Source: Heliocidaris erythrogramma (lineage: Eukaryota; Echinodermata; Echinoidea; Camarodonta; Echinometridae). From it: DNA of 64,000 bases. Positions 1 through 64,000 of this stretch are shown here, piece by piece. The notes below the pieces were generated by a model, which worked only from the letters and a program-made list of their open reading frames with translations, was not told the DNA's origin and searched no databases. Made by a program: the position numbers and the translations under genes. The DNA lies in the NCBI GenBank assembly GCA_025617745.1, contig CM046868.1, positions 23,799,608 through 23,863,607 on the forward strand, in the 5' to 3' direction. Position 1 is the first letter of the stretch. Each line of letters begins with the position of its first letter.

Positions 1-80
1 ACTTCATGCAATTTACTGCAATCAAAATAGTGTAGGACAAATATTGCCAACATTTATGTAGTTCTTTAATGATCTCATAC

Positions 81-193
81 CTGAATATATAGTCTGCATT
101 ATCTATGTGTTCACTGCATTTGCTGTCTACTAAGATCCCACTAGCACCAACAACTGAGCACTTTGGAAATTTGAAATTCGAGAATGGAGAATC
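81..193 (-). CDS. Sialyltransferase exon 4: sialylmotif L
   Basis: 37 codons plus two bases between an AG acceptor and the donor GTATGAG. It holds the CMP-sialic-acid-binding motif L: CSVVGASGIL, then VDSKCSEHIDNADYIFR. The conserved Cys that forms a disulfide with motif S in the family is present, while the Asn normally after VVG is Ala (codon GCT). Confidence 0.8.
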
Positions 194-3100
194 CTGAAAG
201 TTTGGAAAAACAAATTTTCAACATGTACGTCTAAAAATTGTAAAACATGTAAATAGGTATTTTATTTGCAGAGTGTATAAAGTAGAGATCTAGTACTTAT
301 CTGGCACTTGTGCCCTTCAGTTCAACATGCTTCCATTATCCAGTGCTTTGGAAAGGATGGAAAGATGTAAGTCCCCTGAACATTAGCAGTCATGTCAAAT
401 AATTATCAACACTATACTAAAAATTCATCAACTTTGTGAGAAAATGCAGTTCCTTTTATCTACGATTTGTACATCCTTATCTGACAAACAGTCCTAGTAA
501 CACTGGTTCATTCCGAGAAAGCAGTGTCTTATTAAAGTGACCCCACACGTTGGTTTATTTTGTTACGAAAACAAATCAAAAATAAGAGAAAATCTGAAAT
601 AATCAGGGTGACATCATCATTGTTGTATTGTGGGAGTAGTCCAAGAACTAGTGCAAGACACAGACAGCCTGATCAGTGCATACCTGCTTTCAAGATAAAG
701 TCTACCCCACCATTTAACATTTTAAAAATATCATCATTAAGTTAACAGCTTTCTTCCACAACTTATTGTCAAAATACATGCAACAAAAAATAAGCATTGC
801 ATTTGCTTACCTTGGGTAGAAAGTTGAAGATTTCCGATGTGATATTGGCAAAGGCATCTCGATTGAGAGAGTATCTCACTTGCTGTCCAGGTTTGGTGTT
901 GTTTTGTGTCAAGACAGCATTCATCACACTTGCTTTATATTCCTCTAGCTGTTGTCTGTCATCAAAGTTTCAAAGTTAAAAAGACAATTTGTCATACAGA
1001 GTAGGTATTTCTTCTATGACATGATACTGTATAACAAGGTGAATAGGTACATCAAGGTGAATGGGCAAGTCTTTTTTACCCAACATGGATGGAGAAACTA
1101 TTTTCATTTCTTTTACTTATAAATGAGAAACAACAAAATGAAAAGCGCCTGTATCAGTCTTGACTCTTGAGGCAGGGGGTGGGGTTGGAAATTATGTCAA
1201 AACACTTTTCCAAAGTGTGTTCCTATTCACATTGTTTTACATTATTGCACTATATAAAAGCAATTCATCCATAACTGAACACTTCTCACCATCTTTTTAT
1301 AAATTTCTATGATTTCATTAATATCACTTGGGTAAAGAACCAATGCATTATATTTCAAAATTGTACTGAAGATTGGGAAAAAAGTAGGAGACTTGACTCA
1401 TGGTAATCATCTCAAAGAAAACATTAACCCGCTGAATACCAAGACCAAGATAAATTAGACTTGGCTCTATAGAAAATGCATGTTATAACTAAATCAAATT
1501 GTATTCTACAAGTTACTAGGCTCAGTGCGGATCTACATAGGGGGAAAACCGGCCCGTGCCCCCCCCCTCCCTTTTGAAACCCAACTGGCATACCTGAAGT
1601 ACACACACAAAATTGTTTCCCCCTTAATTTTGTACCTTTACGGCACTATGCCCCCTCTGTTAGAAAATCCTGGATCCTCCCCTGACTAGGCTAAACATAA
1701 TTTTAGAATAGAAATTTACACTGAATACAAGATTTAGTGCATTCATCATCATCATCGTGTAACCTCTGTTTTTCCCACATTGTGGGGTTGAACATTTCAT
1801 TTCCTTGATGGCCTTTCTCCAAGCTTCCTGGTCTTCAGCATCCACCTGAGTGAGGCCAGATACTCTTATATCTTCTTCTAAGACGTCCCTCCAAGTTTTG
1901 CAAGGTCTGCCAAGGGGTTTTGGACAAGCCCCAAGGAAATTCACTGCTTTCCGTGGCCAACAGGCTTCCTCTCTCTCCTAACCATATGTCCATACCATCG
2001 TAATCTACCCATTCTTATCCCTGTATGCTGTTCTTACCTGAATTTTAAGACTCCATCCCGATTTGCCGTCCAGCGTTTGTAGGCTAGCTCTCTCATCTCT
2101 TCAATCTGTGGAGCAGAGTGGTTCGTGATCTCCATCCATATGGTAGCCTCCACCTCAGGGTCAATCACCTTTGGGTCAATTGGGTCAACAAACTTTCTAG
2201 ACCTCCATGAATCTTGGATCAATTTGCTGCTGTTTGGGTGGTTGCCGCTAGAGAGAGAATCTTTGCCGTCTAACTCTGCTGTGTAATTTGAGTCTGGAGG
2301 TATTCTCTTTTTGGCACCACTGTCAAAAAAAATATAAATAAAGGAGCAGGAACACATTTAATTTCACAACTAAATGTTTGTTGATAATGATTATATTGTC
2401 TACTAAGAGGCACAACGACATTAACTCTATGTAAAGATATACAAGTTAATGCTCCAGCTCTCATAACCACTAGGTTATTTTTAGTTTAATGTGGTCAACA
2501 AAACTTTCTGGACCTACATGAATATTGACTAAATTGCTGGGGTCTTGCGGTATACCACTGTTTATAGAATCTTTGTTATTAATCAATGTGGCATAGGAAT
2601 TAGTCTGCACAAATGATTCTCTGACATTACTCCAGAAAGTGCAAGAAAGAAAAAAAACTAACAATCTGTAAACAGTAATACAACTAAAATATTCCACTTT
2701 TGATTTTTGACTTAATCACATCAACACCATCTTATCTTAAAGGTAGTCAACATTCACGAGAAAATATTTATGACGCAGATTTAAAAGTTTAAAATTCAAT
2801 TTGATTCAATAAAGGAACCCAAGGGAACTCAAATTTAATTTCCATTTAGCTTTGATTGGCCAACAACTCATGAACTGATTTATGAAAAGTTTACCAGTAC
2901 CATCCCCACTCCCTTGATTCCTACATATTTAGTGGAAGAAAATTTTGTGACCTTTCATGAAGATGATATTCTAATACATATTTCTTTCATTCCACACCTT
3001 TTAAAGGAAGAAAACATATTTATATCCAGGGTGTATAATGCATACAACTGTGGCATTCGCAAATTAAAGATAACGAAATCTACAACTCGTTTCATTTCTC

Positions 3101-3480
3101 TGTTTATCTCTAGTTATCTTCACTCTTTCACTGGGATAAGATGGTTTTCATAGTTAGTAAAATCTAGAACAGAACAACTCCTCTTTATTTCATTTGATTT
3201 ATCTGCACTGTTGTCCTGTAATTCCTTGAAAGTAGATGGGAACTATGAATTCGGCCAATTTTTTTGACAGTGTACTCCATTTTCTGGTGTTACACTGCTA
3301 GATTATTAGAAGAGGACTGTGATCACTTTCATACCTCCTCTCTCGGACAAGAGCAGCAAACTTAAAGTCCGACTCCAGACCTCTCTCTTCCTTCTTCGCT
3401 CTCATCCTTGTACAGACTTTCGCCAAGACCAAGACAAGCACCACCATGAATATAACCCGCATCCATTTTCGCGTTAGCAT
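81..3480 (-). CDS. Sialyltransferase, GT29 family, ST8Sia-like (5' part, 4 exons)
   Basis: Predicted Golgi type II membrane enzyme that transfers sialic acid from CMP-sialic acid to glycans. Exons on the minus strand: 3480-3335, 2319-2038, 955-811, 193-81; junction phases 2, 2, 0 and then 2 all agree and every join keeps the frame open. ATG at 3480 is followed by a short basic stretch and a hydrophobic anchor (MRVIFMVVLVLVLAKV), then a stem rich in Asn/Ser/Asp. Exon 3 ends EIFNFLPK and exon 4 begins DSPF, followed by KCSVVGASGILVDSKC and HIDNADYIFR, which matches sialylmotif L. Motifs S, III and VS are not in the window; the gene continues to the left. Odd point: the usual Asn of motif L (VVGNSG) reads Ala here. 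Family call is firm; the ST8Sia subfamily is an inference. Confidence 0.8.
811..955 (-). CDS. Sialyltransferase exon 3: stem to catalytic-domain junction
   Basis: Encodes about 48 residues, including QQLEEYKASVMNAV and ITSEIFNFLPK. It enters in phase 2 and leaves in phase 0 with donor GTAAGC. The FLPK ending just before motif L is usual for this family. Confidence 0.7.
1535..1690. mobile_element. Short non-autonomous repeat ending in GGATCC-type terminus
   Basis: G/C-rich ends and the internal phrase GAAACCCAACTGGCATACC recur at 9128-9250 and, more diverged, at 10973-11107. All end in AAATCCTG followed by GGATCC-like sequence. No coding capacity; reads as a MITE family. Confidence 0.55.
1740..2030 (-). 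mobile_element. LINE 3' fragment (reverse-transcriptase C-terminus)
   Basis: Minus-strand translation gives RMGRLRWYGHMVRRE and then LGRPCKTWRDVLEEDIRVSGL and EDQEAWRKAI, the typical C-terminal tail of non-LTR retrotransposon polyproteins. One stop interrupts it near 1940. A short GAT/ATG repeat around 1743-1757 would be the 3' tail. It abuts sialyltransferase exon 2 and lies in the following intron. Confidence 0.75.
2038..2319 (-). CDS. Sialyltransferase exon 2: stem region
   Basis: 94 codons' worth of mostly polar sequence (PPDSNYTAELDGKDSL, then FVDPIDPKVIDPEVEATIW) between a poly-T/AG acceptor and donor GTAAGA, phase 2 to 2. Contains NYT and NHS, possible N-glycosylation sequons. Confidence 0.7.
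2475..2650 (-). pseudogene. Decayed duplicate of sialyltransferase exon 2
   Basis: The minus-strand sequence parallels exon 2: NKDSINSG against GKDSLSSG, then CCAGAAAGTTTTGTTGACC against CTAGAAAGTTTGTTGACC. The extra T shifts the frame and no good splice sites flank it. It lies in intron 1 of the same gene and looks like a failed exon duplication. Confidence 0.6.
3335..3480 (-). CDS. Sialyltransferase exon 1: start codon and membrane anchor
   Basis: The ATG at 3480 gives MLTRKW and then a 16-residue hydrophobic run followed by CTRMRAKKEER, the usual short-tail, signal-anchor, basic-stop pattern of Golgi enzymes. The longer frame upstream starts only with TTG, so 3480 is preferred. Donor GTATGA, phase 2. 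Confidence 0.7.
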
Positions 3481-3519
3481 TGTTGCTCGGGTGAGGGGTG
3501 TAGGATGCAATGGCTCAAA

Positions 3520-6390
3520 ATGCTGAAAGTTGCAGAAGCTCTCCTGGTCCTGTTCAATTTTTTTTCAGGCCATGAACTACCAATCTGAAATTTGAAGGTG
3601 CAGAAATGAAGTTATATCATTTGAAGTTTTATTTCAGATTTCAAATTACACAGACATGGCAGACAGTAAAAATAAGTATAGCCTATAGTAGGCCCATCTA
3701 GGCCCCCTATATTTATTCAAATTTGGGCAGTAGTCAGTATCCACTTTCTTTCATCTGTATGTATCACAACGACAAGGTGTAGATTCTATCTGATGCAAAA
3801 TGCAGGAACAGCAGCAGTTCTTTGTTTCTTGCATAATACAACGACAATGTCAATGAATGCATGTTCAACTTCAACTTCCAATTTTCCAAATTTCAAATCA
3901 ATTCAACTTCAACTTCAAGATCAAACTTACAAAGTTAATACATCTAGATCCAAAATTCAGACTCTAAATTTAAATAACAAGTGTAGAAAGCAGAACATGA
4001 GAACAATTCAATAAACCTGAGCATAAGGTAGGGAATCAACATATTGGTAGTGTGAAATCCAAGATAAACTTGTCTTAAAAACATGCACGCCGCCCACGCT
4101 ACACTGCCTACACTACAGCCAATACAATTTGAACAATGTCGATGTATGCCATGCCATACAAAAATAACAATGCGTGGGACCGAATAACACATTACAGCCT
4201 ATATACAGGCCACTTTTTAATACAGAAATAACAGATATCATCGACGTGACTACGTGTATTAATGTATATTTAGTCTACTGAAAAATTACGTCGTCATACT
4301 CAAGTTCATGTACGACACCTTCTTGGTTCAAAGCGAAGAGCCCCGCCCCTCGTCAGAATTGATTGTTTATGAATAGGCCTAGGCCCTACATGTATTTCTT
4401 TAAGTTTAACGGCGCCACGCACGTCAAATAAATGATGCATGCAATGCCAACGGATGATAAAAATAAGTCCGCTTAATAAGTCCGGCTGACAATCTTTGTC
4501 CGTCTGTACTGCACTGCACTGCACTATGAGTGGATGGGATCACATCAGCATATTCCAAGGCAAATCTCGGTCAAATAGAGCATTAACCTAATAAATCTTT
4601 TTTTTAAGGCACAAGCAAGGCTTTAAAGAATGTCCATAGCGTTCATGGGAAACAGGGGGGGGGGGGGGGGGGGGGGCGGCTGTGTCCTCGCGTGTGTCCT
4701 GTGACTTTTGACGATCGAATCGAGAGCGACTTTAAAAAAAAAATTAATGCATATTAGACCAGACTATAACATATAAAGCAAGATCTGTGTCAACGCCATC
4801 AGTAATATGTGCAGTGACAGAATAAGAAATACTACAGGCTCAAAATAGATAAATTATAAAGTGTATAAAAGTATAGGAAGAGTTTCGCAGGAGGCCCACA
4901 TGTAGGCCTATAGTGCATTTTCCTGGTTATGACATTGTACTTTCTTCTTCATTTGTTACTTTTGTTTTGTTTTTGTTTTGCTTGGTTATTTTTCAAAGAT
5001 TGAAGTTTCGTTTTGATCATCTATAACCTATTTTGAATCTTCCTCTGTATTTGTATGTTGATAATAACCCCAAATTGTGGATTTTAATTCAATAAATTGA
5101 TTTGATATGATTTGAATTGACTGTAAAAAGTATGTCTCATTGAAGGGTATGTCTCATTGAAGCTTGTACGGCATCCACATTCATGGCATTCATGAAAATT
5201 CTGAAAAAAGGGTATCAAATTCACTACTGACGAGAAAAGATCCTCATTGGAAAGGGTAAGAAATTTGTGACCCCGGCTTCGGAAGCCGGTCAGAAGCAGC
5301 GAATCTGAAAATACATGATAAAAAGAATCCAAGAAGTTCTTTTCTATTCTTTCAATGAAAACTCAATCTGTAATGTGTTCCAAGGATTTTTTTTTAATTT
5401 GCTCCCCCCTTGCGAAAATTGGCCTGCATGATCAAGATATCTATATCTGTGATTTTCTATCATTATTATTTGTGGGGGGAGATTAGGGTGCAGCATTTTT
5501 TTGGCAAATTTGGGTGTACGTCACCACCCCTCAAAATGTTCGAGCGACGCCCCGCCCCGGCCCCCCCCCCCCCGGGCTGTAAAGTGAAAGCCATACAATT
5601 TGGGGCGGCGATCCCAGGGGACAAGTACCCCGGAGTAAATTAGCAAATAATTACGCTAGGAAGTGCACTCTAAAATGCAAAGTTTCATAAAATGAAGTAA
5701 ATTTTCTCGGTCAGTTGCTATATAGCTTCCTCGTACAGGCTAGCTATGCCTCACATTTATGAATTACACAAGCATAGATTCAACTAGTGGAGCTTAATAC
5801 TACGAAATGAAGACAGCGATTCAAGGGGATCGGGGACGCTTCGATTCCGCAGCAAAATGTTTGAGGGGTTAACAACCCCCCCCCCCCCGAAATTTAGAAA
5901 ACCGTCACAAAAACTTGATGATTTAACGCTGCTTAGCTATCCCCATTCAGAGCTAGAGAAGGACGAACGCTGAACGGTGGATATTAACATCATCGATTTC
6001 TATTTTCCTCAGCTGTGAAAAACTTTGGATGTGTTTTTTGTGTGCCCATGATCATCGTGTTTCAAAACTGGCCTTATGATAGCGCTCATGTCCGACTTCA
6101 TACAACTATATAACCTTAACGAGGCCGCGGAGCTAGGGGCTGCAGCCCTCATCCCCTCAAGAATTGTGAAAATACTTCTAGTCGGGCAACCGCCATCTTG
6201 TATTTAGCAGCGAGGTGCTCTCATCGTAATATTCATAACTCTTTTCGAGTATATATACATTTTTTACCGGATACAGAATGCACCAATAAAGGGTTTACAT
6301 TTTTGTTCCATAGTAGTTCCAAGATTTAGAGTATGGATTAAAATTAATTATTTTGGCAAGAGATGTCAACATGGGGTGCGTGCGTATGTG
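3520..6390. other. Intergenic stretch, no gene seen
   Basis: No exon with family similarity was found. It holds a poly-G run at 4656-4677, poly-C runs near 5558-5570 and 5876-5890 that sit in repeat-like sequence, and an AATAAATTGATTTGAT stretch near 5090-5110 that resembles a retroelement tail. Confidence 0.5.
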
Positions 6391-6395
6391 TGTAT

Positions 6396-6435
6396 GTGTG
6401 TGTGTGGGGTGAGAGAGAGAAGGGCAGGGAACGCG

Positions 6436-6470
<35 letters not shown>
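6396..6470. repeat. GT then GA microsatellite
   Basis: A short GTGTATGTGT tract is followed by GAGAGA from about 6438 to 6469. Confidence 0.9.
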
Positions 6471-6473
<3 letters not shown>

Positions 6474-6499
6474 ATGAGAAAGTTTTAAAAGTTAAAAGC

Positions 6500-7430
6500 G
6501 TACCTATATAAGAACATTTTGGAAAATTTACTTCTTAGTTTGTAAAATATCTGTATCAATTTTAACATGATAATTTATAAATGGGGGCCTACTTGTTTAT
6601 TGTTTAATAATACAGTTCAGCATCTACCTATTGTAACTCATAAAATTACTCACAAAATTATCAATTTTTTTTTTACATAGTGCAAACTTGAAACACATAC
6701 AATCGACTAGTTTATTATTTAATGCATGCTAATACGGAATGATCATCGTAATATACTACGGTTTATACATTTATACAATCCTTTTACAATATGAGAAAAC
6801 ACAATTACCGTTCATTTATTGTAAATTACTAAAAAGACAAAAGTACAAGATCTATGCGAGGGAATATATTATTTGTGTTCACTCATAAGGCAAAATTTAC
6901 AGCTTAAAACGGAAATATTGAGACTTTGAAATGTGTTCAGTTCGAACTTTAAAAAACTACTCTGTCTTGTGAAACTACTAATAAGAAATCAAATTAGTAT
7001 CACAGATACTTGAATTTCTGTTCATTGTTCCATCAATTATGAGTTTAAAGAATACAATCTGTCAATGACAATCAAAACACTGATACACAAAACATGTTAT
7101 AGAACCAAATCATACAAAATGCAAATCATTATTCCATAGGACTGTTCATATATAGTTTACATAAAATGGGACTTTCAATCATTCAGAGTTATAATCAATA
7201 GATCCAGATCATTGGTCAAATCATCTATTATGAAAGATTTACCTGATTTGCAAATGTTAATGTATATAACCCACAACATTTCTATTAACGCCATATAGTC
7301 CAAACAGTACAATATTATTCAATTGCCTGTAGTTCCTTTGATATCGTTTGATTTCATTTGCTCTGCTGCACACTGTTTGATATCGGCTTTCTTGAATAAT
7401 GCTTGTGTTTTACACTGATGAGTGAAATAA
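6500..7430. repeat. Duplicated 3' flank of the NLR unit (copy 1 side)
   Basis: AT-rich sequence that parallels 22950-23770 downstream of NLR copy 2. Examples: ATCGGCTTTCTTGAATAATGC with TTCGGCTTTCTGTTCAATAG, and TGAGTGAAATAAT with TGAGTGCAAGATGAAATAAT. No ORF of note. It marks the downstream side of the duplicated block. Confidence 0.5.
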
Positions 7431-7482
7431 TACGTAGTACTTTATTCTGTTCTGTTCAAAACTGTTATTGAAATGTGTATAA

Positions 7483-7745
7483 GTCGAGTGGTTTAAACAC
7501 TTGACATGAAATTGAAAGGTGATGGGTTCGAGCCCCAACACGACACTAATATCCTTTGGCAAGAAGTAAAATAATCTCCACCTTGCCACTTTCCACCCAG
7601 GTACAGTAGACAGGAGAAAAGGAGGAAACTCCTTGAATTCCGTGGGCACGCGCCAAAATCGGTAGCCTAGCTGAAGTCGGGGTAATATCAGAGCACCTTG
7701 AGCACCTTGCGTGGTGGCAATTTGAGTGCTATACAAGAAGCTTAT
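7483..7745 (+). mobile_element. tRNA-derived SINE, old diverged copy
   Basis: Carries the box-B-like GGGTTCGAGCCCC followed by ACACTAATATCCTTTGGCAAG and CCACCCAGGT. A further decayed copy at the equivalent place downstream of NLR copy 2 (about 25240-25440) suggests it was present before the duplication. Confidence 0.55.
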
Positions 7746-7904
7746 ATCAATGTTATAATTATTATTCTACCATTATACCTTGCCAATACCCGACCCTCTG
7801 TCCTGAATATATTATAATCTTCATTACTAACTATTGTTTCTACATTTCTTGTTATCGTTATTGTTGTTTTGATCTATAATAATTTCTGAAGAAATTATTT
7901 TAGC

Positions 7905-8213
7905 AACAATAATAATAATAATATAATAATATGTCCATTTATATAGCGCAGTTACTATACAAATATACTCTACTGCGCTTAATACAAAGTATTATATTAT
8001 TACCCCCAGCTTTAGTCAAGCCGCCATGTAGGCGCTAAGGCATTCAAGGAATTTCTTCCCACCGGGTACCCATTTACTTCACCTGGGTGGAGAGTGGCAA
8101 ATGTAGATTAATGGCTTGCCAATAGACTTTAGTGCCGCGGCGGGATTCGAACCGCGACCCATGTGATTCACAGTCCGGTGACATATCCACTAGACCACGA
8201 CACCTCCCCTTGA
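7905..8213 (-). mobile_element. tRNA-derived SINE
   Basis: The minus-strand head reads GTCGTGGTCTAGTGGATATG and GGTTCGAATCCCGCCGCGGC (A- and B-box like), then GGCAAG, CCACCCAGGTGAAGTAAATG, and an ATT-repeat tail. It sits in the 3' region of NLR copy 1; copy 2 has simple sequence at the equivalent place. Confidence 0.75.
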
Positions 8214-8453
8214 TTGCAAGCCTAGGCTTGGGAAACTATATAGCTCGCATAAAATTGTTACCATGGTTACGAGTTTAGCTTAACTACACAGAGTCTTGTG
8301 GCAGTTTCCTTTCTAACCAGTTTCCTATCATGTATCTATGGAAGTGCTTGTTTACAGTACATTCATACAGTCAGTTTGTCCAAGGCAGAAAACTCGCTTG
8401 GAATGTTCTTCTAACGAAATACACCTTCTCCATACTCCATACGCTTGTGAAGG

Positions 8454-8501
8454 TCAGTCGGTACGTGGTAGAGAGAAATTTCTCTCACTCCTTGCCAACG
8501 T
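8454..8501 (-). CDS. NLR copy 1 exon 12: C-terminus
   Basis: AG acceptor, then TLARSERNFSLPRTD and TGA. Copy 2 has the same short exon with the same acceptor and a slightly longer tail ([18 protein letters not shown]), which supports it as the terminal coding exon. Confidence 0.65.
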   Translation of the reverse strand, partial: TLARSERNFSLPRTD

Positions 8502-11500
8502 CTGAAAGGAAGAAAAGGAAAGAGAAAGATAGAAATAATGTTTACTATAATCGTATTAATCATTTGGATTTGGGCGTCACTGATCATCATGTAGCCCCAC
8601 CCCCACCATCCCATCCTCTTACTCAATGTAATATTCACGTCTGATTTTTTTTAAATCAATTAAAGTGAGATTGATTGGTAACATATTATGTAACTTCATG
8701 TTAGTGATATTGATTTACGATTTTTAATTGGAGAATCAATTCAGCCGTATGAAAGAAAGAAAAAAAATAGGGGGGGGATTTACTTCAGGTGGTACAAGTT
8801 CTTGGTCATATTTTCATATTTTTTCACTATTGCCAAAGTACTAAATTTAACCCATTGCACACGGGAACTGGGTGGCTCCTGTATCAAACTTATAAGAATA
8901 ATTAGCGAATTCAGTGGTCAAAGGGTGATTAAACAAAAAAAAACCCCAACACAACCATTCATAATTGGGGTCGTTCTCAACATATTTACATGTGGGTAGA
9001 AGAGGTGGTAGGACACACTTTCATTCTGCCTTTTCAATATTTCTTAAATAAAAAAATGTGATGGAGGGTATCATGGCTCCCTACCTAAAGGTAATAATTC
9101 AGTAATCTTGAAAATCAATACGAGTGTCCCCTCTTTTGAAACCCAACTGGCATACCTTAGTACACAATGAAAAAAGTTCCCCTTAATTTGCGTGCTTTTT
9201 CGGCTCTGTGCCCCCTCTTTGACAAAATCCTGGATCCGCCCTGCATCTGGCAATACAAAGGCTAATTCGTTAAGGATTATTGTACTGAAATCATATGTTT
9301 AAATAATTATATATACCTCTGGGTCCCAGAAGAATAAAGTGAGTTTCAATGATCTGCTTTGTCCGCTCGTCATGTTGATATCACGATTTTCCTCTGTATG
9401 TTGGTTATGTTGGATTGCGTATTGAGAGAGCTCGCCTTCAGGATCGATGCTACAGTCTAGCCTAATGATGGTCAGGAAAAAAAAATTGTGTGTGAATATA
9501 AACTATCTATCCCATAGTTTAGAGGCCGTTGGGTCGACAATGTGATGGATCTTGAGACACAGGTTCTACATAACTTTCTGTTTTAAGCTGTTCTAAGTTA
9601 ATTCAACATAAAAAACATACGCTATTGTGTAGGTCTACATTTATAAGACAGGCATACAGGCCTATCAAAGGAACAATTATGAAAGCATACAGGTGAAAAT
9701 TAAATAACGAAGTACTGTTATGACATTTGAGAAACTGTATGGTTCAATAAGAATGTGTGCTTATAGAAGGTATTTTTCATATTCGTTTTTCAAACGCACC
9801 TCAAAAGGGTTATCGATGTAAGAGCTCTAATGGCTGTGACGATTTCAAGTAAATCAGATTCGGTGAATACACAGTAGTTGAAACTGATGATTTCAAGTTG
9901 CTTCATTCTGCCACTCGATTTCAGCATGTGGATGAAGTCGTGGACAGTGTCATGTGATACAGTGTTGCTTGCATTCCTTCGTGGGTCAAAGGTCATATTG
10001 AGAACTTCAATTCGGATATCGTTCACTACCAATCCGTCAACGATGACGGATACGACTCTATTGTAATATATATTCTCGGCCATCTTCCTGTGATAATTAT
10101 TCGAAGCAAAAATGTCAAGTTCCGTAACATTTGGCAACCGGGAAAGCAGTATCGGGAAGACCTCTATTTGAGATTTTATTTTGGTCTGGAAGGTTTTTAC
10201 AGATTGAAGTGGTTCCAGAAGTAATGCAGGAACTGAATTCGGGACAGTCATTTTCAAATGTTGCAGTTGTTGGAGATCATGGAGGACTTTCCAAAAGTTG
10301 TTGAAAAACCTGTGTGAGCTTTTGACGTCCATTTCTGGATATCCAGGCATCTGATGATAGAAAATTCGATTCTTTTATCGTTATATGCCTTGGTACACTT
10401 ATGAAAAGTTGGAAATAAATGTCTTTAAATTGAATTGAATTAAACTGATATCAAATTCACGACCTTTTGTTTTACACTTGCAGAGTTTATACAAAGGCGC
10501 TTGTCATAATGATAGAAAACTGGACTGTCTTTTTCCTAATTCATATGTTAAGTTAATAGTTTTTATATTTGTTAGAATACCTGGTAACCATGGTATATAT
10601 TCTCCATAAATATACTTACATCTGAGTCTAAAATGAGCTTTTGTATCTTGGGCAGCTTTCTCAAGATGTAGGGGAGCTCGGCGGAGGATGATTTTGTTTC
10701 CAGTACCTGAACTGACGAAAGTGGCTCTAAAGAGTCTAAGTCACAGAGGGTGTTGGTTGGAATTGGAAGAAGAAGCCTGTAGAGGTCTGGTGACGTATGG
10801 AGATTCTTCCACAACTCACAGAAAGAATATTTCATTTCAAGAAGTTCCTGTAAAAATAACAACAGGGTCGGAAGATGTTTAGACTTATCTGGGTGATAGT
10901 TTTGTCCCATTAGCGTATATTCTGACGTCAGTGTTTCGAGAGAAACATAATTATTCCAACCTTCATAATAAGGGGCACAACCAGCCTGTGCCCCCTCGAA
11001 ACCAAATTGGCATAACCCAAGTACACAACAAAAATATGAACCCCTTTATTTGTGAAATTTATCGGAATTGTGCCCACCTTAGAAATCCTGCATGGATACG
11101 CCCCGGAAAAGAGACATGTGAACATATTGTCGACAGAATTAAGTGATTCAGGATTCTTGGGGGCACGGGTCTTGAACGTCTCTACAAGCAATCAAAACTG
11201 GTTTACATTTTCTGCACCTGCCCATGTACCATCTACTGCTGAACAGAGACATTTTAAGTATAATGATAATAGTGTATATTTATAGAGCGCACACACCGTC
11301 CAAAGACGCTCATGGCGCTAGCCCAGCAACAGTTCTCTTATACCTGGCAAATAAACACAGACATGTGCACATATATCTACCTACATACATATACATATAA
11401 GCCTACATACTGTACATATCCACAAATCAACAAATAACCCACAAAAAAACAAACAAAAAAAATCTTTTATCACTCATCGAAATTGTTAGCAACATCCGTT

Positions 11501-14500
11501 GGGGCCTGGTGCCCCCTTGCTTGCTGCTCCGTTCACCAACAATTTAAGGGTCAAGCCCAGTCGGCTCGGTACTCACAGGAGCTCTGGCATAAAGAGGGCA
11601 CCATTCCCCAACAGGCAGCCAATCAAACCAACGAGCAATGACAAGAACAAGATTTAGATAATATATATAACAAAATATTTAATTTCTCATAAATCGTTAT
11701 TTTTTAGGATACTATATGTTAAACAGAAAAGTCTTAAGGTGCTCTTTAAAAGTAGCATGTTTTTTTAGTACAGCGAAGTGACTGGGGAAGTTGATTCCAC
11801 AACTTGGCTGCAGCATGTGAGAAGGCCCTATCCCCCCATGAGTGTCGGGTACGGAGAATATGCAACAAATCATCACTTCCAGATCTCAAAGTACGTATTG
11901 AATTATAAGGGTGCAGCATGTCTTTAATATATTGTGGCGACATTCCATGGATGGCCTGATGGACAAGAACCATTAGTTTAAAATGGACTCTCTTTTGGAC
12001 AGGCAGCCAGTGAAGAGAACGTAGCACAGGAGTGATAGAGGACATCCTGGGAGTGAAAGTTAGGAGTCTCGCACTGGAGTTTTGGAGAATTTGCAATCTG
12101 TCTAATTGCACTTTAGATACTCCATAAAGAATAGAGTTACAAAAATCTAAACGTGATGATATTAGTGCATGGAGTAGTTGTTCACATGCTTTTTTAGTCA
12201 AAAATTTAGGTATAAACCCAAGATTTCGAAGTTGATACCTCACTGACTTTGAAATACTAGATACGTGTTTAGTTAGTGACATGTTGTTATCAAATATTAC
12301 ACCGAGATTACGTACACTTGAGGATGGCAAAATGGCTTTATCACCAACATGTAGAACCAGCTAATTATGATTGGCCCTAATTAAAGAATTCTTAGAGCCC
12401 AAAATCATGAACTCAGTTTTGCTCTCATTTATCTTAAGACTGTTGGAATCCATCCAGTCTTTCATATCATGAATACAGGCCTCAATAATTGTAATAGCCT
12501 CAGCAATCGCATCAGAGGATGGAGGTACAGAAACAAATAGCTGAATGTCGTCAGCGTAACAATGGTACCTAATATTATGCTTCTTAATTATTGAACTAAT
12601 TGGTTGAAGGTAAATAGGAAACAAAAGCGGACCTTCCCACATAGCCTTGTGGTACACCATAGGAAAGACCACTCTTCTCAGATTTAGAGTTATTTACAGA
12701 GACATACTGGGTTCTATTTTCTATGTATGATGAAAACCCCAAGAGAGCGGAGTCTCTTCACAAGTATTTTGTGATCTATAGTATCAAATGCACTTGACAT
12801 ATCAAGTAACACCAGAAATGTTATATTACCTTTGTCCATTTCATAGAGGATACTATCTACAAGATTAGTTAACAGAGTTTCCACACTATGATGTGGACGG
12901 TAAGCAGATTGAAAATTATCAATAAGATTGTTTTGAATAAGATAAGTGTGAAGACGTGAGAAAGCCACTCGTTCTGCCAATTTGGACAAATATGACAAGT
13001 TTGAGATTGGTCTATAGTTCTGCAGACACTCAAAGTTCATATTAGATTTCTTGAGAGTTGGACGTACTGCAGCAACCTTCATAGTGTCTGGGACTATTCC
13101 TGAACCAAGACTTGTGTTTATTATAGTCACAATTGATGGTACAATAGCAGGGAGGCATTGTTTCAGAAGTGATGTCGGTATGGGATCAAGTTCACTTGAT
13201 TTGAAGGATCAACTCATTATGATGGACGTCATCTCAGAAGAAGATGTAGGAGAGAGTGCATCCAATGTCTTATCTGTGATTAGAGGTATATCAAACCCTC
13301 CTATGTTAGGAAGTATTGATATAACATTTTGTATTTTCTCAGAGAAAAAATTACTAAAACGATTCGCAAGATTTATCAAGGTAGGAAAAGGAGTATGCTT
13401 TTTTCTATTTAACAGAGCGTTAGCAACTCTAAAAAGCTGTCTTGTATCTGTACAGTTTTCAATAAGCTTAGAGTTGTACGATAATTTGGCAGCTCGAACA
13501 CATGACTGTACTACCTGCCGCTGATTGCGGTATTTCTCACGATCAGACTCTAGACCTGATTTGAGCCATTTGTGCTCCAATTTTCTACGAAGGGCTTTTT
13601 TGTGAGCAATTTCCTGACAGAACCATTGAGTATTTGGGCGAACTATGACACATCTAGCTTTCACAGGTGCAAATTCATCAAGAACAGTGTTCAGGATTCT
13701 GAGACATTACCTGAGCAACAATCAAAAAGATATAGCTCAGTAACTCTTGCCATGAACAGTTCAGCGTTTATGGACTTAATATTACGTGTATGTATGATAG
13801 TCTTATCAGCAGAAGGTTTTGTTAGGTTCAAATGACAAATGATGGCTAGATGATCTGATAGACCATCTACAACATTAATGTCAGAGACAATGTTACCATC
13901 AGATTGGCGAGTAATAAGCAGATCTAAAATGTTGCCATGAATATGTGTTGGGACCTGAATATGTTGTATCAGGTCATAAGCTTTCAAAGTTTCAAGGAAA
14001 GGCAGCGAAATTGGGGTAGTGTTATTAACATGAATATTAAAGTCTCCAGCAATTAATATACTGGACTTCTTAAAAAGAAGATAATCTAGTAGACAAGAAA
14101 AATCATAGATAAACACATTTAAAGAGGATGATGCAGTAGGGGGCCTATAGACAACACACAAGTCCAAAGATACACAATTTTGTACTACAGTGAATTCGAT
14201 GAGTTCAAATGAGCTGATAGTGAGTGAGGTAGGAATAAATTTGATATTTATGTTACTACGATAGAGAAGCCCTACCCCACCACCTCTTTTACCAAGTCTT
14301 GGAATATGATGGAACTTGTATCCACCTGGATTTAGGGCAGCAATGACTGCATCATCATCTGGATGCAACCACGTCTCACATACACCAACAATATCAAAAT
14401 TACGATCAATAACAATAACCAATAAGTATAAGTATACTGTATGACTTACCTTTTCTTGAACAAGCAGCTCCTTAATCTTGGGGAGGAAGGTTAATATATG

Positions 14501-17500
14501 AGCGAAGCTCTTCAGTGATATCACATTGTCAGTCTCAAAAATACGGATCGATACGAGCTGCTTCAGATTGGATGTAATATTGGCAGGGATAGGGAGAACT
14601 AATCGGCTGAGAAGTGACTGAGAAGAGTTAAGCTGATTCCATAGTTGTCCAAACACATCAGAAGTAAGGGCAAATACTGATTCATCCCCAAAGTCCTGAA
14701 AAAATATTGAAATAAAAACAAACATGAATAATAAAATGTATTTCAGGGATTTTTTTTCTCAACAGCTTACAACATACTCACTTTATTCAGCATAAATGCT
14801 AGAATTGTTATTAATAAAACTACATAATATGTGTAATCTACCATACAAATAGGTTTTTATAATATCATAATTGATAGGATTGAAGTAAATTGAATATATC
14901 ATAAAGAAAGTAAATGTGAGAAAATTACAATGCCCCGACCGGGATTCGAACCCGGGACCCTTGCTTCGACGGGAGCCCGGATAGCTCAGTTGGTAGAGCA
15001 CTGGTCATGTAATCCAGGGTCCCGGGTTCGAATCCCGGTCGGGGCATTGTAATTTTCTCACATTTACTTTCTTTATGATATATTCAAATAGGTTTTTGAA
15101 AGCATCATGTCAGCAGTGAAATGTTATTATGAGAAGGAAAAGTAAATAGTTAAAACTAATCTAAGAACAGAAATTTCGGTTTTCATTTACCTTATGTGTT
15201 TTTAGGGTGATGTGTTTTGTTGTGTTTGTTTTGTTTTGTTCTTACATTTTTTAATCAAATATGGTACACAGTTGCATCAAAACATTTTGTGTTTAGTTTC
15301 TAAAAGATAGACATATGGAATCCTGCATACCGTATATGTATACCTCCTTGTATAATTATGTAAGATGTTTTATAATAAATGAACCATGTAGACGGGTTTA
15401 AAACTTAGTGTATAATATCCAGTCTTACATCGCAGTATATGACGAGTTCCCGGATGTTGGGCAGGTAAGTCATAATGTGCACGTAGTCATCAGCAGGTGG
15501 CTGGATAGCAGTGGTAAAACTGTTAACAGAGTAAATTTTCTTCATTTCAGGTGAGATAGTCGGTGGAACATGACGATACATCTCCATGTGTGCCAGATTG
15601 ATACAAGAGTGCATGTTGTTCCATAGTCGTACAAATAATACAGGAGAACTGTTAGTTCCAGAAATGTCGATAGTGGTGATCTAGAGGGAATAAAAATGAA
15701 AAAGGTTTTACGTCGATTCCCTTTAGAATGTATTATATCCAAGTCTCAACCCGACTCTCTCTCTCTCTCTAGGTGTCATATCTATTGACTTTGGCGATCA
15801 TGTTGTTCCACAACCCTCTATTTCTAGCCTTCTCTTTTAGCACAACTCCCTTGTCCTTCACTCCTCCCCTTCTAACCATTTCTGCAAATTGTCCATCCAG
15901 AGTGTTCTTCTCCTTCCCCTACTCCTCTTCCCCAATCTATCTTGACAGTGCAAGGTTCTCCAAGCCACATTTACGTAGGCCTACAAAGTGTCCCATTAAC
16001 TTCATCTGTCTACACATTAGCTCGCATATCAGTTTCCTTTTTACTCCAGCTCTTCTCAGGACTTCCTCATTACTTAGTTTGTCAGTCCGACACTGTTTAA
16101 ATTTCGGTCTACAGTCCTATATAACAAAAGAGGTTAGACCAAAGTCTAAGTTTGCCCATTGTTGAACTTGACTTAAACCAGCATCGGCTTTAACTGAATG
16201 AATAAAATACATGTACATACCTTTGAGTTTAATGAAGCTAATACTGAGACTTCCAATGATGAAAAATATATTCTCTCTTGAAGGCTTTCGATGTAATGGT
16301 AAGACTGTTTATACGCGTTTGAAATAGAGTCGTTTTCAGACAACTCTGTCATCAAATAGACTTTATTAAATGGTATTTCCGGAGAGGAAATGTCCCTAGA
16401 AAAGATGAGTAGTTGTCTGATCAATGACTTGCACTATATCAATAATGCCCGACATAAGAGCACAGAAATGAGGTGCCTTCAGAGAAATGATACCAACTAT
16501 TTTCAAAGAATGTAAATATGTTGGTACTACCGAACATTTGATAGTATAGAAATATAATGCTTTTTCTTGCCACTAGTTTTTGATGTTTTTAACAGTTCGG
16601 TATCTAATTTATTTCGTTCCATCTGGAGACGAGAACAACGTCGGATAAGCTATGCTGTACACGATTGTTCTTTCCCTCTTTCTCCGTGCCCTCCATTTCC
16701 CCTATCTCTGTGTCTCTCTCCCGCCCCTTCCCCCTCTCTCTTTAATTACCTTCTCCTTAACGGATCCCGGTAGTTTCTCAAATCCAACCACGGTTGATGC
16801 TGTAACTTGTCGAAGCTGAAGTTTTCCATCTTTCAAAAAGTGTGATAAGTATGTTCTTGATTGTTCTGCACAAGTTCCTGTCTCGCTGATAAAGTCCAAT
16901 ATGAGGGGATGGTACAGGTAATCACTATTTGAGACATCAACATGGGAATCACGATTAAGAATTGATGCTAATATCTTTTGGCAAGCCGAATCTGATGTCC
17001 CTGACGCAAATTGGAGGACCTCTTTCATGTCAAAGGCTAATTCTGAAAATCCAATCGTGCTGATGCTACCGTCATCCAGGCTACCTGCAAGGTATCTTCC
17101 TGCTGAATATTCCTGCGCTAATTTGTGGAAGAATTCAATATAGATGACGATGCCACTATCCGTTTTCATGTTCTTTGTTAACAGCCCAAGTGAGAAACTG
17201 ATGTTAACTTTCTTGCCATGAATTTCACTAAAATCATTCTCAATTAAAAGCAGCGGATTTTGGTCATCTTTGTTGCTTAGTTTCATGAAGGCAACTTGTC
17301 CAACGGAAACAACTGTGTCATTTAGCAGGGTTGGTCCGATCTCTTTATCCTCATCCTTTGCATTCAAATGTGTCATCAAGAACTCCATAATGTCATCAAA
17401 CAACTTTGTTCGAGTAAAGTTTCCATGAATATAGCCATCGTTCCACAAATAGCAAACCATCGTGCAAAACAGAGGTGTGGCAATCATTTCGTTGGTAACG

Positions 17501-20500
17501 ATGTCTTCCTCCAGATATTTCTTCAGTTCTCTCCCATTTGTTTTATTAGAAAGAAAGAATTTATCAATGAAATCCCTAGCATGCTGTTGAGAATACCCTT
17601 CTATTACCATCTTTGAGTAGAAGAAATTCCTCGAATTGAAGTCTTTCATTCTTAGAGGGCGAGAGGTTACCAAAACTCTACATTGCCTACATCTCTCCAT
17701 ACGCAATATGTCTATGACGCCACCTGTACTACCCAAGGCGCTGATCTCTCCGCTAAATTCATCATAACCATCAAAGAGTATGACGATGTCTCTTTCATGA
17801 GAATCGATATACTCTTCCAGCTTAGTTTCATACTTCTTATATTTTTTCCCCAACAATCGGACAACAGCCTCTGATATTTCCGTGTTTTTATCCATGTTTC
17901 TCATTTTAAAGACAAAGAGCAACTTGATATTCTTCAAAGGGGAATCTTCCTTTTTAGTGACCCAATCATAAGCCATTTTCGCTACAGCTGTAGTTTTACC
18001 ACGGCCAGCCTCCCCAAACAAAACGATTCTTTTTGGCAAGGACCTACCAATTTTAGTCTGGAATATATCATTGACTGATCCGTTTAAAATTGATTTCTGT
18101 AATGGCTTATTCGCAAAATTATTCTTGTCTTCTTTGTATAGGCTGACTGTAGTAAAATAGTTCTCTAGGTCCACGTAATCACGCGAATCCCATGGCTTGA
18201 TGTGAATTTTAAACAGATGTTCTTCATAGTATTCGCGAAGTAGCTCCTGGCACTCGTGAAGGGTGAATGTTTCTGTGATATATTCTGAAATATATAAGAA
18301 ATACATGAAAACACTAATAATAACTTACATTGCAGATTCCTTGCTAAAGTCCATTGTAAATTTTCTTTCTTTTCCTAGGCCTACTAAAAGAATATAATTG
18401 TTTGAATGCTATTAGTAAAAATGCATTTAGTTGTCTTAAAATCATACTTCAGTGTTCATAATTCATGCTGGCTTTGGTTTTTCTATGCCAGATAATTTCT
18501 TCTGAATGGTACAAGTGTATAAATGGTTGGTTTTTACCAAGGAGTGAAACATATATATATATATATACAAAATATGAAAGTTCTGCGTCGGTGTGTACAT
18601 AATAGATATCTCCTTCTAGCGACTTTTGCTTATCTTTCGCTTATCATCATGGACCTAATTTTTTTTTTGGCGCAGTATCTTCTTTTGTGACGCCATGTAT
18701 ACGTTGGACTGCAGGGAATGAATGTAAATCATACCTGTTTCACAGCTGTTTCCTCCAAAGCCAGTATCACATGTACAGGAGTAAGTCCCATCACGCTTGC
18801 TACAAGTACCTCCATTTTGACAGGGTGGTACACATTTGCTCGAATCTATATTAAAAAAAGAAAAATAAACAAACAACAGAAAAATAATATTAACGTGAAT
18901 AAAAAACAACATCTGCATACAAAAAACAACGTTTTAAAAGTCAAATGATGGACGGGCATCAGCAAATTTTAGATAAATTACCTGTATTGCCACAGGCAGC
19001 CAAGGAACCTTACAAAGGCAGGCAAACGATATGCAAAGCTGGGAATGTTATGCACTTCTAGAAATTTTGAAATATTTACGCTCATTTCCTGCAATCTGAG
19101 ACACTGGCCTCGTGGTAGAGGTGTCGTGGTCTAGTGGATACGTCACCGGACTGTGGCTCACATGGTTCGCGGTTCGAATCCCGCCACGGCGCTAATGTCC
19201 TTTGGCAAGACATTCATCTACATTTGCCACTCTCAACCCAGGTGAAGTAAATGGGTACCCGGTAGGAAGAAATTCCTTGAAATGCTTTAGCGCCTATTAT
19301 GGCAGCTCGGCTAAAGCGGGGTAATAATGTGATACTTTGTATTAAGCGCAGTAGAGTATATCCATATAGTGGCTGCCCTATATAAATGGGCATATTATTA
19401 TTATTATTATTAACACCATGATCACTGGACATTTTATTTTGTATGTGTGTGTGTTTTATTCTTTGTTTATGTGCGTGTGTGGGTGTGGGCGTGGGCGTGG
19501 GCGTGGGGGGGGGGGGGGTGGTTCGCAAACTTGGTAGGGTGTAGGCCTACGCTTGTTTGCCCTATGCCGAATTCACCACTTCCGTTCATGTGCTAAAGCC
19601 TCTATTCCAATTAGGGCTATCCTATACTCACTATCAAATAGCCTCTTTTTTTACTTGGCATCCACTGGCCTATTATTAAAATGGATGTTATTACATACAA
19701 AGCCAGAAGAATAATGATTTTTATTAAAATTTGTTGTTCACTCACCAGACAAAGCAAAGAAAAGGTGTGCCAAGATGACTAAAACCAACCCAAAACCTGT
19801 GATAGCAACATAAATAAAGCAATGTACTAATAAAATATAAATAGTTTAAGGGCCTCAAAAACGTAAAAAAGAGAGGACGCAAAAAAAGAAAGGAAATTAA
19901 AAAACAATCATCTAAATTCCCATTTTGCTTTCAAAGATCTTTATACGGTGTAATTTTCGAGAGCAAATTAAATAATTTTGTACGTTTTGCCTTCTTTGTT
20001 TTGTTTCTCTTGCGAGCAGAAAATTATTATTATCGTTATAATAATTATTACTATTATCATTATTGATAATATTATCATTCTTACTATCATCATTATCATT
20101 ATCATGATTAGAATCATACCAATAATTATAATTGTTATTTGTCAAATGCAATATTTAACTGTGTCTCCGGTTTAATTCTTCACAAACTTTTGTGAAAATC
20201 GAATAAATGAAAAAAAAAAGTGCAAGTGAAATTTACATTTATTCTTGGAAAAAAAAAATCACCTGCAGCTTTCAAAAGTACTCTGTTAATTAAAGAGTAT
20301 TCATCAGCAGGCTGGTGGTGTGGAGATGGAGTTGTCTCGGATGGCGGGTCGGTAGTTTGGATTGAGAGCGGGTCGATCTGTGGCTGGCATGATTGGGGGG
20401 CTGGTCGATCAATGGTGAGTGGGTAGGACATCGCGCCAGCATCCCTGGGTTGGATTTCAATCTCAGTCCCCCCGGCAGGTTCAGGATTTTGAGGACTACG

Positions 20501-21340
20501 TCCAGGATGTTGCCAGTTTCTTATTTCTGCATGTTATAATAAATGAAAATAATCCATTCATATAGGAATTGAATTATTTATTAATGATATGGCTCAACCG
20601 CTCAAGTGTTTATATTTGAACTTCCATTTCATTTTAGATATAGCAATACAATTATTCAGCTTTCTTTATTATTTTGAGAATTGAGAATACTGTAGGATGA
20701 AAATGGGGGGGGGGGGGGGGGGGGTAGAGATAGATGAAAGAAATAAAATGTGGACAATATTTACACAAGTAACTACAATATATCTTCGCTCTATATCTCG
20801 CACTCCTGCTTTTTCCCTCGGTCTCTCATTCTCTATTGAATGATTTAACTCCAGATACGCAATAAATATCATTTCGTTCAAAATTATACAAATAATAATT
20901 ATGACCATTCAAAGAGCACTCCCGTCATGAGAAAAAAATGAACGATACACTACGCGTAGGAAGATTAAAATTCACTTCATACTATCATTAGGCATGATAA
21001 TAAAAGGTTGGGTAAACATATATATTCAATTTTGAGCAGATAGTTCAGACGCACCTTTCTCAATTAACTTGGCAAGGAGAAGTTTGTCCTTTTCTTTAAA
21101 GATATCAATGAGCTTCTGAGCACATTGCATCCCTCGACCGTACTTCATGACGAATCTGTGTAGGAGAGTATGGTGTGCTTCCTGAGGATTCCCTTGCATA
21201 TTAGCCTGCACCTTCATAGCATTTCCGGTGGGCACACCAAACCCCAGGTGGATGCTAAGATGGTGAGCTGGATATTGCATTACATCAATTTGCTGTGATA
21301 AATCAAGCAAGAAGTCGTCGCTCAGAACGTTTTCATCCAT
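8454..21340 (-). CDS. NLR copy 1: Death-linker-TM-EGF-NACHT-LRR-like receptor
   Basis: Putative innate-immune NLR-type sensor. Coding exons (minus): 21340-21055, 20526-20263, 19796-19746, 18845-18735, 18284-16750, 16433-16221, 15680-15429, 14695-14450, 10847-10620, 10350-9800, 9461-9317, 8501-8454. All junctions are GT/AG with matching phases; the total is 3930 nt, i.e. 1309 aa plus TGA. Approximate residues: Death-like 1-95, Pro/Ser/Thr linker 96-183, hydrophobic 184-200, EGF 201-237, NACHT exon 238-749 (Walker [10 protein letters not shown] about 328-336, Walker [10 protein letters not shown] about 406-414, TSRP about 444), joining exon 750-820, LRR-like 821-1245, C-terminal 1246-1309. The start ATG has an in-frame TAA just upstream. 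Family knowledge: sea urchin NLRs are usually Death-NACHT-LRR; the TM and EGF modules are extra. Exon joins are inferred and untested. Confidence 0.75.
9128..9250. mobile_element. Short non-autonomous repeat (same family as 1535-1690)
   Basis: Shares GAAACCCAACTGGCATACC and the end AAAATCCTGGATCCGCCCTG with 1535-1690. It lies in the last intron of NLR copy 1 and is not seen at the copy 2 equivalent. Confidence 0.55.
9317..9461 (-). CDS. NLR copy 1 exon 11
   Basis: Acidic 48-codon exon ([15 protein letters not shown] to FFWDPE), acceptor ATTAG, donor GTATAT, phase 2 to 0. Copy 2 matches at 26997-26853 with identical length. No known domain recognised. Confidence 0.65.
9800..10350 (-). CDS. 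NLR copy 1 exon 10: LRR-like unit 4 and C-terminal leucine-rich part
   Basis: Begins right after CAG with MPGYPEMDV; this ATG is internal, not a start. The first 80 residues follow the same pattern as the three preceding exons (FWKVLHDL, then LPNVTELDIF). The remainder, MKQLEIISFNYCVFTESDL and so on, has spaced Leu/Ile like LRRs. Donor GTGCGT, phase 2. Confidence 0.7.
10620..10847 (-). CDS. NLR copy 1 exon 9: LRR-like unit 3
   Basis: 76 codons, phase 0 to 0: [20 protein letters not shown], then LRKLPKIQKLILDSD, ending at donor GTAAGT. Homologous to exons 7, 8 and 10 and to copy 2 31354-31118. Confidence 0.7.
10973..11107. mobile_element. Short non-autonomous repeat, diverged
   Basis: GTGCCCCCTCGAAACCAAAT and TGGCATAACCCAAGTACACA match the family at 1535-1690; the end is AGAAATCCTGCATGGAT. 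Confidence 0.45.
11263..14428 (-). mobile_element. CR1/L2-like LINE, 5'-truncated, inactive
   Basis: An apurinic-type endonuclease (GGGVGLLYR, ILIAGDFNIHV, GLSDHLAI) runs from about 14410 to 13691, then linker and reverse transcriptase: LQNYRPISNLS, LVLLDMSSAFDTIDH (motif A), YHCYADDIQLF (YADD), and a C-terminal LRSLHWLPVQKR and WGDRAFSHAA tail to 11746. Frames change between 13691 and 13664 and again between 13130 and 12672; stops separate 13209/13130 and 12361/12330, so it is dead. Flanked by TAAGTATA at 11255-11262 and 14429-14436, a target-site duplication. It sits in the intron between NLR copy 1 exons 8 and 9; copy 2 has the uninterrupted site near 32290. Confidence 0.9.
14450..14695 (-). 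CDS. NLR copy 1 exon 8: LRR-like unit 2
   Basis: 82 codons, phase 0 to 0: DFGDESVFALTSDVFGQLWN, then [17 protein letters not shown] and LTFLPKIKELLVQEK before donor GTAAGT. The open frame runs on into the LINE, giving a misleading 344-codon ORF; the paralogue 32554-32309 shows the true end. Confidence 0.75.
14890..15087. repeat. Perfect 72-bp inverted repeat built on a tRNA-like gene half
   Basis: The left arm 14890-14961 is the exact reverse complement of 15016-15087; the spacer is 14962-15015. Each arm holds the 3' half of a tRNA-like sequence (box B GGGTTCGAATCCC) plus about 40 bp of its 3' flank. The 5' half occurs once, in the spacer. It lies in the intron between NLR copy 1 exons 7 and 8 and is absent from copy 2. 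Confidence 0.9.
14975..15046 (+). tRNA. tRNA-like sequence (Lys-type head; probably pseudo)
   Basis: GCCCGGATAGCTCAGTTGGT gives acceptor and D-arm like eukaryotic tRNA-Lys; the T-arm CCGGGTTCGAATCCCGG is perfect. The anticodon arm CTGGT-CATGTAA-TCCAG has a T-T mismatch and lacks U33, and the acceptor stem has a G-G mismatch at pair 5-68. The loop would read TGT (Thr) if aligned by length. More likely a tRNA pseudogene or SINE head than a working tRNA. Confidence 0.4.
15429..15680 (-). CDS. NLR copy 1 exon 7: LRR-like unit 1
   Basis: 84 codons, phase 0 to 0: ITTIDISGTNSSPVLFVRLW, then [11 protein letters not shown] and [15 protein letters not shown] at donor GTAAGA. Same length and splice sites as copy 2 34982-34731. 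Confidence 0.75.
15752..16089 (-). mobile_element. LINE 3' fragment in intron of NLR copy 1
   Basis: The minus frame reads DKLSNEEVLRRAGVKRKLIC, RQMKLMGHFV and, after stops and shifts, KARNRGLWNNMIAKVNRYDT, a LINE C-terminal tail. The 3' end runs into a GA repeat (15752-15770). CCGAC occurs on both sides, and copy 2 (about 35050) has the joined sequence CCCGACACTG without the insert. Confidence 0.75.
16221..16433 (-). CDS. NLR copy 1 exon 6: joining exon, absent from copy 2
   Basis: 71 codons, phase 0 to 0: acceptor GATATAG, CKSLIRQLLIFSRDISS to VLASLNSK, donor GTATGT. No recognised domain; it could be the first leucine-rich segment. Its only support is open frame, splice sites and phase match, since copy 2 lost the region. 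Confidence 0.55.
16750..18284 (-). CDS. NLR copy 1 exon 5: NACHT NTPase
   Basis: One 1535-nt exon, entering in phase 1 and leaving in phase 0 at donor GTAATT. In order: helical lead-in (YITETFTLHECQELLREYY), [20 protein letters not shown] (P-loop), [12 protein letters not shown] (Walker B with the extended acidic box of NACHT), [10 protein letters not shown] (sensor 1), [12 protein letters not shown] (winged-helix side) and [17 protein letters not shown], the conserved helical-domain-2 signature of NLRs. ATP-driven oligomerisation is the family role. All catalytic residues expected by eye are present. Confidence 0.92.
18735..18845 (-). CDS. NLR copy 1 exon 4: EGF-like domain
   Basis: 37 codons on a phase 1-1 exon: [19 protein letters not shown] and TYSCTCDTGFGGNSCETG. 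Six Cys in EGF spacing with the NGGTC and GF-G core. No obvious calcium-binding DxNEC start. A disulfide domain implies a secretory location, which conflicts with a cytosolic NACHT. Confidence 0.88.
19117..19413 (+). mobile_element. tRNA-derived SINE
   Basis: GGTGTCGTGGTCTAGTGGAT head, GGTTCGAATCCCGCCACGGC box B, GGCAAGACATTC, CAACCCAGGTGAAG, and an ATT tail. It lies in the intron between the TM and EGF exons of NLR copy 1; copy 2 carries an independent insertion elsewhere in the same intron. Confidence 0.8.
19746..19796 (-). CDS. NLR copy 1 exon 3: single transmembrane segment
   Basis: A 51-nt, phase 1-1 micro-exon encoding GFGLVLVILAHLFFALS between acceptor TCACAG and donor GTGAGT. Copy 2 has the same size and pattern ([17 protein letters not shown]), so conservation of hydrophobicity despite substitutions supports it as coding. 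Confidence 0.72.
20020..20125. repeat. ATT/ATC-rich simple repeat
   Basis: Imperfect ATTATTATC-type tract in the linker-TM intron; accounts for the Ile- and Asn-rich spurious ORFs on both strands. Confidence 0.8.
20263..20526 (-). CDS. NLR copy 1 exon 2: Pro/Ser/Thr-rich linker
   Basis: 88 codons, phase 1-1: IRNWQHPGRSPQNPEPAGG, DPPSETTPSPHHQPADEYSL, LLKAAG. The block PPSETTPSPHHQPADEYSL recurs in copy 3 (SPSETTPSPCHQPAHGYSL), and in shortened form in copy 2. Low complexity, probably an unstructured or O-glycosylated stalk. Confidence 0.7.
20705..20724. repeat. Poly-G run
   Basis: About 18 G in a row; similar runs occur at 4656-4677, 49976-50001 and 51888-51907. Confidence 0.9.
21055..21340 (-). 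CDS. NLR copy 1 exon 1: Death-fold N-terminal domain
   Basis: ATG at 21340 gives MDENVLSDDFLLDLSQQI, then YPAHHLSIHLGFGV, NPQEAHHTLLHRFVMKYG and QKLIDIFKEKDKLLLAKLI. The six-helix spacing and the LG then LL..F..K.G pattern fit the Death superfamily, which would recruit signalling adaptors. Leaves in phase 1 at donor GTGCGT. Confidence 0.78.
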
Positions 21341-21529
21341 CTCTACTTACACTGTATTATAAAAGAGCATAAGATAAGGAGATATAGATGGATAGTGAAT
21401 GTAGGTTGAGGGGGCTGAGAAGGACAAAATGCGAGCCTGGGAATACAGATCGGGGACAGAAAGGTTGGGAGATGGAGGAAACATGGCACTAAAGATATTG
21501 AAATAAAACAGAAAGGGTTGTGGAGAGAT

Positions 21530-21598
21530 GAAGAGAGATAAAGAGAGAATGAGAGAGAGAGGGGGAAGAGAGAATGAGAGAGAGAGGGGAAGAGAGAG

Positions 21599-21633
<35 letters not shown>

Positions 21634-21640
21634 GGGATAG
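21530..21640. repeat. GA microsatellite in NLR copy 1 intron 1
   Basis: GAGAGA tracts interrupted by GGGGAA; similar GA tracts lie at the same place in copies 2 (42737-42770) and 3 (47456-47560). Confidence 0.9.
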
Positions 21641-22135
21641 GAAGGGAGGGAACAAATGAGGAACAAATGAGGAAGAGATGACTGGCATATTTTTTTAATA
21701 GACAAGGGGTCTTCACGAAAGACTAAGAGACGGGCAACTCCCATCGATCTCTTGTACACGAGAGAGATACACTGTGGTCCTTTGAATCACTGTGCAATCA
21801 AAAATAAAGTTTGATGGTATAACATCTGTGAAAAATAAAATCGACAGATGGACCTTGCCCTTATTATAAAATAAATAGAATCATAATTATGTTACTTGCT
21901 ATTTGCTCGTAATGAGATTTACACTTATTTAAATACAAATCAATACAATATTTTTTTATGGTAAATATCATCGCGATATGGATATATCTGAAATTATCTC
22001 TCTTGTCTCAGTCACTGTTCTTTATCCGCCACTCACTCCCTTCCTTCATCCACCTCTCTCTCTCTCTCTCTCTCTCTCCCTTTCTCAATCCCTCCCTTTT
22101 CATATCACTCGTAAGAATAATCGAGAAAGTCTTAC

Positions 22136-22210
22136 CTCAGTTAAAACGCTCCCAAATACATGTTACACAAAACAAGCAAGCAGTTCAAAATCTTTGTTGC
22201 ACAGCTTAGA
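22136..22210 (-). other. NLR copy 1 5' UTR exon (3' boundary defined)
   Basis: ACATGTATTTGGGAGCGTTT is shared with copy 2 (43617 onward); GAGCGTTT is also in copy 3. The exon ends at donor GTAAGAC. It contains a short upstream ORF (MYLGAF). The 5' end is not known. Confidence 0.55.
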
Positions 22211-22216
22211 TACCTA

Positions 22217-22237
22217 GGCCACACCGCATGCAAACCC
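22217..22237 (-). promoter_or_regulatory. Conserved promoter block, NLR copy 1
   Basis: GGTTTGCATGCGGTGTG is matched by GGTTTGCATGCAGTGTA at 43800-43820 of copy 2. The TTTGCAT core resembles a POU/octamer half-site. It lies between the kappaB-like site and the 5' UTR exon. Confidence 0.4.
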
Positions 22238-22301
22238 GAAAATGCAGACTCATTTATGTGATACCGAGCGACGAGCGTTGCGTGTTGCAATAGTTTAATA
22301 A

Positions 22302-22313
22302 GGGGAATTCCCC
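22302..22313. promoter_or_regulatory. kappaB-like site upstream of NLR copy 1
   Basis: Palindromic GGGGAATTCCCC about 90 bp upstream of the 5' UTR exon, followed by a conserved CATCTAATAGGCTTTTGTCAA. Copy 2 has the same 12-mer and copy 3 GGGAATTCCC. Fits the Rel/NF-kappaB consensus. Confidence 0.6.
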
Positions 22314-22769
22314 ATCTAATAGGCTTTTGTCAAGGCACCAGTGGAGTGGAGTAGTGCACGCATGTGAATACTGGCATCATGGGACATGACATGGGATGGG
22401 ATGGGAGATGTAACAAGATGTGACCCAATATTGCTATATAGCTGCCTCAAGGGTAAAATTTTGCTACTTTTAGAAGAATGGAAATTCATGACATTTCATT
22501 GTACAATGAGTCAAAATGAGGGAAATCTGTCACAGCACTGTCGAATTGACTGCTATGAATACGCTAGTTTGAGATTCAAATAACTTTGGTGATCTAAATT
22601 TTCATACACCCTTACCTTACTTCCATTGTCAGTTTTTGTTTCCCAGATCTGTCAAGTTCAACAAAGTGTCAATTTTCGTCTTACCGGAGCTAAAACAAAT
22701 ATTATCTGCCGAACTGCATCCCAGCTGATGAACACCAGATGATGTGTACATAATTGCAGGCCTATGCGT

Positions 22770-22880
22770 ATAATCGATTCACACGCCATTAAAATATTAG
22801 CAAAACGCTTGAAACCGTAGTTCTAAGGAATAACTATGCCAATTTTACGAGATATTTTGTACTGGCGAGTGTTCCTTGGT
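22770..22880 (+). repeat. Fragment resembling the polyamine oxidase 5' region
   Basis: About 75-100 bp align with 52560-52668: TTAGCAAAA-CGCTT, AAGGAATAA and TTTTGTACTGGCGAGTGTTCC against TAGGAATAA and TCTTGTACTGGTGAGTGTCC. Marks a likely edge of the tandem duplication. Confidence 0.5.
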
Positions 22881-22949
22881 CATGATGGCACTTGTGGCAC
22901 ATGAAACGTCAAGTTAAACGTGAAAAGGGAACCTAAAGATTAATAAAAT

Positions 22950-23770
22950 CTTTAACAGTTTGTTAAATATAATATTAATGGCCAAAAGAAAAAAAAATCA
23001 TATCCATTTTAAGATATTGAAAAAATGAAGTAAGATTTGAACATGAACTTGAGTTTATTTTCCACTTTCAAGAGAACAACATAGAAACAAATCAACTGAA
23101 CAATAATAAGATATACATATTGAACATAGTGAAAATACATGAAAATATCATAATTCAAAAATTTGATAACAATATTTTAAAAACAACCTAATTAGCTAAA
23201 AATGCATGTACCCATTATTTAAGTCAGCTTACACCGTAACTAAAAATGCAGAAAACTTGGTTTTAAATCTTTACATTTACTTACTTTATCGACGTACATA
23301 CAAAAGAGCAACTACACATTAGAGTAAAAATACTATATACAGACATTAATCAAATTAATACATAGTCCTACTTGAATTTCGATGTATATAAGTTGGGGGA
23401 ATAGATGGGAATAAAATATCTACTATCTATTGCTCCATCAATTGAGAGTGTAGAACAAGATTTGTTAATAATACGAGAACAATGGTCAATGAACCAAACT
23501 ATACAAATGTAGTTCATTATTTAATGAAAATATTGTTCATAATTTACATATCATATAAAAACTATGGTAACTTATAAGTCCAATCATCTATCAAAAAATA
23601 CACACAGCTTATAAAATACTTCAGTATAATCATAATTTGCAACATTCTTATATAGAGATTGGAACTGTACATTTACATGTTCGATGTCGCTTCGTTTCGT
23701 TTCTATTATTTGCTTGATTTCGGCTTTCTGTTCAATAGTTTTGCTCTCATGAGTGCAAGATGAAATAATG
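22950..23770. repeat. Duplicated 3' flank of the NLR unit (copy 2 side)
   Basis: AT-rich non-coding sequence paralleling 6500-7430; see that entry. No gene seen. Confidence 0.5.
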
Positions 23771-24111
23771 CTTACCTTAAGTATTTGTTGAAAGCTGTTT
23801 ACGAAGGTTTAGTATTATAGTTAAGTGAGCATAGATTGTGGTTCGATCAAGCCCCAGCTCGGTACTCATCCCCCCCTCGATCTCTCCCTTTTTTCGCATA
23901 TGCATGATTGTTTAGTTTAATTTCTTATGTATTGCATGAATTATTATGTACCTTTTGCCAGGGACCGGCGTTTCCACAAGCTCGGCTTCTTTGCTGGTCT
24001 CTGTTTTCATTCCCATTTACATTTAATTACTTTAAACGTAGTCTTTACTGTTATTTTGGTGGGTTTTTTTTCTTATTACCTAAAGGTTAATCCTCTTCAT
24101 GTTGCTTGTAA

Positions 24112-24317
24112 GGGGTAACCTCGCTATTCATAAGGACCGCTATCCATAACGCATGACTAAATGAATAGCGGTTTTGTATGAATAGCGGTCCTTCTAACTA
24201 TCGAGCAAACCACAGACAAATTACCTCGCTATTTATGAGGACCGCTATTCAAAACGCGTGTTGAATGAATAGCGGTTTTCTATGAATAGCGGTCCTTATG
24301 AATAACGAGCGGACCCC
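24112..24317. mobile_element. MITE with internal palindromic repeats
   Basis: Ends GGGGTAACCTCGCTATTCAT and ATGAATAACGAGCGGACCCC form a terminal inverted repeat. The unit ATGAATAGCGGT...TATGAATAGCGGTCCTT occurs twice inside. GCTTGTA flanks both sides, consistent with a 7-8 bp target duplication. Confidence 0.7.
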
Positions 24318-25239
24318 GCTTGTATAATGATCGAAACATGTATCTGCACTTTGGTTTCTTTATCAATTTATTTTGCATTGTTAATTGTGATGATAATGGT
24401 ATGTAAAATATCACGTCGCAGCCCGAGAGCTGAATTGAACAATATCTGTACAAAGATAAAAAGTTACACTTATATACAACATACAGAAAATGCCAACATA
24501 TACAAGATACACAAATTATATTGAAAATGTCATACAAGAAAAACAAACACATATTGAAAGATTTACCATAAATACATAGTTATGAACTAATATAATCACA
24601 AATATAATTCGATATAATATGGTGGGTGCCATCTGTTCTAACAAAGTAGGACACAGCGGTGTTGCAGTGTGTGGAAAGAAAGACAAGACAAAGAAGTACT
24701 GAAGGGAGAAGTATAGAAAAGCAAGGGAAAAGAGAGAATCTGTATTTGGAGATTAAGACATTATGGAATAGTATAAATAAATCAATGAGCAAATAATTGA
24801 AGTGAGACTGAAGAAAGAAAACGGGAAAGGAAAATTTGGTTAAGAATTTAGAATTTGATCATCGATACAATAGTGTAAGAGCTGACAGTAACATCACAAG
24901 GTTTGAGACAGAGCAAAAAAAAAACTATTGGTTGACATTCAATCAAATTAGAGGCTTAACAAACTAAAGACTATAATTCGTCCAAGATCCTTACAATGAA
25001 TGGAATCGAACCGCTCCTATATCTATCTGTCCTACATTTAATTGGATGCCTTGTGTGATAATTATGGTCGGGCTTGGGGAGCCAGTTTTGAAAATCAGGA
25101 GACTGGAGGAGACCCTTATCAAATCTGACACATAAGTTCACACGCCTATTTTCTCGAGTCTGCATGAGACTGCGTGAGATCTAGGCGTTTTCGTATGACA
25201 AGTACTGAGGACTTAGAATCAGTTTTAGGGCGCGCGTTT

Positions 25240-25440
25240 GAATTCTTTCAATCAAAGCACTTGTACAATCTGAATCTGAAAAAATTACACTTGTCACTCC
25301 CCATCCAGGTGCAGTAAATCGGTACGTATCTGGTAGAAAGTGATATTTCGCGAATGTCTAGAGCACCAAAAAAAAATTTAGCTTAGCGATTAAAAGCCGG
25401 GTGATAATGAAGCGGTTTGTAGCTAAAGGGGATGTGCACT
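25240..25440 (+). mobile_element. Decayed SINE, counterpart of 7483-7745
   Basis: CCATCCAGGTGCAGTAAATC and AAGCCGGGTGATAATGAAGC resemble the SINE 3' half. Its position just before a sequence shared with copy 1 (7825-7900 and 25530-25605) matches the old SINE at 7483. Confidence 0.4.
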
Positions 25441-25895
25441 AACAAGACGCTGACATTAATTTCTTCAGTATCCTACAACTAACACGTCCCAAATACGTTA
25501 CCCCCTACACTGATTGAACGATGCTCTTCATTACTGATTATTATTTATACATTTCTTGTTATCGTTATTGTTGTTTTTGATCTACAATAATTTCTGACAT
25601 GTTATTATCATCATTATGATTATTATCATCATCATTATTATTCAGCAAATTTTCAGTGATTTGCTAGTAGTCTGGGACTGGGAGACGAAGTCCGACATGC
25701 TCGAATAAAATCGTTGCAAGCTTAGTTCAGCTTTGTCGTATAAGGCAGTTTCCTGTTTAAGAAAAACAATTTTTTATCTTGCGTCTATGGTGCTTGTTTA
25801 CAGCACATTCATACAGTCATTTTGTTCAAGGCAGAAAACTCGCTTCGAATCTTCTTCAAACGTGTCAAACGAAATACCCATTCTCCATTTTAAGC

Positions 25896-25952
25896 TTATG
25901 AAGGTGGGTCAGAACGTGGTAGAACAAAATTTCTCTCACTCTTTGCAAACGT
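25896..25952 (-). CDS. NLR copy 2 exon 12: C-terminus
   Basis: [18 protein letters not shown] then TAA; homologous to copy 1 8501-8454. The 3' sequence beyond it (25745-25890) also matches 8290-8450. Confidence 0.6.
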   Translation of the reverse strand, partial: TFAKSERNFVLPRSDPPS

Positions 25953-26530
25953 CTGGAAAAAAAGAGAAAATGTAAAAGATAATTAATATTCAGAGAATTA
26001 AAAAAAAGTGGAGGAGGTGGGGGGGGGGTACTATAATCTCGGCCTCGCCCTATCCCCTTACATCTCCATCCAAATGAAAATAAAATCAATATCATTCATA
26101 GGTAAAATTTAATATACACTGCATGTCAATAACTACTGACATAAATTCCTTTGAAATACGGGGGGGGGGCATTTATTTCACGCAGAAGTTCTTCTATAGT
26201 TCAAGTAAATATTTACTACACTTCAACAATGAAGGCATATTATCTGCCAAAGTACCAAACCTACAAAAAAGAGGTGTAAGAACACGTTATATTCAATCTT
26301 TTCAGCATTTCTTCCAATAAAACTCATTTCTCCCGATAAAACTCATGAGGCAGAGGCGTCAGTGATTAACTTTGAAATACGGGGGGCATTTATCTCACGC
26401 AGCATATCTTGTTCAACATTGAAAGCATACTATTTTCCAAAGTGTAAACCTAAAAAAAAAAATGATAATCATTGTCATTATTGAGGGCGGGATAAAGGGG
26501 AAAGGATAATGAACCCTTTCCCCTTCTTCC

Positions 26531-26563
<33 letters not shown>

Positions 26564-29500
26564 TTAAATGTTCTTTATGCACCATTCCAGGGGTGGGTGG
26601 ATGTACGTCTGCCCCGTTGCTACGCCACTGGAAGGACAATGTAATATCCAGAGTTTTGGAATTGGGTGGCAGAGGGATGATGGATGCATCTATGAGTCGA
26701 GACATTTTCTTGAGAAACCTACTGAGTTCGCACTAGGGGGTGGGGTGGGGGAGGTACGAATATGCCGCACTTTCCCTAAAAAGGCTCATGCTATATCGCT
26801 TTGATAATGGATTATAATTGTAATGAGAAATGTTCAGAAAATATACTAGTACCTCTGGGTCCCTGAAGAATAATGTCAATATCAACGGTCCACTTTGTCC
26901 GCTCTCCATGTTAATATCACCATCTTCCTCCATCGGTTGGCTATGTTGGGTGGCGTATTGAGAGAGCTCTCCTTCAGAATCTAAGCTACAGTCTAGCCTA
27001 ATCATCAGTAGAAAGCAGCAAAAAGAAGGAAAAATAATCCATACATGTTCAAACTGTCACAAATATGAAATGAAACTTGATGTGGAAATGCCGACACCGT
27101 TGCGTAATGATAAACACTTTCTGTGCAAACTATCAACACGTGTACATCTTCTGATATATTAATAGAATAACCAAATGCATCTTGCAACTATTAATCAATA
27201 CTATACTGGAAATCATGCTTAATGAATTTAATTTGATTCAGTGCAAAAACTAATATTATATACAATACTTTACTATATTTCTATATGTATCAACCAGAGT
27301 ATATACTGTACGTGTATCTACATTCTTACCCTTATAATATTTGAGAGAAATATGGATCAAATGAAAGAAAATGGTACGTACAAATACAGATATTGCTTTA
27401 ATATTTGTGTTTCAAACTCACTTCAAAAGCACAATAGATGTTAAAACTCTGATGGCTGTGACTATTTCTACTAAATCTGATTCGTTGAATACACAGTAGT
27501 CGAAACTGAAGATTTCAAGTTGCTTCATTCTACCACTCCATTTCACCATTTGGATGAAGTTATGGACAGTGTTATGTGACACAGTGTTGCTAGCATTACT
27601 TCGTGGGTCAAAGGCCATATTGAGAACTTCAGGTCGGATATCTTTCGCTACCAATCCGTCAATGATGACTGATACAACTCTGTCATAATAAATATTTTCG
27701 GCCATCTTCCTGTGATAATTATTCGAAGCAAATATTTCAAGTTCCGTAACATTTGGTAACCGTGAAAGCAGTTTCTTAAAGACCTTCATTTGAGATTTGA
27801 TTTTGGTCTGGAAGGTTTTCACAGATTGAAGTGGTTTCAGATGTATTGCAGGAACTGAATTCGGGACATTCATTTTCAAATGTCGTAGTTGGTGGAGATC
27901 ATGGAGGACGTTCCAAAATTCGTCGAAAAACCTGTCGTCCATTGCTGAATATCCAGGCATCTGATGACAGAAAATGTTGTTTTTTATAGTTATATGCCTA
28001 CTTATATGACGGCGATATGTCATCAAATTCGGGTCCTCTTTACACTTGCAGGGCTTATACAAATGCGCTTATCCTATTGATAGAAAACTAGATTGTATTT
28101 TTCCCTTATTTTATATGTATTTAATTGCTGTCATATTTGTTAGAATATTCGTGATATTACCATACAAAATTTTACGGATTCATAATAGCATTTTAATAAA
28201 AAGTTTAAGAATATGAAGTAAGGAATATGTGGTAATAAAATTGTATGTTGTTCCATAATAATGTATTAAAGTTGCTTAATAATTCAATAGTATTACCGCA
28301 TTTGACATTTTGTAATATCATTTGGGGAAATTCATATTTATCACATTTAAATAAAATAATAGTGCTTCAAAGGAAAGCTATTCGGATAATAACCATTCAG
28401 ATTATAATTGTTCTAGTAATCTCTTATTTGTACAAATGAAAGTTCTCCCAGTTCAGGAATTAATAACGCTTAACACCCTAATATTTATGCATAATTTTCA
28501 TACTGGAAAAATTTCACAAATCTTTAAAACTATATGTTTGTAAGCAATTCTTCCATTCATTCGTATAATACAAGGCAAAGATTGTTATTACATAAACATC
28601 CTGTACGAACAACCCAATCTCTAAATTCATTTTTATATGTAGGAATAAGTAAATGGAATAGTCTACATTATAGAGGTGTTGTGGATCAGTGGATAAGTCC
28701 CCGGACTGTGAACCACGAGGTCCAGGGTTCGAATCCCACCGCAGCACTAGCGTCCTTTGGCAAGACGTTAATCTACATTTGCCACTCTCCACCCAGGTGT
28801 TAAATGGGTACCCGGTAGGATGCGAAAGTTAATGTCGTTTGTTTAGCAATTTTGAGCGCCACTGTGCATGCTGCTCTTGCTGGAATACTCCCCAGGGAGC
28901 GGATAAAGTGCACACATTGTGTGCGGGCATGTCAGAATCCGAGGACCGGGGTAATAATAGTATCGCAATATGTAAAGCACTTTGATATTAGTTTACTTCT
29001 GAAAAGCGCTATATAAATAGACGTTATTATTATTATTATTATTATTATAATATCAGGTCAAGTTCTACTTTATCAATATTTAGGGTATTGTGTATATTAA
29101 AGGGGAATAAAAAGCAACAAACATTAGCCTATAATCATGCAGATAATTGTCAGCCTATTACAAATATCTACTCCTATTTGATTATTTAAGAAGGAGAACA
29201 GTGTCTCCAAAAGTTGCAGTTTCCTTGCTGGACATTATCCCATGCTGGCTGCCATTTTCTTTATTCCCTAATTTGTCCCTCAAACGTGAATAAAATATTT
29301 CCTAAAATGCAAGTCTAATCCCTGTGAAAACCTGAAAGGCAAACACATATAATATAAACATCAACTTTATAATAGTAGGGCTGGATCTATAGCTTTGATG
29401 GCAACGACGGACGTCAAAACACGTGCGACTTTTTGGAGTTACTTCATACTACTTCTCACTTCATACTTCATACATCTTATCAATGTATTTTTGCTTTAAA

Positions 29501-31476
29501 AGTAAATTTTTAGAGTTAATTCATACTACTTCTCATTTCATACTTCATACATCTTATCAATGTATTTTTGCTTTAAAAGTGAATTATCTATTTATTATTA
29601 TGCAATCTGCTAATTTTTCATTTGGACGATTTAACAACGTCCGCCGCTGAAAAATCGAGCCAAGTCAATGACGATTCACTCCTTCTCACCCTTGCACCAC
29701 ACCTGTGGTCATTCAACCTGTTAATACATTCCTATTATGTAAATAGGGATTAGTCCCGCTCTTCTAAGGAAATACATTTACAAAGTAATGTCAAAGCTGT
29801 GGAATGCATGACACTGAATTTTCTCATAATAAACCATTATTGTAGTCATGTACATTCAAATGAAGATACTTTTATCCTGTCATAAAACCTATTTGTGTCA
29901 AGATATTTGGTTCAGCTGTTTCTTTTGTTAAGCAGGATTTGGCATGCTCATGTAAGTTGCTTGGTCTGACAAAGGTTTGTCAATTCTTCAAAGAAGTGAC
30001 AAAGACCTACAACTGCTCTTAGATATCACCTGTGCGAGACAATGGGGGTACCAAGATGGCTGCCATTTTGCTTGGGTGGCTTTAGTTGTACAATAGCTAT
30101 TTTATTATGCAACATCTTATCCATTGTGTACAAGTAAATGGACATGTACCGCAATGACATCACAATTTTTCAAAATGGCAGCCCCCATGGGATAATATCT
30201 AGCAAGAAATCTGCAAAATTTAGAAAGACTGTTCTCCTTACTGAGTAATCAAATCAGAGTATTTTCAAGATATTTTTAACAGGCTGACAATTTTTCCACA
30301 TGATTATCAGCTAATGTGTATTGAGTTTCATTCTCCTTAAGGGAACATTTTAAAAGCTTTTTGTAACTGAGTGGAATCATTCCCATCTTCCTCTCTTCCC
30401 CTTTCTCTCTCTCTCTCTCTCTCTCGCTCGCTCTCTCTTTCTCCCTATTGTATCTATTATGTGTGTGTGTGTGTATGTGTGCTTTATAGATGTGTACATG
30501 TTTACGCATTCATGGGTAGTAATAGACCTGTTTACTAAGTGATACAAATTTATGGATGTTTCTTTCCTGGGGACCTAGTAACGAGGTATTCCATTAACCT
30601 GTTATTAATGAATGAACTACAATACTTGGAATCCAGTTTGCATACATTACTTGTTGCTATGTCTGACAAGCCTCTGGCAAGCTTTCAGGTTGTCAAGAAC
30701 AACCTTTGTTTCAAAAGTATGCATAAAATTTGAATCACTTAGTAAACATGTCTATTAAATAGGTCATCGGTTGTCACCAATTGGTGAGGTTTATTCCGTC
30801 AATGAATTTTGTGACGCAGTTCAATAGTGGAGTCATCGGTTGAAAATTTGAACAATAGAAAACATAGATGTGTGTGTATGTGCGAATGTTGACCAACCAA
30901 ATTCATCCATTTAATCTCATTTTATGTAAATGTTATATATTACTTTATCTTATTTGTATTTTGTTGGGCCCCAACTACAAGCTTTGCTTCTCAGCGGTCC
31001 AAATCTTTCATGATATTGTATGTTTTGTATCAATAATTTATTGTTTATTTGTTTTATGATTGGTTAAATAAAAAAAAAGTGGTAACCATGATAAGTATTC
31101 TCCGTAAATATACTTACATCTGAGTCTAAAATGAGCTTTCGTAGATTGGGCAGCTTTCTCAAGATGTAGGGGAGCTCGGCGGAGGATGATTTTGTTTCCA
31201 GTACCTGAACCGAGTAAAGTGGCTCTAAGTTACACCGGAATGACCGGATGAATGCTGGAATCGGAAGAAGAAGCCTGTTGAGGTCTGGTGAGGTATGGAG
31301 ATTCTTCCACAGCTCACAGAAAGCTGCAGTGTTATATTTCAGTTCAACAGATTCCTGGAAAAATAACAACAGGGGCGGCAGGTGATAGTTTCGTTCTATT
31401 AGGATGACGTCATCTTGATCTACGTAAACTTAACCCTAACCTCCATATTAATAATAATAGTATTATTATTGATAAC

Positions 31477-31510
<34 letters not shown>

Positions 31511-34251
31511 TGTCCATTTATATAGCACAGTTACTATACATAATATACTCTACTGCGCTTAATACAAAGTATTATATTATTACCCTGGCTTTATCGGCCT
31601 TACCCAAGCCGCCAGCCATGTAGGCGCTAAGGCATTCAAGGAATTTCTTCCTACCGGGTACCCATTTACTTCACCTGGGTGGAGAGTGGAAATGTAGATT
31701 AATGTCTTGCCAAAGGACTTTAGTGTCGCGGCGGGATTCGAACTGCGAACCATGTCATTCACAGTCCGGAGACATATCCATTAGACCACGACACGACAAA
31801 ACACGACATGACATAATAATAACAATAATAATGATAATAATAATAATAATAGTAATTATTATAAGCATAACTACGACTTAAAACGAATCTTAACAAAAGG
31901 CTGAGATAAAAGGATGCACTTTCATGTCTCAGGTAAAATTATAATTATTATTATTATTATTATAATAATAATGATAATAATACTAATGATGATAATAATA
32001 ATAATAATAATATAAATATACCATTAGAAATATACAACGGATAGAAAAGGGAGTACAACTGGCCCATCCCCCACCAATCAGGAAATTATTCTCAATTGTG
32101 CCCCTTTTCACATCCTGGTACCCTACTGACATGAGACGCATAAACACAATGTCGACAGAACTGATAAGTTATCCAGGATTCTGGGGCCACAGTTCTTAAG
32201 GGTCTCTTCAAGCAATTAACAGATCAAAAATGGTTGATGTTTTCGTGCACCTGTCCAAGGATCATCTACTCTTCAACAGAGACATTTCAAGTATACTGTA
32301 TTGCTTACCTTTTCTTGAACAAGCAGCTCCCTAACCTTTGGAAGGAAGGTTAAGACATGAGCGAAGCTCTTCAGTGATATCACATTGTCAGTCTCAAAGA
32401 TACGGATCGATGTGAGCTGCTTCAGATTGGATGTAATATTGGTAGGGATGGGAAGAACTAATCGGCTGAGACGTGATTGAGAAGAGCTAAGCTTATTCCA
32501 TAGTTGTCCAAACACAATAGAAGTAAGGGCAAATTCTGATTCATCACCAAAGTCCTGAAAAAAGATCAAATTATTGAAGTAAAGACAAATAAGAATGATA
32601 AATGTTTTTCAGAGAGACAAATTTCAGCAGCTTACAACATATTCGGCAGAATTATTTTTATGGATATTTTTATTTTATTTCTATGTATATTTATGTATAT
32701 GTATAGGGGATTAACATTTAATCAGTCTTCAATTAATCTCCCAACACTTCATATAAAGTTGTTTGTTACTGTTTGTTTTTCTGTCTGTACATGATACATG
32801 TAATATATATGGATATGTACTTGCATAATTTCGATGTTTTAGTTTTTATGATAGTGAATTTAAGTGCCGATGTGAAGCTCGGTACATAGGACGCACAACC
32901 CAACGGTTAGCAGATCGCATTAGCCAACATGTGCCCAAGTCAATCCGAAATCGTCAAACTAACGCGCGCCCACAACCTTCACGCTCTTGTACAAAACTAC
33001 ATGTATGTGTAATCTACAATAGCAATATGTTTCTTAAAGTGTCATGTCAGTAATGAAGTCTTATCATGCATGAGAAGGAAAAGTAAATAGCTAAAAATAA
33101 TCTAAGAATAGAATTTTAGGTAAAATTATTCATTCATTTTACCTGGTTGTTTATTGGTTTTTTTTAAAGTAGAACACTGATGATTTTAAATATTGGCTTA
33201 ATACTTATTATTGCATAGATGGCATAAATTAAACAAGGTTATCCAAATTTAAAGCTTGGAAACATTTGAATTAATGATTATTATCAATTATAAAACGGTA
33301 AAATACAGCCCCCGATATAGCAGCTGAAAAGCTCCTTGAACGCTGCTGAGATGTGTGACGACACAAGAGGGGCGAGTCCTGTCTAAGCAGACGATGTCCC
33401 ATAACATTATACACATTTTTCAGTGCCTGTTTTGTCATCTCCTCTTCACTTATTTCTCTTACTTGACTAGCGTCAGTCTTAATGTTAGTCTGTTGCCTCA
33501 CTCTTAACTTCGTGTATGGTATTATTTTGATGAAAAATGCAGCGTTAAAAAAATAAAGGAATCAGTCACTTGTAAACAAAATAAGACGCCATTGTATTTT
33601 CAGCTGCTTGCACCGCGGCATGTTCGGCGTTTCAAGAGGGAACGAATACCATCCAGCTATTATTCGCAGGACTTTTCAATTTGAAAATGGGGTTTATTTC
33701 ATTGATCATTGACCCTTCTCCTGTGTATTTACAATCAAACGGTTTTAGTTATCAGAATCAGTTCACTTTCCCTTTTCGAATGGTGTGAAATAAGGTCATG
33801 TTTAAATGTACCAAACTCTTTATAATTTGATAAATAATTGCATTGCAATTACGTTCATTCATTATAGGACGTCGTCTGCTTAAGCAGGATCGATCCCTCG
33901 TATGACGACATCAAAACATCGCTATATTTCTGGCGAATCCTCGGATATTCCACATGCTGAGAAGAGCTTTTATTTATGTTGTTTTTATAATCATCATATA
34001 CGCAGTTGACATAAAACTTATACGATTGCCATCTGTAAGCTTCCCAATTTCTAGTGATACATTAATTGCCATATTTGTGATTTTCTTGAGTGTTCTACTT
34101 TAAGGTGGTGTTTTTTGTTTTAGTTTTTTACATTTTTAATAGAATAGGGTACACACTAAGCATTTCGTGTTTTTAGCATTTCTAAAAGATAGACATATGA
34201 TACCTGCATACCGTATATGTATACTTTTTTGTATAATTTTGTGTGGTGTTG

Positions 34252-34295
<44 letters not shown>

Positions 34296-37107
34296 TAAAA
34301 ATAAATTTCTTTTCATGAGATAAAAAGTGCGTGTAACAAATAAACCAGGAAAGAAAACATTATCATACGAATAGCTTTACGTAAGTACAAACAAGAGAAC
34401 TATTTAGCAAAAAGAAAACTTAGAAGATATGTTTTCAGACAATTCTTAAACGATATGAGAGTTTGGCAATTCTTTAATGCAGAAGGCAGGGAGTTCCAGG
34501 TTTTGGAGGCGATAACTAAAAAAGCCCTATATGACATAAGTACTGGTTCGAGGAACGGTAAGTGTATTAGTAGTGGCTGATCGTGTGTTGTACATGGATG
34601 TGTGCACATAGAGTAGATCACATCAAGATACTGGGACTATTGACACATTTGTAAGTGAGAGTTAAAGTTATAATAAAGGAACCTTGTGGAAGGGTTTGAA
34701 GCTTAATGATTGTATGATATCCAGTCTTACATCGCAATATATGACGAGTTCCCGGATGTTGGGCAGGTAAGTCATAATGCGCACGTAGTCATCAGCAGGT
34801 GGCTGGATAGCAATGGTAAAGCTGTGAACGGACTTAAGTTTCTTCAATACAGATGAGATAGTCGGTGGAACATGACGATACATCTCCATGTGTGTTAGAC
34901 TGACATAATTTTGCATGTTATTCCAGAGTCGTACAAATAACCCAGGAGAACTGTCCGTTCCAAAGATTGCGATAGTGGTGATCTAGATGGAATAAAAGTG
35001 AAAAACGAGACGTCGATTCCCTTTATTCCCAGTATTATATTCAAGTCTTAACCCGACACTGTGTTTAAATTTCGGTCTACAGTCCTATCTAACAAAAGAG
35101 GTTAGGCCTAGACCAAAGTCACCATTTGTTAGGCGGACAAAAAGGTGCCACCCCCAACCCCACTTCCATTGTCCGAGCCCGACGTCCGGCCGCCTCTGCT
35201 TGCAACTAGTTATTGATGGTTGAATAACAGTTTGATATCTAATTTATTTCTTTCAATCTGGAGACGAGATTAACAGCGTCGGATAAGCTATGATGTACAC
35301 GATTATTTCCTTCTCTCACTCCTCTCTCTCTTTCCCTGCCCTCCATTTCCTCTATCTCTGTGTCTCTCTCCTGCCCCTTCCCCCTCTATCTTTAATTACC
35401 TTCTCCTTAACAGATCCTGGTAGTTTCTCAAATCCAACGACGGTTGATGCTGTAACTTGTCGAAGCTGAAGTTTTCCATCTTTCAAAAAGCGTGTTAAGT
35501 ATGTTCTTGATTGTTCTGCACAAGTTCCTGTCTCGCTAATAAAGTCCAATATGAGGGAATGGTACAGGTAATCTCTATTGGAGACATCAACATGGGGACC
35601 GCGATCAAGAATTAATGCTAATATTTTTTGGCAAGCCGAATCCGATGTCCCTGACGCAAACTGGAGGACCTCTTTCATACCAAAGGCTAATTCTGAAAAT
35701 GTAGTCGTGTTGACGGTATCGTCATCCAGGCTACCTGCAAGGTATCTTCCTGCTGAATAGTCCTGCGCCAATTTATGGAAGAATTTGATATAGATGATGA
35801 TGTCAATATCTGTTTCCATGTTCTTTGTCAACAGCCCAAGTGAGAAGCTGATCTTTACTTTCTCGCAATGAATTTCACTAAAATCATCCTCACTAAAATG
35901 CAGCGGATTTCGGTCATCGTTGTTGCTTAGTTTCTTGAAGGCAACTTGCCCAACGGAAACAACTGTGTCGTTGAGCAAGGTTTCTTCGATTTTCTTACCC
36001 TTGGCATTCAAGTGTTCCATTAAGAACTTCATGATGCGATCGAACAACTCCGTGAACAAAAAGTTTCTGTGAATAAAGTCTTTGTTCCACAAATAGCAAA
36101 CCATTGTGCAAAACAGAGGTGTGGAAATCATTTCGTTAGTAACGATGTCTTCTTTTAGATATTTCTTCAGTTCTGTCCCCTTTGTTTTATTAGAGAGGAA
36201 GAATTTATCGATGAAATCCCTAGCATGCTGTTGAGAATATCCTTCTATCTCCATCATAGGGTAGGACAAATCTCTAGAATAGAAGTCTTCTTTCCTGATC
36301 GGGCGAGATGTTACCAAGACTCTACACTGTCCACATCTGTCCTTACGCAATATGTCTATGATGTCACCTACGTTACCCCGGCTATTTAAATCTCCCTTGA
36401 ATTCATCATAACCATCAAAGAGCATGACAATGTCTTTTTCATGAGAATCTATATAATCTTCCAGCTGACTTTGATACTTTTTATATTTCGTCCCTAACAT
36501 TCGAACCACCTCTTCCGCGATGCCCGTTTTTTCATTCATGTTTCTCATCTTAAAGACAAAGAGCAACTTGACATTCTTCAGAGGGGAATCTTCCTTTTTA
36601 TTGGCCCAATCATAAGCCATTTTCGCTATAGCTGTAGTTTTCCCCCTGCCAGCCTCCCCCAATAACACAATTCTTTTTGGTAGTGATCCATCAATTACAG
36701 TCTGGAATATATCATTGACTGATCCTTTTAAAGTTATTTTTTCCAAGTATTTATCTGCCTTTTTATTCCTTTCTTCTTTGTAAAGACTGACGGTCGTATA
36801 GAGGTCCTGTAAGTCCAACTTATCGTATGGATCCCATGGTCTGATGTAGATTTTGAACAGAGACACATTGTAGTATATCCATAGTAACTCTTGACACTCT
36901 TGAAGGGTTAATGTTTCAGCTACATATTCTGGAATGTAGATTACACAAAAAAATGCCGATGACGTCAAATCAAATCGTACATTGCATTAACTTGATTAAG
37001 TTATCTTTTACATAATACTTCTTCATAATTCAAGCTGGTTTCAGTTTCTCTATGCCAGATAATTTCTTCAGAATAGTGGAAGGGATGGTGTCACCAATAA
37101 GTGTAAC

Positions 37108-37157
<50 letters not shown>

Positions 37158-38385
37158 TTAGGTTTGGGCTAGTTTATAGCATCACAACTACGCTGGACTA
37201 CTTACCTGTTTGGCAGTTGTTTCCTCCAAAGCCATTAGGTTATGTACACGAGTAAGACTCATCAAGATTATTACAAGTACCACCGTTTTGACATGGTGAC
37301 GATAAGCATTTGCTCGATTCTATGAAAAGCTAAACAAGTGAGTAATTATTATAGAAAAATAAATAACATTTTGAATCAAACCTTCAATAATTATGTTCCT
37401 ACCTTTTTCACAGTTGTTGCCTTTGAAGCCATCTGGACATGTACACGAGTAAGACCCATTAAGATCATTACAAGTACCTCCATTTTGACATGGTGACGAT
37501 AAGCACTTGCTCGATTCTATGAAAAGCAGAACAAGTGAATAAAAAGTTTGAATAATAAATACTCCAATAAAATAACTGTTTGTTTGAATCAAAACCTGGA
37601 TAAATTTCTACGTGTTCTACAATATTTGCCTTAAAAACTAGTATCACAGTTAATAGAACCCATAAAGATCATTACAAGTACCTCCGTTTTGATAGAGTGG
37701 TACACAATTTTGCTTGATTCTGTATTATAAAATAACAAGAACAAAAATATGCAAATAAAAAGCTACATACAGAAACAATATTTAAAGTTGAAATATAAAT
37801 AATATAAAATAAATATAGAATTAAAATATAAAATAATGAATGGGCTTTATTATACACTGTATATATAGCAATAGCGACTAACTTCAAGTAATATTTTATG
37901 CGGGACCGTCGGAATGTAGGCTTATACCAAGGCTATGTTTTGCGATTGATTCAAATTGATCGCAAGTCCTCCAATCAATCGCAAATTTACAATCTCTTAT
38001 CTCTTAAGTACACCGTTGGCACACATTTTAAGCTGTGATCGATTTTAATCAATCGAAAGTCTTTATAAGACGGGGGACTGGACTGCCAAATGCAGCCCAA
38101 CCTGCCCTATAAAGGCGAACCTGGGAATATTCTAGCCCTAAGATATTCATAATCTTTTCCTGCAGTCTGTGGCACTCAATGTATCACTATGATCAGTAAA
38201 CATTTTCTTATCCTTTAAGGGCGAGTGTGGGCGTGGGTGTGGTCCAGCAACGGGGTAAGGAGGTGCGCTTGCTCTTTCCTGTGTTGGATAAGCCATTAGC
38301 GTTCAATTAATTTTGTACAGCTTTCTTTGCAAGGGTTATGATATATGATCAATCTTTGTCGTACATTGACTTGTATTAAAAGGGC

Positions 38386-38419
<34 letters not shown>

Positions 38420-41400
38420 CCGTTCTTGTATAGCGCATATCACGTTATGATATAAATCCCTATATGCGCTTCCAAAGGTGTTGATATTTTATCCTGGCTT
38501 TAGCTCCGGCGGCCGTAGACAGCGCAGTGCATTTCAAGGAATAAATCCTGCCAGGTACCCATTTAACACCTGGGTGGAGAGTGGCAAACGTGGAGTAATG
38601 TCTTGCACAAAGACGCTAGTGCCAGGCTGAGATTCGAACCCTTAACCCTTGGATTAAGAGTCAAGTGAATGAACCACTTTACGACACCTCCACACTATTA
38701 CAAAGCCAAAATAATAACTTTTTAAAAATCTTGTTGTCAACTCACCAGAGAAAGGAAAGACAAGGCTTGCCAACAAGGCTAAAACAAAGCCCAGACCTGT
38801 GATAAACATGTATAATTGAAGCAATGTACAAATAAGATGGAAATAATTCAAGGGTCTAAAAAATATTTAAAAAAGACACTAAAAAGCAAACAAAATATTT
38901 CAAATCCAAATTCCAATTGCTCCTTATAAATATCTTTATACAATTTAATTTCGAAGAGCAAATTAAGTAATTTTGAAAGCTTCTCCTTTTTTCTTTTATT
39001 TTTATTTTGTTTCTCTTGATAAGACATGATTGTTATTGTTTGTTTATTATAGGTTTTTGCGGTCAATTTCGCACTTTTTTCATTCAATTTGACATAAGTG
39101 TCATTCAAATTAGCGGAAAAAATCTGCACCGTAAAATTCATCATTCAACTTGGTATTTCGGTCATTCAAATTCGCACTTAGATCAAACAATTTAACACTT
39201 TTCTCATTCAAAATAAAAAGTCGGTTGGGAGCATTCAAATTCACCACCATGCCGGAAAGCGTCTCTGCCAGCATTCGAATTCGTAATAAGCCCATTCAAT
39301 TTAGCATGTTTAAGGTATTTGGACTTTTAATTAATTTACTTTGAAATAAATTGTTTTGTAATGCGTGGTTAGGCTTCCTTTTCATTACTCAGTTCCATTC
39401 CATAGGCCTTATAGCTTGTATATTCAAGTAATATATTTAGCAATATAACATTATGAAATAGATCTTCACTTGAAAGTATGAACAATAATTGTGTAAACTT
39501 GTTAGACCAAAAATTAGAGAAAAGTAAATTAAAAAATGGCTAAAATATATGTATATGAGATAAAAATGAATTCATTAAAAGAAGCTTATATGAATAAAAT
39601 AATACATAAAAGCTCATATGCAATTCGAAACCAATATATCAAACTTAATAAAGAATAACAAGCAAATAAAATGTGTTTGACATAAATTACGAATTCGAAT
39701 GCTCAATGTGCCAAAAAGAATGCTCTGAAATGAATTTGAATGCTGGAATAACGGTATTGCGCAATCGCATCACCTCCCTTTTGTAAAAACAACAGCAATA
39801 ATATAGGTTTTTGCGGTCAATTTCGTAAGTTCATCAGTCAAATTCATACTACGTGCATTCAATTTAGAAGAATTTGGCCGTGTACAAGCATTTAAGCATT
39901 CAAATTAATATTTCATGCATTCGTATTAGTACTTTTATCAATCCAATTTAGACTAATTTCATTCGAATTCGCAAAAAGTGCATCGAGTTCGTAAAACGGT
40001 CATTCAATTTAACAAGTTTACACAATAATTATTGTTCATACTTTCAAGTGAAGATCTATTTCATAATGTTATATTGTTGAATGTATGCCAGTGGGTGTAA
40101 TAACTAATAAAGTTATTTAGGAAAATAATTTCTTTCATAAAAGTATCTGTGTTTTTCATTGGGAAGGGTTGGGGTATTGAGTTTAAGCCCATGATTATGA
40201 AAGCTATAAGGCCTATGGAATGGAACTGAATAATGAAAAGGAAGCCTAACCACGCATTACAAAACAATTTATTTCAAAGTAAATTAATTAAAAGTCCAAA
40301 TACCTTAAACATGCTAAATTGAATGGGCTTATCACGAATTCAAATGCCCAATCGCGAATTTGAATGCTGGCAGAGACGCTTTCCGGCATGGTGGCGAATT
40401 TGAATGCTCCCAACCGACTTTTTATTTTGAATGAGAAAAGTGTTAAATTGTTTGATCTAAGTGCGAATTTGAATGACCGAAATACCAAGTTGAATGATGA
40501 ATTCTACGGTGCAGATTTTTTTCGCTAATTTGAATGACTCTTATATCAAATTCAATGAAAAAAGTCCGAAATTGACCGCAAAAACCTATATTATAACATT
40601 CATTATCATCATTATTTTGTCAAACACAAAACATATTTTCTCCCTCCGTTTTTATTCTTCACAAATTTTGCAATACATGTATTGAATACACGAAACAAAA
40701 ACAAATATGAAATTAATTTTTTTTCTTGGAGAAAAATTCACCTGCAATTATTATCCAGCGTAATGTTCTGTTCTTTAAAGAGTGACGATCAGCAGGCTGC
40801 TGTCCTTGAGGTGGAATTGTGTTGTGTTGGATTTTGGCTGCATTTGATTAAGAATTCACGTGTGCAATTAAAAAACAACAATGGTCTTATTAATTATGTT
40901 AATGATATTGCTCAAGCTCCGCTTATAACGGCGGCCTTCTGCTTCAAAATAGACTCCAATATACAATTGTACACAATGTGCATCTCGGGTCATATAAATA
41001 TCATTCATGTATTATTTCTTTGTATGATTCTTTGATTCTGCAAATTATTTTGTAATACCTCACATAACAATTGTAACTTATATCGCATAAATTAGCCCAC
41101 ATTTATCATGCACATCTGTAAATTATATATGCAATTTACTGACAGTGTTACACCAATTATTTGAATCAACAAAGTGTAAATTTAATTTGTTTATATGGCA
41201 GTTGATTTGTTATTTCTGTTATTGTAATTTGAGAATTGATTGAAATGCAGAAAATAAAATCTTTTCAAAAAAAAAAAAAAAAAAATTGAATTGTCCATGA
41301 ACTGAATGGCAATTGTGTCACTCTTATTAGAAAATGGAAATTTATTTTCTCTCTTTTTGGAGTGGCAGTGATGATTTTTTTAGGAGTAAATATCTATTTA

Positions 41401-42277
41401 TTTTAGATATTTTAGATTTAGATATACTATCATTCCCCTGGGGAGTCACGTTAGTGAGGTTTTTTTTTTAAAACAACAAAATAATTTGTTAAGGCCACTT
41501 TCTTTATAACTGTGGACCCTAGTATAATGATTGACGTTTTTGATAAACATATGGCATTATCATGGATATACCCCATCAGCATAAATTGTAAAGAATTAGA
41601 ATTATTCCAAATATACAATAGCGGAGCTGTAAAATGCAGTGGGGCGTGTTACAGATACTATTGTTATGAAAGCAAATGATGAAATAGGCTTTCCAGAAAG
41701 TACCTAAATCGCATTTTCGCTCAGTGATGATTCACATTCCCTCCTTTTCACTCATTGTCTCTTTAATGATTCAACCCCTGCTACGCAGTGAATATCATTT
41801 CGTTAAAATGATAAAAATATGACCATTCAATTCACTATAGCCTACTATCATGAGAAATTAATGAATAATGCAATACACAAAGGAAAATAAAATATATTGT
41901 ATGATATCATTAGACATGATAACTAAGGGTTAGATGAACAGATATAATCATTTTAAAATTTGAGAGGTTATTTCGGACGCACCTTTCTCAAGAATATCGA
42001 CAATGAGCTGTTTCTCATTTTTCACGAAGATATCGGTGAGCATCCGAGCACTTTCCATCCCCCGATCGTGCTTCTTGACGAACTTCTTAAGAAGAATATG
42101 GCATGCCTCCTGGGGATTCGTTTCAATATTAGCCTGGATCCTTGCACTGGTGGCATCGGCTGAAGCAAACCCCAGGTCAATGCTGAGGTCAGTCACTGGA
42201 TATTGTGACATATCAATTTTCTTGGAAAGATCACGCACAAGGCGGTCACTGAGGACTTGTTCGCCATCTCTGCATCT
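25896..42277 (-). CDS. NLR copy 2: damaged paralogue, NACHT and LRR part open
   Basis: Exons (minus): Death 42277-41983, linker 40837-40742, TM 38796-38746, EGF 37516-37403, NACHT 36928-35400, LRR-like 34982-34731, 32554-32309, 31354-31118, 27960-27422, then 26997-26853 and 25952-25896; phases as in copy 1. Damage: a 1-base loss just after the ATG (42267) puts the Death frame out of register; an extra EGF exon (37319-37206) has an in-frame TAA; a third EGF copy is decayed; exon 6 of copy 1 is missing, though its loss keeps the frame. From the TM exon to the stop the frame is open if the extra EGF exons are skipped. May be a decaying gene or may use another start giving a NACHT-LRR product. 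Confidence 0.65.
26150..26448. repeat. Diverged tandem duplication in NLR copy 2 last intron
   Basis: TTTGAAATACGGGGG, CATTTAT-TCACGCAG and CCAAAGT occur at about 26150-26262 and again at 26370-26448. Confidence 0.6.
26526..26562. repeat. CT microsatellite
   Basis: TCTCTCTC tract with one CG interruption, in the last intron of NLR copy 2. Confidence 0.9.
26853..26997 (-). CDS. NLR copy 2 exon 11
   Basis: [20 protein letters not shown] to LTLFFRDPE, same length (145 nt), phase and acceptor as copy 1 exon 11. Confidence 0.65.
27422..27960 (-). CDS. NLR copy 2 exon 10: LRR-like unit 4 and C-terminal part
   Basis: [20 protein letters not shown] to [11 protein letters not shown], donor GTGAGT, phase 2. 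Four codons shorter than copy 1 but otherwise closely similar, with the same [16 protein letters not shown] block. Confidence 0.7.
28240..28670 (+). mobile_element. LINE reverse-transcriptase C-terminal fragment
   Basis: [20 protein letters not shown] and [10 protein letters not shown], then in another frame [20 protein letters not shown] and ISKWNSLH, match the thumb and tail of non-LTR reverse transcriptases. Frameshifted; a SINE follows immediately at 28671. Confidence 0.65.
28671..29049 (+). mobile_element. tRNA-derived SINE, longer variant
   Basis: GGTGTTGTGGATCAGTGGAT head, GGGTTCGAATCCCACCGCAG, GGCAAGACG, CCACCCAGGT, and an ATT tail to 29049. Has an extra about 80 bp in the body (28850-28945) compared with the other copies. 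Confidence 0.75.
29435..29592. repeat. Two-copy tandem repeat, about 80 bp
   Basis: TTCATACTACTTCTCACTTC to TTGCTTTAAAAGT occurs twice, the second copy beginning near 29519; only a few differences. Confidence 0.85.
30520..30757. mobile_element. MITE with 33-bp terminal inverted repeats
   Basis: TAATAGACCTGTTTACTAAG at the left and its near-perfect complement CTTAGTAAACATGTCTATTA at the right end a 238-bp non-coding element in the intron between NLR copy 2 exons 9 and 10. Confidence 0.8.
31118..31354 (-). CDS. NLR copy 2 exon 9: LRR-like unit 3
   Basis: 79 codons: [20 protein letters not shown] to [15 protein letters not shown], phase 0-0, donor GTAAGT. Three codons longer than copy 1 exon 9. 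Confidence 0.7.
31485..31795 (-). mobile_element. tRNA-derived SINE
   Basis: Minus-strand GTCGTGGTCTAATGGATATG head, GTTCGAATCCCGCCGCGACA box B, and AAT-repeat tail at its left end. Lies between NLR copy 2 exons 8 and 9. Confidence 0.75.
32309..32554 (-). CDS. NLR copy 2 exon 8: LRR-like unit 2
   Basis: [20 protein letters not shown] to [15 protein letters not shown], 246 nt, identical phase and length to copy 1 exon 8. Its intron start preserves the empty LINE target site. Confidence 0.75.
32862..33000 (+). mobile_element. Penelope-like element fragment, GIY-YIG nuclease
   Basis: [20 protein letters not shown] followed by [12 protein letters not shown] matches the GIY-YIG endonuclease of Penelope-like retroelements (C-C-Y-GRT-QRL-RI-QHVP). 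Only about 45 codons remain. Confidence 0.7.
33164..34106. mobile_element. TTAA-flanked non-autonomous DNA element
   Basis: TTAA-AGTAGAACACT at the left and AGTGTTCTACT-TTAA at the right. A second inverted pair lies inside (33345-33400 with 33865-33910, sharing CTAAGCAGACGA-GTCC). No transposase ORF. TTAA suggests piggyBac-like mobilisation. Confidence 0.6.
34250..34660 (-). mobile_element. LINE C-terminal fragment with AAT tail
   Basis: Minus ORF ends [20 protein letters not shown] and [16 protein letters not shown], the end of CR1/L2-type polyproteins; AAT repeats at 34255-34300 form the 3' tail. Confidence 0.7.
34731..34982 (-). CDS. NLR copy 2 exon 7: LRR-like unit 1
   Basis: [20 protein letters not shown] to [15 protein letters not shown], 252 nt, phase 0-0. 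It follows NACHT directly because exon 6 is missing in this copy. Confidence 0.72.
35400..36928 (-). CDS. NLR copy 2 exon 5: NACHT NTPase
   Basis: 1529 nt, phase 1 to 0. [54 protein letters not shown] and [17 protein letters not shown] are all intact. Two codons shorter than copy 1 around the KEIGP region. No stop or shift, in contrast to the broken 5' half of this copy. Confidence 0.9.
37103..37155. repeat. AT dinucleotide repeat
   Basis: Pure TATATA tract between the NACHT and EGF exons of NLR copy 2; a second TA tract lies at 44735-44783. Confidence 0.95.
37206..37319 (-). pseudogene. NLR copy 2 extra EGF exon with nonsense codon
   Basis: Good splice sites and 114 nt in phase 1-1; reads [19 protein letters not shown] and then ESYSCT[13 protein letters not shown]. 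The stop TAA replaces the Cys codon of the C-x-C pair. Including this exon would end translation before NACHT. Confidence 0.8.
37403..37516 (-). CDS. NLR copy 2 EGF exon (intact)
   Basis: [20 protein letters not shown] and [18 protein letters not shown], six Cys, phase 1-1, acceptor CATAG and donor GTAGG. Very similar to the neighbouring nonsense copy, so the two arose by recent exon duplication. Confidence 0.82.
37610..37720 (-). pseudogene. NLR copy 2 third EGF module, decayed
   Basis: CAAAACGGAGGTACTTGTAA and TGATCTTTATGGG recall the NGGTC core, but one base shift near 37705 and several stops destroy it. The upstream acceptor AATACAG survives. Confidence 0.65.
38388..38693 (-). mobile_element. 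tRNA-derived SINE
   Basis: Minus-strand GGTGTCGTAAAGTGGTTCAT head, GGGTTCGAATCTCAGCCTGG box B, GCAAGAC, CCACCCAGGTGTTAAATGGG, AAT tail. In the TM-EGF intron of NLR copy 2, at a different site from the SINE in copy 1. Confidence 0.75.
38746..38796 (-). CDS. NLR copy 2 exon 3: transmembrane segment
   Basis: 51-nt phase 1-1 exon encoding [17 protein letters not shown]; same acceptor and donor as copy 1. Confidence 0.68.
39049..40589. mobile_element. Foldback-type element with about 370-bp inverted repeats
   Basis: 39049-39415 is a near-complete reverse complement of 40217-40589, starting ATAGGTTTTTGCGGTCAATT. A further inverted pair, 39432-39505 with 40013-40079, extends the arms. Both arms are packed with variants of CATTCAAATTCGC, in the manner of subterminal repeats. 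A further copy of the terminal sequence sits at 39803. No transposase seen. Inserted between linker and TM exons of NLR copy 2. Confidence 0.85.
40742..40837 (-). CDS. NLR copy 2 exon 2: shortened linker
   Basis: 32 codons, phase 1-1: [20 protein letters not shown] to RWIIIAG. The [12 protein letters not shown] block aligns with HQPADEYSLINR of copy 1. Open, but its first half is lost or diverged. Confidence 0.55.
41983..42277 (-). pseudogene. NLR copy 2 Death exon with start codon out of frame
   Basis: The Death-like reading frame ([20 protein letters not shown] to VDILEKG) is complete and ends at donor GTGCGT in phase 1. Against copy 1 (ATGGATGAAAACG) the copy has ATGGCGAACAAG, one base short, so the ATG at 42267 reads another frame and stops soon. 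A translation start would have to come from an upstream exon or the internal Met. Confidence 0.6.
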
Positions 42278-43400
42278 CTGTAATAAAAGAGCATAGATTA
42301 GAACTACTACAGTAATGACGTGGAGGGGAGAGATAAACAGAGCGGGAAGATACACACCAATTCGGAGTGCTGAACATGAAAGTGTTCAGACGCCATTACC
42401 GCGGGGGCCGTATAAAGTATGCTAAGTAATAGTTAAAATGTTCCCGCTTTCGTTCATGGATGGCCATGCACCAGTCTCATTACCCAAGCCATTGAATCAT
42501 CTCTTGTAATATTCTTGGATGGCCCCATAGTGGACGCAGTACTCCAGTACTCCCAGAAACCATGGGAAACCCAATGGATGGGACGGGGGCAGGTGAGAAA
42601 GGGCGAGCCTGGGGGAACAGATCGAAAGATAGAAACGCTGAAATGTGGACTAAAGGAAGTACAGATATTAATGTGGAGCGAAAGCGAAATAGAAGAAAAA
42701 TTATGAAACGAAACGGATTAAAAGAGGAAAGGGGAAAGAGAGGGAGAGAGAGAGAGAGAGAATGAGAGAGATGTATATTCAGGAACGAAGAATATACAAG
42801 AATATAGAGAGCGAGAAAGCCTTGGAGCGTAGAAAATGGGGGGGGGGGGCAGGAGAAGAGGAATATAAATATAGAAAAATAGAGAACTAGCAAACAAAGG
42901 AGGGAGGGGGAGAAGAAGCAAGAGAGAAAACAAATCAGAATGAGATGACTGGCACGAATTACACTAAAAATATGGGACACAAAAATCCCCGATATTATTT
43001 TTTGTACAGAATACACTATCTTTGTCTATTGTTATAATGTAATCATACATCGTAGCCTCTGGTTCATTGAAGAACACTAGACCCTGATGTGCTACCGCTC
43101 AAAAGATAATAGTTTGCACGCATTGATGGTATACAAGCTATAGGGTGACAAAAAGATCGACTTACTAAGATTATATTTATTTAAACCATGCCCAGTGGAA
43201 ATAGAAGCAATTCAGAACATGTGTCATGTGTGCAATAATTTTATTGCCGCTATCATATCGATACAATTAATCTCGCACTGTCTCTATCACCATTCTTTAT
43301 CTCCCTCTCCCTTCCGATTTTGCTCTCCTGTCCCCTACTTCTCCTTAATTATTTTAATATTAGATAACAATTATCAGCCCTAATCTCTGTATCCAACCTT

Positions 43401-43428
43401 TCTCTCTCTCTCTCTCTTTTTCTTTCTT

Positions 43429-43460
<32 letters not shown>

Positions 43461-43500
43461 TCTCACACATACACACACACAGACACACCCTCACACTCAT
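43401..43500. repeat. CT then CA microsatellite
   Basis: TCTCTC tract to about 43467 followed by ACACAC; upstream intron of NLR copy 2. Confidence 0.9.
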
Positions 43501-43616
43501 ACTACACAAGCGCGCGCGCACACCGTACCTACACACACAGACCTACTTTTCCCCATCCGATTCTCTTTTCCTTCTTGTAGTTGTCCCCTGCATGGGAATG
43601 ATTGAGCATGTCTTAC

Positions 43617-43720
43617 CTTAATTAAACCAAGGAGGTTCTGTGAAAACTCCTCGATTAAACGCTCCCAAATACATGTCAGATAAAACAAACAGGTAGTTAA
43701 TAATCTTCGTAGCATAGCTG
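43617..43720 (-). other. NLR copy 2 5' UTR exon (3' boundary defined)
   Basis: Shares ACATGTATTTGGGAGCGTTT with copy 1 and ends at donor GTAAGAC. It has an extra about 25 bp before the donor and an 18-codon upstream ORF from the same ATG. Confidence 0.5.
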
Positions 43721-43887
43721 GACTATTAGCCGTTCCAAATTCAAACAACTTTTATGAATTATATTCTGAAGGTAATTGCACTGTGGGAAGCGCCTGGCGT
43801 CTACACTGCATGCAAACCTCAATAACGCGGCTAAATGTTATGTGCGAGAAAAAGATGCATGGCGACGCCAAATGCAGGATTTTGATC

Positions 43888-43899
43888 GGGGAATTCCCC
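43888..43899. promoter_or_regulatory. kappaB-like site upstream of NLR copy 2
   Basis: GGGGAATTCCCC followed by CATCTCATAGTCTTTTGTCAA, matching the copy 1 promoter base for base over the 12-mer. Confidence 0.6.
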
Positions 43900-44730
43900 A
43901 TCTCATAGTCTTTTGTCAACGCCCTATACATGTATAATGCAGTACAGTGGGTCTAACGATGGAGGGACTCGGTTACCCGTCTATATAATATTAGGTTGAT
44001 GAAATGAAAATTAACAAGGCCGCTGATTAGGGGGAGGGAGTGCATGGGTGGGGTTCTATTATTTACATCTTTTTTCCTCTCTCTCTACCCCTCTCTCTCA
44101 CACATTCTTTTTTTTTTTTTATCCCCGGCCTTCAGTTTTTCGCCATTCGATTGTACCGGCCCTAGCAATTACCCCCTCCGTATCCGGCTTTGCCATTCAA
44201 AGGCCCGTAATATTCGGTGAAATTCATGGATTTGTATATTCGGAAAGTCAAACGACTGTTTAGAACTGTAATTTGCGTGCAATTATTGATAATGTGGATA
44301 GAAATCAGTCAAAATGACGATGGTAAAGCAAGACTCTATTCATTTATGATGACAGTGGTCTAGAATTTTCTAGTAAAAACTGTCTTTCTCTATAGTGCAT
44401 ATCACCACATAATCTTTATGTACTGTACAATATGACACACTTCCATTAGCCCGTATAAATAACATTAAAATGTCCCTTTTCTAAATTCTGTTGCCGACAT
44501 GGCCGACATATATTTTATTTCATATACTGGACGACACATAACAATTAATCCAACTATATATTTGAGTAACAGCCTTAATGTCATTAACTGAGCTTCTCAT
44601 ACCTTTGGTGAACCCAACTTTCAGACACTGAAAATTTTTCCTGGTAATTATTATGTTAAAGAGTATAATTGCATGTATTGGTATATTTGCCAAACACTTT
44701 GTTTTTATTTCCGAAATCAGATAAAAATAC

Positions 44731-44734
<4 letters not shown>

Positions 44735-44783
<49 letters not shown>
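44735..44783. repeat. TA dinucleotide repeat
   Basis: Pure TATATA run next to the broken copy 3 TM exon. Confidence 0.95.
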
Positions 44784-44787
<4 letters not shown>

Positions 44788-44831
44788 AATCCCTTAAAGA
44801 CAATTAATGCCATGAAACATTGTCAACTCAC

Positions 44832-44877
44832 CAGATATGGGGGTAGCCTATCACCAATGCTTCAAGCATGACCAGAA
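44832..44877 (-). pseudogene. NLR copy 3 TM exon remnant
   Basis: Keeps acceptor ATCATAG and donor GTGAGT, but is 46 nt instead of 51, so phase is lost; reads VLVMLEALVIGYPHI. Nothing homologous to EGF or NACHT follows before the copy 2 promoter. Confidence 0.6.
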
Positions 44878-45287
44878 CTATGATAAAAACGAATAAATGA
44901 AGCACATCAATTTAATGTAAGAAGGGTCAATAAAAAAAAAATACAAACAGGAACAGAAAGGAACGCAAAAAATAATATTTTACGGTGTTGTCATGGAGAG
45001 CAATTCCACGGGTTTTGTTTGTTTGTTTGGTGTGCATTCACTGTTTTGTTTTGTTTCTGTGTTTGTTTGTTTTGTTGTGTTTTTGGTAGGAGTGAAAAGA
45101 TCCTAAATGTAATCAATGTAATTGTCGTTGTTATTATTATTATTTTTTACTACCATTACTATTACTGTTAATAAATCTAGTTTATATTTTGATCTGATAT
45201 GTTTGGGGCGCTATTTCATCGATTACCCCATAGCCTATGTAGCGCTCTGGGTTACCCCAGAGCCTAAGTAGCGCTCTGGATACCCCA

Positions 45288-45360
45288 GTGCCATCCATAA
45301 TATGGATGGCACTGAAATTACCCTAGATACGCCATTGATACGCCATTGATACGCCATTGA
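45288..45360. repeat. Perfect hairpin plus 12-mer triplet repeat
   Basis: AGTGCCATCCAT and ATGGATGGCACT form a perfect 12-bp stem with a 3-nt loop. Directly after, GATACGCCATT occurs three times. Confidence 0.85.
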
Positions 45361-45523
45361 TCATTATAATCGTCTTTTTATTATCAGAATTTTGTCAAAT
45401 GCAGATAGTATTGGGGTTTTTTTCAGTTATATTCTTTACGATTTTTCCTGCAATATTCAAATAAAGGAAACCAAAACAAATATGAAATTGAAATTGAAAT
45501 TCATTCTAGGAAGAAGAAATTAC

Positions 45524-45643
45524 CTGCAAATTTCCCAAGGAATCTGTTCCTTAAAGAGTATCCATGAGCAGGCTGGTGGCATGGAGATGGCGTTGTCTCG
45601 GAGGGCGAGTCGGTAATGTTTGTTCGTTTGATTGAATTTGTTT
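45524..45643 (-). pseudogene. NLR copy 3 linker exon (open, in a remnant gene)
   Basis: TNSIKRTNITDSPSETTPSP and CHQPAHGYSLRNRFLGKFAG, phase 1-1 with acceptor ACGCAG and donor GTAATT. Still open, although both neighbouring exons of this copy are broken. Confidence 0.6.
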
Positions 45644-46130
45644 CTGCGTTCAATAGCATGATACAAAATGATATGATATTACAGAAAACAATATATAAAC
45701 ACATTTTCAGACATTAACAGTTTACTTCTTAAATACAAAGAAAATATGTATATAGTAATGGAATTTAAGATTTTACAATTAACAGGATTAACGTGAACGC
45801 ACGAGACCGTCATCATTTTGCATGAGCGGAGATGGCGGCCTCAATTATGGCTGCATTTAATTAAAAAAAAATCATGCGTACGATTCAAATATTGTAATAG
45901 TGTTTATGATATTCCTAAAATTGAATTGCCCAGAACTGAATAGCAGGTGTATGTGGGTCTGTTTAGCAGTATGTCTGAGGACATTTTCGGACAGAGAACA
46001 AAAAAAAAAATCATGAGAACAATGGTCCTCGGAAGCCGGACAATAGTCCTCGAACGTCGAACAATGAATTTGCGCTTTATTCCGTCGACTGTCCGAGGAC
46101 GAGGAACAATAGAGGAACAATACTTGCATT

Positions 46131-46240
46131 GGCGGATCCAGGGGGGGGGGGGGCACAGCCGGCCCGTGCCCCCCCTTTTGGAAGAGAAGTATGAATTTTT
46201 ACCATAGACGATCCGCCATTTTTGCGATTGTGCCCCCCCT
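46131..46240. mobile_element. GGCGGATCCAGG-type MITE fragment
   Basis: TTGGCGGATCCAGGGGGG start, GGCCCGTGCCCCCCC interior as at 1545-1565. Related to the complete element at 51863. Confidence 0.5.
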
Positions 46241-46589
46241 TTTAGAGTGAAGACCTTTTTTTTTTTTTTTTTTTTTGCTTGTCAGGGAATTATGGAGGGA
46301 AACTGGACCCCATAACCCCCTTACTAAGCGATTTTTGAAGGTTTGGCGAATTTTTTTTTTTCATCCCTTACTCCCCCTCATCAATCAATCAATATATACG
46401 TAAACGAAGATCAATAACGGTATGCCATCATTAGCCGTGATAACTAATTGTTAGATATGGCTGAACATATGATATAGTTCAAATATTGAGAGGATACCAG
46501 GCGCGTAGCCAGGGGGCGGTACGAGCGATCGCCCCCCCCCCCAAAAAAAAAAGGAGCGAGAAAAGCGGGGGAAGCGGGGGGGAAGAAAA

Positions 46590-46945
46590 AAAGCCTAAAA
46601 GTTGCTACAAGCCGTTATCTTTCTCTCAAAATTTGCTAAAACATCAAAGTTTTCGCGCAGCGCGCGAGAAGGTTGGATGTGCAGTGCAGTGCAGTATTGC
46701 CTCCAAATAATTGAAAACAGTCAGGGCGTCGAACTAACTTTTCGCCTAAAAAAGTTGCTAGAGCCGTTATCTTTCTCTCAAAATTGCTCAAACGTCAGAG
46801 CTTTCGCGCTTCACGTGGGAAGGGGGAAACTCCACCCCCTTCCCTGCCCCACTCCTACATACAGTGGAGTATTGCGTCCAAATTATTGAAAAGCAGTCAG
46901 GGCGTCGAACGAACTTTCCCCCTAAAAAGTTGCTACGAGCCGTTA
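46590..46945. repeat. Tandem repeat, units of about 155-175 bp
   Basis: AAAGTTGCTACAAGCCGTTA begins units near 46595, 46750 and 46924 (last partial); TTTCTCTCAAAATT, TTTTCGCGC and CAGTCAGGGCGTCGAAC recur in order. Abuts the broken copy 3 Death exon. Confidence 0.8.
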
Positions 46946-46986
46946 TCCTAGCTGCGCGGTTGGAGGATAATTATATTCAGACTCAC

Positions 46987-47271
46987 CTTTCAAGAGAAAC
47001 TGGGCAAGGAGAAGGTTCTCATTTTCCTTGAAGATATCGATGAGCTTCCGAGCACTTTCCATCCTTCGACCGTGCCTGTTGACGAACTGCTGAAGAAGAA
47101 AATGGTATGCCTCCTATGGGTTTCTATCATGTTAGCCTTCACCTGCGCGTTGTGTCCAGCGGGTACACCCAACCCCAGGTGGATGCTAAGATGATCAACC
47201 GGATATTCCGTTATATTAAATTGCTTGGAAAGATTAAGCACAAGGAGGTCACTCAGAACTTCTTCCTCCAT
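46987..47271 (-). pseudogene. NLR copy 3 Death exon, frameshifted
   Basis: Starts MEEEVLSDLLVLNLSKQFNI and YPVDHLSIHLGLGV as in copy 1, then loses frame at the NPQEA block; in the restored register CAG has become TAG. The rest (FLLQQFVNRHG, ARKLIDIFKEN) continues in another frame to donor GTGAGT. Confidence 0.8.
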
Positions 47272-47791
47272 CTTTGCAGGTCTGCAAGAGGATACATTCG
47301 AACGATAAATAAAGTGAAGGTGTGCCGTCAAGAGGGAGAGAGGAAAACATAGGAGCGGAAAAAGGAAGTGGGGAAGAAAAGGATGGAGATGAAAGAGAGG
47401 TTAAGAAGGACAGAGAGCGAGCCTGGTGAACAGATATAAGGACAAGAAGAAAGGTTGGGAGAGAGAGGGGAAAAGGACTCATATACTGAAACAGAGCAAA
47501 AGCAACAATACAAAAGGAAAAGGGAGGACGGAGAGATTACGAGAGAGATAGAGGGATAGAGAGGTTGGGGGATCGTTAATGAAGAATTTAGAGAGCGAGA
47601 GATATAAAGGCCTTATAAAATAAATGAAAAAAATCATACTTATGATTCTTGCTATAAGACTCAGATAATTGTACTTAATCAAACTACAACGCCGTGAAAA
47701 CAGATGCCTTTATGGTAAAACAAAATATGACCTCGAAAATATTTTATCTCTGTCCTTTCTGTAACGATATCATTGAGCATGTTCTAATTAC

Positions 47792-47865
47792 CTTAATAGT
47801 TCAAACGCTCCGGAAGAATTTTCAAAGAACGCAATCCAAGCAGTTCATAAATTTGTTTGACTATA
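47792..47865 (-). other. NLR copy 3 5' UTR exon remnant
   Basis: GGAGCGTTTGAAC then donor GTAATT; GAACTGCTTG is shared with copy 1. Upstream ATG of the other copies is lost. Confidence 0.4.
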
Positions 47866-47939
47866 ATATTACGTGCATGTATGCACTGGCGCATTTAAAC
47901 TAAATTTGCGAATTTTGCGTCATAGCAACCGATCAAGGG

Positions 47940-49880
47940 TAAAGAATATTTATAAAAATAGTCATTAATGTAGCTTTAAAAAAATCCCTTTCTAATTACT
48001 ACCGCCTGAGGTAATAATACTCGGGTGTTACATCAGTCTACATGGACCTCGGTTGGGTTAAACTTTCTCGGGTAGCCTTGGTCTAGTCTGCAAGCACTGA
48101 CCCTAATTTGACACTTTATCAGAAAATCACTGTGTCTTGAGAGAAACCTAATCCAGCTACTTGCTGGATGTCGCGGCGTGTCATCTTTGGTAATGTGCGA
48201 ACATTACAATCACGTATTGCTTGGTCCGAGCCTAGTCTTTGTGGGCACTGCAGTGGGCCTTTGAAATTATACTTGGGTCCGTTTTTCGGGGGTGGTTTTT
48301 TTATCGTGTTATGTATGCGTGCATGCATGTGTATATTCAAAACAAAATACAATAAAAAAAAAAAAAAAAAAAGGAATGTGAGAAAGAGAGGTGAACAATA
48401 ATAATGATGGTAATACAAATGGTGATACAAATGAGTACAGATGTTATGTACTTAATATTTCTATGAATATGTAAGCTTTATATCTTGTAAGCCTTAAAAA
48501 AAAATATTCATGCACATGTATATATTATAGGTGAATTATGTAATTGTACAATTATGTGTATATATGGTACGCTGCACGATATCGATTATCACTCACTGTC
48601 AGTAGTATGGTCCTCCTTTTTTTGCCTTACGATAGCAATACCTAAAATTTTGTGTATATAACATAGACTAAATATATATATATATTTTTCTGTTCTAACC
48701 ACTTTTCTACCTTTTCTCATCTAAAGCTCCACCCTGCAAGGGCTTGTCTTCCCCACGTAGGAAAGATCAAGACTTCACCGACGTTGATGTTCTACATCAA
48801 CGGGACAGACGTATCCCCGCACTGCGGTACGGGTGCGGGACTGGAGCTCTTCCTTTCTTTTGCTTTCCCAATTTTCTTTCCTTTTCTCTTTCTTTCCCTT
48901 AAACTGATAGGAATTAGAGAAAGACCTCTTGAATTTGTAAATCCAAGTATAATAGATCTCCTAGCGTATTAAAAAAAGAAATAATAATAATAATAATTTA
49001 AAAAAAAAGAAAAATAAAATAAAAGTATATACCATTGGATAGAATATCGGAATTTAATATGGCAAAAATAGTCAAATCTGACTGGTTGCCAGACAAAAAA
49101 ACAATCAATTTGTTTGTTGTTTTTGCATTTCTACACCTGAAAATTCGTAATTGAGCGCTGCAATCGAGGGGTAGAGATTTGAATTTTGAACATTGATAAA
49201 CGGTTTTCTATTCACTTCTTTCTCAAGTGGGGCGCAAAATTCACGAAAACCCCTGAAATAGTTGAGGAATTAAGAAATGCAACAGAAATGTTGAACCTTT
49301 GCAAAAAAGCTATTTTATAAACTTTAAATATCCTGTGTTTATGGGGACACAATATTTAATAAGAGGCTGATAAAACTTGCATCTTAGCTAGCAATTCTAC
49401 GGAAAGCAAAAGAGCAACATTAGCGAGGAAGCAAAGAGACCGAGCTAGCTTTAGCCGAATTTTTTTCGCATTTTAAACCCTCAAATAACTGCATTTCTAA
49501 TGTATTTGCCCTACATAATTATTAGGGGTGAATAATCCCTGATGATGATAATTTTCTTCATTTTCGGCTCATAATAACCTGTGCAGTTTCAGGACTTTGG
49601 TATCGTGAATGTTTTGTAAAATTGCCATATGTGAGAAATTTCCCTTTAATTTGAAATACATGTACTCTTATCCCGTGTCCCTTGTTGACAACAGTAAATC
49701 CCCGATCCTTCTCGGTCAGATTTTCCCTCATAGTGTATTAATACTAATGATATTTTATATAATCCATGACTGACGTATGCATCTTATTTGCCGAGCCATA
49801 ATATGGAAACAGAGAGCCGTCAAAAACGCAATTTCTATAGGCATATTTTGTATGCATGATTATGCCTCTATGACAACCGA
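47940..49880. other. Non-coding stretch between copy 3 and its promoter block
   Basis: No gene recognised. Contains a poly-A run at 48353-48372 and two unannotated moderately GC-rich blocks (48110-48290, 48720-48870) that look like old retroelement pieces. It separates the copy 3 UTR exon from its kappaB-like site, unlike copies 1 and 2 where they are close. Confidence 0.4.
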
Positions 49881-49902
49881 GTGTTGTAATATTATTGGGT
49901 AA

Positions 49903-49912
49903 GGGAATTCCC
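49903..49912. promoter_or_regulatory. kappaB-like site upstream of NLR copy 3
   Basis: GGGAATTCCC embedded in flanks shared with the other promoters: CGAGTGTTGTAAT before it and ATGATAGTCT after it. Confidence 0.5.
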
Positions 49913-50120
49913 AAATATGATAGTCTGATACCAAGGCCCTTGTGGGTCCAAATAACGAGGAGACGCTGGCATCATTGGGGGGGGGGGGGGGGGGGGGGGG
50001 GTAGGAGAAGCAGTGAGGAGGAGCACACATAACAATTTGCTATCTATTTTGTATATTTGTTATTTGAGGGATACCAGTAACTTAAATTTAAGAGATTATG
50101 ATTATGCCATTGTTAGCCTA

Positions 50121-50317
50121 CACTGTAAAAAAATGTATGTATTTTACAGCAAATCTGGTGTCAGCAGAGTCGCCATAATTTCTGATGTAAAAATACAGAT
50201 TAGTTGTTACCTTTTCCTATGAAATGATGTACAAATAACATCAGATTATCTGTTATGAGTAAATACAGAACTAACCTGTATTTTTCCCCTGTAAAAATAC
50301 AGATATTTTTTACAGTG
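50121..50317. mobile_element. CACTGTAAAAA-type MITE
   Basis: CACTGTAAAAAAATGTATGT and its complement at the right (ATATTTTTTACAGTG) form 29-31 bp inverted ends, flanked by TA on both sides (50119-50120, 50318-50319). Confidence 0.8.
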
Positions 50318-50598
50318 TACGTGGGAGCAATGTCTACGATCACATGCAGTTGAATGACCAATTCGCCAGTTTGAGATTCACATGCATTGTATCTGTAACT
50401 TTGAAATCTAATAATGTGTTTTCCTTTTTTTTTCAAACTCTCATCAACCTGAAATCCACCCCCACATAATTGTGTGAGACAATCCCGGCCCCTCCCCTCA
50501 CTTTGGCGTGTCTAGGGATTATGGCGCCGGGACTGACTGAAACTGAAACTGTAAACGTTTAGTATCCAAACTTTAAAATGGGTCTAAAGCTACTTATC

Positions 50599-50763
50599 GG
50601 GGGAGCGTTTCATCAAGTGTTTTGTCAGTGATTTTTACTGACAAATTTGCTCCCAGCCAATCAGATGCAAGGATTTCAGTAGCTTATAACAGTTGTCAGT
50701 AAAAATTACTGACGAAACGCTTAATGAAACCATGGTTTGTAGCTTCATGATAAAACGCTCCCC
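50599..50763. mobile_element. GGGGAGCGTTT-type MITE
   Basis: GGGGGAGCGTTTCATCAAG and CTTCATGATAAAACGCTCCC are inverted; an inner pair, GTCAGTGATTTTTACTGAC and GTCAGTAAAAATTACTGAC, adds a second stem. TACTTAT occurs just outside at both sides. Confidence 0.7.
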
Positions 50764-51862
50764 ATGCAGGTACTTATAGAATGCTGATTTTGGTCAAATT
50801 TATGATATTTAATTTTGTTAATAGAAATTAATCTTAACTGCAATAGGGATAGGAATCCAAAATATTTGTATAGAAATGATATTGCAGATGATTTTATGAA
50901 GAAATATGTCATACTTTGAGCTAATCATAAAGGTAAATCGTGATATAAATTTATATTACATCAGCTCCTCCAGGATGTCAAATTCAATTTAGGTATCACT
51001 TACTTTTGAATCTCATAAAGCTGTGAAATTTAACATTCCCGAGCGTCGGATTCCTTAGTGATTGTATTCAAGTGTGCCAATTTACTTGTAAAGCAAATTG
51101 AGATAATTATCATAAGGTTGTATTATTTGAATTCCCCCTTCCCACCTTGCTAAACGATCTCTCCCTCTCTTTCTCTCTCTCTTATTTCCTTCTTCTTTTT
51201 CTTTTTCTAAGTTCTTCTTCTTTTTCCTCCTCCTCCTCCTTCTTCTTCTTCTTCTATTTTTCTTTTTGATTTTCCTCTTTTTTCACTCTCTTAAGCCTTC
51301 TCCCTTTTCTTTTAATTCAAGCTATGTCGTTTTCAAAACGAATTGAATATCTTCTTGTAAATGTATTCTACCGGGTATTTGATTCCAAATAAAAACACTT
51401 TCAAAACAATGTTTCGTATGATATTGCTATTGATATTGATTGATATTTAGTCAGACAACCCCCACCCCACCCCCTCAATGCCCATGATCTACTACCATTA
51501 TCTAATCAAGCGTTAATTCTTTATCATATTGATAATATTTCCATTTAGTAGTCTTTATAGAGAGATGGATGTTAATTTTAGATTATGATATGATTTGTCT
51601 AGATTCTATCCATTTTTTTATATTTGGTTTATTCCCCTACGCTGCTCTTTCTCAACACGCATATCCCACACAGAGCGCGGCTCTCCACTCAATCGCGCGA
51701 ACCCCAAAATTCCACCCGTCGAAAAAAACGAGGGTGAAGTTGTACAGGACAGTTCTTGTTTTAGCGTTGAGGGTGTCGGATCGCGCGATACGGAGACGGT
51801 CCAGGCAGTGGACTAACTTCTTGATAATTATAACGAAACACTCTTACTGAAAACAAGGTAGG

Positions 51863-52045
51863 CAGTGGCGGATCCAGGAATTTGAAATGGGGGGGGGGGG
51901 GGGGGGGAGGGGGCGCCAGCGGCGAAGGAGCGGACTGATGTGGGAGGGGGTATCCCCCGGCTTCTCGGGGGTAACTGAATTTAAAAAAAAAAGAAAAATT
52001 AAAGGGGGCGCGCGCCCTTGGCGCCCCTGCCTGGATCCGCCACTG
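51863..52045. mobile_element. MITE with perfect 16-bp ends
   Basis: CAGTGGCGGATCCAGG at 51863-51878 is the exact reverse complement of CCTGGATCCGCCACTG at 52030-52045; G-rich interior, no ORF. Target duplication not clear. Confidence 0.85.
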
Positions 52046-52702
52046 GCGGAGGTAATTATTACATAATTAATTACTATATAACAAAAGAAAATTTTTGTTT
52101 GTTTTTGTTTGCTTTATTTGGGTTTTAACAATTCAATTTGAATGGTTAAATATGTACCTATTTTATACAAACAAAAGAAGGCGAGTATTTCATTCACAGT
52201 GCATACGGAGTGCATACCGTATTTGGATTTTGGAGAAAGTGAAGGAGAGAGAGATAGATTTTTTCTCTTTTGGGGGACCATTTTAAACGGTCTAAAACAG
52301 ATAGACAAATTAGTATGTATCTCTATGTGTGTGGCAAAATAGATTGCCAAACAAAAACAAATCAAGAAGAAGAAGAAGATTTGTTGAGGCGACGCGTCGC
52401 GACGATTCGACATTTCGATTACGCAATTTCCTGTGCTTGGAACGGGACGCAAATGTAAACAAAGGCCAAGCGCTGCAGCAGCGCTGCAGCTGATTAACAC
52501 TAGCAAACTGTATTGGCTGGCGCGGGCGACACGGGTTGTGTGGTACTATGATATGGGCAGCTAAGTTCCCACATCATTATTAGCAAAAACGCTTCAAAAC
52601 TTCTCGTCATAGGAATAATTGTATCAAGTTTACGTAAGATCTTGTACTGGTGAGTGTCCCTCACCAATGACAACAGTCGAGAAGTGATTTTAGGCTTTTC
52701 AA

Positions 52703-52961
52703 ATGGAAGAATTGGAGAGGATACCCAAGCCTCGGCTGTCAGATCGCGAATCTGCACAGCCTGCAGTAGGTACATGTATGGAGCTGCCATCAGCTGTTCG
52801 ACCGTCCGTACGAGTGTGCATCATCGGGGCTGGGCTGGCGGGGCTGGCTGCGGCCGAAGCCCTAACGATACGAGGCAAGGAGAGCAAGGATGTCGACATC
52901 AAAGTGACTGTTTTAGAAGCGATGGACAGACCCGGTGGACGGGCCTTTACTCGGTCATTTG
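52703..52961 (+). CDS. Polyamine oxidase exon 1: FAD-binding N-terminus
   Basis: ATG in context CAAATGG; dinucleotide-binding GxGxxG (GAGLAG) and the second E-x-RPGGR motif. Ends in phase 1 at GTAAGA. Confidence 0.85.
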
Positions 52962-55900
52962 GTAAGAAATACCGTAATACAGAACTCAGAAGCAAATAAT
53001 ATATATTATAATAAATGGGAGAGGAGCTCACAAGATACATCACAGAGTTGCCAATTTGTGTTAATTTGATTGATTACAACTTTACAAGTTCAACTTCAAA
53101 AAATCATAACTTTCTTATTTCTTGCTAAAACTTGCATTGATCTGTTTCTTTACATTTTCTGCTTCCTTTAAAACAGGATGAACTTTCCCTTTTAAATTAA
53201 AGAAGTCCCCATACCAGACTTTTATTTGTGTCTAAATCGCTTTTTACTCATGACATGTTCAGGAAGTTAGATTGGGTTGGATGTGAAGGTTAATTTTTTT
53301 TTTGTTACAGATAAATATAATTTAATAATATTTGCATTTAATGCATAAGTTTTTCCTTATTACAGGTGGTGGGTTAATAGAAGAAGGTGCCCAGTACATC
53401 CATGGATGTGAGGGCAACCCTGTGTACAAACGTGCCAGGGCCCACAAGCTCAAGCTTAATGACTGTGACCGGCCGGAGTGCACCTTCACTGTCAACCAAC
53501 GCAATGGCAAACGAGTCCCTGACAGCCTGTATGCCGAGGTTGGTGAGGTGTACGACACAATCCTCCTTAAGACGCAGAGTGGGGTGTGCAAGGAGGAACG
53601 CAAGGGGTGCGGCGACAAGTCCGTGGGTGCCTTCATGAAGCGTCACTTCAAGAAGTACTTTGCCCGATCGTCCGGTAGTCCCCTTGAGAAGGCGATCAAG
53701 GCCAACGTCCTCAGGTTGCTGGTGATCAACGAATGCTGCTACAGTGCCTGCAACCACCTCAACAATCTCATGCTGCAGGACTTTGGTGAGTACCAGGAGA
53801 TCTTGGGTAACGTCACGTTCGCTGATGGCTACAACCAGTTTGTGGAGACGTTTCTGAACAACATCCCTGCGGAGACTTTGCTCTACAACAAATCTGTACA
53901 ACAAGTTGCCTGGAATTGTGGCAAAGAAGGTGAGACCAATAAAATTTGTAGACTACTGAATTCTCTAAAACCATGTTGAATGCCATATTCTAGATAAGTA
54001 GGGGTGAATCCATTAGAAATGTATGACGGTCATAAAAAGTTGCCTTTATTGGATTGAATTATAGACCCACAATACTTTGGTCTCCAAAAGTAGTTTTTTT
54101 CATTCCATGCTACATGTTGTATAGTTAGGATGCTTTACATGTATTTACATGTACATGTATTATTTAATTACAGTGACCAGAATATTTGTATGTATTCATG
54201 CAAGTTTACCAGTATTTAAAGGTTTGCATTATACATGTTCCCAATTAGTGCTGGGACTAAAAACCGGGTACCCGGGTCCCGCCCGAGAGCATCGGGTCCC
54301 AGGTCAAAATATTACATGCCCGTTTCCCGAAAATAAGTATTTAATGATTACTCATGTATGTAACATGACAAGGCGGTAGATAACGTCGACCAGCCATTCA
54401 ATATCTGCATGTAAATATCCATGTAGCGCCCCACTGCAGTGATGCGCTTTCGAGTTTTTCCCAGTGTTAATAGCTTCTTAAGGGTAAATATAAGCTTGTA
54501 ATTTGTGTTATATGATTTTCGGGTAACCGGGAACCCGCCCGAAAAATCGTCGGGTTCCCGAATTGAAAAAAATACCCGAAACTCCCACCCTATTCCCAAT
54601 ACAAGCAGACATTGTTAGTTTGTCAGTAAAGTTACCTTGCTGGCTAAGTTTGGATAGGTATCGTAGAAACTGCATGCAGATACATGGTAATTACAGTATA
54701 TTCAGCAAAAGTAAACATACCTGAACATTATTTTCTGGTTGAAATAAAACCACACCAAGGTTCTTGTTCTTACATGATACATTGTATTGTTTTACAAACT
54801 TCTGTTGAATAATATCTTGCTTCAATAGAATCTTAACTTTAAATACTCTTTTCTGAATAGCACATACATGTATAACTCCTTTGGAGTTAGTCATTCTTTT
54901 TCTTATTTCATAGTGTTAGGAACATCAATTCTATCTATAGATATAGGTCAGAAGGTCTGCAACTTTAAGGCTGAATCACCTGTAGTTCAGACCTAAACTA
55001 GAAAATCTTGTCAATTCAATTCAATTTTATTTTATTTCATTTCATCATCAAATAAAAAATATTATATTTAAATACATAAATAACATTTTGCAAGTAATAA
55101 TGACAAAGAAAAAGGAAACTACAAAAAAGGCGATGAGCTTGAAAAGCTGTAGTTCCACAATGAATAATGTATGAATGTACAATTGTGTAATATGTGAGCA
55201 CAGTTCGACAAAGTTATGCTTACATGCGTGTATTGTGCAAGAATAAGGTTTGAAACAATTGAATAAATGCACATATGATTTAACTTTCGAGGCAGTGTAA
55301 TTGCTTGTTGGTGTTGTTCACAAAAGTATTTTTTTTCCATATATACAAATGTATTTCATTGCATTTTCAACAGATCGCTCTTTGAGAGCTTTCTATAGCT
55401 CTGTCAATTTTTCTCAGCTGCTGTGTATCATTTTTCCTAGGCATTTTGAAGATTTGTAGCAATATAGTTATTGAACTATTCAACTTTTAGCCAGGATTCA
55501 GCAAGGTTGAAACCAAGTGCTAATTGGTTCTTTCAAAATTTCAAGAATTTTGATTTTGTAAAGCCAAAGAAATCAAAACTAGATTGTACATGTATGTGTT
55601 ACATTTAGCCAGAGGAGTTGACCTTTTATCAGACGTTATATCACGTTATATCATAACAGATGTTTTTTATTTTATGTTGCAAAGTGAGGGTTAACACAGC
55701 TTGTCCTTCCAGTTCTGTGATAACTCCTGGGTCATTCAAACATCTTTGTGTTATGATAAATAAGGGTCAAAAACTTTGATATGTTAGAGCCATAATTAAA
55801 CTTAAAAGTCACTGAACTATGAAATATTGCCTACTTTTGTGCAAACTTGTACTTGTTTTTAAAAATGAAGAAACTGATCACAAATGACGAAAAAAAATAA

Positions 55901-58085
55901 AGATAGGAAAGGTGTTTATTTCTGTTTTACTGATTTCCATACAAATTTATTCATGTACATGTAGACTAACATTAAATCAAACTCTACAGTTGTTTTATTC
56001 TCTATCATCATGTGAAGGCTACACATACAGTATATGCGCTTACATGTATTGTGCCAGCTTATTTTCAAAGTAATTGAGAAGCACATGAATTTTATTCTAC
56101 AAGCAATTAAAGCAACATGTTACTTAAATACATGTACGTGTACATACATGTACACAAACACACTCCCATTACTGTTCTAGTTACATGTGTATAAAAACAT
56201 TTTTTGAAAAAGAGCTTTTCAATTTGAACGATCTGCTATTTACTGTATCCCATGTTAAGACTTCACTGTTTAAAGGAAATAATCATATCGCTTGTTTTTT
56301 TTATTTCATAAAAATTGAAAAGAGATAAAAAGGGTTTTTTTCACAAATTGTTTTTATGTTGTTTAAATTATCATTTTAAAAATACCCAAAGTACATGCGA
56401 GTACTATAAATTTAACAAAAAGTAAGTATCAAAAAGGAAATTGGTGAGATATGCTTTAGAGGCAGAGCACTTGTAATATGACATACAGACACCCCCTCCC
56501 CCCGCCCAACTTCCAAAAACTCTGCTCTTTATGGTTGTCGTTATACCATTATGTCTTGATATTATTTCAGATAATTCTAAAGGGAAGCCTATCGCCATAA
56601 CCTGCCAAGATGGAGATGAGTTTGAGGCAGACTACGTGATCGTCACAACCTCACTGGGATACCTCAAGGAGTATGCCGCCACCATGTTCCACCCCTCGCT
56701 TCCAACCCCCAAACTGGACCTCATCTCTCGGATGGGGTTCGGTACGGCGGGGAAGATCTTTCTGGAGTATGAGACGCCCTTCTGGGCGGAGAACTGGGGT
56801 GGGATCTACCTGGTGTGGGACGCGAAGCCCAGCGACTTCATGGCAGATGATTTTAAAGAGGTAAAGAGATAAAATGATACAAATTCTTATCAAGATTTAT
56901 GATCTGATTCAGGCATTGTACTCTATTGTACGAAGGGTCCAATTCTAGTGGTTGGTACATGTATCAGGTTATTATTTGACTGTCTTTAGCATTGCAAGAG
57001 TGAGGTAAAAAAAAGATAGATCCACATGCCATTACTCCTCTGATAGTAAAATTCCACATTGGGGAGTGAAGGCTCTTCAACATATGAAAAACTATTCATC
57101 TTAATCTCATGCAGATTAGCAATCACTGATCGATCTAGTGTCTAATTGATATTAGTTACCGGTAAGCTGTTCCTTTGATAAGATTTACTGATAAATGTTT
57201 GTAGTTCAGGAAGTTTGAATAGTTTCTTAAAGTTCTGAGAACCAACATCTTCTGTTTCCTTTGGACTTGCAGGAAGAGTGGTACAAACATTTCTACAGTA
57301 TTCAAAGCATCCAGAATAACCCCAAACTCTTGAAGATATGGATGTTTGGTCGATCAGCTGAACACATTGAGTCTCTGGATGATTGCATCATAGCAAAGAC
57401 ACTGACTGGTAAGAATTTGGTTTTCTTCAAAATTTGAATTATTTTGTCATACTTACAATATTGGCTAATGTCCCTTTTGTAATAACAAGTCCTAAGTTAC
57501 ATTAGCTATTAGGTTTAAACCTTGTGTCTACTTGGAAGTCATATATCGGTAATTCCAAATCATATAGGACTAGAGTCTAAAAATGATCAGATTCAATGTC
57601 TTAAGTTTAATGACTTAATGTCAGATTGACAGGTATGGTATTGCTTATCATTCATGAATATGCTCTGATCAATTTTAAAACTCATTAAATTGATACATGC
57701 GTACCAGGTTTCAGACAATTAAATAGTCTTCAAAAAAAAAAATGACAAGTAAAAACCACTGCAATATATTGGAAGAGCCCTTCCTTGAAACTAAAGAGGT
57801 TAGGGGACCTTCACTTTTGTTCACTCTTAAGAATTTGATCAAATTGGTTTTAATTTCACATTTCTGACATGACTTGTGTTTATCCTTTCTACAGAGGTTT
57901 TACGAGAGTACCTGAAGAACCCTACCATACCATTTCCAGACAGAGTCCATAAGACTCAGTGGCACAGCAACCCTTATGTCAGGGGGTCCTACTCCTATGT
58001 TGCGGCGGGGTCCTGTGGTGCTGATATTGACGCCTTGGCTGAACCTGTGTGTATTCCTGGGGAGAATGGCCTGGACCAACCCGCT
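52703..58085 (+). CDS. FAD-dependent polyamine/spermine oxidase (exons 1-5, 3' partial)
   Basis: Flavin amine oxidase that oxidises (acetyl)polyamines to smaller polyamines, an aldehyde and H2O2. Exons: 52703-52961, 53366-53929, 56571-56860, 57273-57408, 57895-58085; junction phases 1, 1, 0, 1, 0 agree. N-terminus after ATG has about 35 polar residues, then the Rossmann FAD motif VCIIGAGLAGLAAAEAL, and VTVLEAMDRPGGRAFT. Later: GGGLIEEGAQYIHG, VIVTTSLGYLKEYAA, MGFGTAGKIFLEYETPFW and GSYSYVAAGSCGADIDALA, all typical of PAOX/SMOX proteins. The C-terminal FAD-binding part (GEAT...HGA) is not seen up to 64000. No peroxisomal signal can be judged. Divergent from the NLR array. Confidence 0.87.
53366..53929 (+). 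CDS. Polyamine oxidase exon 2: substrate-domain part
   Basis: 188 codons from GGGLIEEGAQYIHGCEGNPV to QQVAWNCGKEG, Lys/Cys-rich middle. The antisense strand is also open for 176 codons, which is a shadow. Confidence 0.85.
54246..54592. mobile_element. hAT-type MITE in polyamine oxidase intron 2
   Basis: TTCCCAAT (8 bp) on both sides (54238-54245, 54593-54600). Ends TAGTGCTGGGA and TCCCACCCTA form short inverted termini; inner GGGTACCCGGGTCCCGCCCG and CGGGTAACCGGGAACCCGCC are related inverted blocks. No transposase. Confidence 0.8.
54601..56570. other. Polyamine oxidase intron 2, remainder
   Basis: AT-rich, with ACATGTAC-type motifs near 55953-55970 and 56130-56156. No exon or element recognised. 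Confidence 0.5.
56571..56860 (+). CDS. Polyamine oxidase exon 3
   Basis: NSKGKPIAITCQDGDEFEAD, VIVTTSLGYLK, then MGFGTAGKIFLEYETPFW and GGIYLVWD; phase 1 to 0. Confidence 0.88.
57273..57408 (+). CDS. Polyamine oxidase exon 4
   Basis: EEWYKHFYSIQSIQNNPKLL, KIWMFGRSAEHIESLDD; phase 0 to 1, donor GTAAGA. Confidence 0.82.
57895..58085 (+). CDS. Polyamine oxidase exon 5
   Basis: EVLREYLKNPTIPFPDRVHK, then RGSYSYVAAGSCGADIDALA, ending GLDQPA at donor GTAAGT in phase 0. Confidence 0.87.
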
Positions 58086-61000
58086 GTAAGTTAAACAAAC
58101 AATTTGATTGCACTAATAGATTAGTCATAATATTTATATTAGTCATACAGATTCATAAATAGATTTGCTACTTATTACATTGTAGATATTGATTCTTCTG
58201 AGAGTATGAAATGCATTGCTTCCCCTTTCCCACTGCACCCCCCCCCCCAGGAAAAAAAGACACCAGAAAGTTCAAATACATATTAAAAGTTGTTTGTTTA
58301 GTGGCCATGATGTCGATAAAGACCAAACTTCATATTCCATTGAACAATGTTTTCCATTAAACCTGTACATGTACACTGTCCTTACAGTAAGCCCACCTGC
58401 GTCTTGAGACAGCTTTCCTCGTTCTCCTTGATCAGTCTTGTGGTTTAAAGATAAAGTAGAGTTCTAGTCACGAGATTGAATTGTGAAAAGGAACTGTCTC
58501 AAAGTAATAGGGAAAGGTTGATTATAGCAAATAAGAATTAGTGTATGCTGTAAGGTTTTGGAATCACCAAAATGATAATAAATTGACTCACATGCACTGC
58601 ACACAGAAATGTGCATATGGGACTACACACAAATGTTCGGCCTAAGCATTTCAGTTGTTTCTTGTCATATTTTGAATGTGAGAGCATTTGAAGGGCAATC
58701 CTTTTCAGGAGACATATCTACTATGATAATCTTCTAAACTAACATAAAAAGAATGAAAAAGCTCACAAATTATTATTTTTCCCTTTCCCAGGACTCAAGC
58801 TTCCCATTAATACAGGGCCCACCCAGTTCCAATACATTGGGGGCATTGGGTCAACTTGAGTTACGAGTGCAGATTTCCAAAATGTCACTACTAACCCCTA
58901 GAGCAAAAAAAGAAGTTAATGTATAGACCCCTAATTAACCTTTGCTTTTCAGGCATGTAAGCTTTGCTGGATACAAGGAAGGCTTTATTCTGACAAGCTT
59001 TTTGCATGTTTGGAGAAGGGATTTTGAATGTTATTACCATATTGAATGGAAACACTGTTCTTTGACTAGTCTGTTGAATTAGACTACTTTTCAAGATTGT
59101 AGTTTTTTCTCGAGTTGAAATAAGTACCTGTACATGTAACTCTGCCCATCTTGTAGAATATCAACAAGTTTCAGAATGTTTTACACAAATTTACTTGTGT
59201 ATTGATTGCAAAATACAAAAGGAAAGGGAAGGTTTATACTGAACGGGTGATGTACAGTGAATTTTGCTGCTTATTTGGTTATAAGATAAATAAACTGTAC
59301 ACAAGTGTACATGTATCTATCACTGTTACTTTTAGCATTGCAGTATTTGCTTGCTATTTTGTCCGTAAAAGTTTGAAATATGACACATGGATATTCTAGA
59401 TGGAAAATTAATTTCAGATTTTAACATGCAAATATGTCTAAAATGTCTTCAGATTAAATTACTATTATTCATTTCCATGCTGCTGTTAGCTCATCAGTGT
59501 AGTGTTCTCAGATCGTGTGCGTAAATATAAACATATGTTAATGAGATTGATGGTAATTTAATCTGTACATCCAAATGGTAAAATAGTTGATATACATTGT
59601 ATATTGGAAATCTAGTAAGATGACGCATGACAGGTAAAGTTAATGGTATAAATCTGTAGTCTTTATTGAATTGTGTAACTGGCTCCAGCAAAAATATTGT
59701 GTGTTGAGAGCCAGAAGGACATTAACTCTTGTGTAAAATTATATGAGTTTAGTTAAACATCCCTCTGGCACTCAACAGATGATATCAAGTGATTTTGAAG
59801 GCACTTGTGCCTTTCCCAAGTACAGACATGACAGAGTACTGTACACTGTACCTTGCTCCCTTTTCCCCCCAAACATACATACATGTATGTACATCACAGC
59901 TTGTGACAGTGCTTTTCAGGCATGCATACGTGTGTTTCTCGCTCAGCTCCCAAACCCATATTCAACCACTTTTAAATATATTGGTTAAAATGCCCTGAAT
60001 TTTGTTGTCTGATACTCGTCACATTAAACTTGTACATGTACATGTACATGTATATAAGATTATTTATTTGTTTTCCAGAACTCTTTTAACTCTTTCAGTG
60101 CCGATGGCACGTATTTGTGACAGATAGACTTGTCATTTTCATTCACCAATTGCTCAAACACATGAAAGGGATATGGTGGTCAATGTATATCAAAATTTTG
60201 ATCATAAATCAGGCACTCTAAATATATGATTATAATTATATGCTACCATAGAAATTTTCAGAGAAAATTGCAGACTTCTAAAAAGATATTGCCTTATTTC
60301 AACATTAAACAATAGTAAACAAATGAGAAACCAAAAAATAATGTACAGTGTACAAAAAAGAAACTCATATGTAATATTCAATAATTCTTATGCACTATTA
60401 AAGTTAGGTAAAGTAATAAAGTTTGGTATCATAAGAAATGGAAATAAATTTCCTACAAGTTTTATACACAACATTTTGTGAAATAATAGATGGTTAATGA
60501 AGTGCAGATATTTGAAAAGCAAGCACTGATCACATTTTGGTAAAATTTTGAAGTGAGCTAAACCCCTTGGCACGGTAAGAGTTATAAAAGCAAATTTCTT
60601 GATTTGTATACATGTACATGTACATATATATTTGTATGAAAAGAAAATTGTTCTCATATGTTGTTTAAAAGCTTATGTTTTTATAAAACTTTCTGATGCT
60701 GACCTTGAAAAACTACATTGCTGTTGTTAAAGTCCCAATGGCCAAGTGGGTTATCTCAACCATGTCAACGTTTGTTGAGGTTATCATGTACATACTCATT
60801 ACTGTACATACCCGTAGAAATAAAATATACTGGTAGCCATAGATAGTCTTGTAGTATTGACAAATAAAATTTATTAAGTCTCTATAAAATAAAATCTATA
60901 TGTTGAGCCACTTACATTGTATGAATAGCTCAATGCGACTGATTTTAAAATTCATACATGTAGTATCAACCAATTCATAAGTGATAGTATAAGTTAAGTT

Positions 61001-61089
61001 TTTATGCTGCTTGTGAATTTACAGACGAGCTGTGGGTCATCATTTCTACATGAACTATTATTGTACATACAGTCCTGTGTTAACATATA
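58086..61089. other. Polyamine oxidase intron 5, first part
   Basis: No exon for the C-terminal FAD domain was found. AT-rich with ACATGTACATGTAC repeats near 59880-59890, 60030-60052 and 60608-60625. Confidence 0.5.
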
Positions 61090-62006
61090 CAGTTAACAAC
61101 AAAATTATTCATACCCCTTGGAAAATTCTAGTTTTTTGCATTTTTCCTAAAAATGAATGGTTAAATGAAGTTATTTGCACATCACTTGAATATATTTAGT
61201 TATCATCTGCAAATGAATGCCGTTTCCGGTTTCACCTCATTTGCATAACAATAGAAAAGGTGAGTTATCCAAACTGGGCGATGTTCAAAATTATTCATAC
61301 CCTTGGTGATTTATTGACTTTGTCAATCAGTATGAATCCGATTCTTGTGATTATTAATGCTTGTAATTCACTTAATTTTAATACACCATCACAAGGCTTC
61401 CGGAGGGGTCTCTGCTGGGATATCAGGCCAGTACCTGTTCTCCAATGGCTCAATCTCCTTGAGGATGTGTCCACACATGCCTTCACCTGACCTTCAGGGA
61501 GTTCATTAGATTTCGTGTCCTACAGGTGATGCAGTTATCGACTTCGTGATGACAGGACTATGATATTGAAATTTTCGGTCATTTATTCCATGCATTTTAA
61601 TGAAAATTCTGTATCTACTTATGAAGCAAAGCACCATTCCTGAAGACCCCTTCCCCTTTGCACTGCCTGTGGGAGGGTTCACCTTTATTCATTGGCCCCA
61701 TTCTTAATCAGAGTGCTCAGGAAGGCCATGTTGGTGATATTAAAGTCATTGCATGACTCTAACATCAGGTCACCATGAATAACAGTATGTAACCTTTGAG
61801 TACCATACACATCCCACATTGACCGTTACTGTATATCAATCTTCATATGGTAAATTCTTTGTATCTTTGGTATGAAAGCTACAATCCTTGATATCAAAAT
61901 GAATGTAAACCAAATTTATACCATATGCCCTCCATGTTACCAGCTGCAGTGCACAAAATGCTACCAATTTGACAGTGCACTGGAACATAAAGATCAGTAT
62001 TTTAAA

Positions 62007-63245
62007 AGAAGACACCACTGACAAATTTTAGCACTTTTACAATTTTTAATGTTATAAAACTAGTCAGATTGACCAAAAAACTCATCGCTCAGGTCGATAA
62101 AATCATAGATCTCGATTTAAAAAAAATAAATATTACAATATCTACTAGTACGAGCCGCAAAAATCCGTTACGTCACTGCAGCACTACTGGTTTTACCACG
62201 GCAAATCACGGTAATGCCGATTTGGAGCAATACACAGATCGCTTTCACAGCGCCTATAAAAATGCTATTTGTGAGACAATTACATGTATGTATGACAAAA
62301 AGAAAATGTTATTCATTTTTCAGTTTTTGGTATTTTTTAATATTATCTGCTGAAAAAATAAAGTGCTTTAGCAAAATTTTTTCACAATTTATCGAATTAA
62401 TAAAATTAAAATTGGCACTACTGTTTGTGATCGTTCGTACGTGCTTCCCATTAACGCGTGTACTTTAAGGCACGCGCGGAAAGCTAATGCAGCAAGCTGC
62501 ATTGTTTACGTTCTTACGTTCGCGATATAGATAGCAAGTACGACATTAACATAAATTCCTGGTTAATCTTCAAGTAAAATCTGATCACATTCTTCAATAA
62601 GCTTGTAATCTAAGCTAAGGAGATGAATGAGGGATTTTCTGGGTGAAGAAAGATTGCTTGCTTGTAAAGATTTTGTGGGAGAATATGTTTGGTACAGCGT
62701 CTGGCTTTAGCAGCTTCCTGGGTTTGTATCCGAGGCACACGGCTTGTAGGTTGGTCTCGAACGCGAAAACGTCAAAATGGTCTTCACAGACCACTCGTAA
62801 AACGGGAATAAATGTACGTTTTGACGTTGAATTTGGTTGTTCCAATGTTCCTTATCCGTACAGCACACCTTTCTCTATCCTTCTTCGGATCAGGGATGGC
62901 AAAAAAGGATTTTACGGGACAATTTCACGACGATTCGAACAGTAAATTGCTTGGCACAACGGCATTTTTGCAACTCCACGAATATGTATGCATGCTATAT
63001 GCGCTATCGTCTGCTTTTACGGACGCGTAACACACACGCATTGTGGTGGAAACTCAAAGTGCTGCAATGACGTGACAGCTTTGGCCGACACGAGCCAATT
63101 TGCGTATCGACAGTGGCAAAAACATACTTTTTATATCAAAATATACGCACTTGTAGGCTGTTCAAAAATTATATTTTCGATACTGATTAGTTCCTAGGGA
63201 CATGCAGAACAACATATTTTTTCAAAATTTGCCAGTGGTGTCTTC
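62007..63245. mobile_element. Nested DNA element carrying a THAP-domain remnant
   Basis: ACACCACTGACAAATTTTAG at the left and AAAATTTGCCAGTGGTGT at the right are inverted ends. It lies at the centre of the 61090-64000 element. Interior encodes a broken THAP zinc finger on the minus strand, as in P-element-type transposases. Confidence 0.65.
62640..62975 (-). pseudogene. THAP zinc-finger coding remnant
   Basis: MPLCQAIYCSNRR begins a C2CH finger at about 62972; a stop and frame change follow, then FFAIPDPKKDRERCAV in another frame and finally VVCEDHFDVFAFETNLQ and LGYKPRKLLKPDAVPNIF. The Cys, His, and AVP-type ends are those of THAP domains. At least two frame breaks. Confidence 0.7.
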
Positions 63246-64000
63246 TTTTAAGCTTCACTAGAGTACCCACTTGCAGGTGTCCATATCAAAAATGTGTCAA
63301 TCAGTGTAACTGAATAAACTGATAAAATTGGCACCATCCAACCTTTAGACAACTACCATGGCCTCCCTAAACATTCTTAATAATAATGGAACAAAAGTAT
63401 CAGGAAATACCTTCCCTTGACAGTGCAACAGTGAATGCCTCTAGGGAAGTCTCTCCAGGAAGAGTGCTTTGTTTCAACTTAGATACAGAATTGTCATTAA
63501 AATGTAAGGAATATTAACGAAAATATCAATATCATAGTCCTATCCTCATGACGTCTAAAACTACACCACCTGCAAACACAAAATCTGCTTTAAATCCATC
63601 AAATCCCCTGAAGACCAGGTGATGGCATGTGTGGACAACATCCTCAAGGAGATTGGGCCATTGGAGACCAGGTATTGGCCTGATATCTCAGTAGAGACCT
63701 CCAGAAGCATTGTGACAGTGTGAAGAAAGTTACGAGCATTAATCACAAGGACTGGATTCATACTGATTGACAAAGTCAATAGATCACCAAGGGTATGAAT
63801 AATTTTGAACATCACCCAGTTTGGATAATTCACCTTTTCTATTGTTATGCAAATGAGGTGAAACCAGAAACAGCATTCATTTGATGATAACTAAATGTAT
63901 TCAAGTGATGTGCAATTAAATTCAGTTAACCATTCATTTTTAGGAAAAATGCAAAAAACTAGAATTTTCCAAGGGGTATGAATAATTTTGTTGTTAACTG

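Follow-up and report, generated by a model that had tools for sequence, protein, structure and literature searches.

A sea urchin NLR-family gene with transmembrane and EGF exons between its Death and NACHT exons: a predicted membrane-tethered NACHT receptor

Background

NLR families in sea urchins are very large, 203-241 members having been counted in the purple sea urchin, and the account of these SpNLRs reports 2A-like sequences in 85 of 241, with 12 of the 14 N-terminal ones being predicted signal sequences; there is thus a precedent for the routing of a sea urchin NLR to the secretory pathway by its N-terminus (PMC4981915). Membrane NLRs are not new, with published examples in sea cucumbers, sea anemones and a sponge; a sea cucumber protein with an extracellular NACHT domain, AjNLR-new, was reported in 2026 (PMC13133943). 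Here we describe a gene in a window of 64,000 nt of Heliocidaris erythrogramma DNA (GCA_025617745.1, CM046868.1, 23,799,608-23,863,607; all coordinates below count within this window), the product of which is best read as a predicted membrane-tethered NACHT receptor.

Results

An earlier note on this DNA had proposed that twelve exons join to 3930 nt without a stop, and a reconstruction on the minus strand bears this out: the 12 minus-strand exons of the first gene (copy 1) sum to exactly 3930 nt from ATG to TGA, with matching phases, zero internal stops and AG/GT at the internal exon borders. E1 (21055..21340) carries the ATG and a predicted Death-fold domain and exits in phase 1. It is followed by three exons of phase 1-1, namely a proline-rich linker (E2, 20263..20526), the last part of which is kept in copies 2 and 3, a putative transmembrane (TM) exon of 51 nt (E3, 19746..19796) and an EGF exon of 111 nt (E4, 18735..18845). 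Next come the NACHT exon (E5, 16750..18284), E6 (16221..16433), three LRR-like repeat exons (E7, 15429..15680; E8, 14450..14695; E9, 10620..10847), a further LRR-like exon (E10, 9800..10350), E11 (9317..9461) and E12 (8454..8501), which ends in the TGA stop. The twelve-exon model is open in frame as proposed but E6 is doubtful, because copy 2 lacks it and yet reads as one open frame; further, the better-looking acceptor of E6 (exon start 16395) breaks the frame, which is preserved by the weaker acceptor at 16433 alone. Since the junction of E5 with E7 is equally in frame, the transcript may comprise 11 exons.

Pfam searches upheld the earlier domain labels in part. The NACHT domain of copy 1 scored 62.8 bits against a cut-off of 26.7, and the six-cysteine EGF modules of copy 1, copy 2 and a related locus on another chromosome (C2, see below) scored 22.8, 37.4 and 36.1 bits, respectively, against 21.5. 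In contrast, E1 of copy 1 had no Pfam match, the whole of its Death assignment coming from the predicted fold, and the LRR label corresponds to a weak LRR_14 match of 20.2 bits that lies below the cut-off of 40. The LRR-like exons display similarity of repeats from exon to exon, and the AF2 model of E10 (mean pLDDT 35.6) is uninformative on the LRR fold. No Ig family occurred among the Pfam matches of copy 1 up to E 1. NPGP was sought across all six frames of the window and, for the C2 stretch, across the three frames of the minus strand; it matched four times in the window, never in an exon of the gene, and not at all on C2; we therefore rejected 2A-like dual targeting of the SpNLR kind. Three of the four window matches read DSNPGP.

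Next to copy 1, copy 2 (42262-25890, minus strand) contains homologues, in identical order, of all the exons except E6, 11 in number: a Death-fold exon (41983..42262), the E2 linker (40742..40837), a TM exon of phase 1-1 (38746..38796), three EGF exons of which the first is degenerate (37653..37706), the second intact (37403..37516) and the third interrupted by an in-frame TAA (37207..37317), the NACHT exon (35400..36928), E7 (34731..34982), E8 (32309..32554), E9 (31118..31354), E10 (27422..27960), E11 (26853..26997) and E12 (25890..25952), with its stop a few codons beyond the position in copy 1. E1-E5 and E7-E12 join into one open frame when only the intact EGF exon is used. Thus, the exon order does repeat in copy 2, as had been claimed, but without E6, without an in-frame ATG in its first exon and with one usable EGF exon of three. 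Of a third copy we found minus-strand remnants of the Death exon, with a frameshift and a stop (46988..47271), and of E2 (45525..45614); eight 10-kb flank pieces, covering 40 kb per side, contained no further copies. On its sequence the locus is a tandem pair of NLR-family genes, apparently complete in copy 1 and partly decayed in copy 2.

A more distant form of the arrangement recurs at C2, where Death, hydrophobic and EGF exons precede NACHT in phases matching those of the window copies, and where these three and the start of NACHT share one frame. The C2 EGF exon is of phase 1-1, as is the hydrophobic exon (75 nt, score 2.88), which is the sole match in 20.4 kb with a widened donor list; a first scan with a narrower list had found none. 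The widened list was also applied to the background scan, in which, the two TM exons aside, 288 kb yielded 8 matches above 2.0, all of them below 2.8. At one other locus, L037, a hydrophobic phase 1-1 match (2.65) lies upstream of NACHT, without an EGF exon. The C2 Death ORF was chosen by eye among 14 upstream ORFs, 4 of which were run against Pfam, and at 22.8 bits it is barely above the cut-off of 22.6; a sequence relationship between it and E1 of copy 1 is undetectable. The reading frame of the C2 NACHT is shifted by 1 nt within a T run, and the 11 kb downstream of it yielded no homologue of E7-E12. The LRR-like part of the window gene has matches elsewhere only on C2, and these C-terminal relatives lie ~185 kb from the C2 NACHT on the opposite strand; we rejected that place as a further family gene, the 10 kb upstream of it, part of which reads N, being devoid of Death, EGF and NACHT. 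The matching phases in copy 2 and, distantly, on C2 hence lend good support to the earlier claim of a single gene comprising Death, TM, EGF and NACHT, and the recurrence rules out an annotation accident or a chance run of unrelated neighbouring exons.

Among the NACHT loci cut out, an EGF exon immediately before NACHT is confined to three. Of 338 candidates 84 were scored, and all but two of these map outside the window; of the 82, one is 49% identical and the other 81 are 34-39% identical. In the 30 loci cut out from the 84, a search of the ~1.1-1.5 kb upstream recovered an EGF exon in three, namely copies 1, 2 and C2, each of which has an intact one; in a NACHT tree of the 30 loci these three form a clade with 100/100 support. 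An EGF pattern match at L035 had no tblastn support and was taken as chance. Likewise, C12 has an isolated Death exon with 48% identity to E1, which was set aside, there being no TM, EGF or NACHT homologue in the 10 kb fetched. Exons of the C2 Death type are NLR-linked: of 102 such exons, 24 lie within 30 kb 5' of a listed NACHT exon, whereas shifted positions gave a mean of 1.14, both lists being lower bounds.

Comparison of copies 1 and 2 gave a dN/dS of 0.42 pooled over ten exons (E2 and E6 excluded), the NACHT exon being the most constrained (0.32) and E3 reaching 1.88 on 12 differences. Between C16 and C2 the EGF exon shows pS 0.70-0.76 and pN 0.24-0.29 with all six cysteines retained, and NACHT, at the same depth, shows pS 0.71-0.72 and pN 0.21-0.22. 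Over this distance the EGF is thus as strongly constrained as NACHT, from which it follows that the EGF-bearing form matters. These values bear on the view that the TM and EGF exons are remnants in decay, or part of a separate transcript, rather than components of a working NACHT protein. The E3 ratio, the two broken EGF exons and missing ATG of copy 2 and the frameshift in the C2 NACHT would fit such decay; against it stand an exon order and phases that agree between loci on two different chromosomes, the low pN of a six-cysteine EGF in the face of saturated pS, and the intact EGF exon of every member. We accord this view only a small probability.

A 19-residue hydropathy scan of copy 1 revealed one outstanding segment (2.26), the next separate one scoring 1.62, and hence no second TM segment stands out. 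In simulations the hydrophobicity of this segment would persist by chance between copies 1 and 2 in 6-11% of cases. With just one TM, lying after Death and before EGF, NACHT would be placed outside and Death inside. An extracellular location is unusual for NACHT, an ATP-binding module. Lysines and arginines on the N and C sides of the TM number 2:1 in copy 1, and 4:1 and 3:0 in the other two EGF-bearing members, in line with Death inside; on either flank of the copy 1 TM, however, the charges cancel out (K/R 2, D/E 2 versus K/R 1, D/E 1), which leaves its orientation undecided. N-glycosylation sequons in the NACHT exon exceed expectation in the three EGF-bearing members (5 for 3.3, 4 for 2.6 and 4 for 2.8), as against 0-3 observed for 1.4-3.5 expected at 27 other loci, a contrast that comes from essentially one lineage. 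NACHT-exon cysteines number 7-8 in the three members versus 8-13 in the 27 others, the ranges overlapping at 8. EGF and NACHT could alternatively lie on opposite sides of the membrane, by way of a second segment or an N-out orientation, such that NACHT would stay in its usual cytosolic compartment; the sea cucumber protein AjNLRC4, which has two TMs and for which an intracellular NACHT is reported (PMC8699970), and the indecisive flanking charges of copy 1 speak for this arrangement. It is nevertheless quite improbable, given the lone hydropathy segment, the lack of any hydrophobic stretch between the adjacent EGF and NACHT exons, and the fact that an N-out orientation would place Death outside.

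Discussion

The position of the TM and EGF modules between Death and NACHT suggests that the product is probably a surface receptor rather than an intracellular sensor. Our preferred explanation, to which we give roughly even credence, is that an NLR subclade acquired these modules and that its product is a membrane receptor of type II, with Death inside and EGF-NACHT outside. The two window copies belong to a small subclade in which a predicted TM exon and an EGF exon, each of phase 1-1, lie between the Death and NACHT exons. If the exons are spliced as predicted and the TM segment inserts into the membrane, the main product would be a single-pass type II receptor with the Death domain in the cytosol and the EGF, NACHT and LRR-like repeats outside the cell or in the lumen of a vesicle. 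Binding of a ligand by the LRR-like part, perhaps together with nucleotide-dependent assembly of NACHT, would cluster the receptors and so draw their Death domains into proximity on the cytosolic side, where these would recruit Death-domain adaptors.

The omission of E3, E4, both, E2 or E2-E4 leaves the frame open through NACHT with zero stops; as E3 and E4 are skippable in this way, the gene may also give rise to a Death-NACHT-LRR form in the cytosol. A stronger version makes the TM-EGF pair a skippable cassette, with a cytosolic NLR of this kind as the main product and the membrane form minor or regulated. It would accord with the cytosolic location described for classic NLRs (PMC4981915) and with constraint between the two copies being strongest on NACHT, but modules of phase 1-1 skip in frame automatically, without this being a sign of use, and an EGF constrained to the same degree as NACHT between C16 and C2 argues against a dispensable cassette. 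We regard it as unlikely. Rather doubtful too is an extension of the type II receptor reading to an inside-out NLR, that is, a type II death receptor with an extracellular NACHT and LRR-like sensor, possibly with extracellular ATP released by damaged cells serving as its nucleotide, and cytosolic Death signalling, from which a skippable TM-EGF cassette could yield a cytosolic NLR. If the type II receptor reading is correct, a domain insertion made a receptor at the cell surface out of a sensor that had worked inside the cell, while its cytosolic Death effector was kept, and whether NACHT works outside the cell becomes testable in echinoderms. The exon phases further offer a simple test of a membrane/cytosolic switch within one receptor.

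The earlier note had called the arrangement unfamiliar. This holds in that no Death-TM-EGF-NACHT protein was found in the open-licence literature searched, but it must be tempered by the membrane NLRs already published; given those from sea cucumbers, the window gene is a variant on a published theme and not the first membrane NLR. With the sea urchin NLRD proteins, described as Death-NACHT-LRR (PMC11508797, PMC4981915), it has in common the predicted Death-NACHT order and a NACHT related to the large NACHT families of this genome, to which it adds the TM and EGF exons, its E1 Death being of a different lineage. The SpNLRs with 2A-like signals are described with an N-terminal signal and without a TM or EGF exon (PMC4981915), and the exons of the window gene contain no 2A motif. 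TM-NLRs of sea anemones (PMC5094078) and a sponge (PMC12909245) have transmembrane segments, as predicted here, 3-5 of them N-terminal in the former, and the accounts consulted include no Death-TM-EGF order. AjNLRC4 is an echinoderm membrane NACHT protein like the predicted window product, from which it differs, as described, in its extracellular Ig domains, its two TMs, the reported side of its NACHT and its lack of LRRs (PMC8699970). In AjNLR-new, a membrane protein whose NACHT is reported to be extracellular and whose N-terminal part lies inside, the disposition is that proposed here; the likeness is one of description only, since that protein has an Ig domain and two TMs where the window gene has Death, one TM and EGF (PMC13133943).

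Gene model and domain architecture of copy 1

Rebuilding and joining the twelve exons of copy 1 (8454..21340, minus strand) gave 3930 nt from ATG to TGA with no internal stops, as an earlier note on this DNA had claimed. That note had also placed Death, transmembrane (TM), EGF, NACHT and LRR-like parts in this frame. The NACHT (62.8 bits, cut-off 26.7) and EGF (22.8 bits, cut-off 21.5) modules were recovered by Pfam, and the TM part by hydropathy, with residues 178-196 forming the single outstanding hydrophobic segment (19-residue mean 2.26; next separate segment 1.62). The LRR-like part stayed below threshold (LRR_14, 20.2 bits, cut-off 40), and the Death part is supported by its predicted fold: Pfam revealed no Death family in the joined protein, the first exon (E1) searched alone had no Pfam match, and comparison with PDB sequences gave no match up to an E-value of 1. 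An AlphaFold2 model of E1, with two sequences as input, displays six helices (pLDDT 79.2, pTM 0.72). Among its ten best Foldseek matches in the PDB nine were death-domain chains, including FADD, TRADD, Fas-FADD, ankyrin G and TNFR1, and the tenth was a designed protein; probabilities were 0.95-1.00 and TM-scores 0.62-0.67, with E-values of at least 0.29 and none at or below 0.001. Because these matches accompany empty sequence searches, E1 as modelled is a death-fold domain by shape and not by sequence.

In exon 6 the better-looking acceptor breaks the frame. Since the frame-keeping acceptor is weak and copy 2 is missing this exon, an 11-exon transcript would be just as consistent with the sequence. 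A non-LTR retroelement (11746-14440, minus strand) with endonuclease and reverse transcriptase matches and an interrupted frame lies directly after E8, its endonuclease frame running on from the E8 reading frame; the intron preceding E8 holds a tRNA-Thr-like sequence (14975-15046) within a palindromic repeat.

Copy 2 (42262-25890, minus strand) repeats this exon order for 11 of the 12 exons, exon 6 being absent. When that exon is skipped and, of the three EGF exons, just the middle one is used (the first is degenerate and the third contains an in-frame TAA), copy 2 is open from the E1 start to the terminal stop; its E1 lacks an in-frame ATG. Pooled across the ten exons that were compared, dN/dS between the copies is 0.42 (NACHT 0.32, EGF 0.47, E3 alone 1.88). 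Simulation kept the hydrophobicity of E3, the TM exon, by chance despite 12 differences in 6-11% of cases, and hence constraint on E3 is suggestive only. Copy 3 survives as remnants of E1 and E2, and no further copies were found within the 40 kb flanks on either side. The E2-E3 intron of copy 2 carries a MITE-like long inverted repeat (39026-40612; 276-nt arms 91% complementary, with more arms nested), and a flavin amine oxidase gene with two exon-like ORFs (Pfam Amino_oxidase, 28.2 and 63.6 bits) lies at 53329-56869 on the plus strand.

Relatives in the genome

A NACHT search of the genome (1.064 Gb in 26 contigs) recovered 101 scored matches among 312 candidates. Bindin, a sperm protein of sea urchins, also matched strongly (239.9 bits), in support of a sea urchin source. 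The copy 1 NACHT exon has 84 scored matches: apart from the self-match these are copy 2 at 76%, a match on contig C2 at 49% and 81 more at 34-39%. When 30 NACHT loci were cut out for an EGF check and a tree, only copies 1, 2 and C2 had an EGF exon within 1.1-1.5 kb upstream, and they formed one clade (support 100/100).

On a single strand the C2 member carries, in this order, a Death exon that leaves in phase 1 (C2:63676306-63676574; 22.8 for Pfam Death against a cut-off of 22.6), a 75-nt hydrophobic exon (C2:63673185-63673259; phase 1-1, score 2.88, sole hit in 20.4 kb), a 105-nt EGF exon (C2:63669920-63670024; phase 1-1, 36.1 bits by Pfam) and lastly a NACHT exon entered in phase 1. A single frame runs through Death, TM, EGF and roughly the first 360 nt of NACHT; farther along, a 1-nt frameshift within a T run may reflect either decay or an error in the assembly. 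A first scan that allowed fewer donors did not pick up the hydrophobic exon; it was found with a widened donor list, whose background over 288 kb (128 kb of window strands and 160 kb of flank strands) contains 8 hits above 2.0 besides the two TM exons, none reaching 2.8; a further hit, at 2.65, came from a total of 44.7 kb of sequence preceding the 30 NACHT loci. The domain arrangement of copy 1 is a real feature.

Between the chromosome bearing copies 1 and 2 and the C2 member, the EGF exons (pS 0.70-0.76, pN 0.24-0.29, 6/6 cysteines kept) and the 5' part of NACHT (pS 0.71-0.72, pN 0.21-0.22) show similar values, and the two are therefore partners of about equal age, each maintained as protein. 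E1 and the C2 Death exon have no detectable sequence relationship, so the Death part has either been exchanged or diverged beyond recognition. In this genome a Death exon of the C2 type is a normal companion of an NLR NACHT exon: of 102 such Death exons, 24 are on the same strand as a listed NACHT exon and no more than 30 kb 5' of it, where shifted positions give a mean of 1.14, the lists being lower bounds. Those of the E1 type are not normal NACHT partners here, the same criterion, with lists that are again lower bounds, capturing 4 of 27, all inside the window. An array at C8:16594875-17210883 contains 21 of these 27, some of them in pairs spaced by ~0.9 kb, and no NACHT is listed within 30 kb of them; the array is a possible source of the copy 1 Death exon.

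Matches to E8 and E10, both LRR-like, were reported from two places only, the window and C2:63.478-63.485 Mb. As the matching exons on C2 (63478218-63485107, plus strand) lie ~185 kb from the C2 EGF-NACHT exons, which are on the opposite strand, an inversion, either genuine or an assembly artefact, may have split the C2 gene.

Proposed membrane topology and function

Basic residues tend to mark the inner side of a membrane segment (the positive-inside rule). Within 15 residues of the TM segment, K+R counts on the N and C sides are 2:1 (copy 1), 4:1 and 3:0 across the three EGF members, which favours a Death domain on the inside; copy 1 by itself gives no orientation, because on each side its basic residues are offset by acidic ones. 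In these three members the NACHT exons contain 5, 4 and 4 N-glycosylation sequons (expected 3.3, 2.6 and 2.8) and 7-8 cysteines each, against 0-3 sequons (expected 1.4-3.5) and 8-13 cysteines in 27 others, a pattern that fits an outside location, though in essence it contrasts a single lineage with the rest. C-x4-T-C, the spacing of the O-fucose site consensus, is also preserved in the EGF exons. The frame through NACHT survives skipping of E3, E4 or both, and thus a cytosolic form may stand as a rival to the membrane form. The product of a copy 1-type gene is most likely a type II receptor; its exons, phases and constraint are observed directly, and from splicing onward we infer that the Death domain would sit in the cytosol, with EGF, NACHT and the LRR-like part outside, and that clustering of the receptor would recruit Death adaptors.

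Comparison with known systems

No Death-TM-EGF-NACHT protein appeared among the listed results of our open-licence literature searches, and automated database entries could well include one. In sea urchin NLRs, 2A-like sequences at the N-terminus can serve as secretory signals on reporters (PMC4981915). Membrane NACHT proteins are described in anemones (PMC5094078), a sponge (PMC12909245) and sea cucumber, the last including AjNLRC4 (PMC8699970) and AjNLR-new, whose NACHT is reported to be extracellular (PMC13133943).
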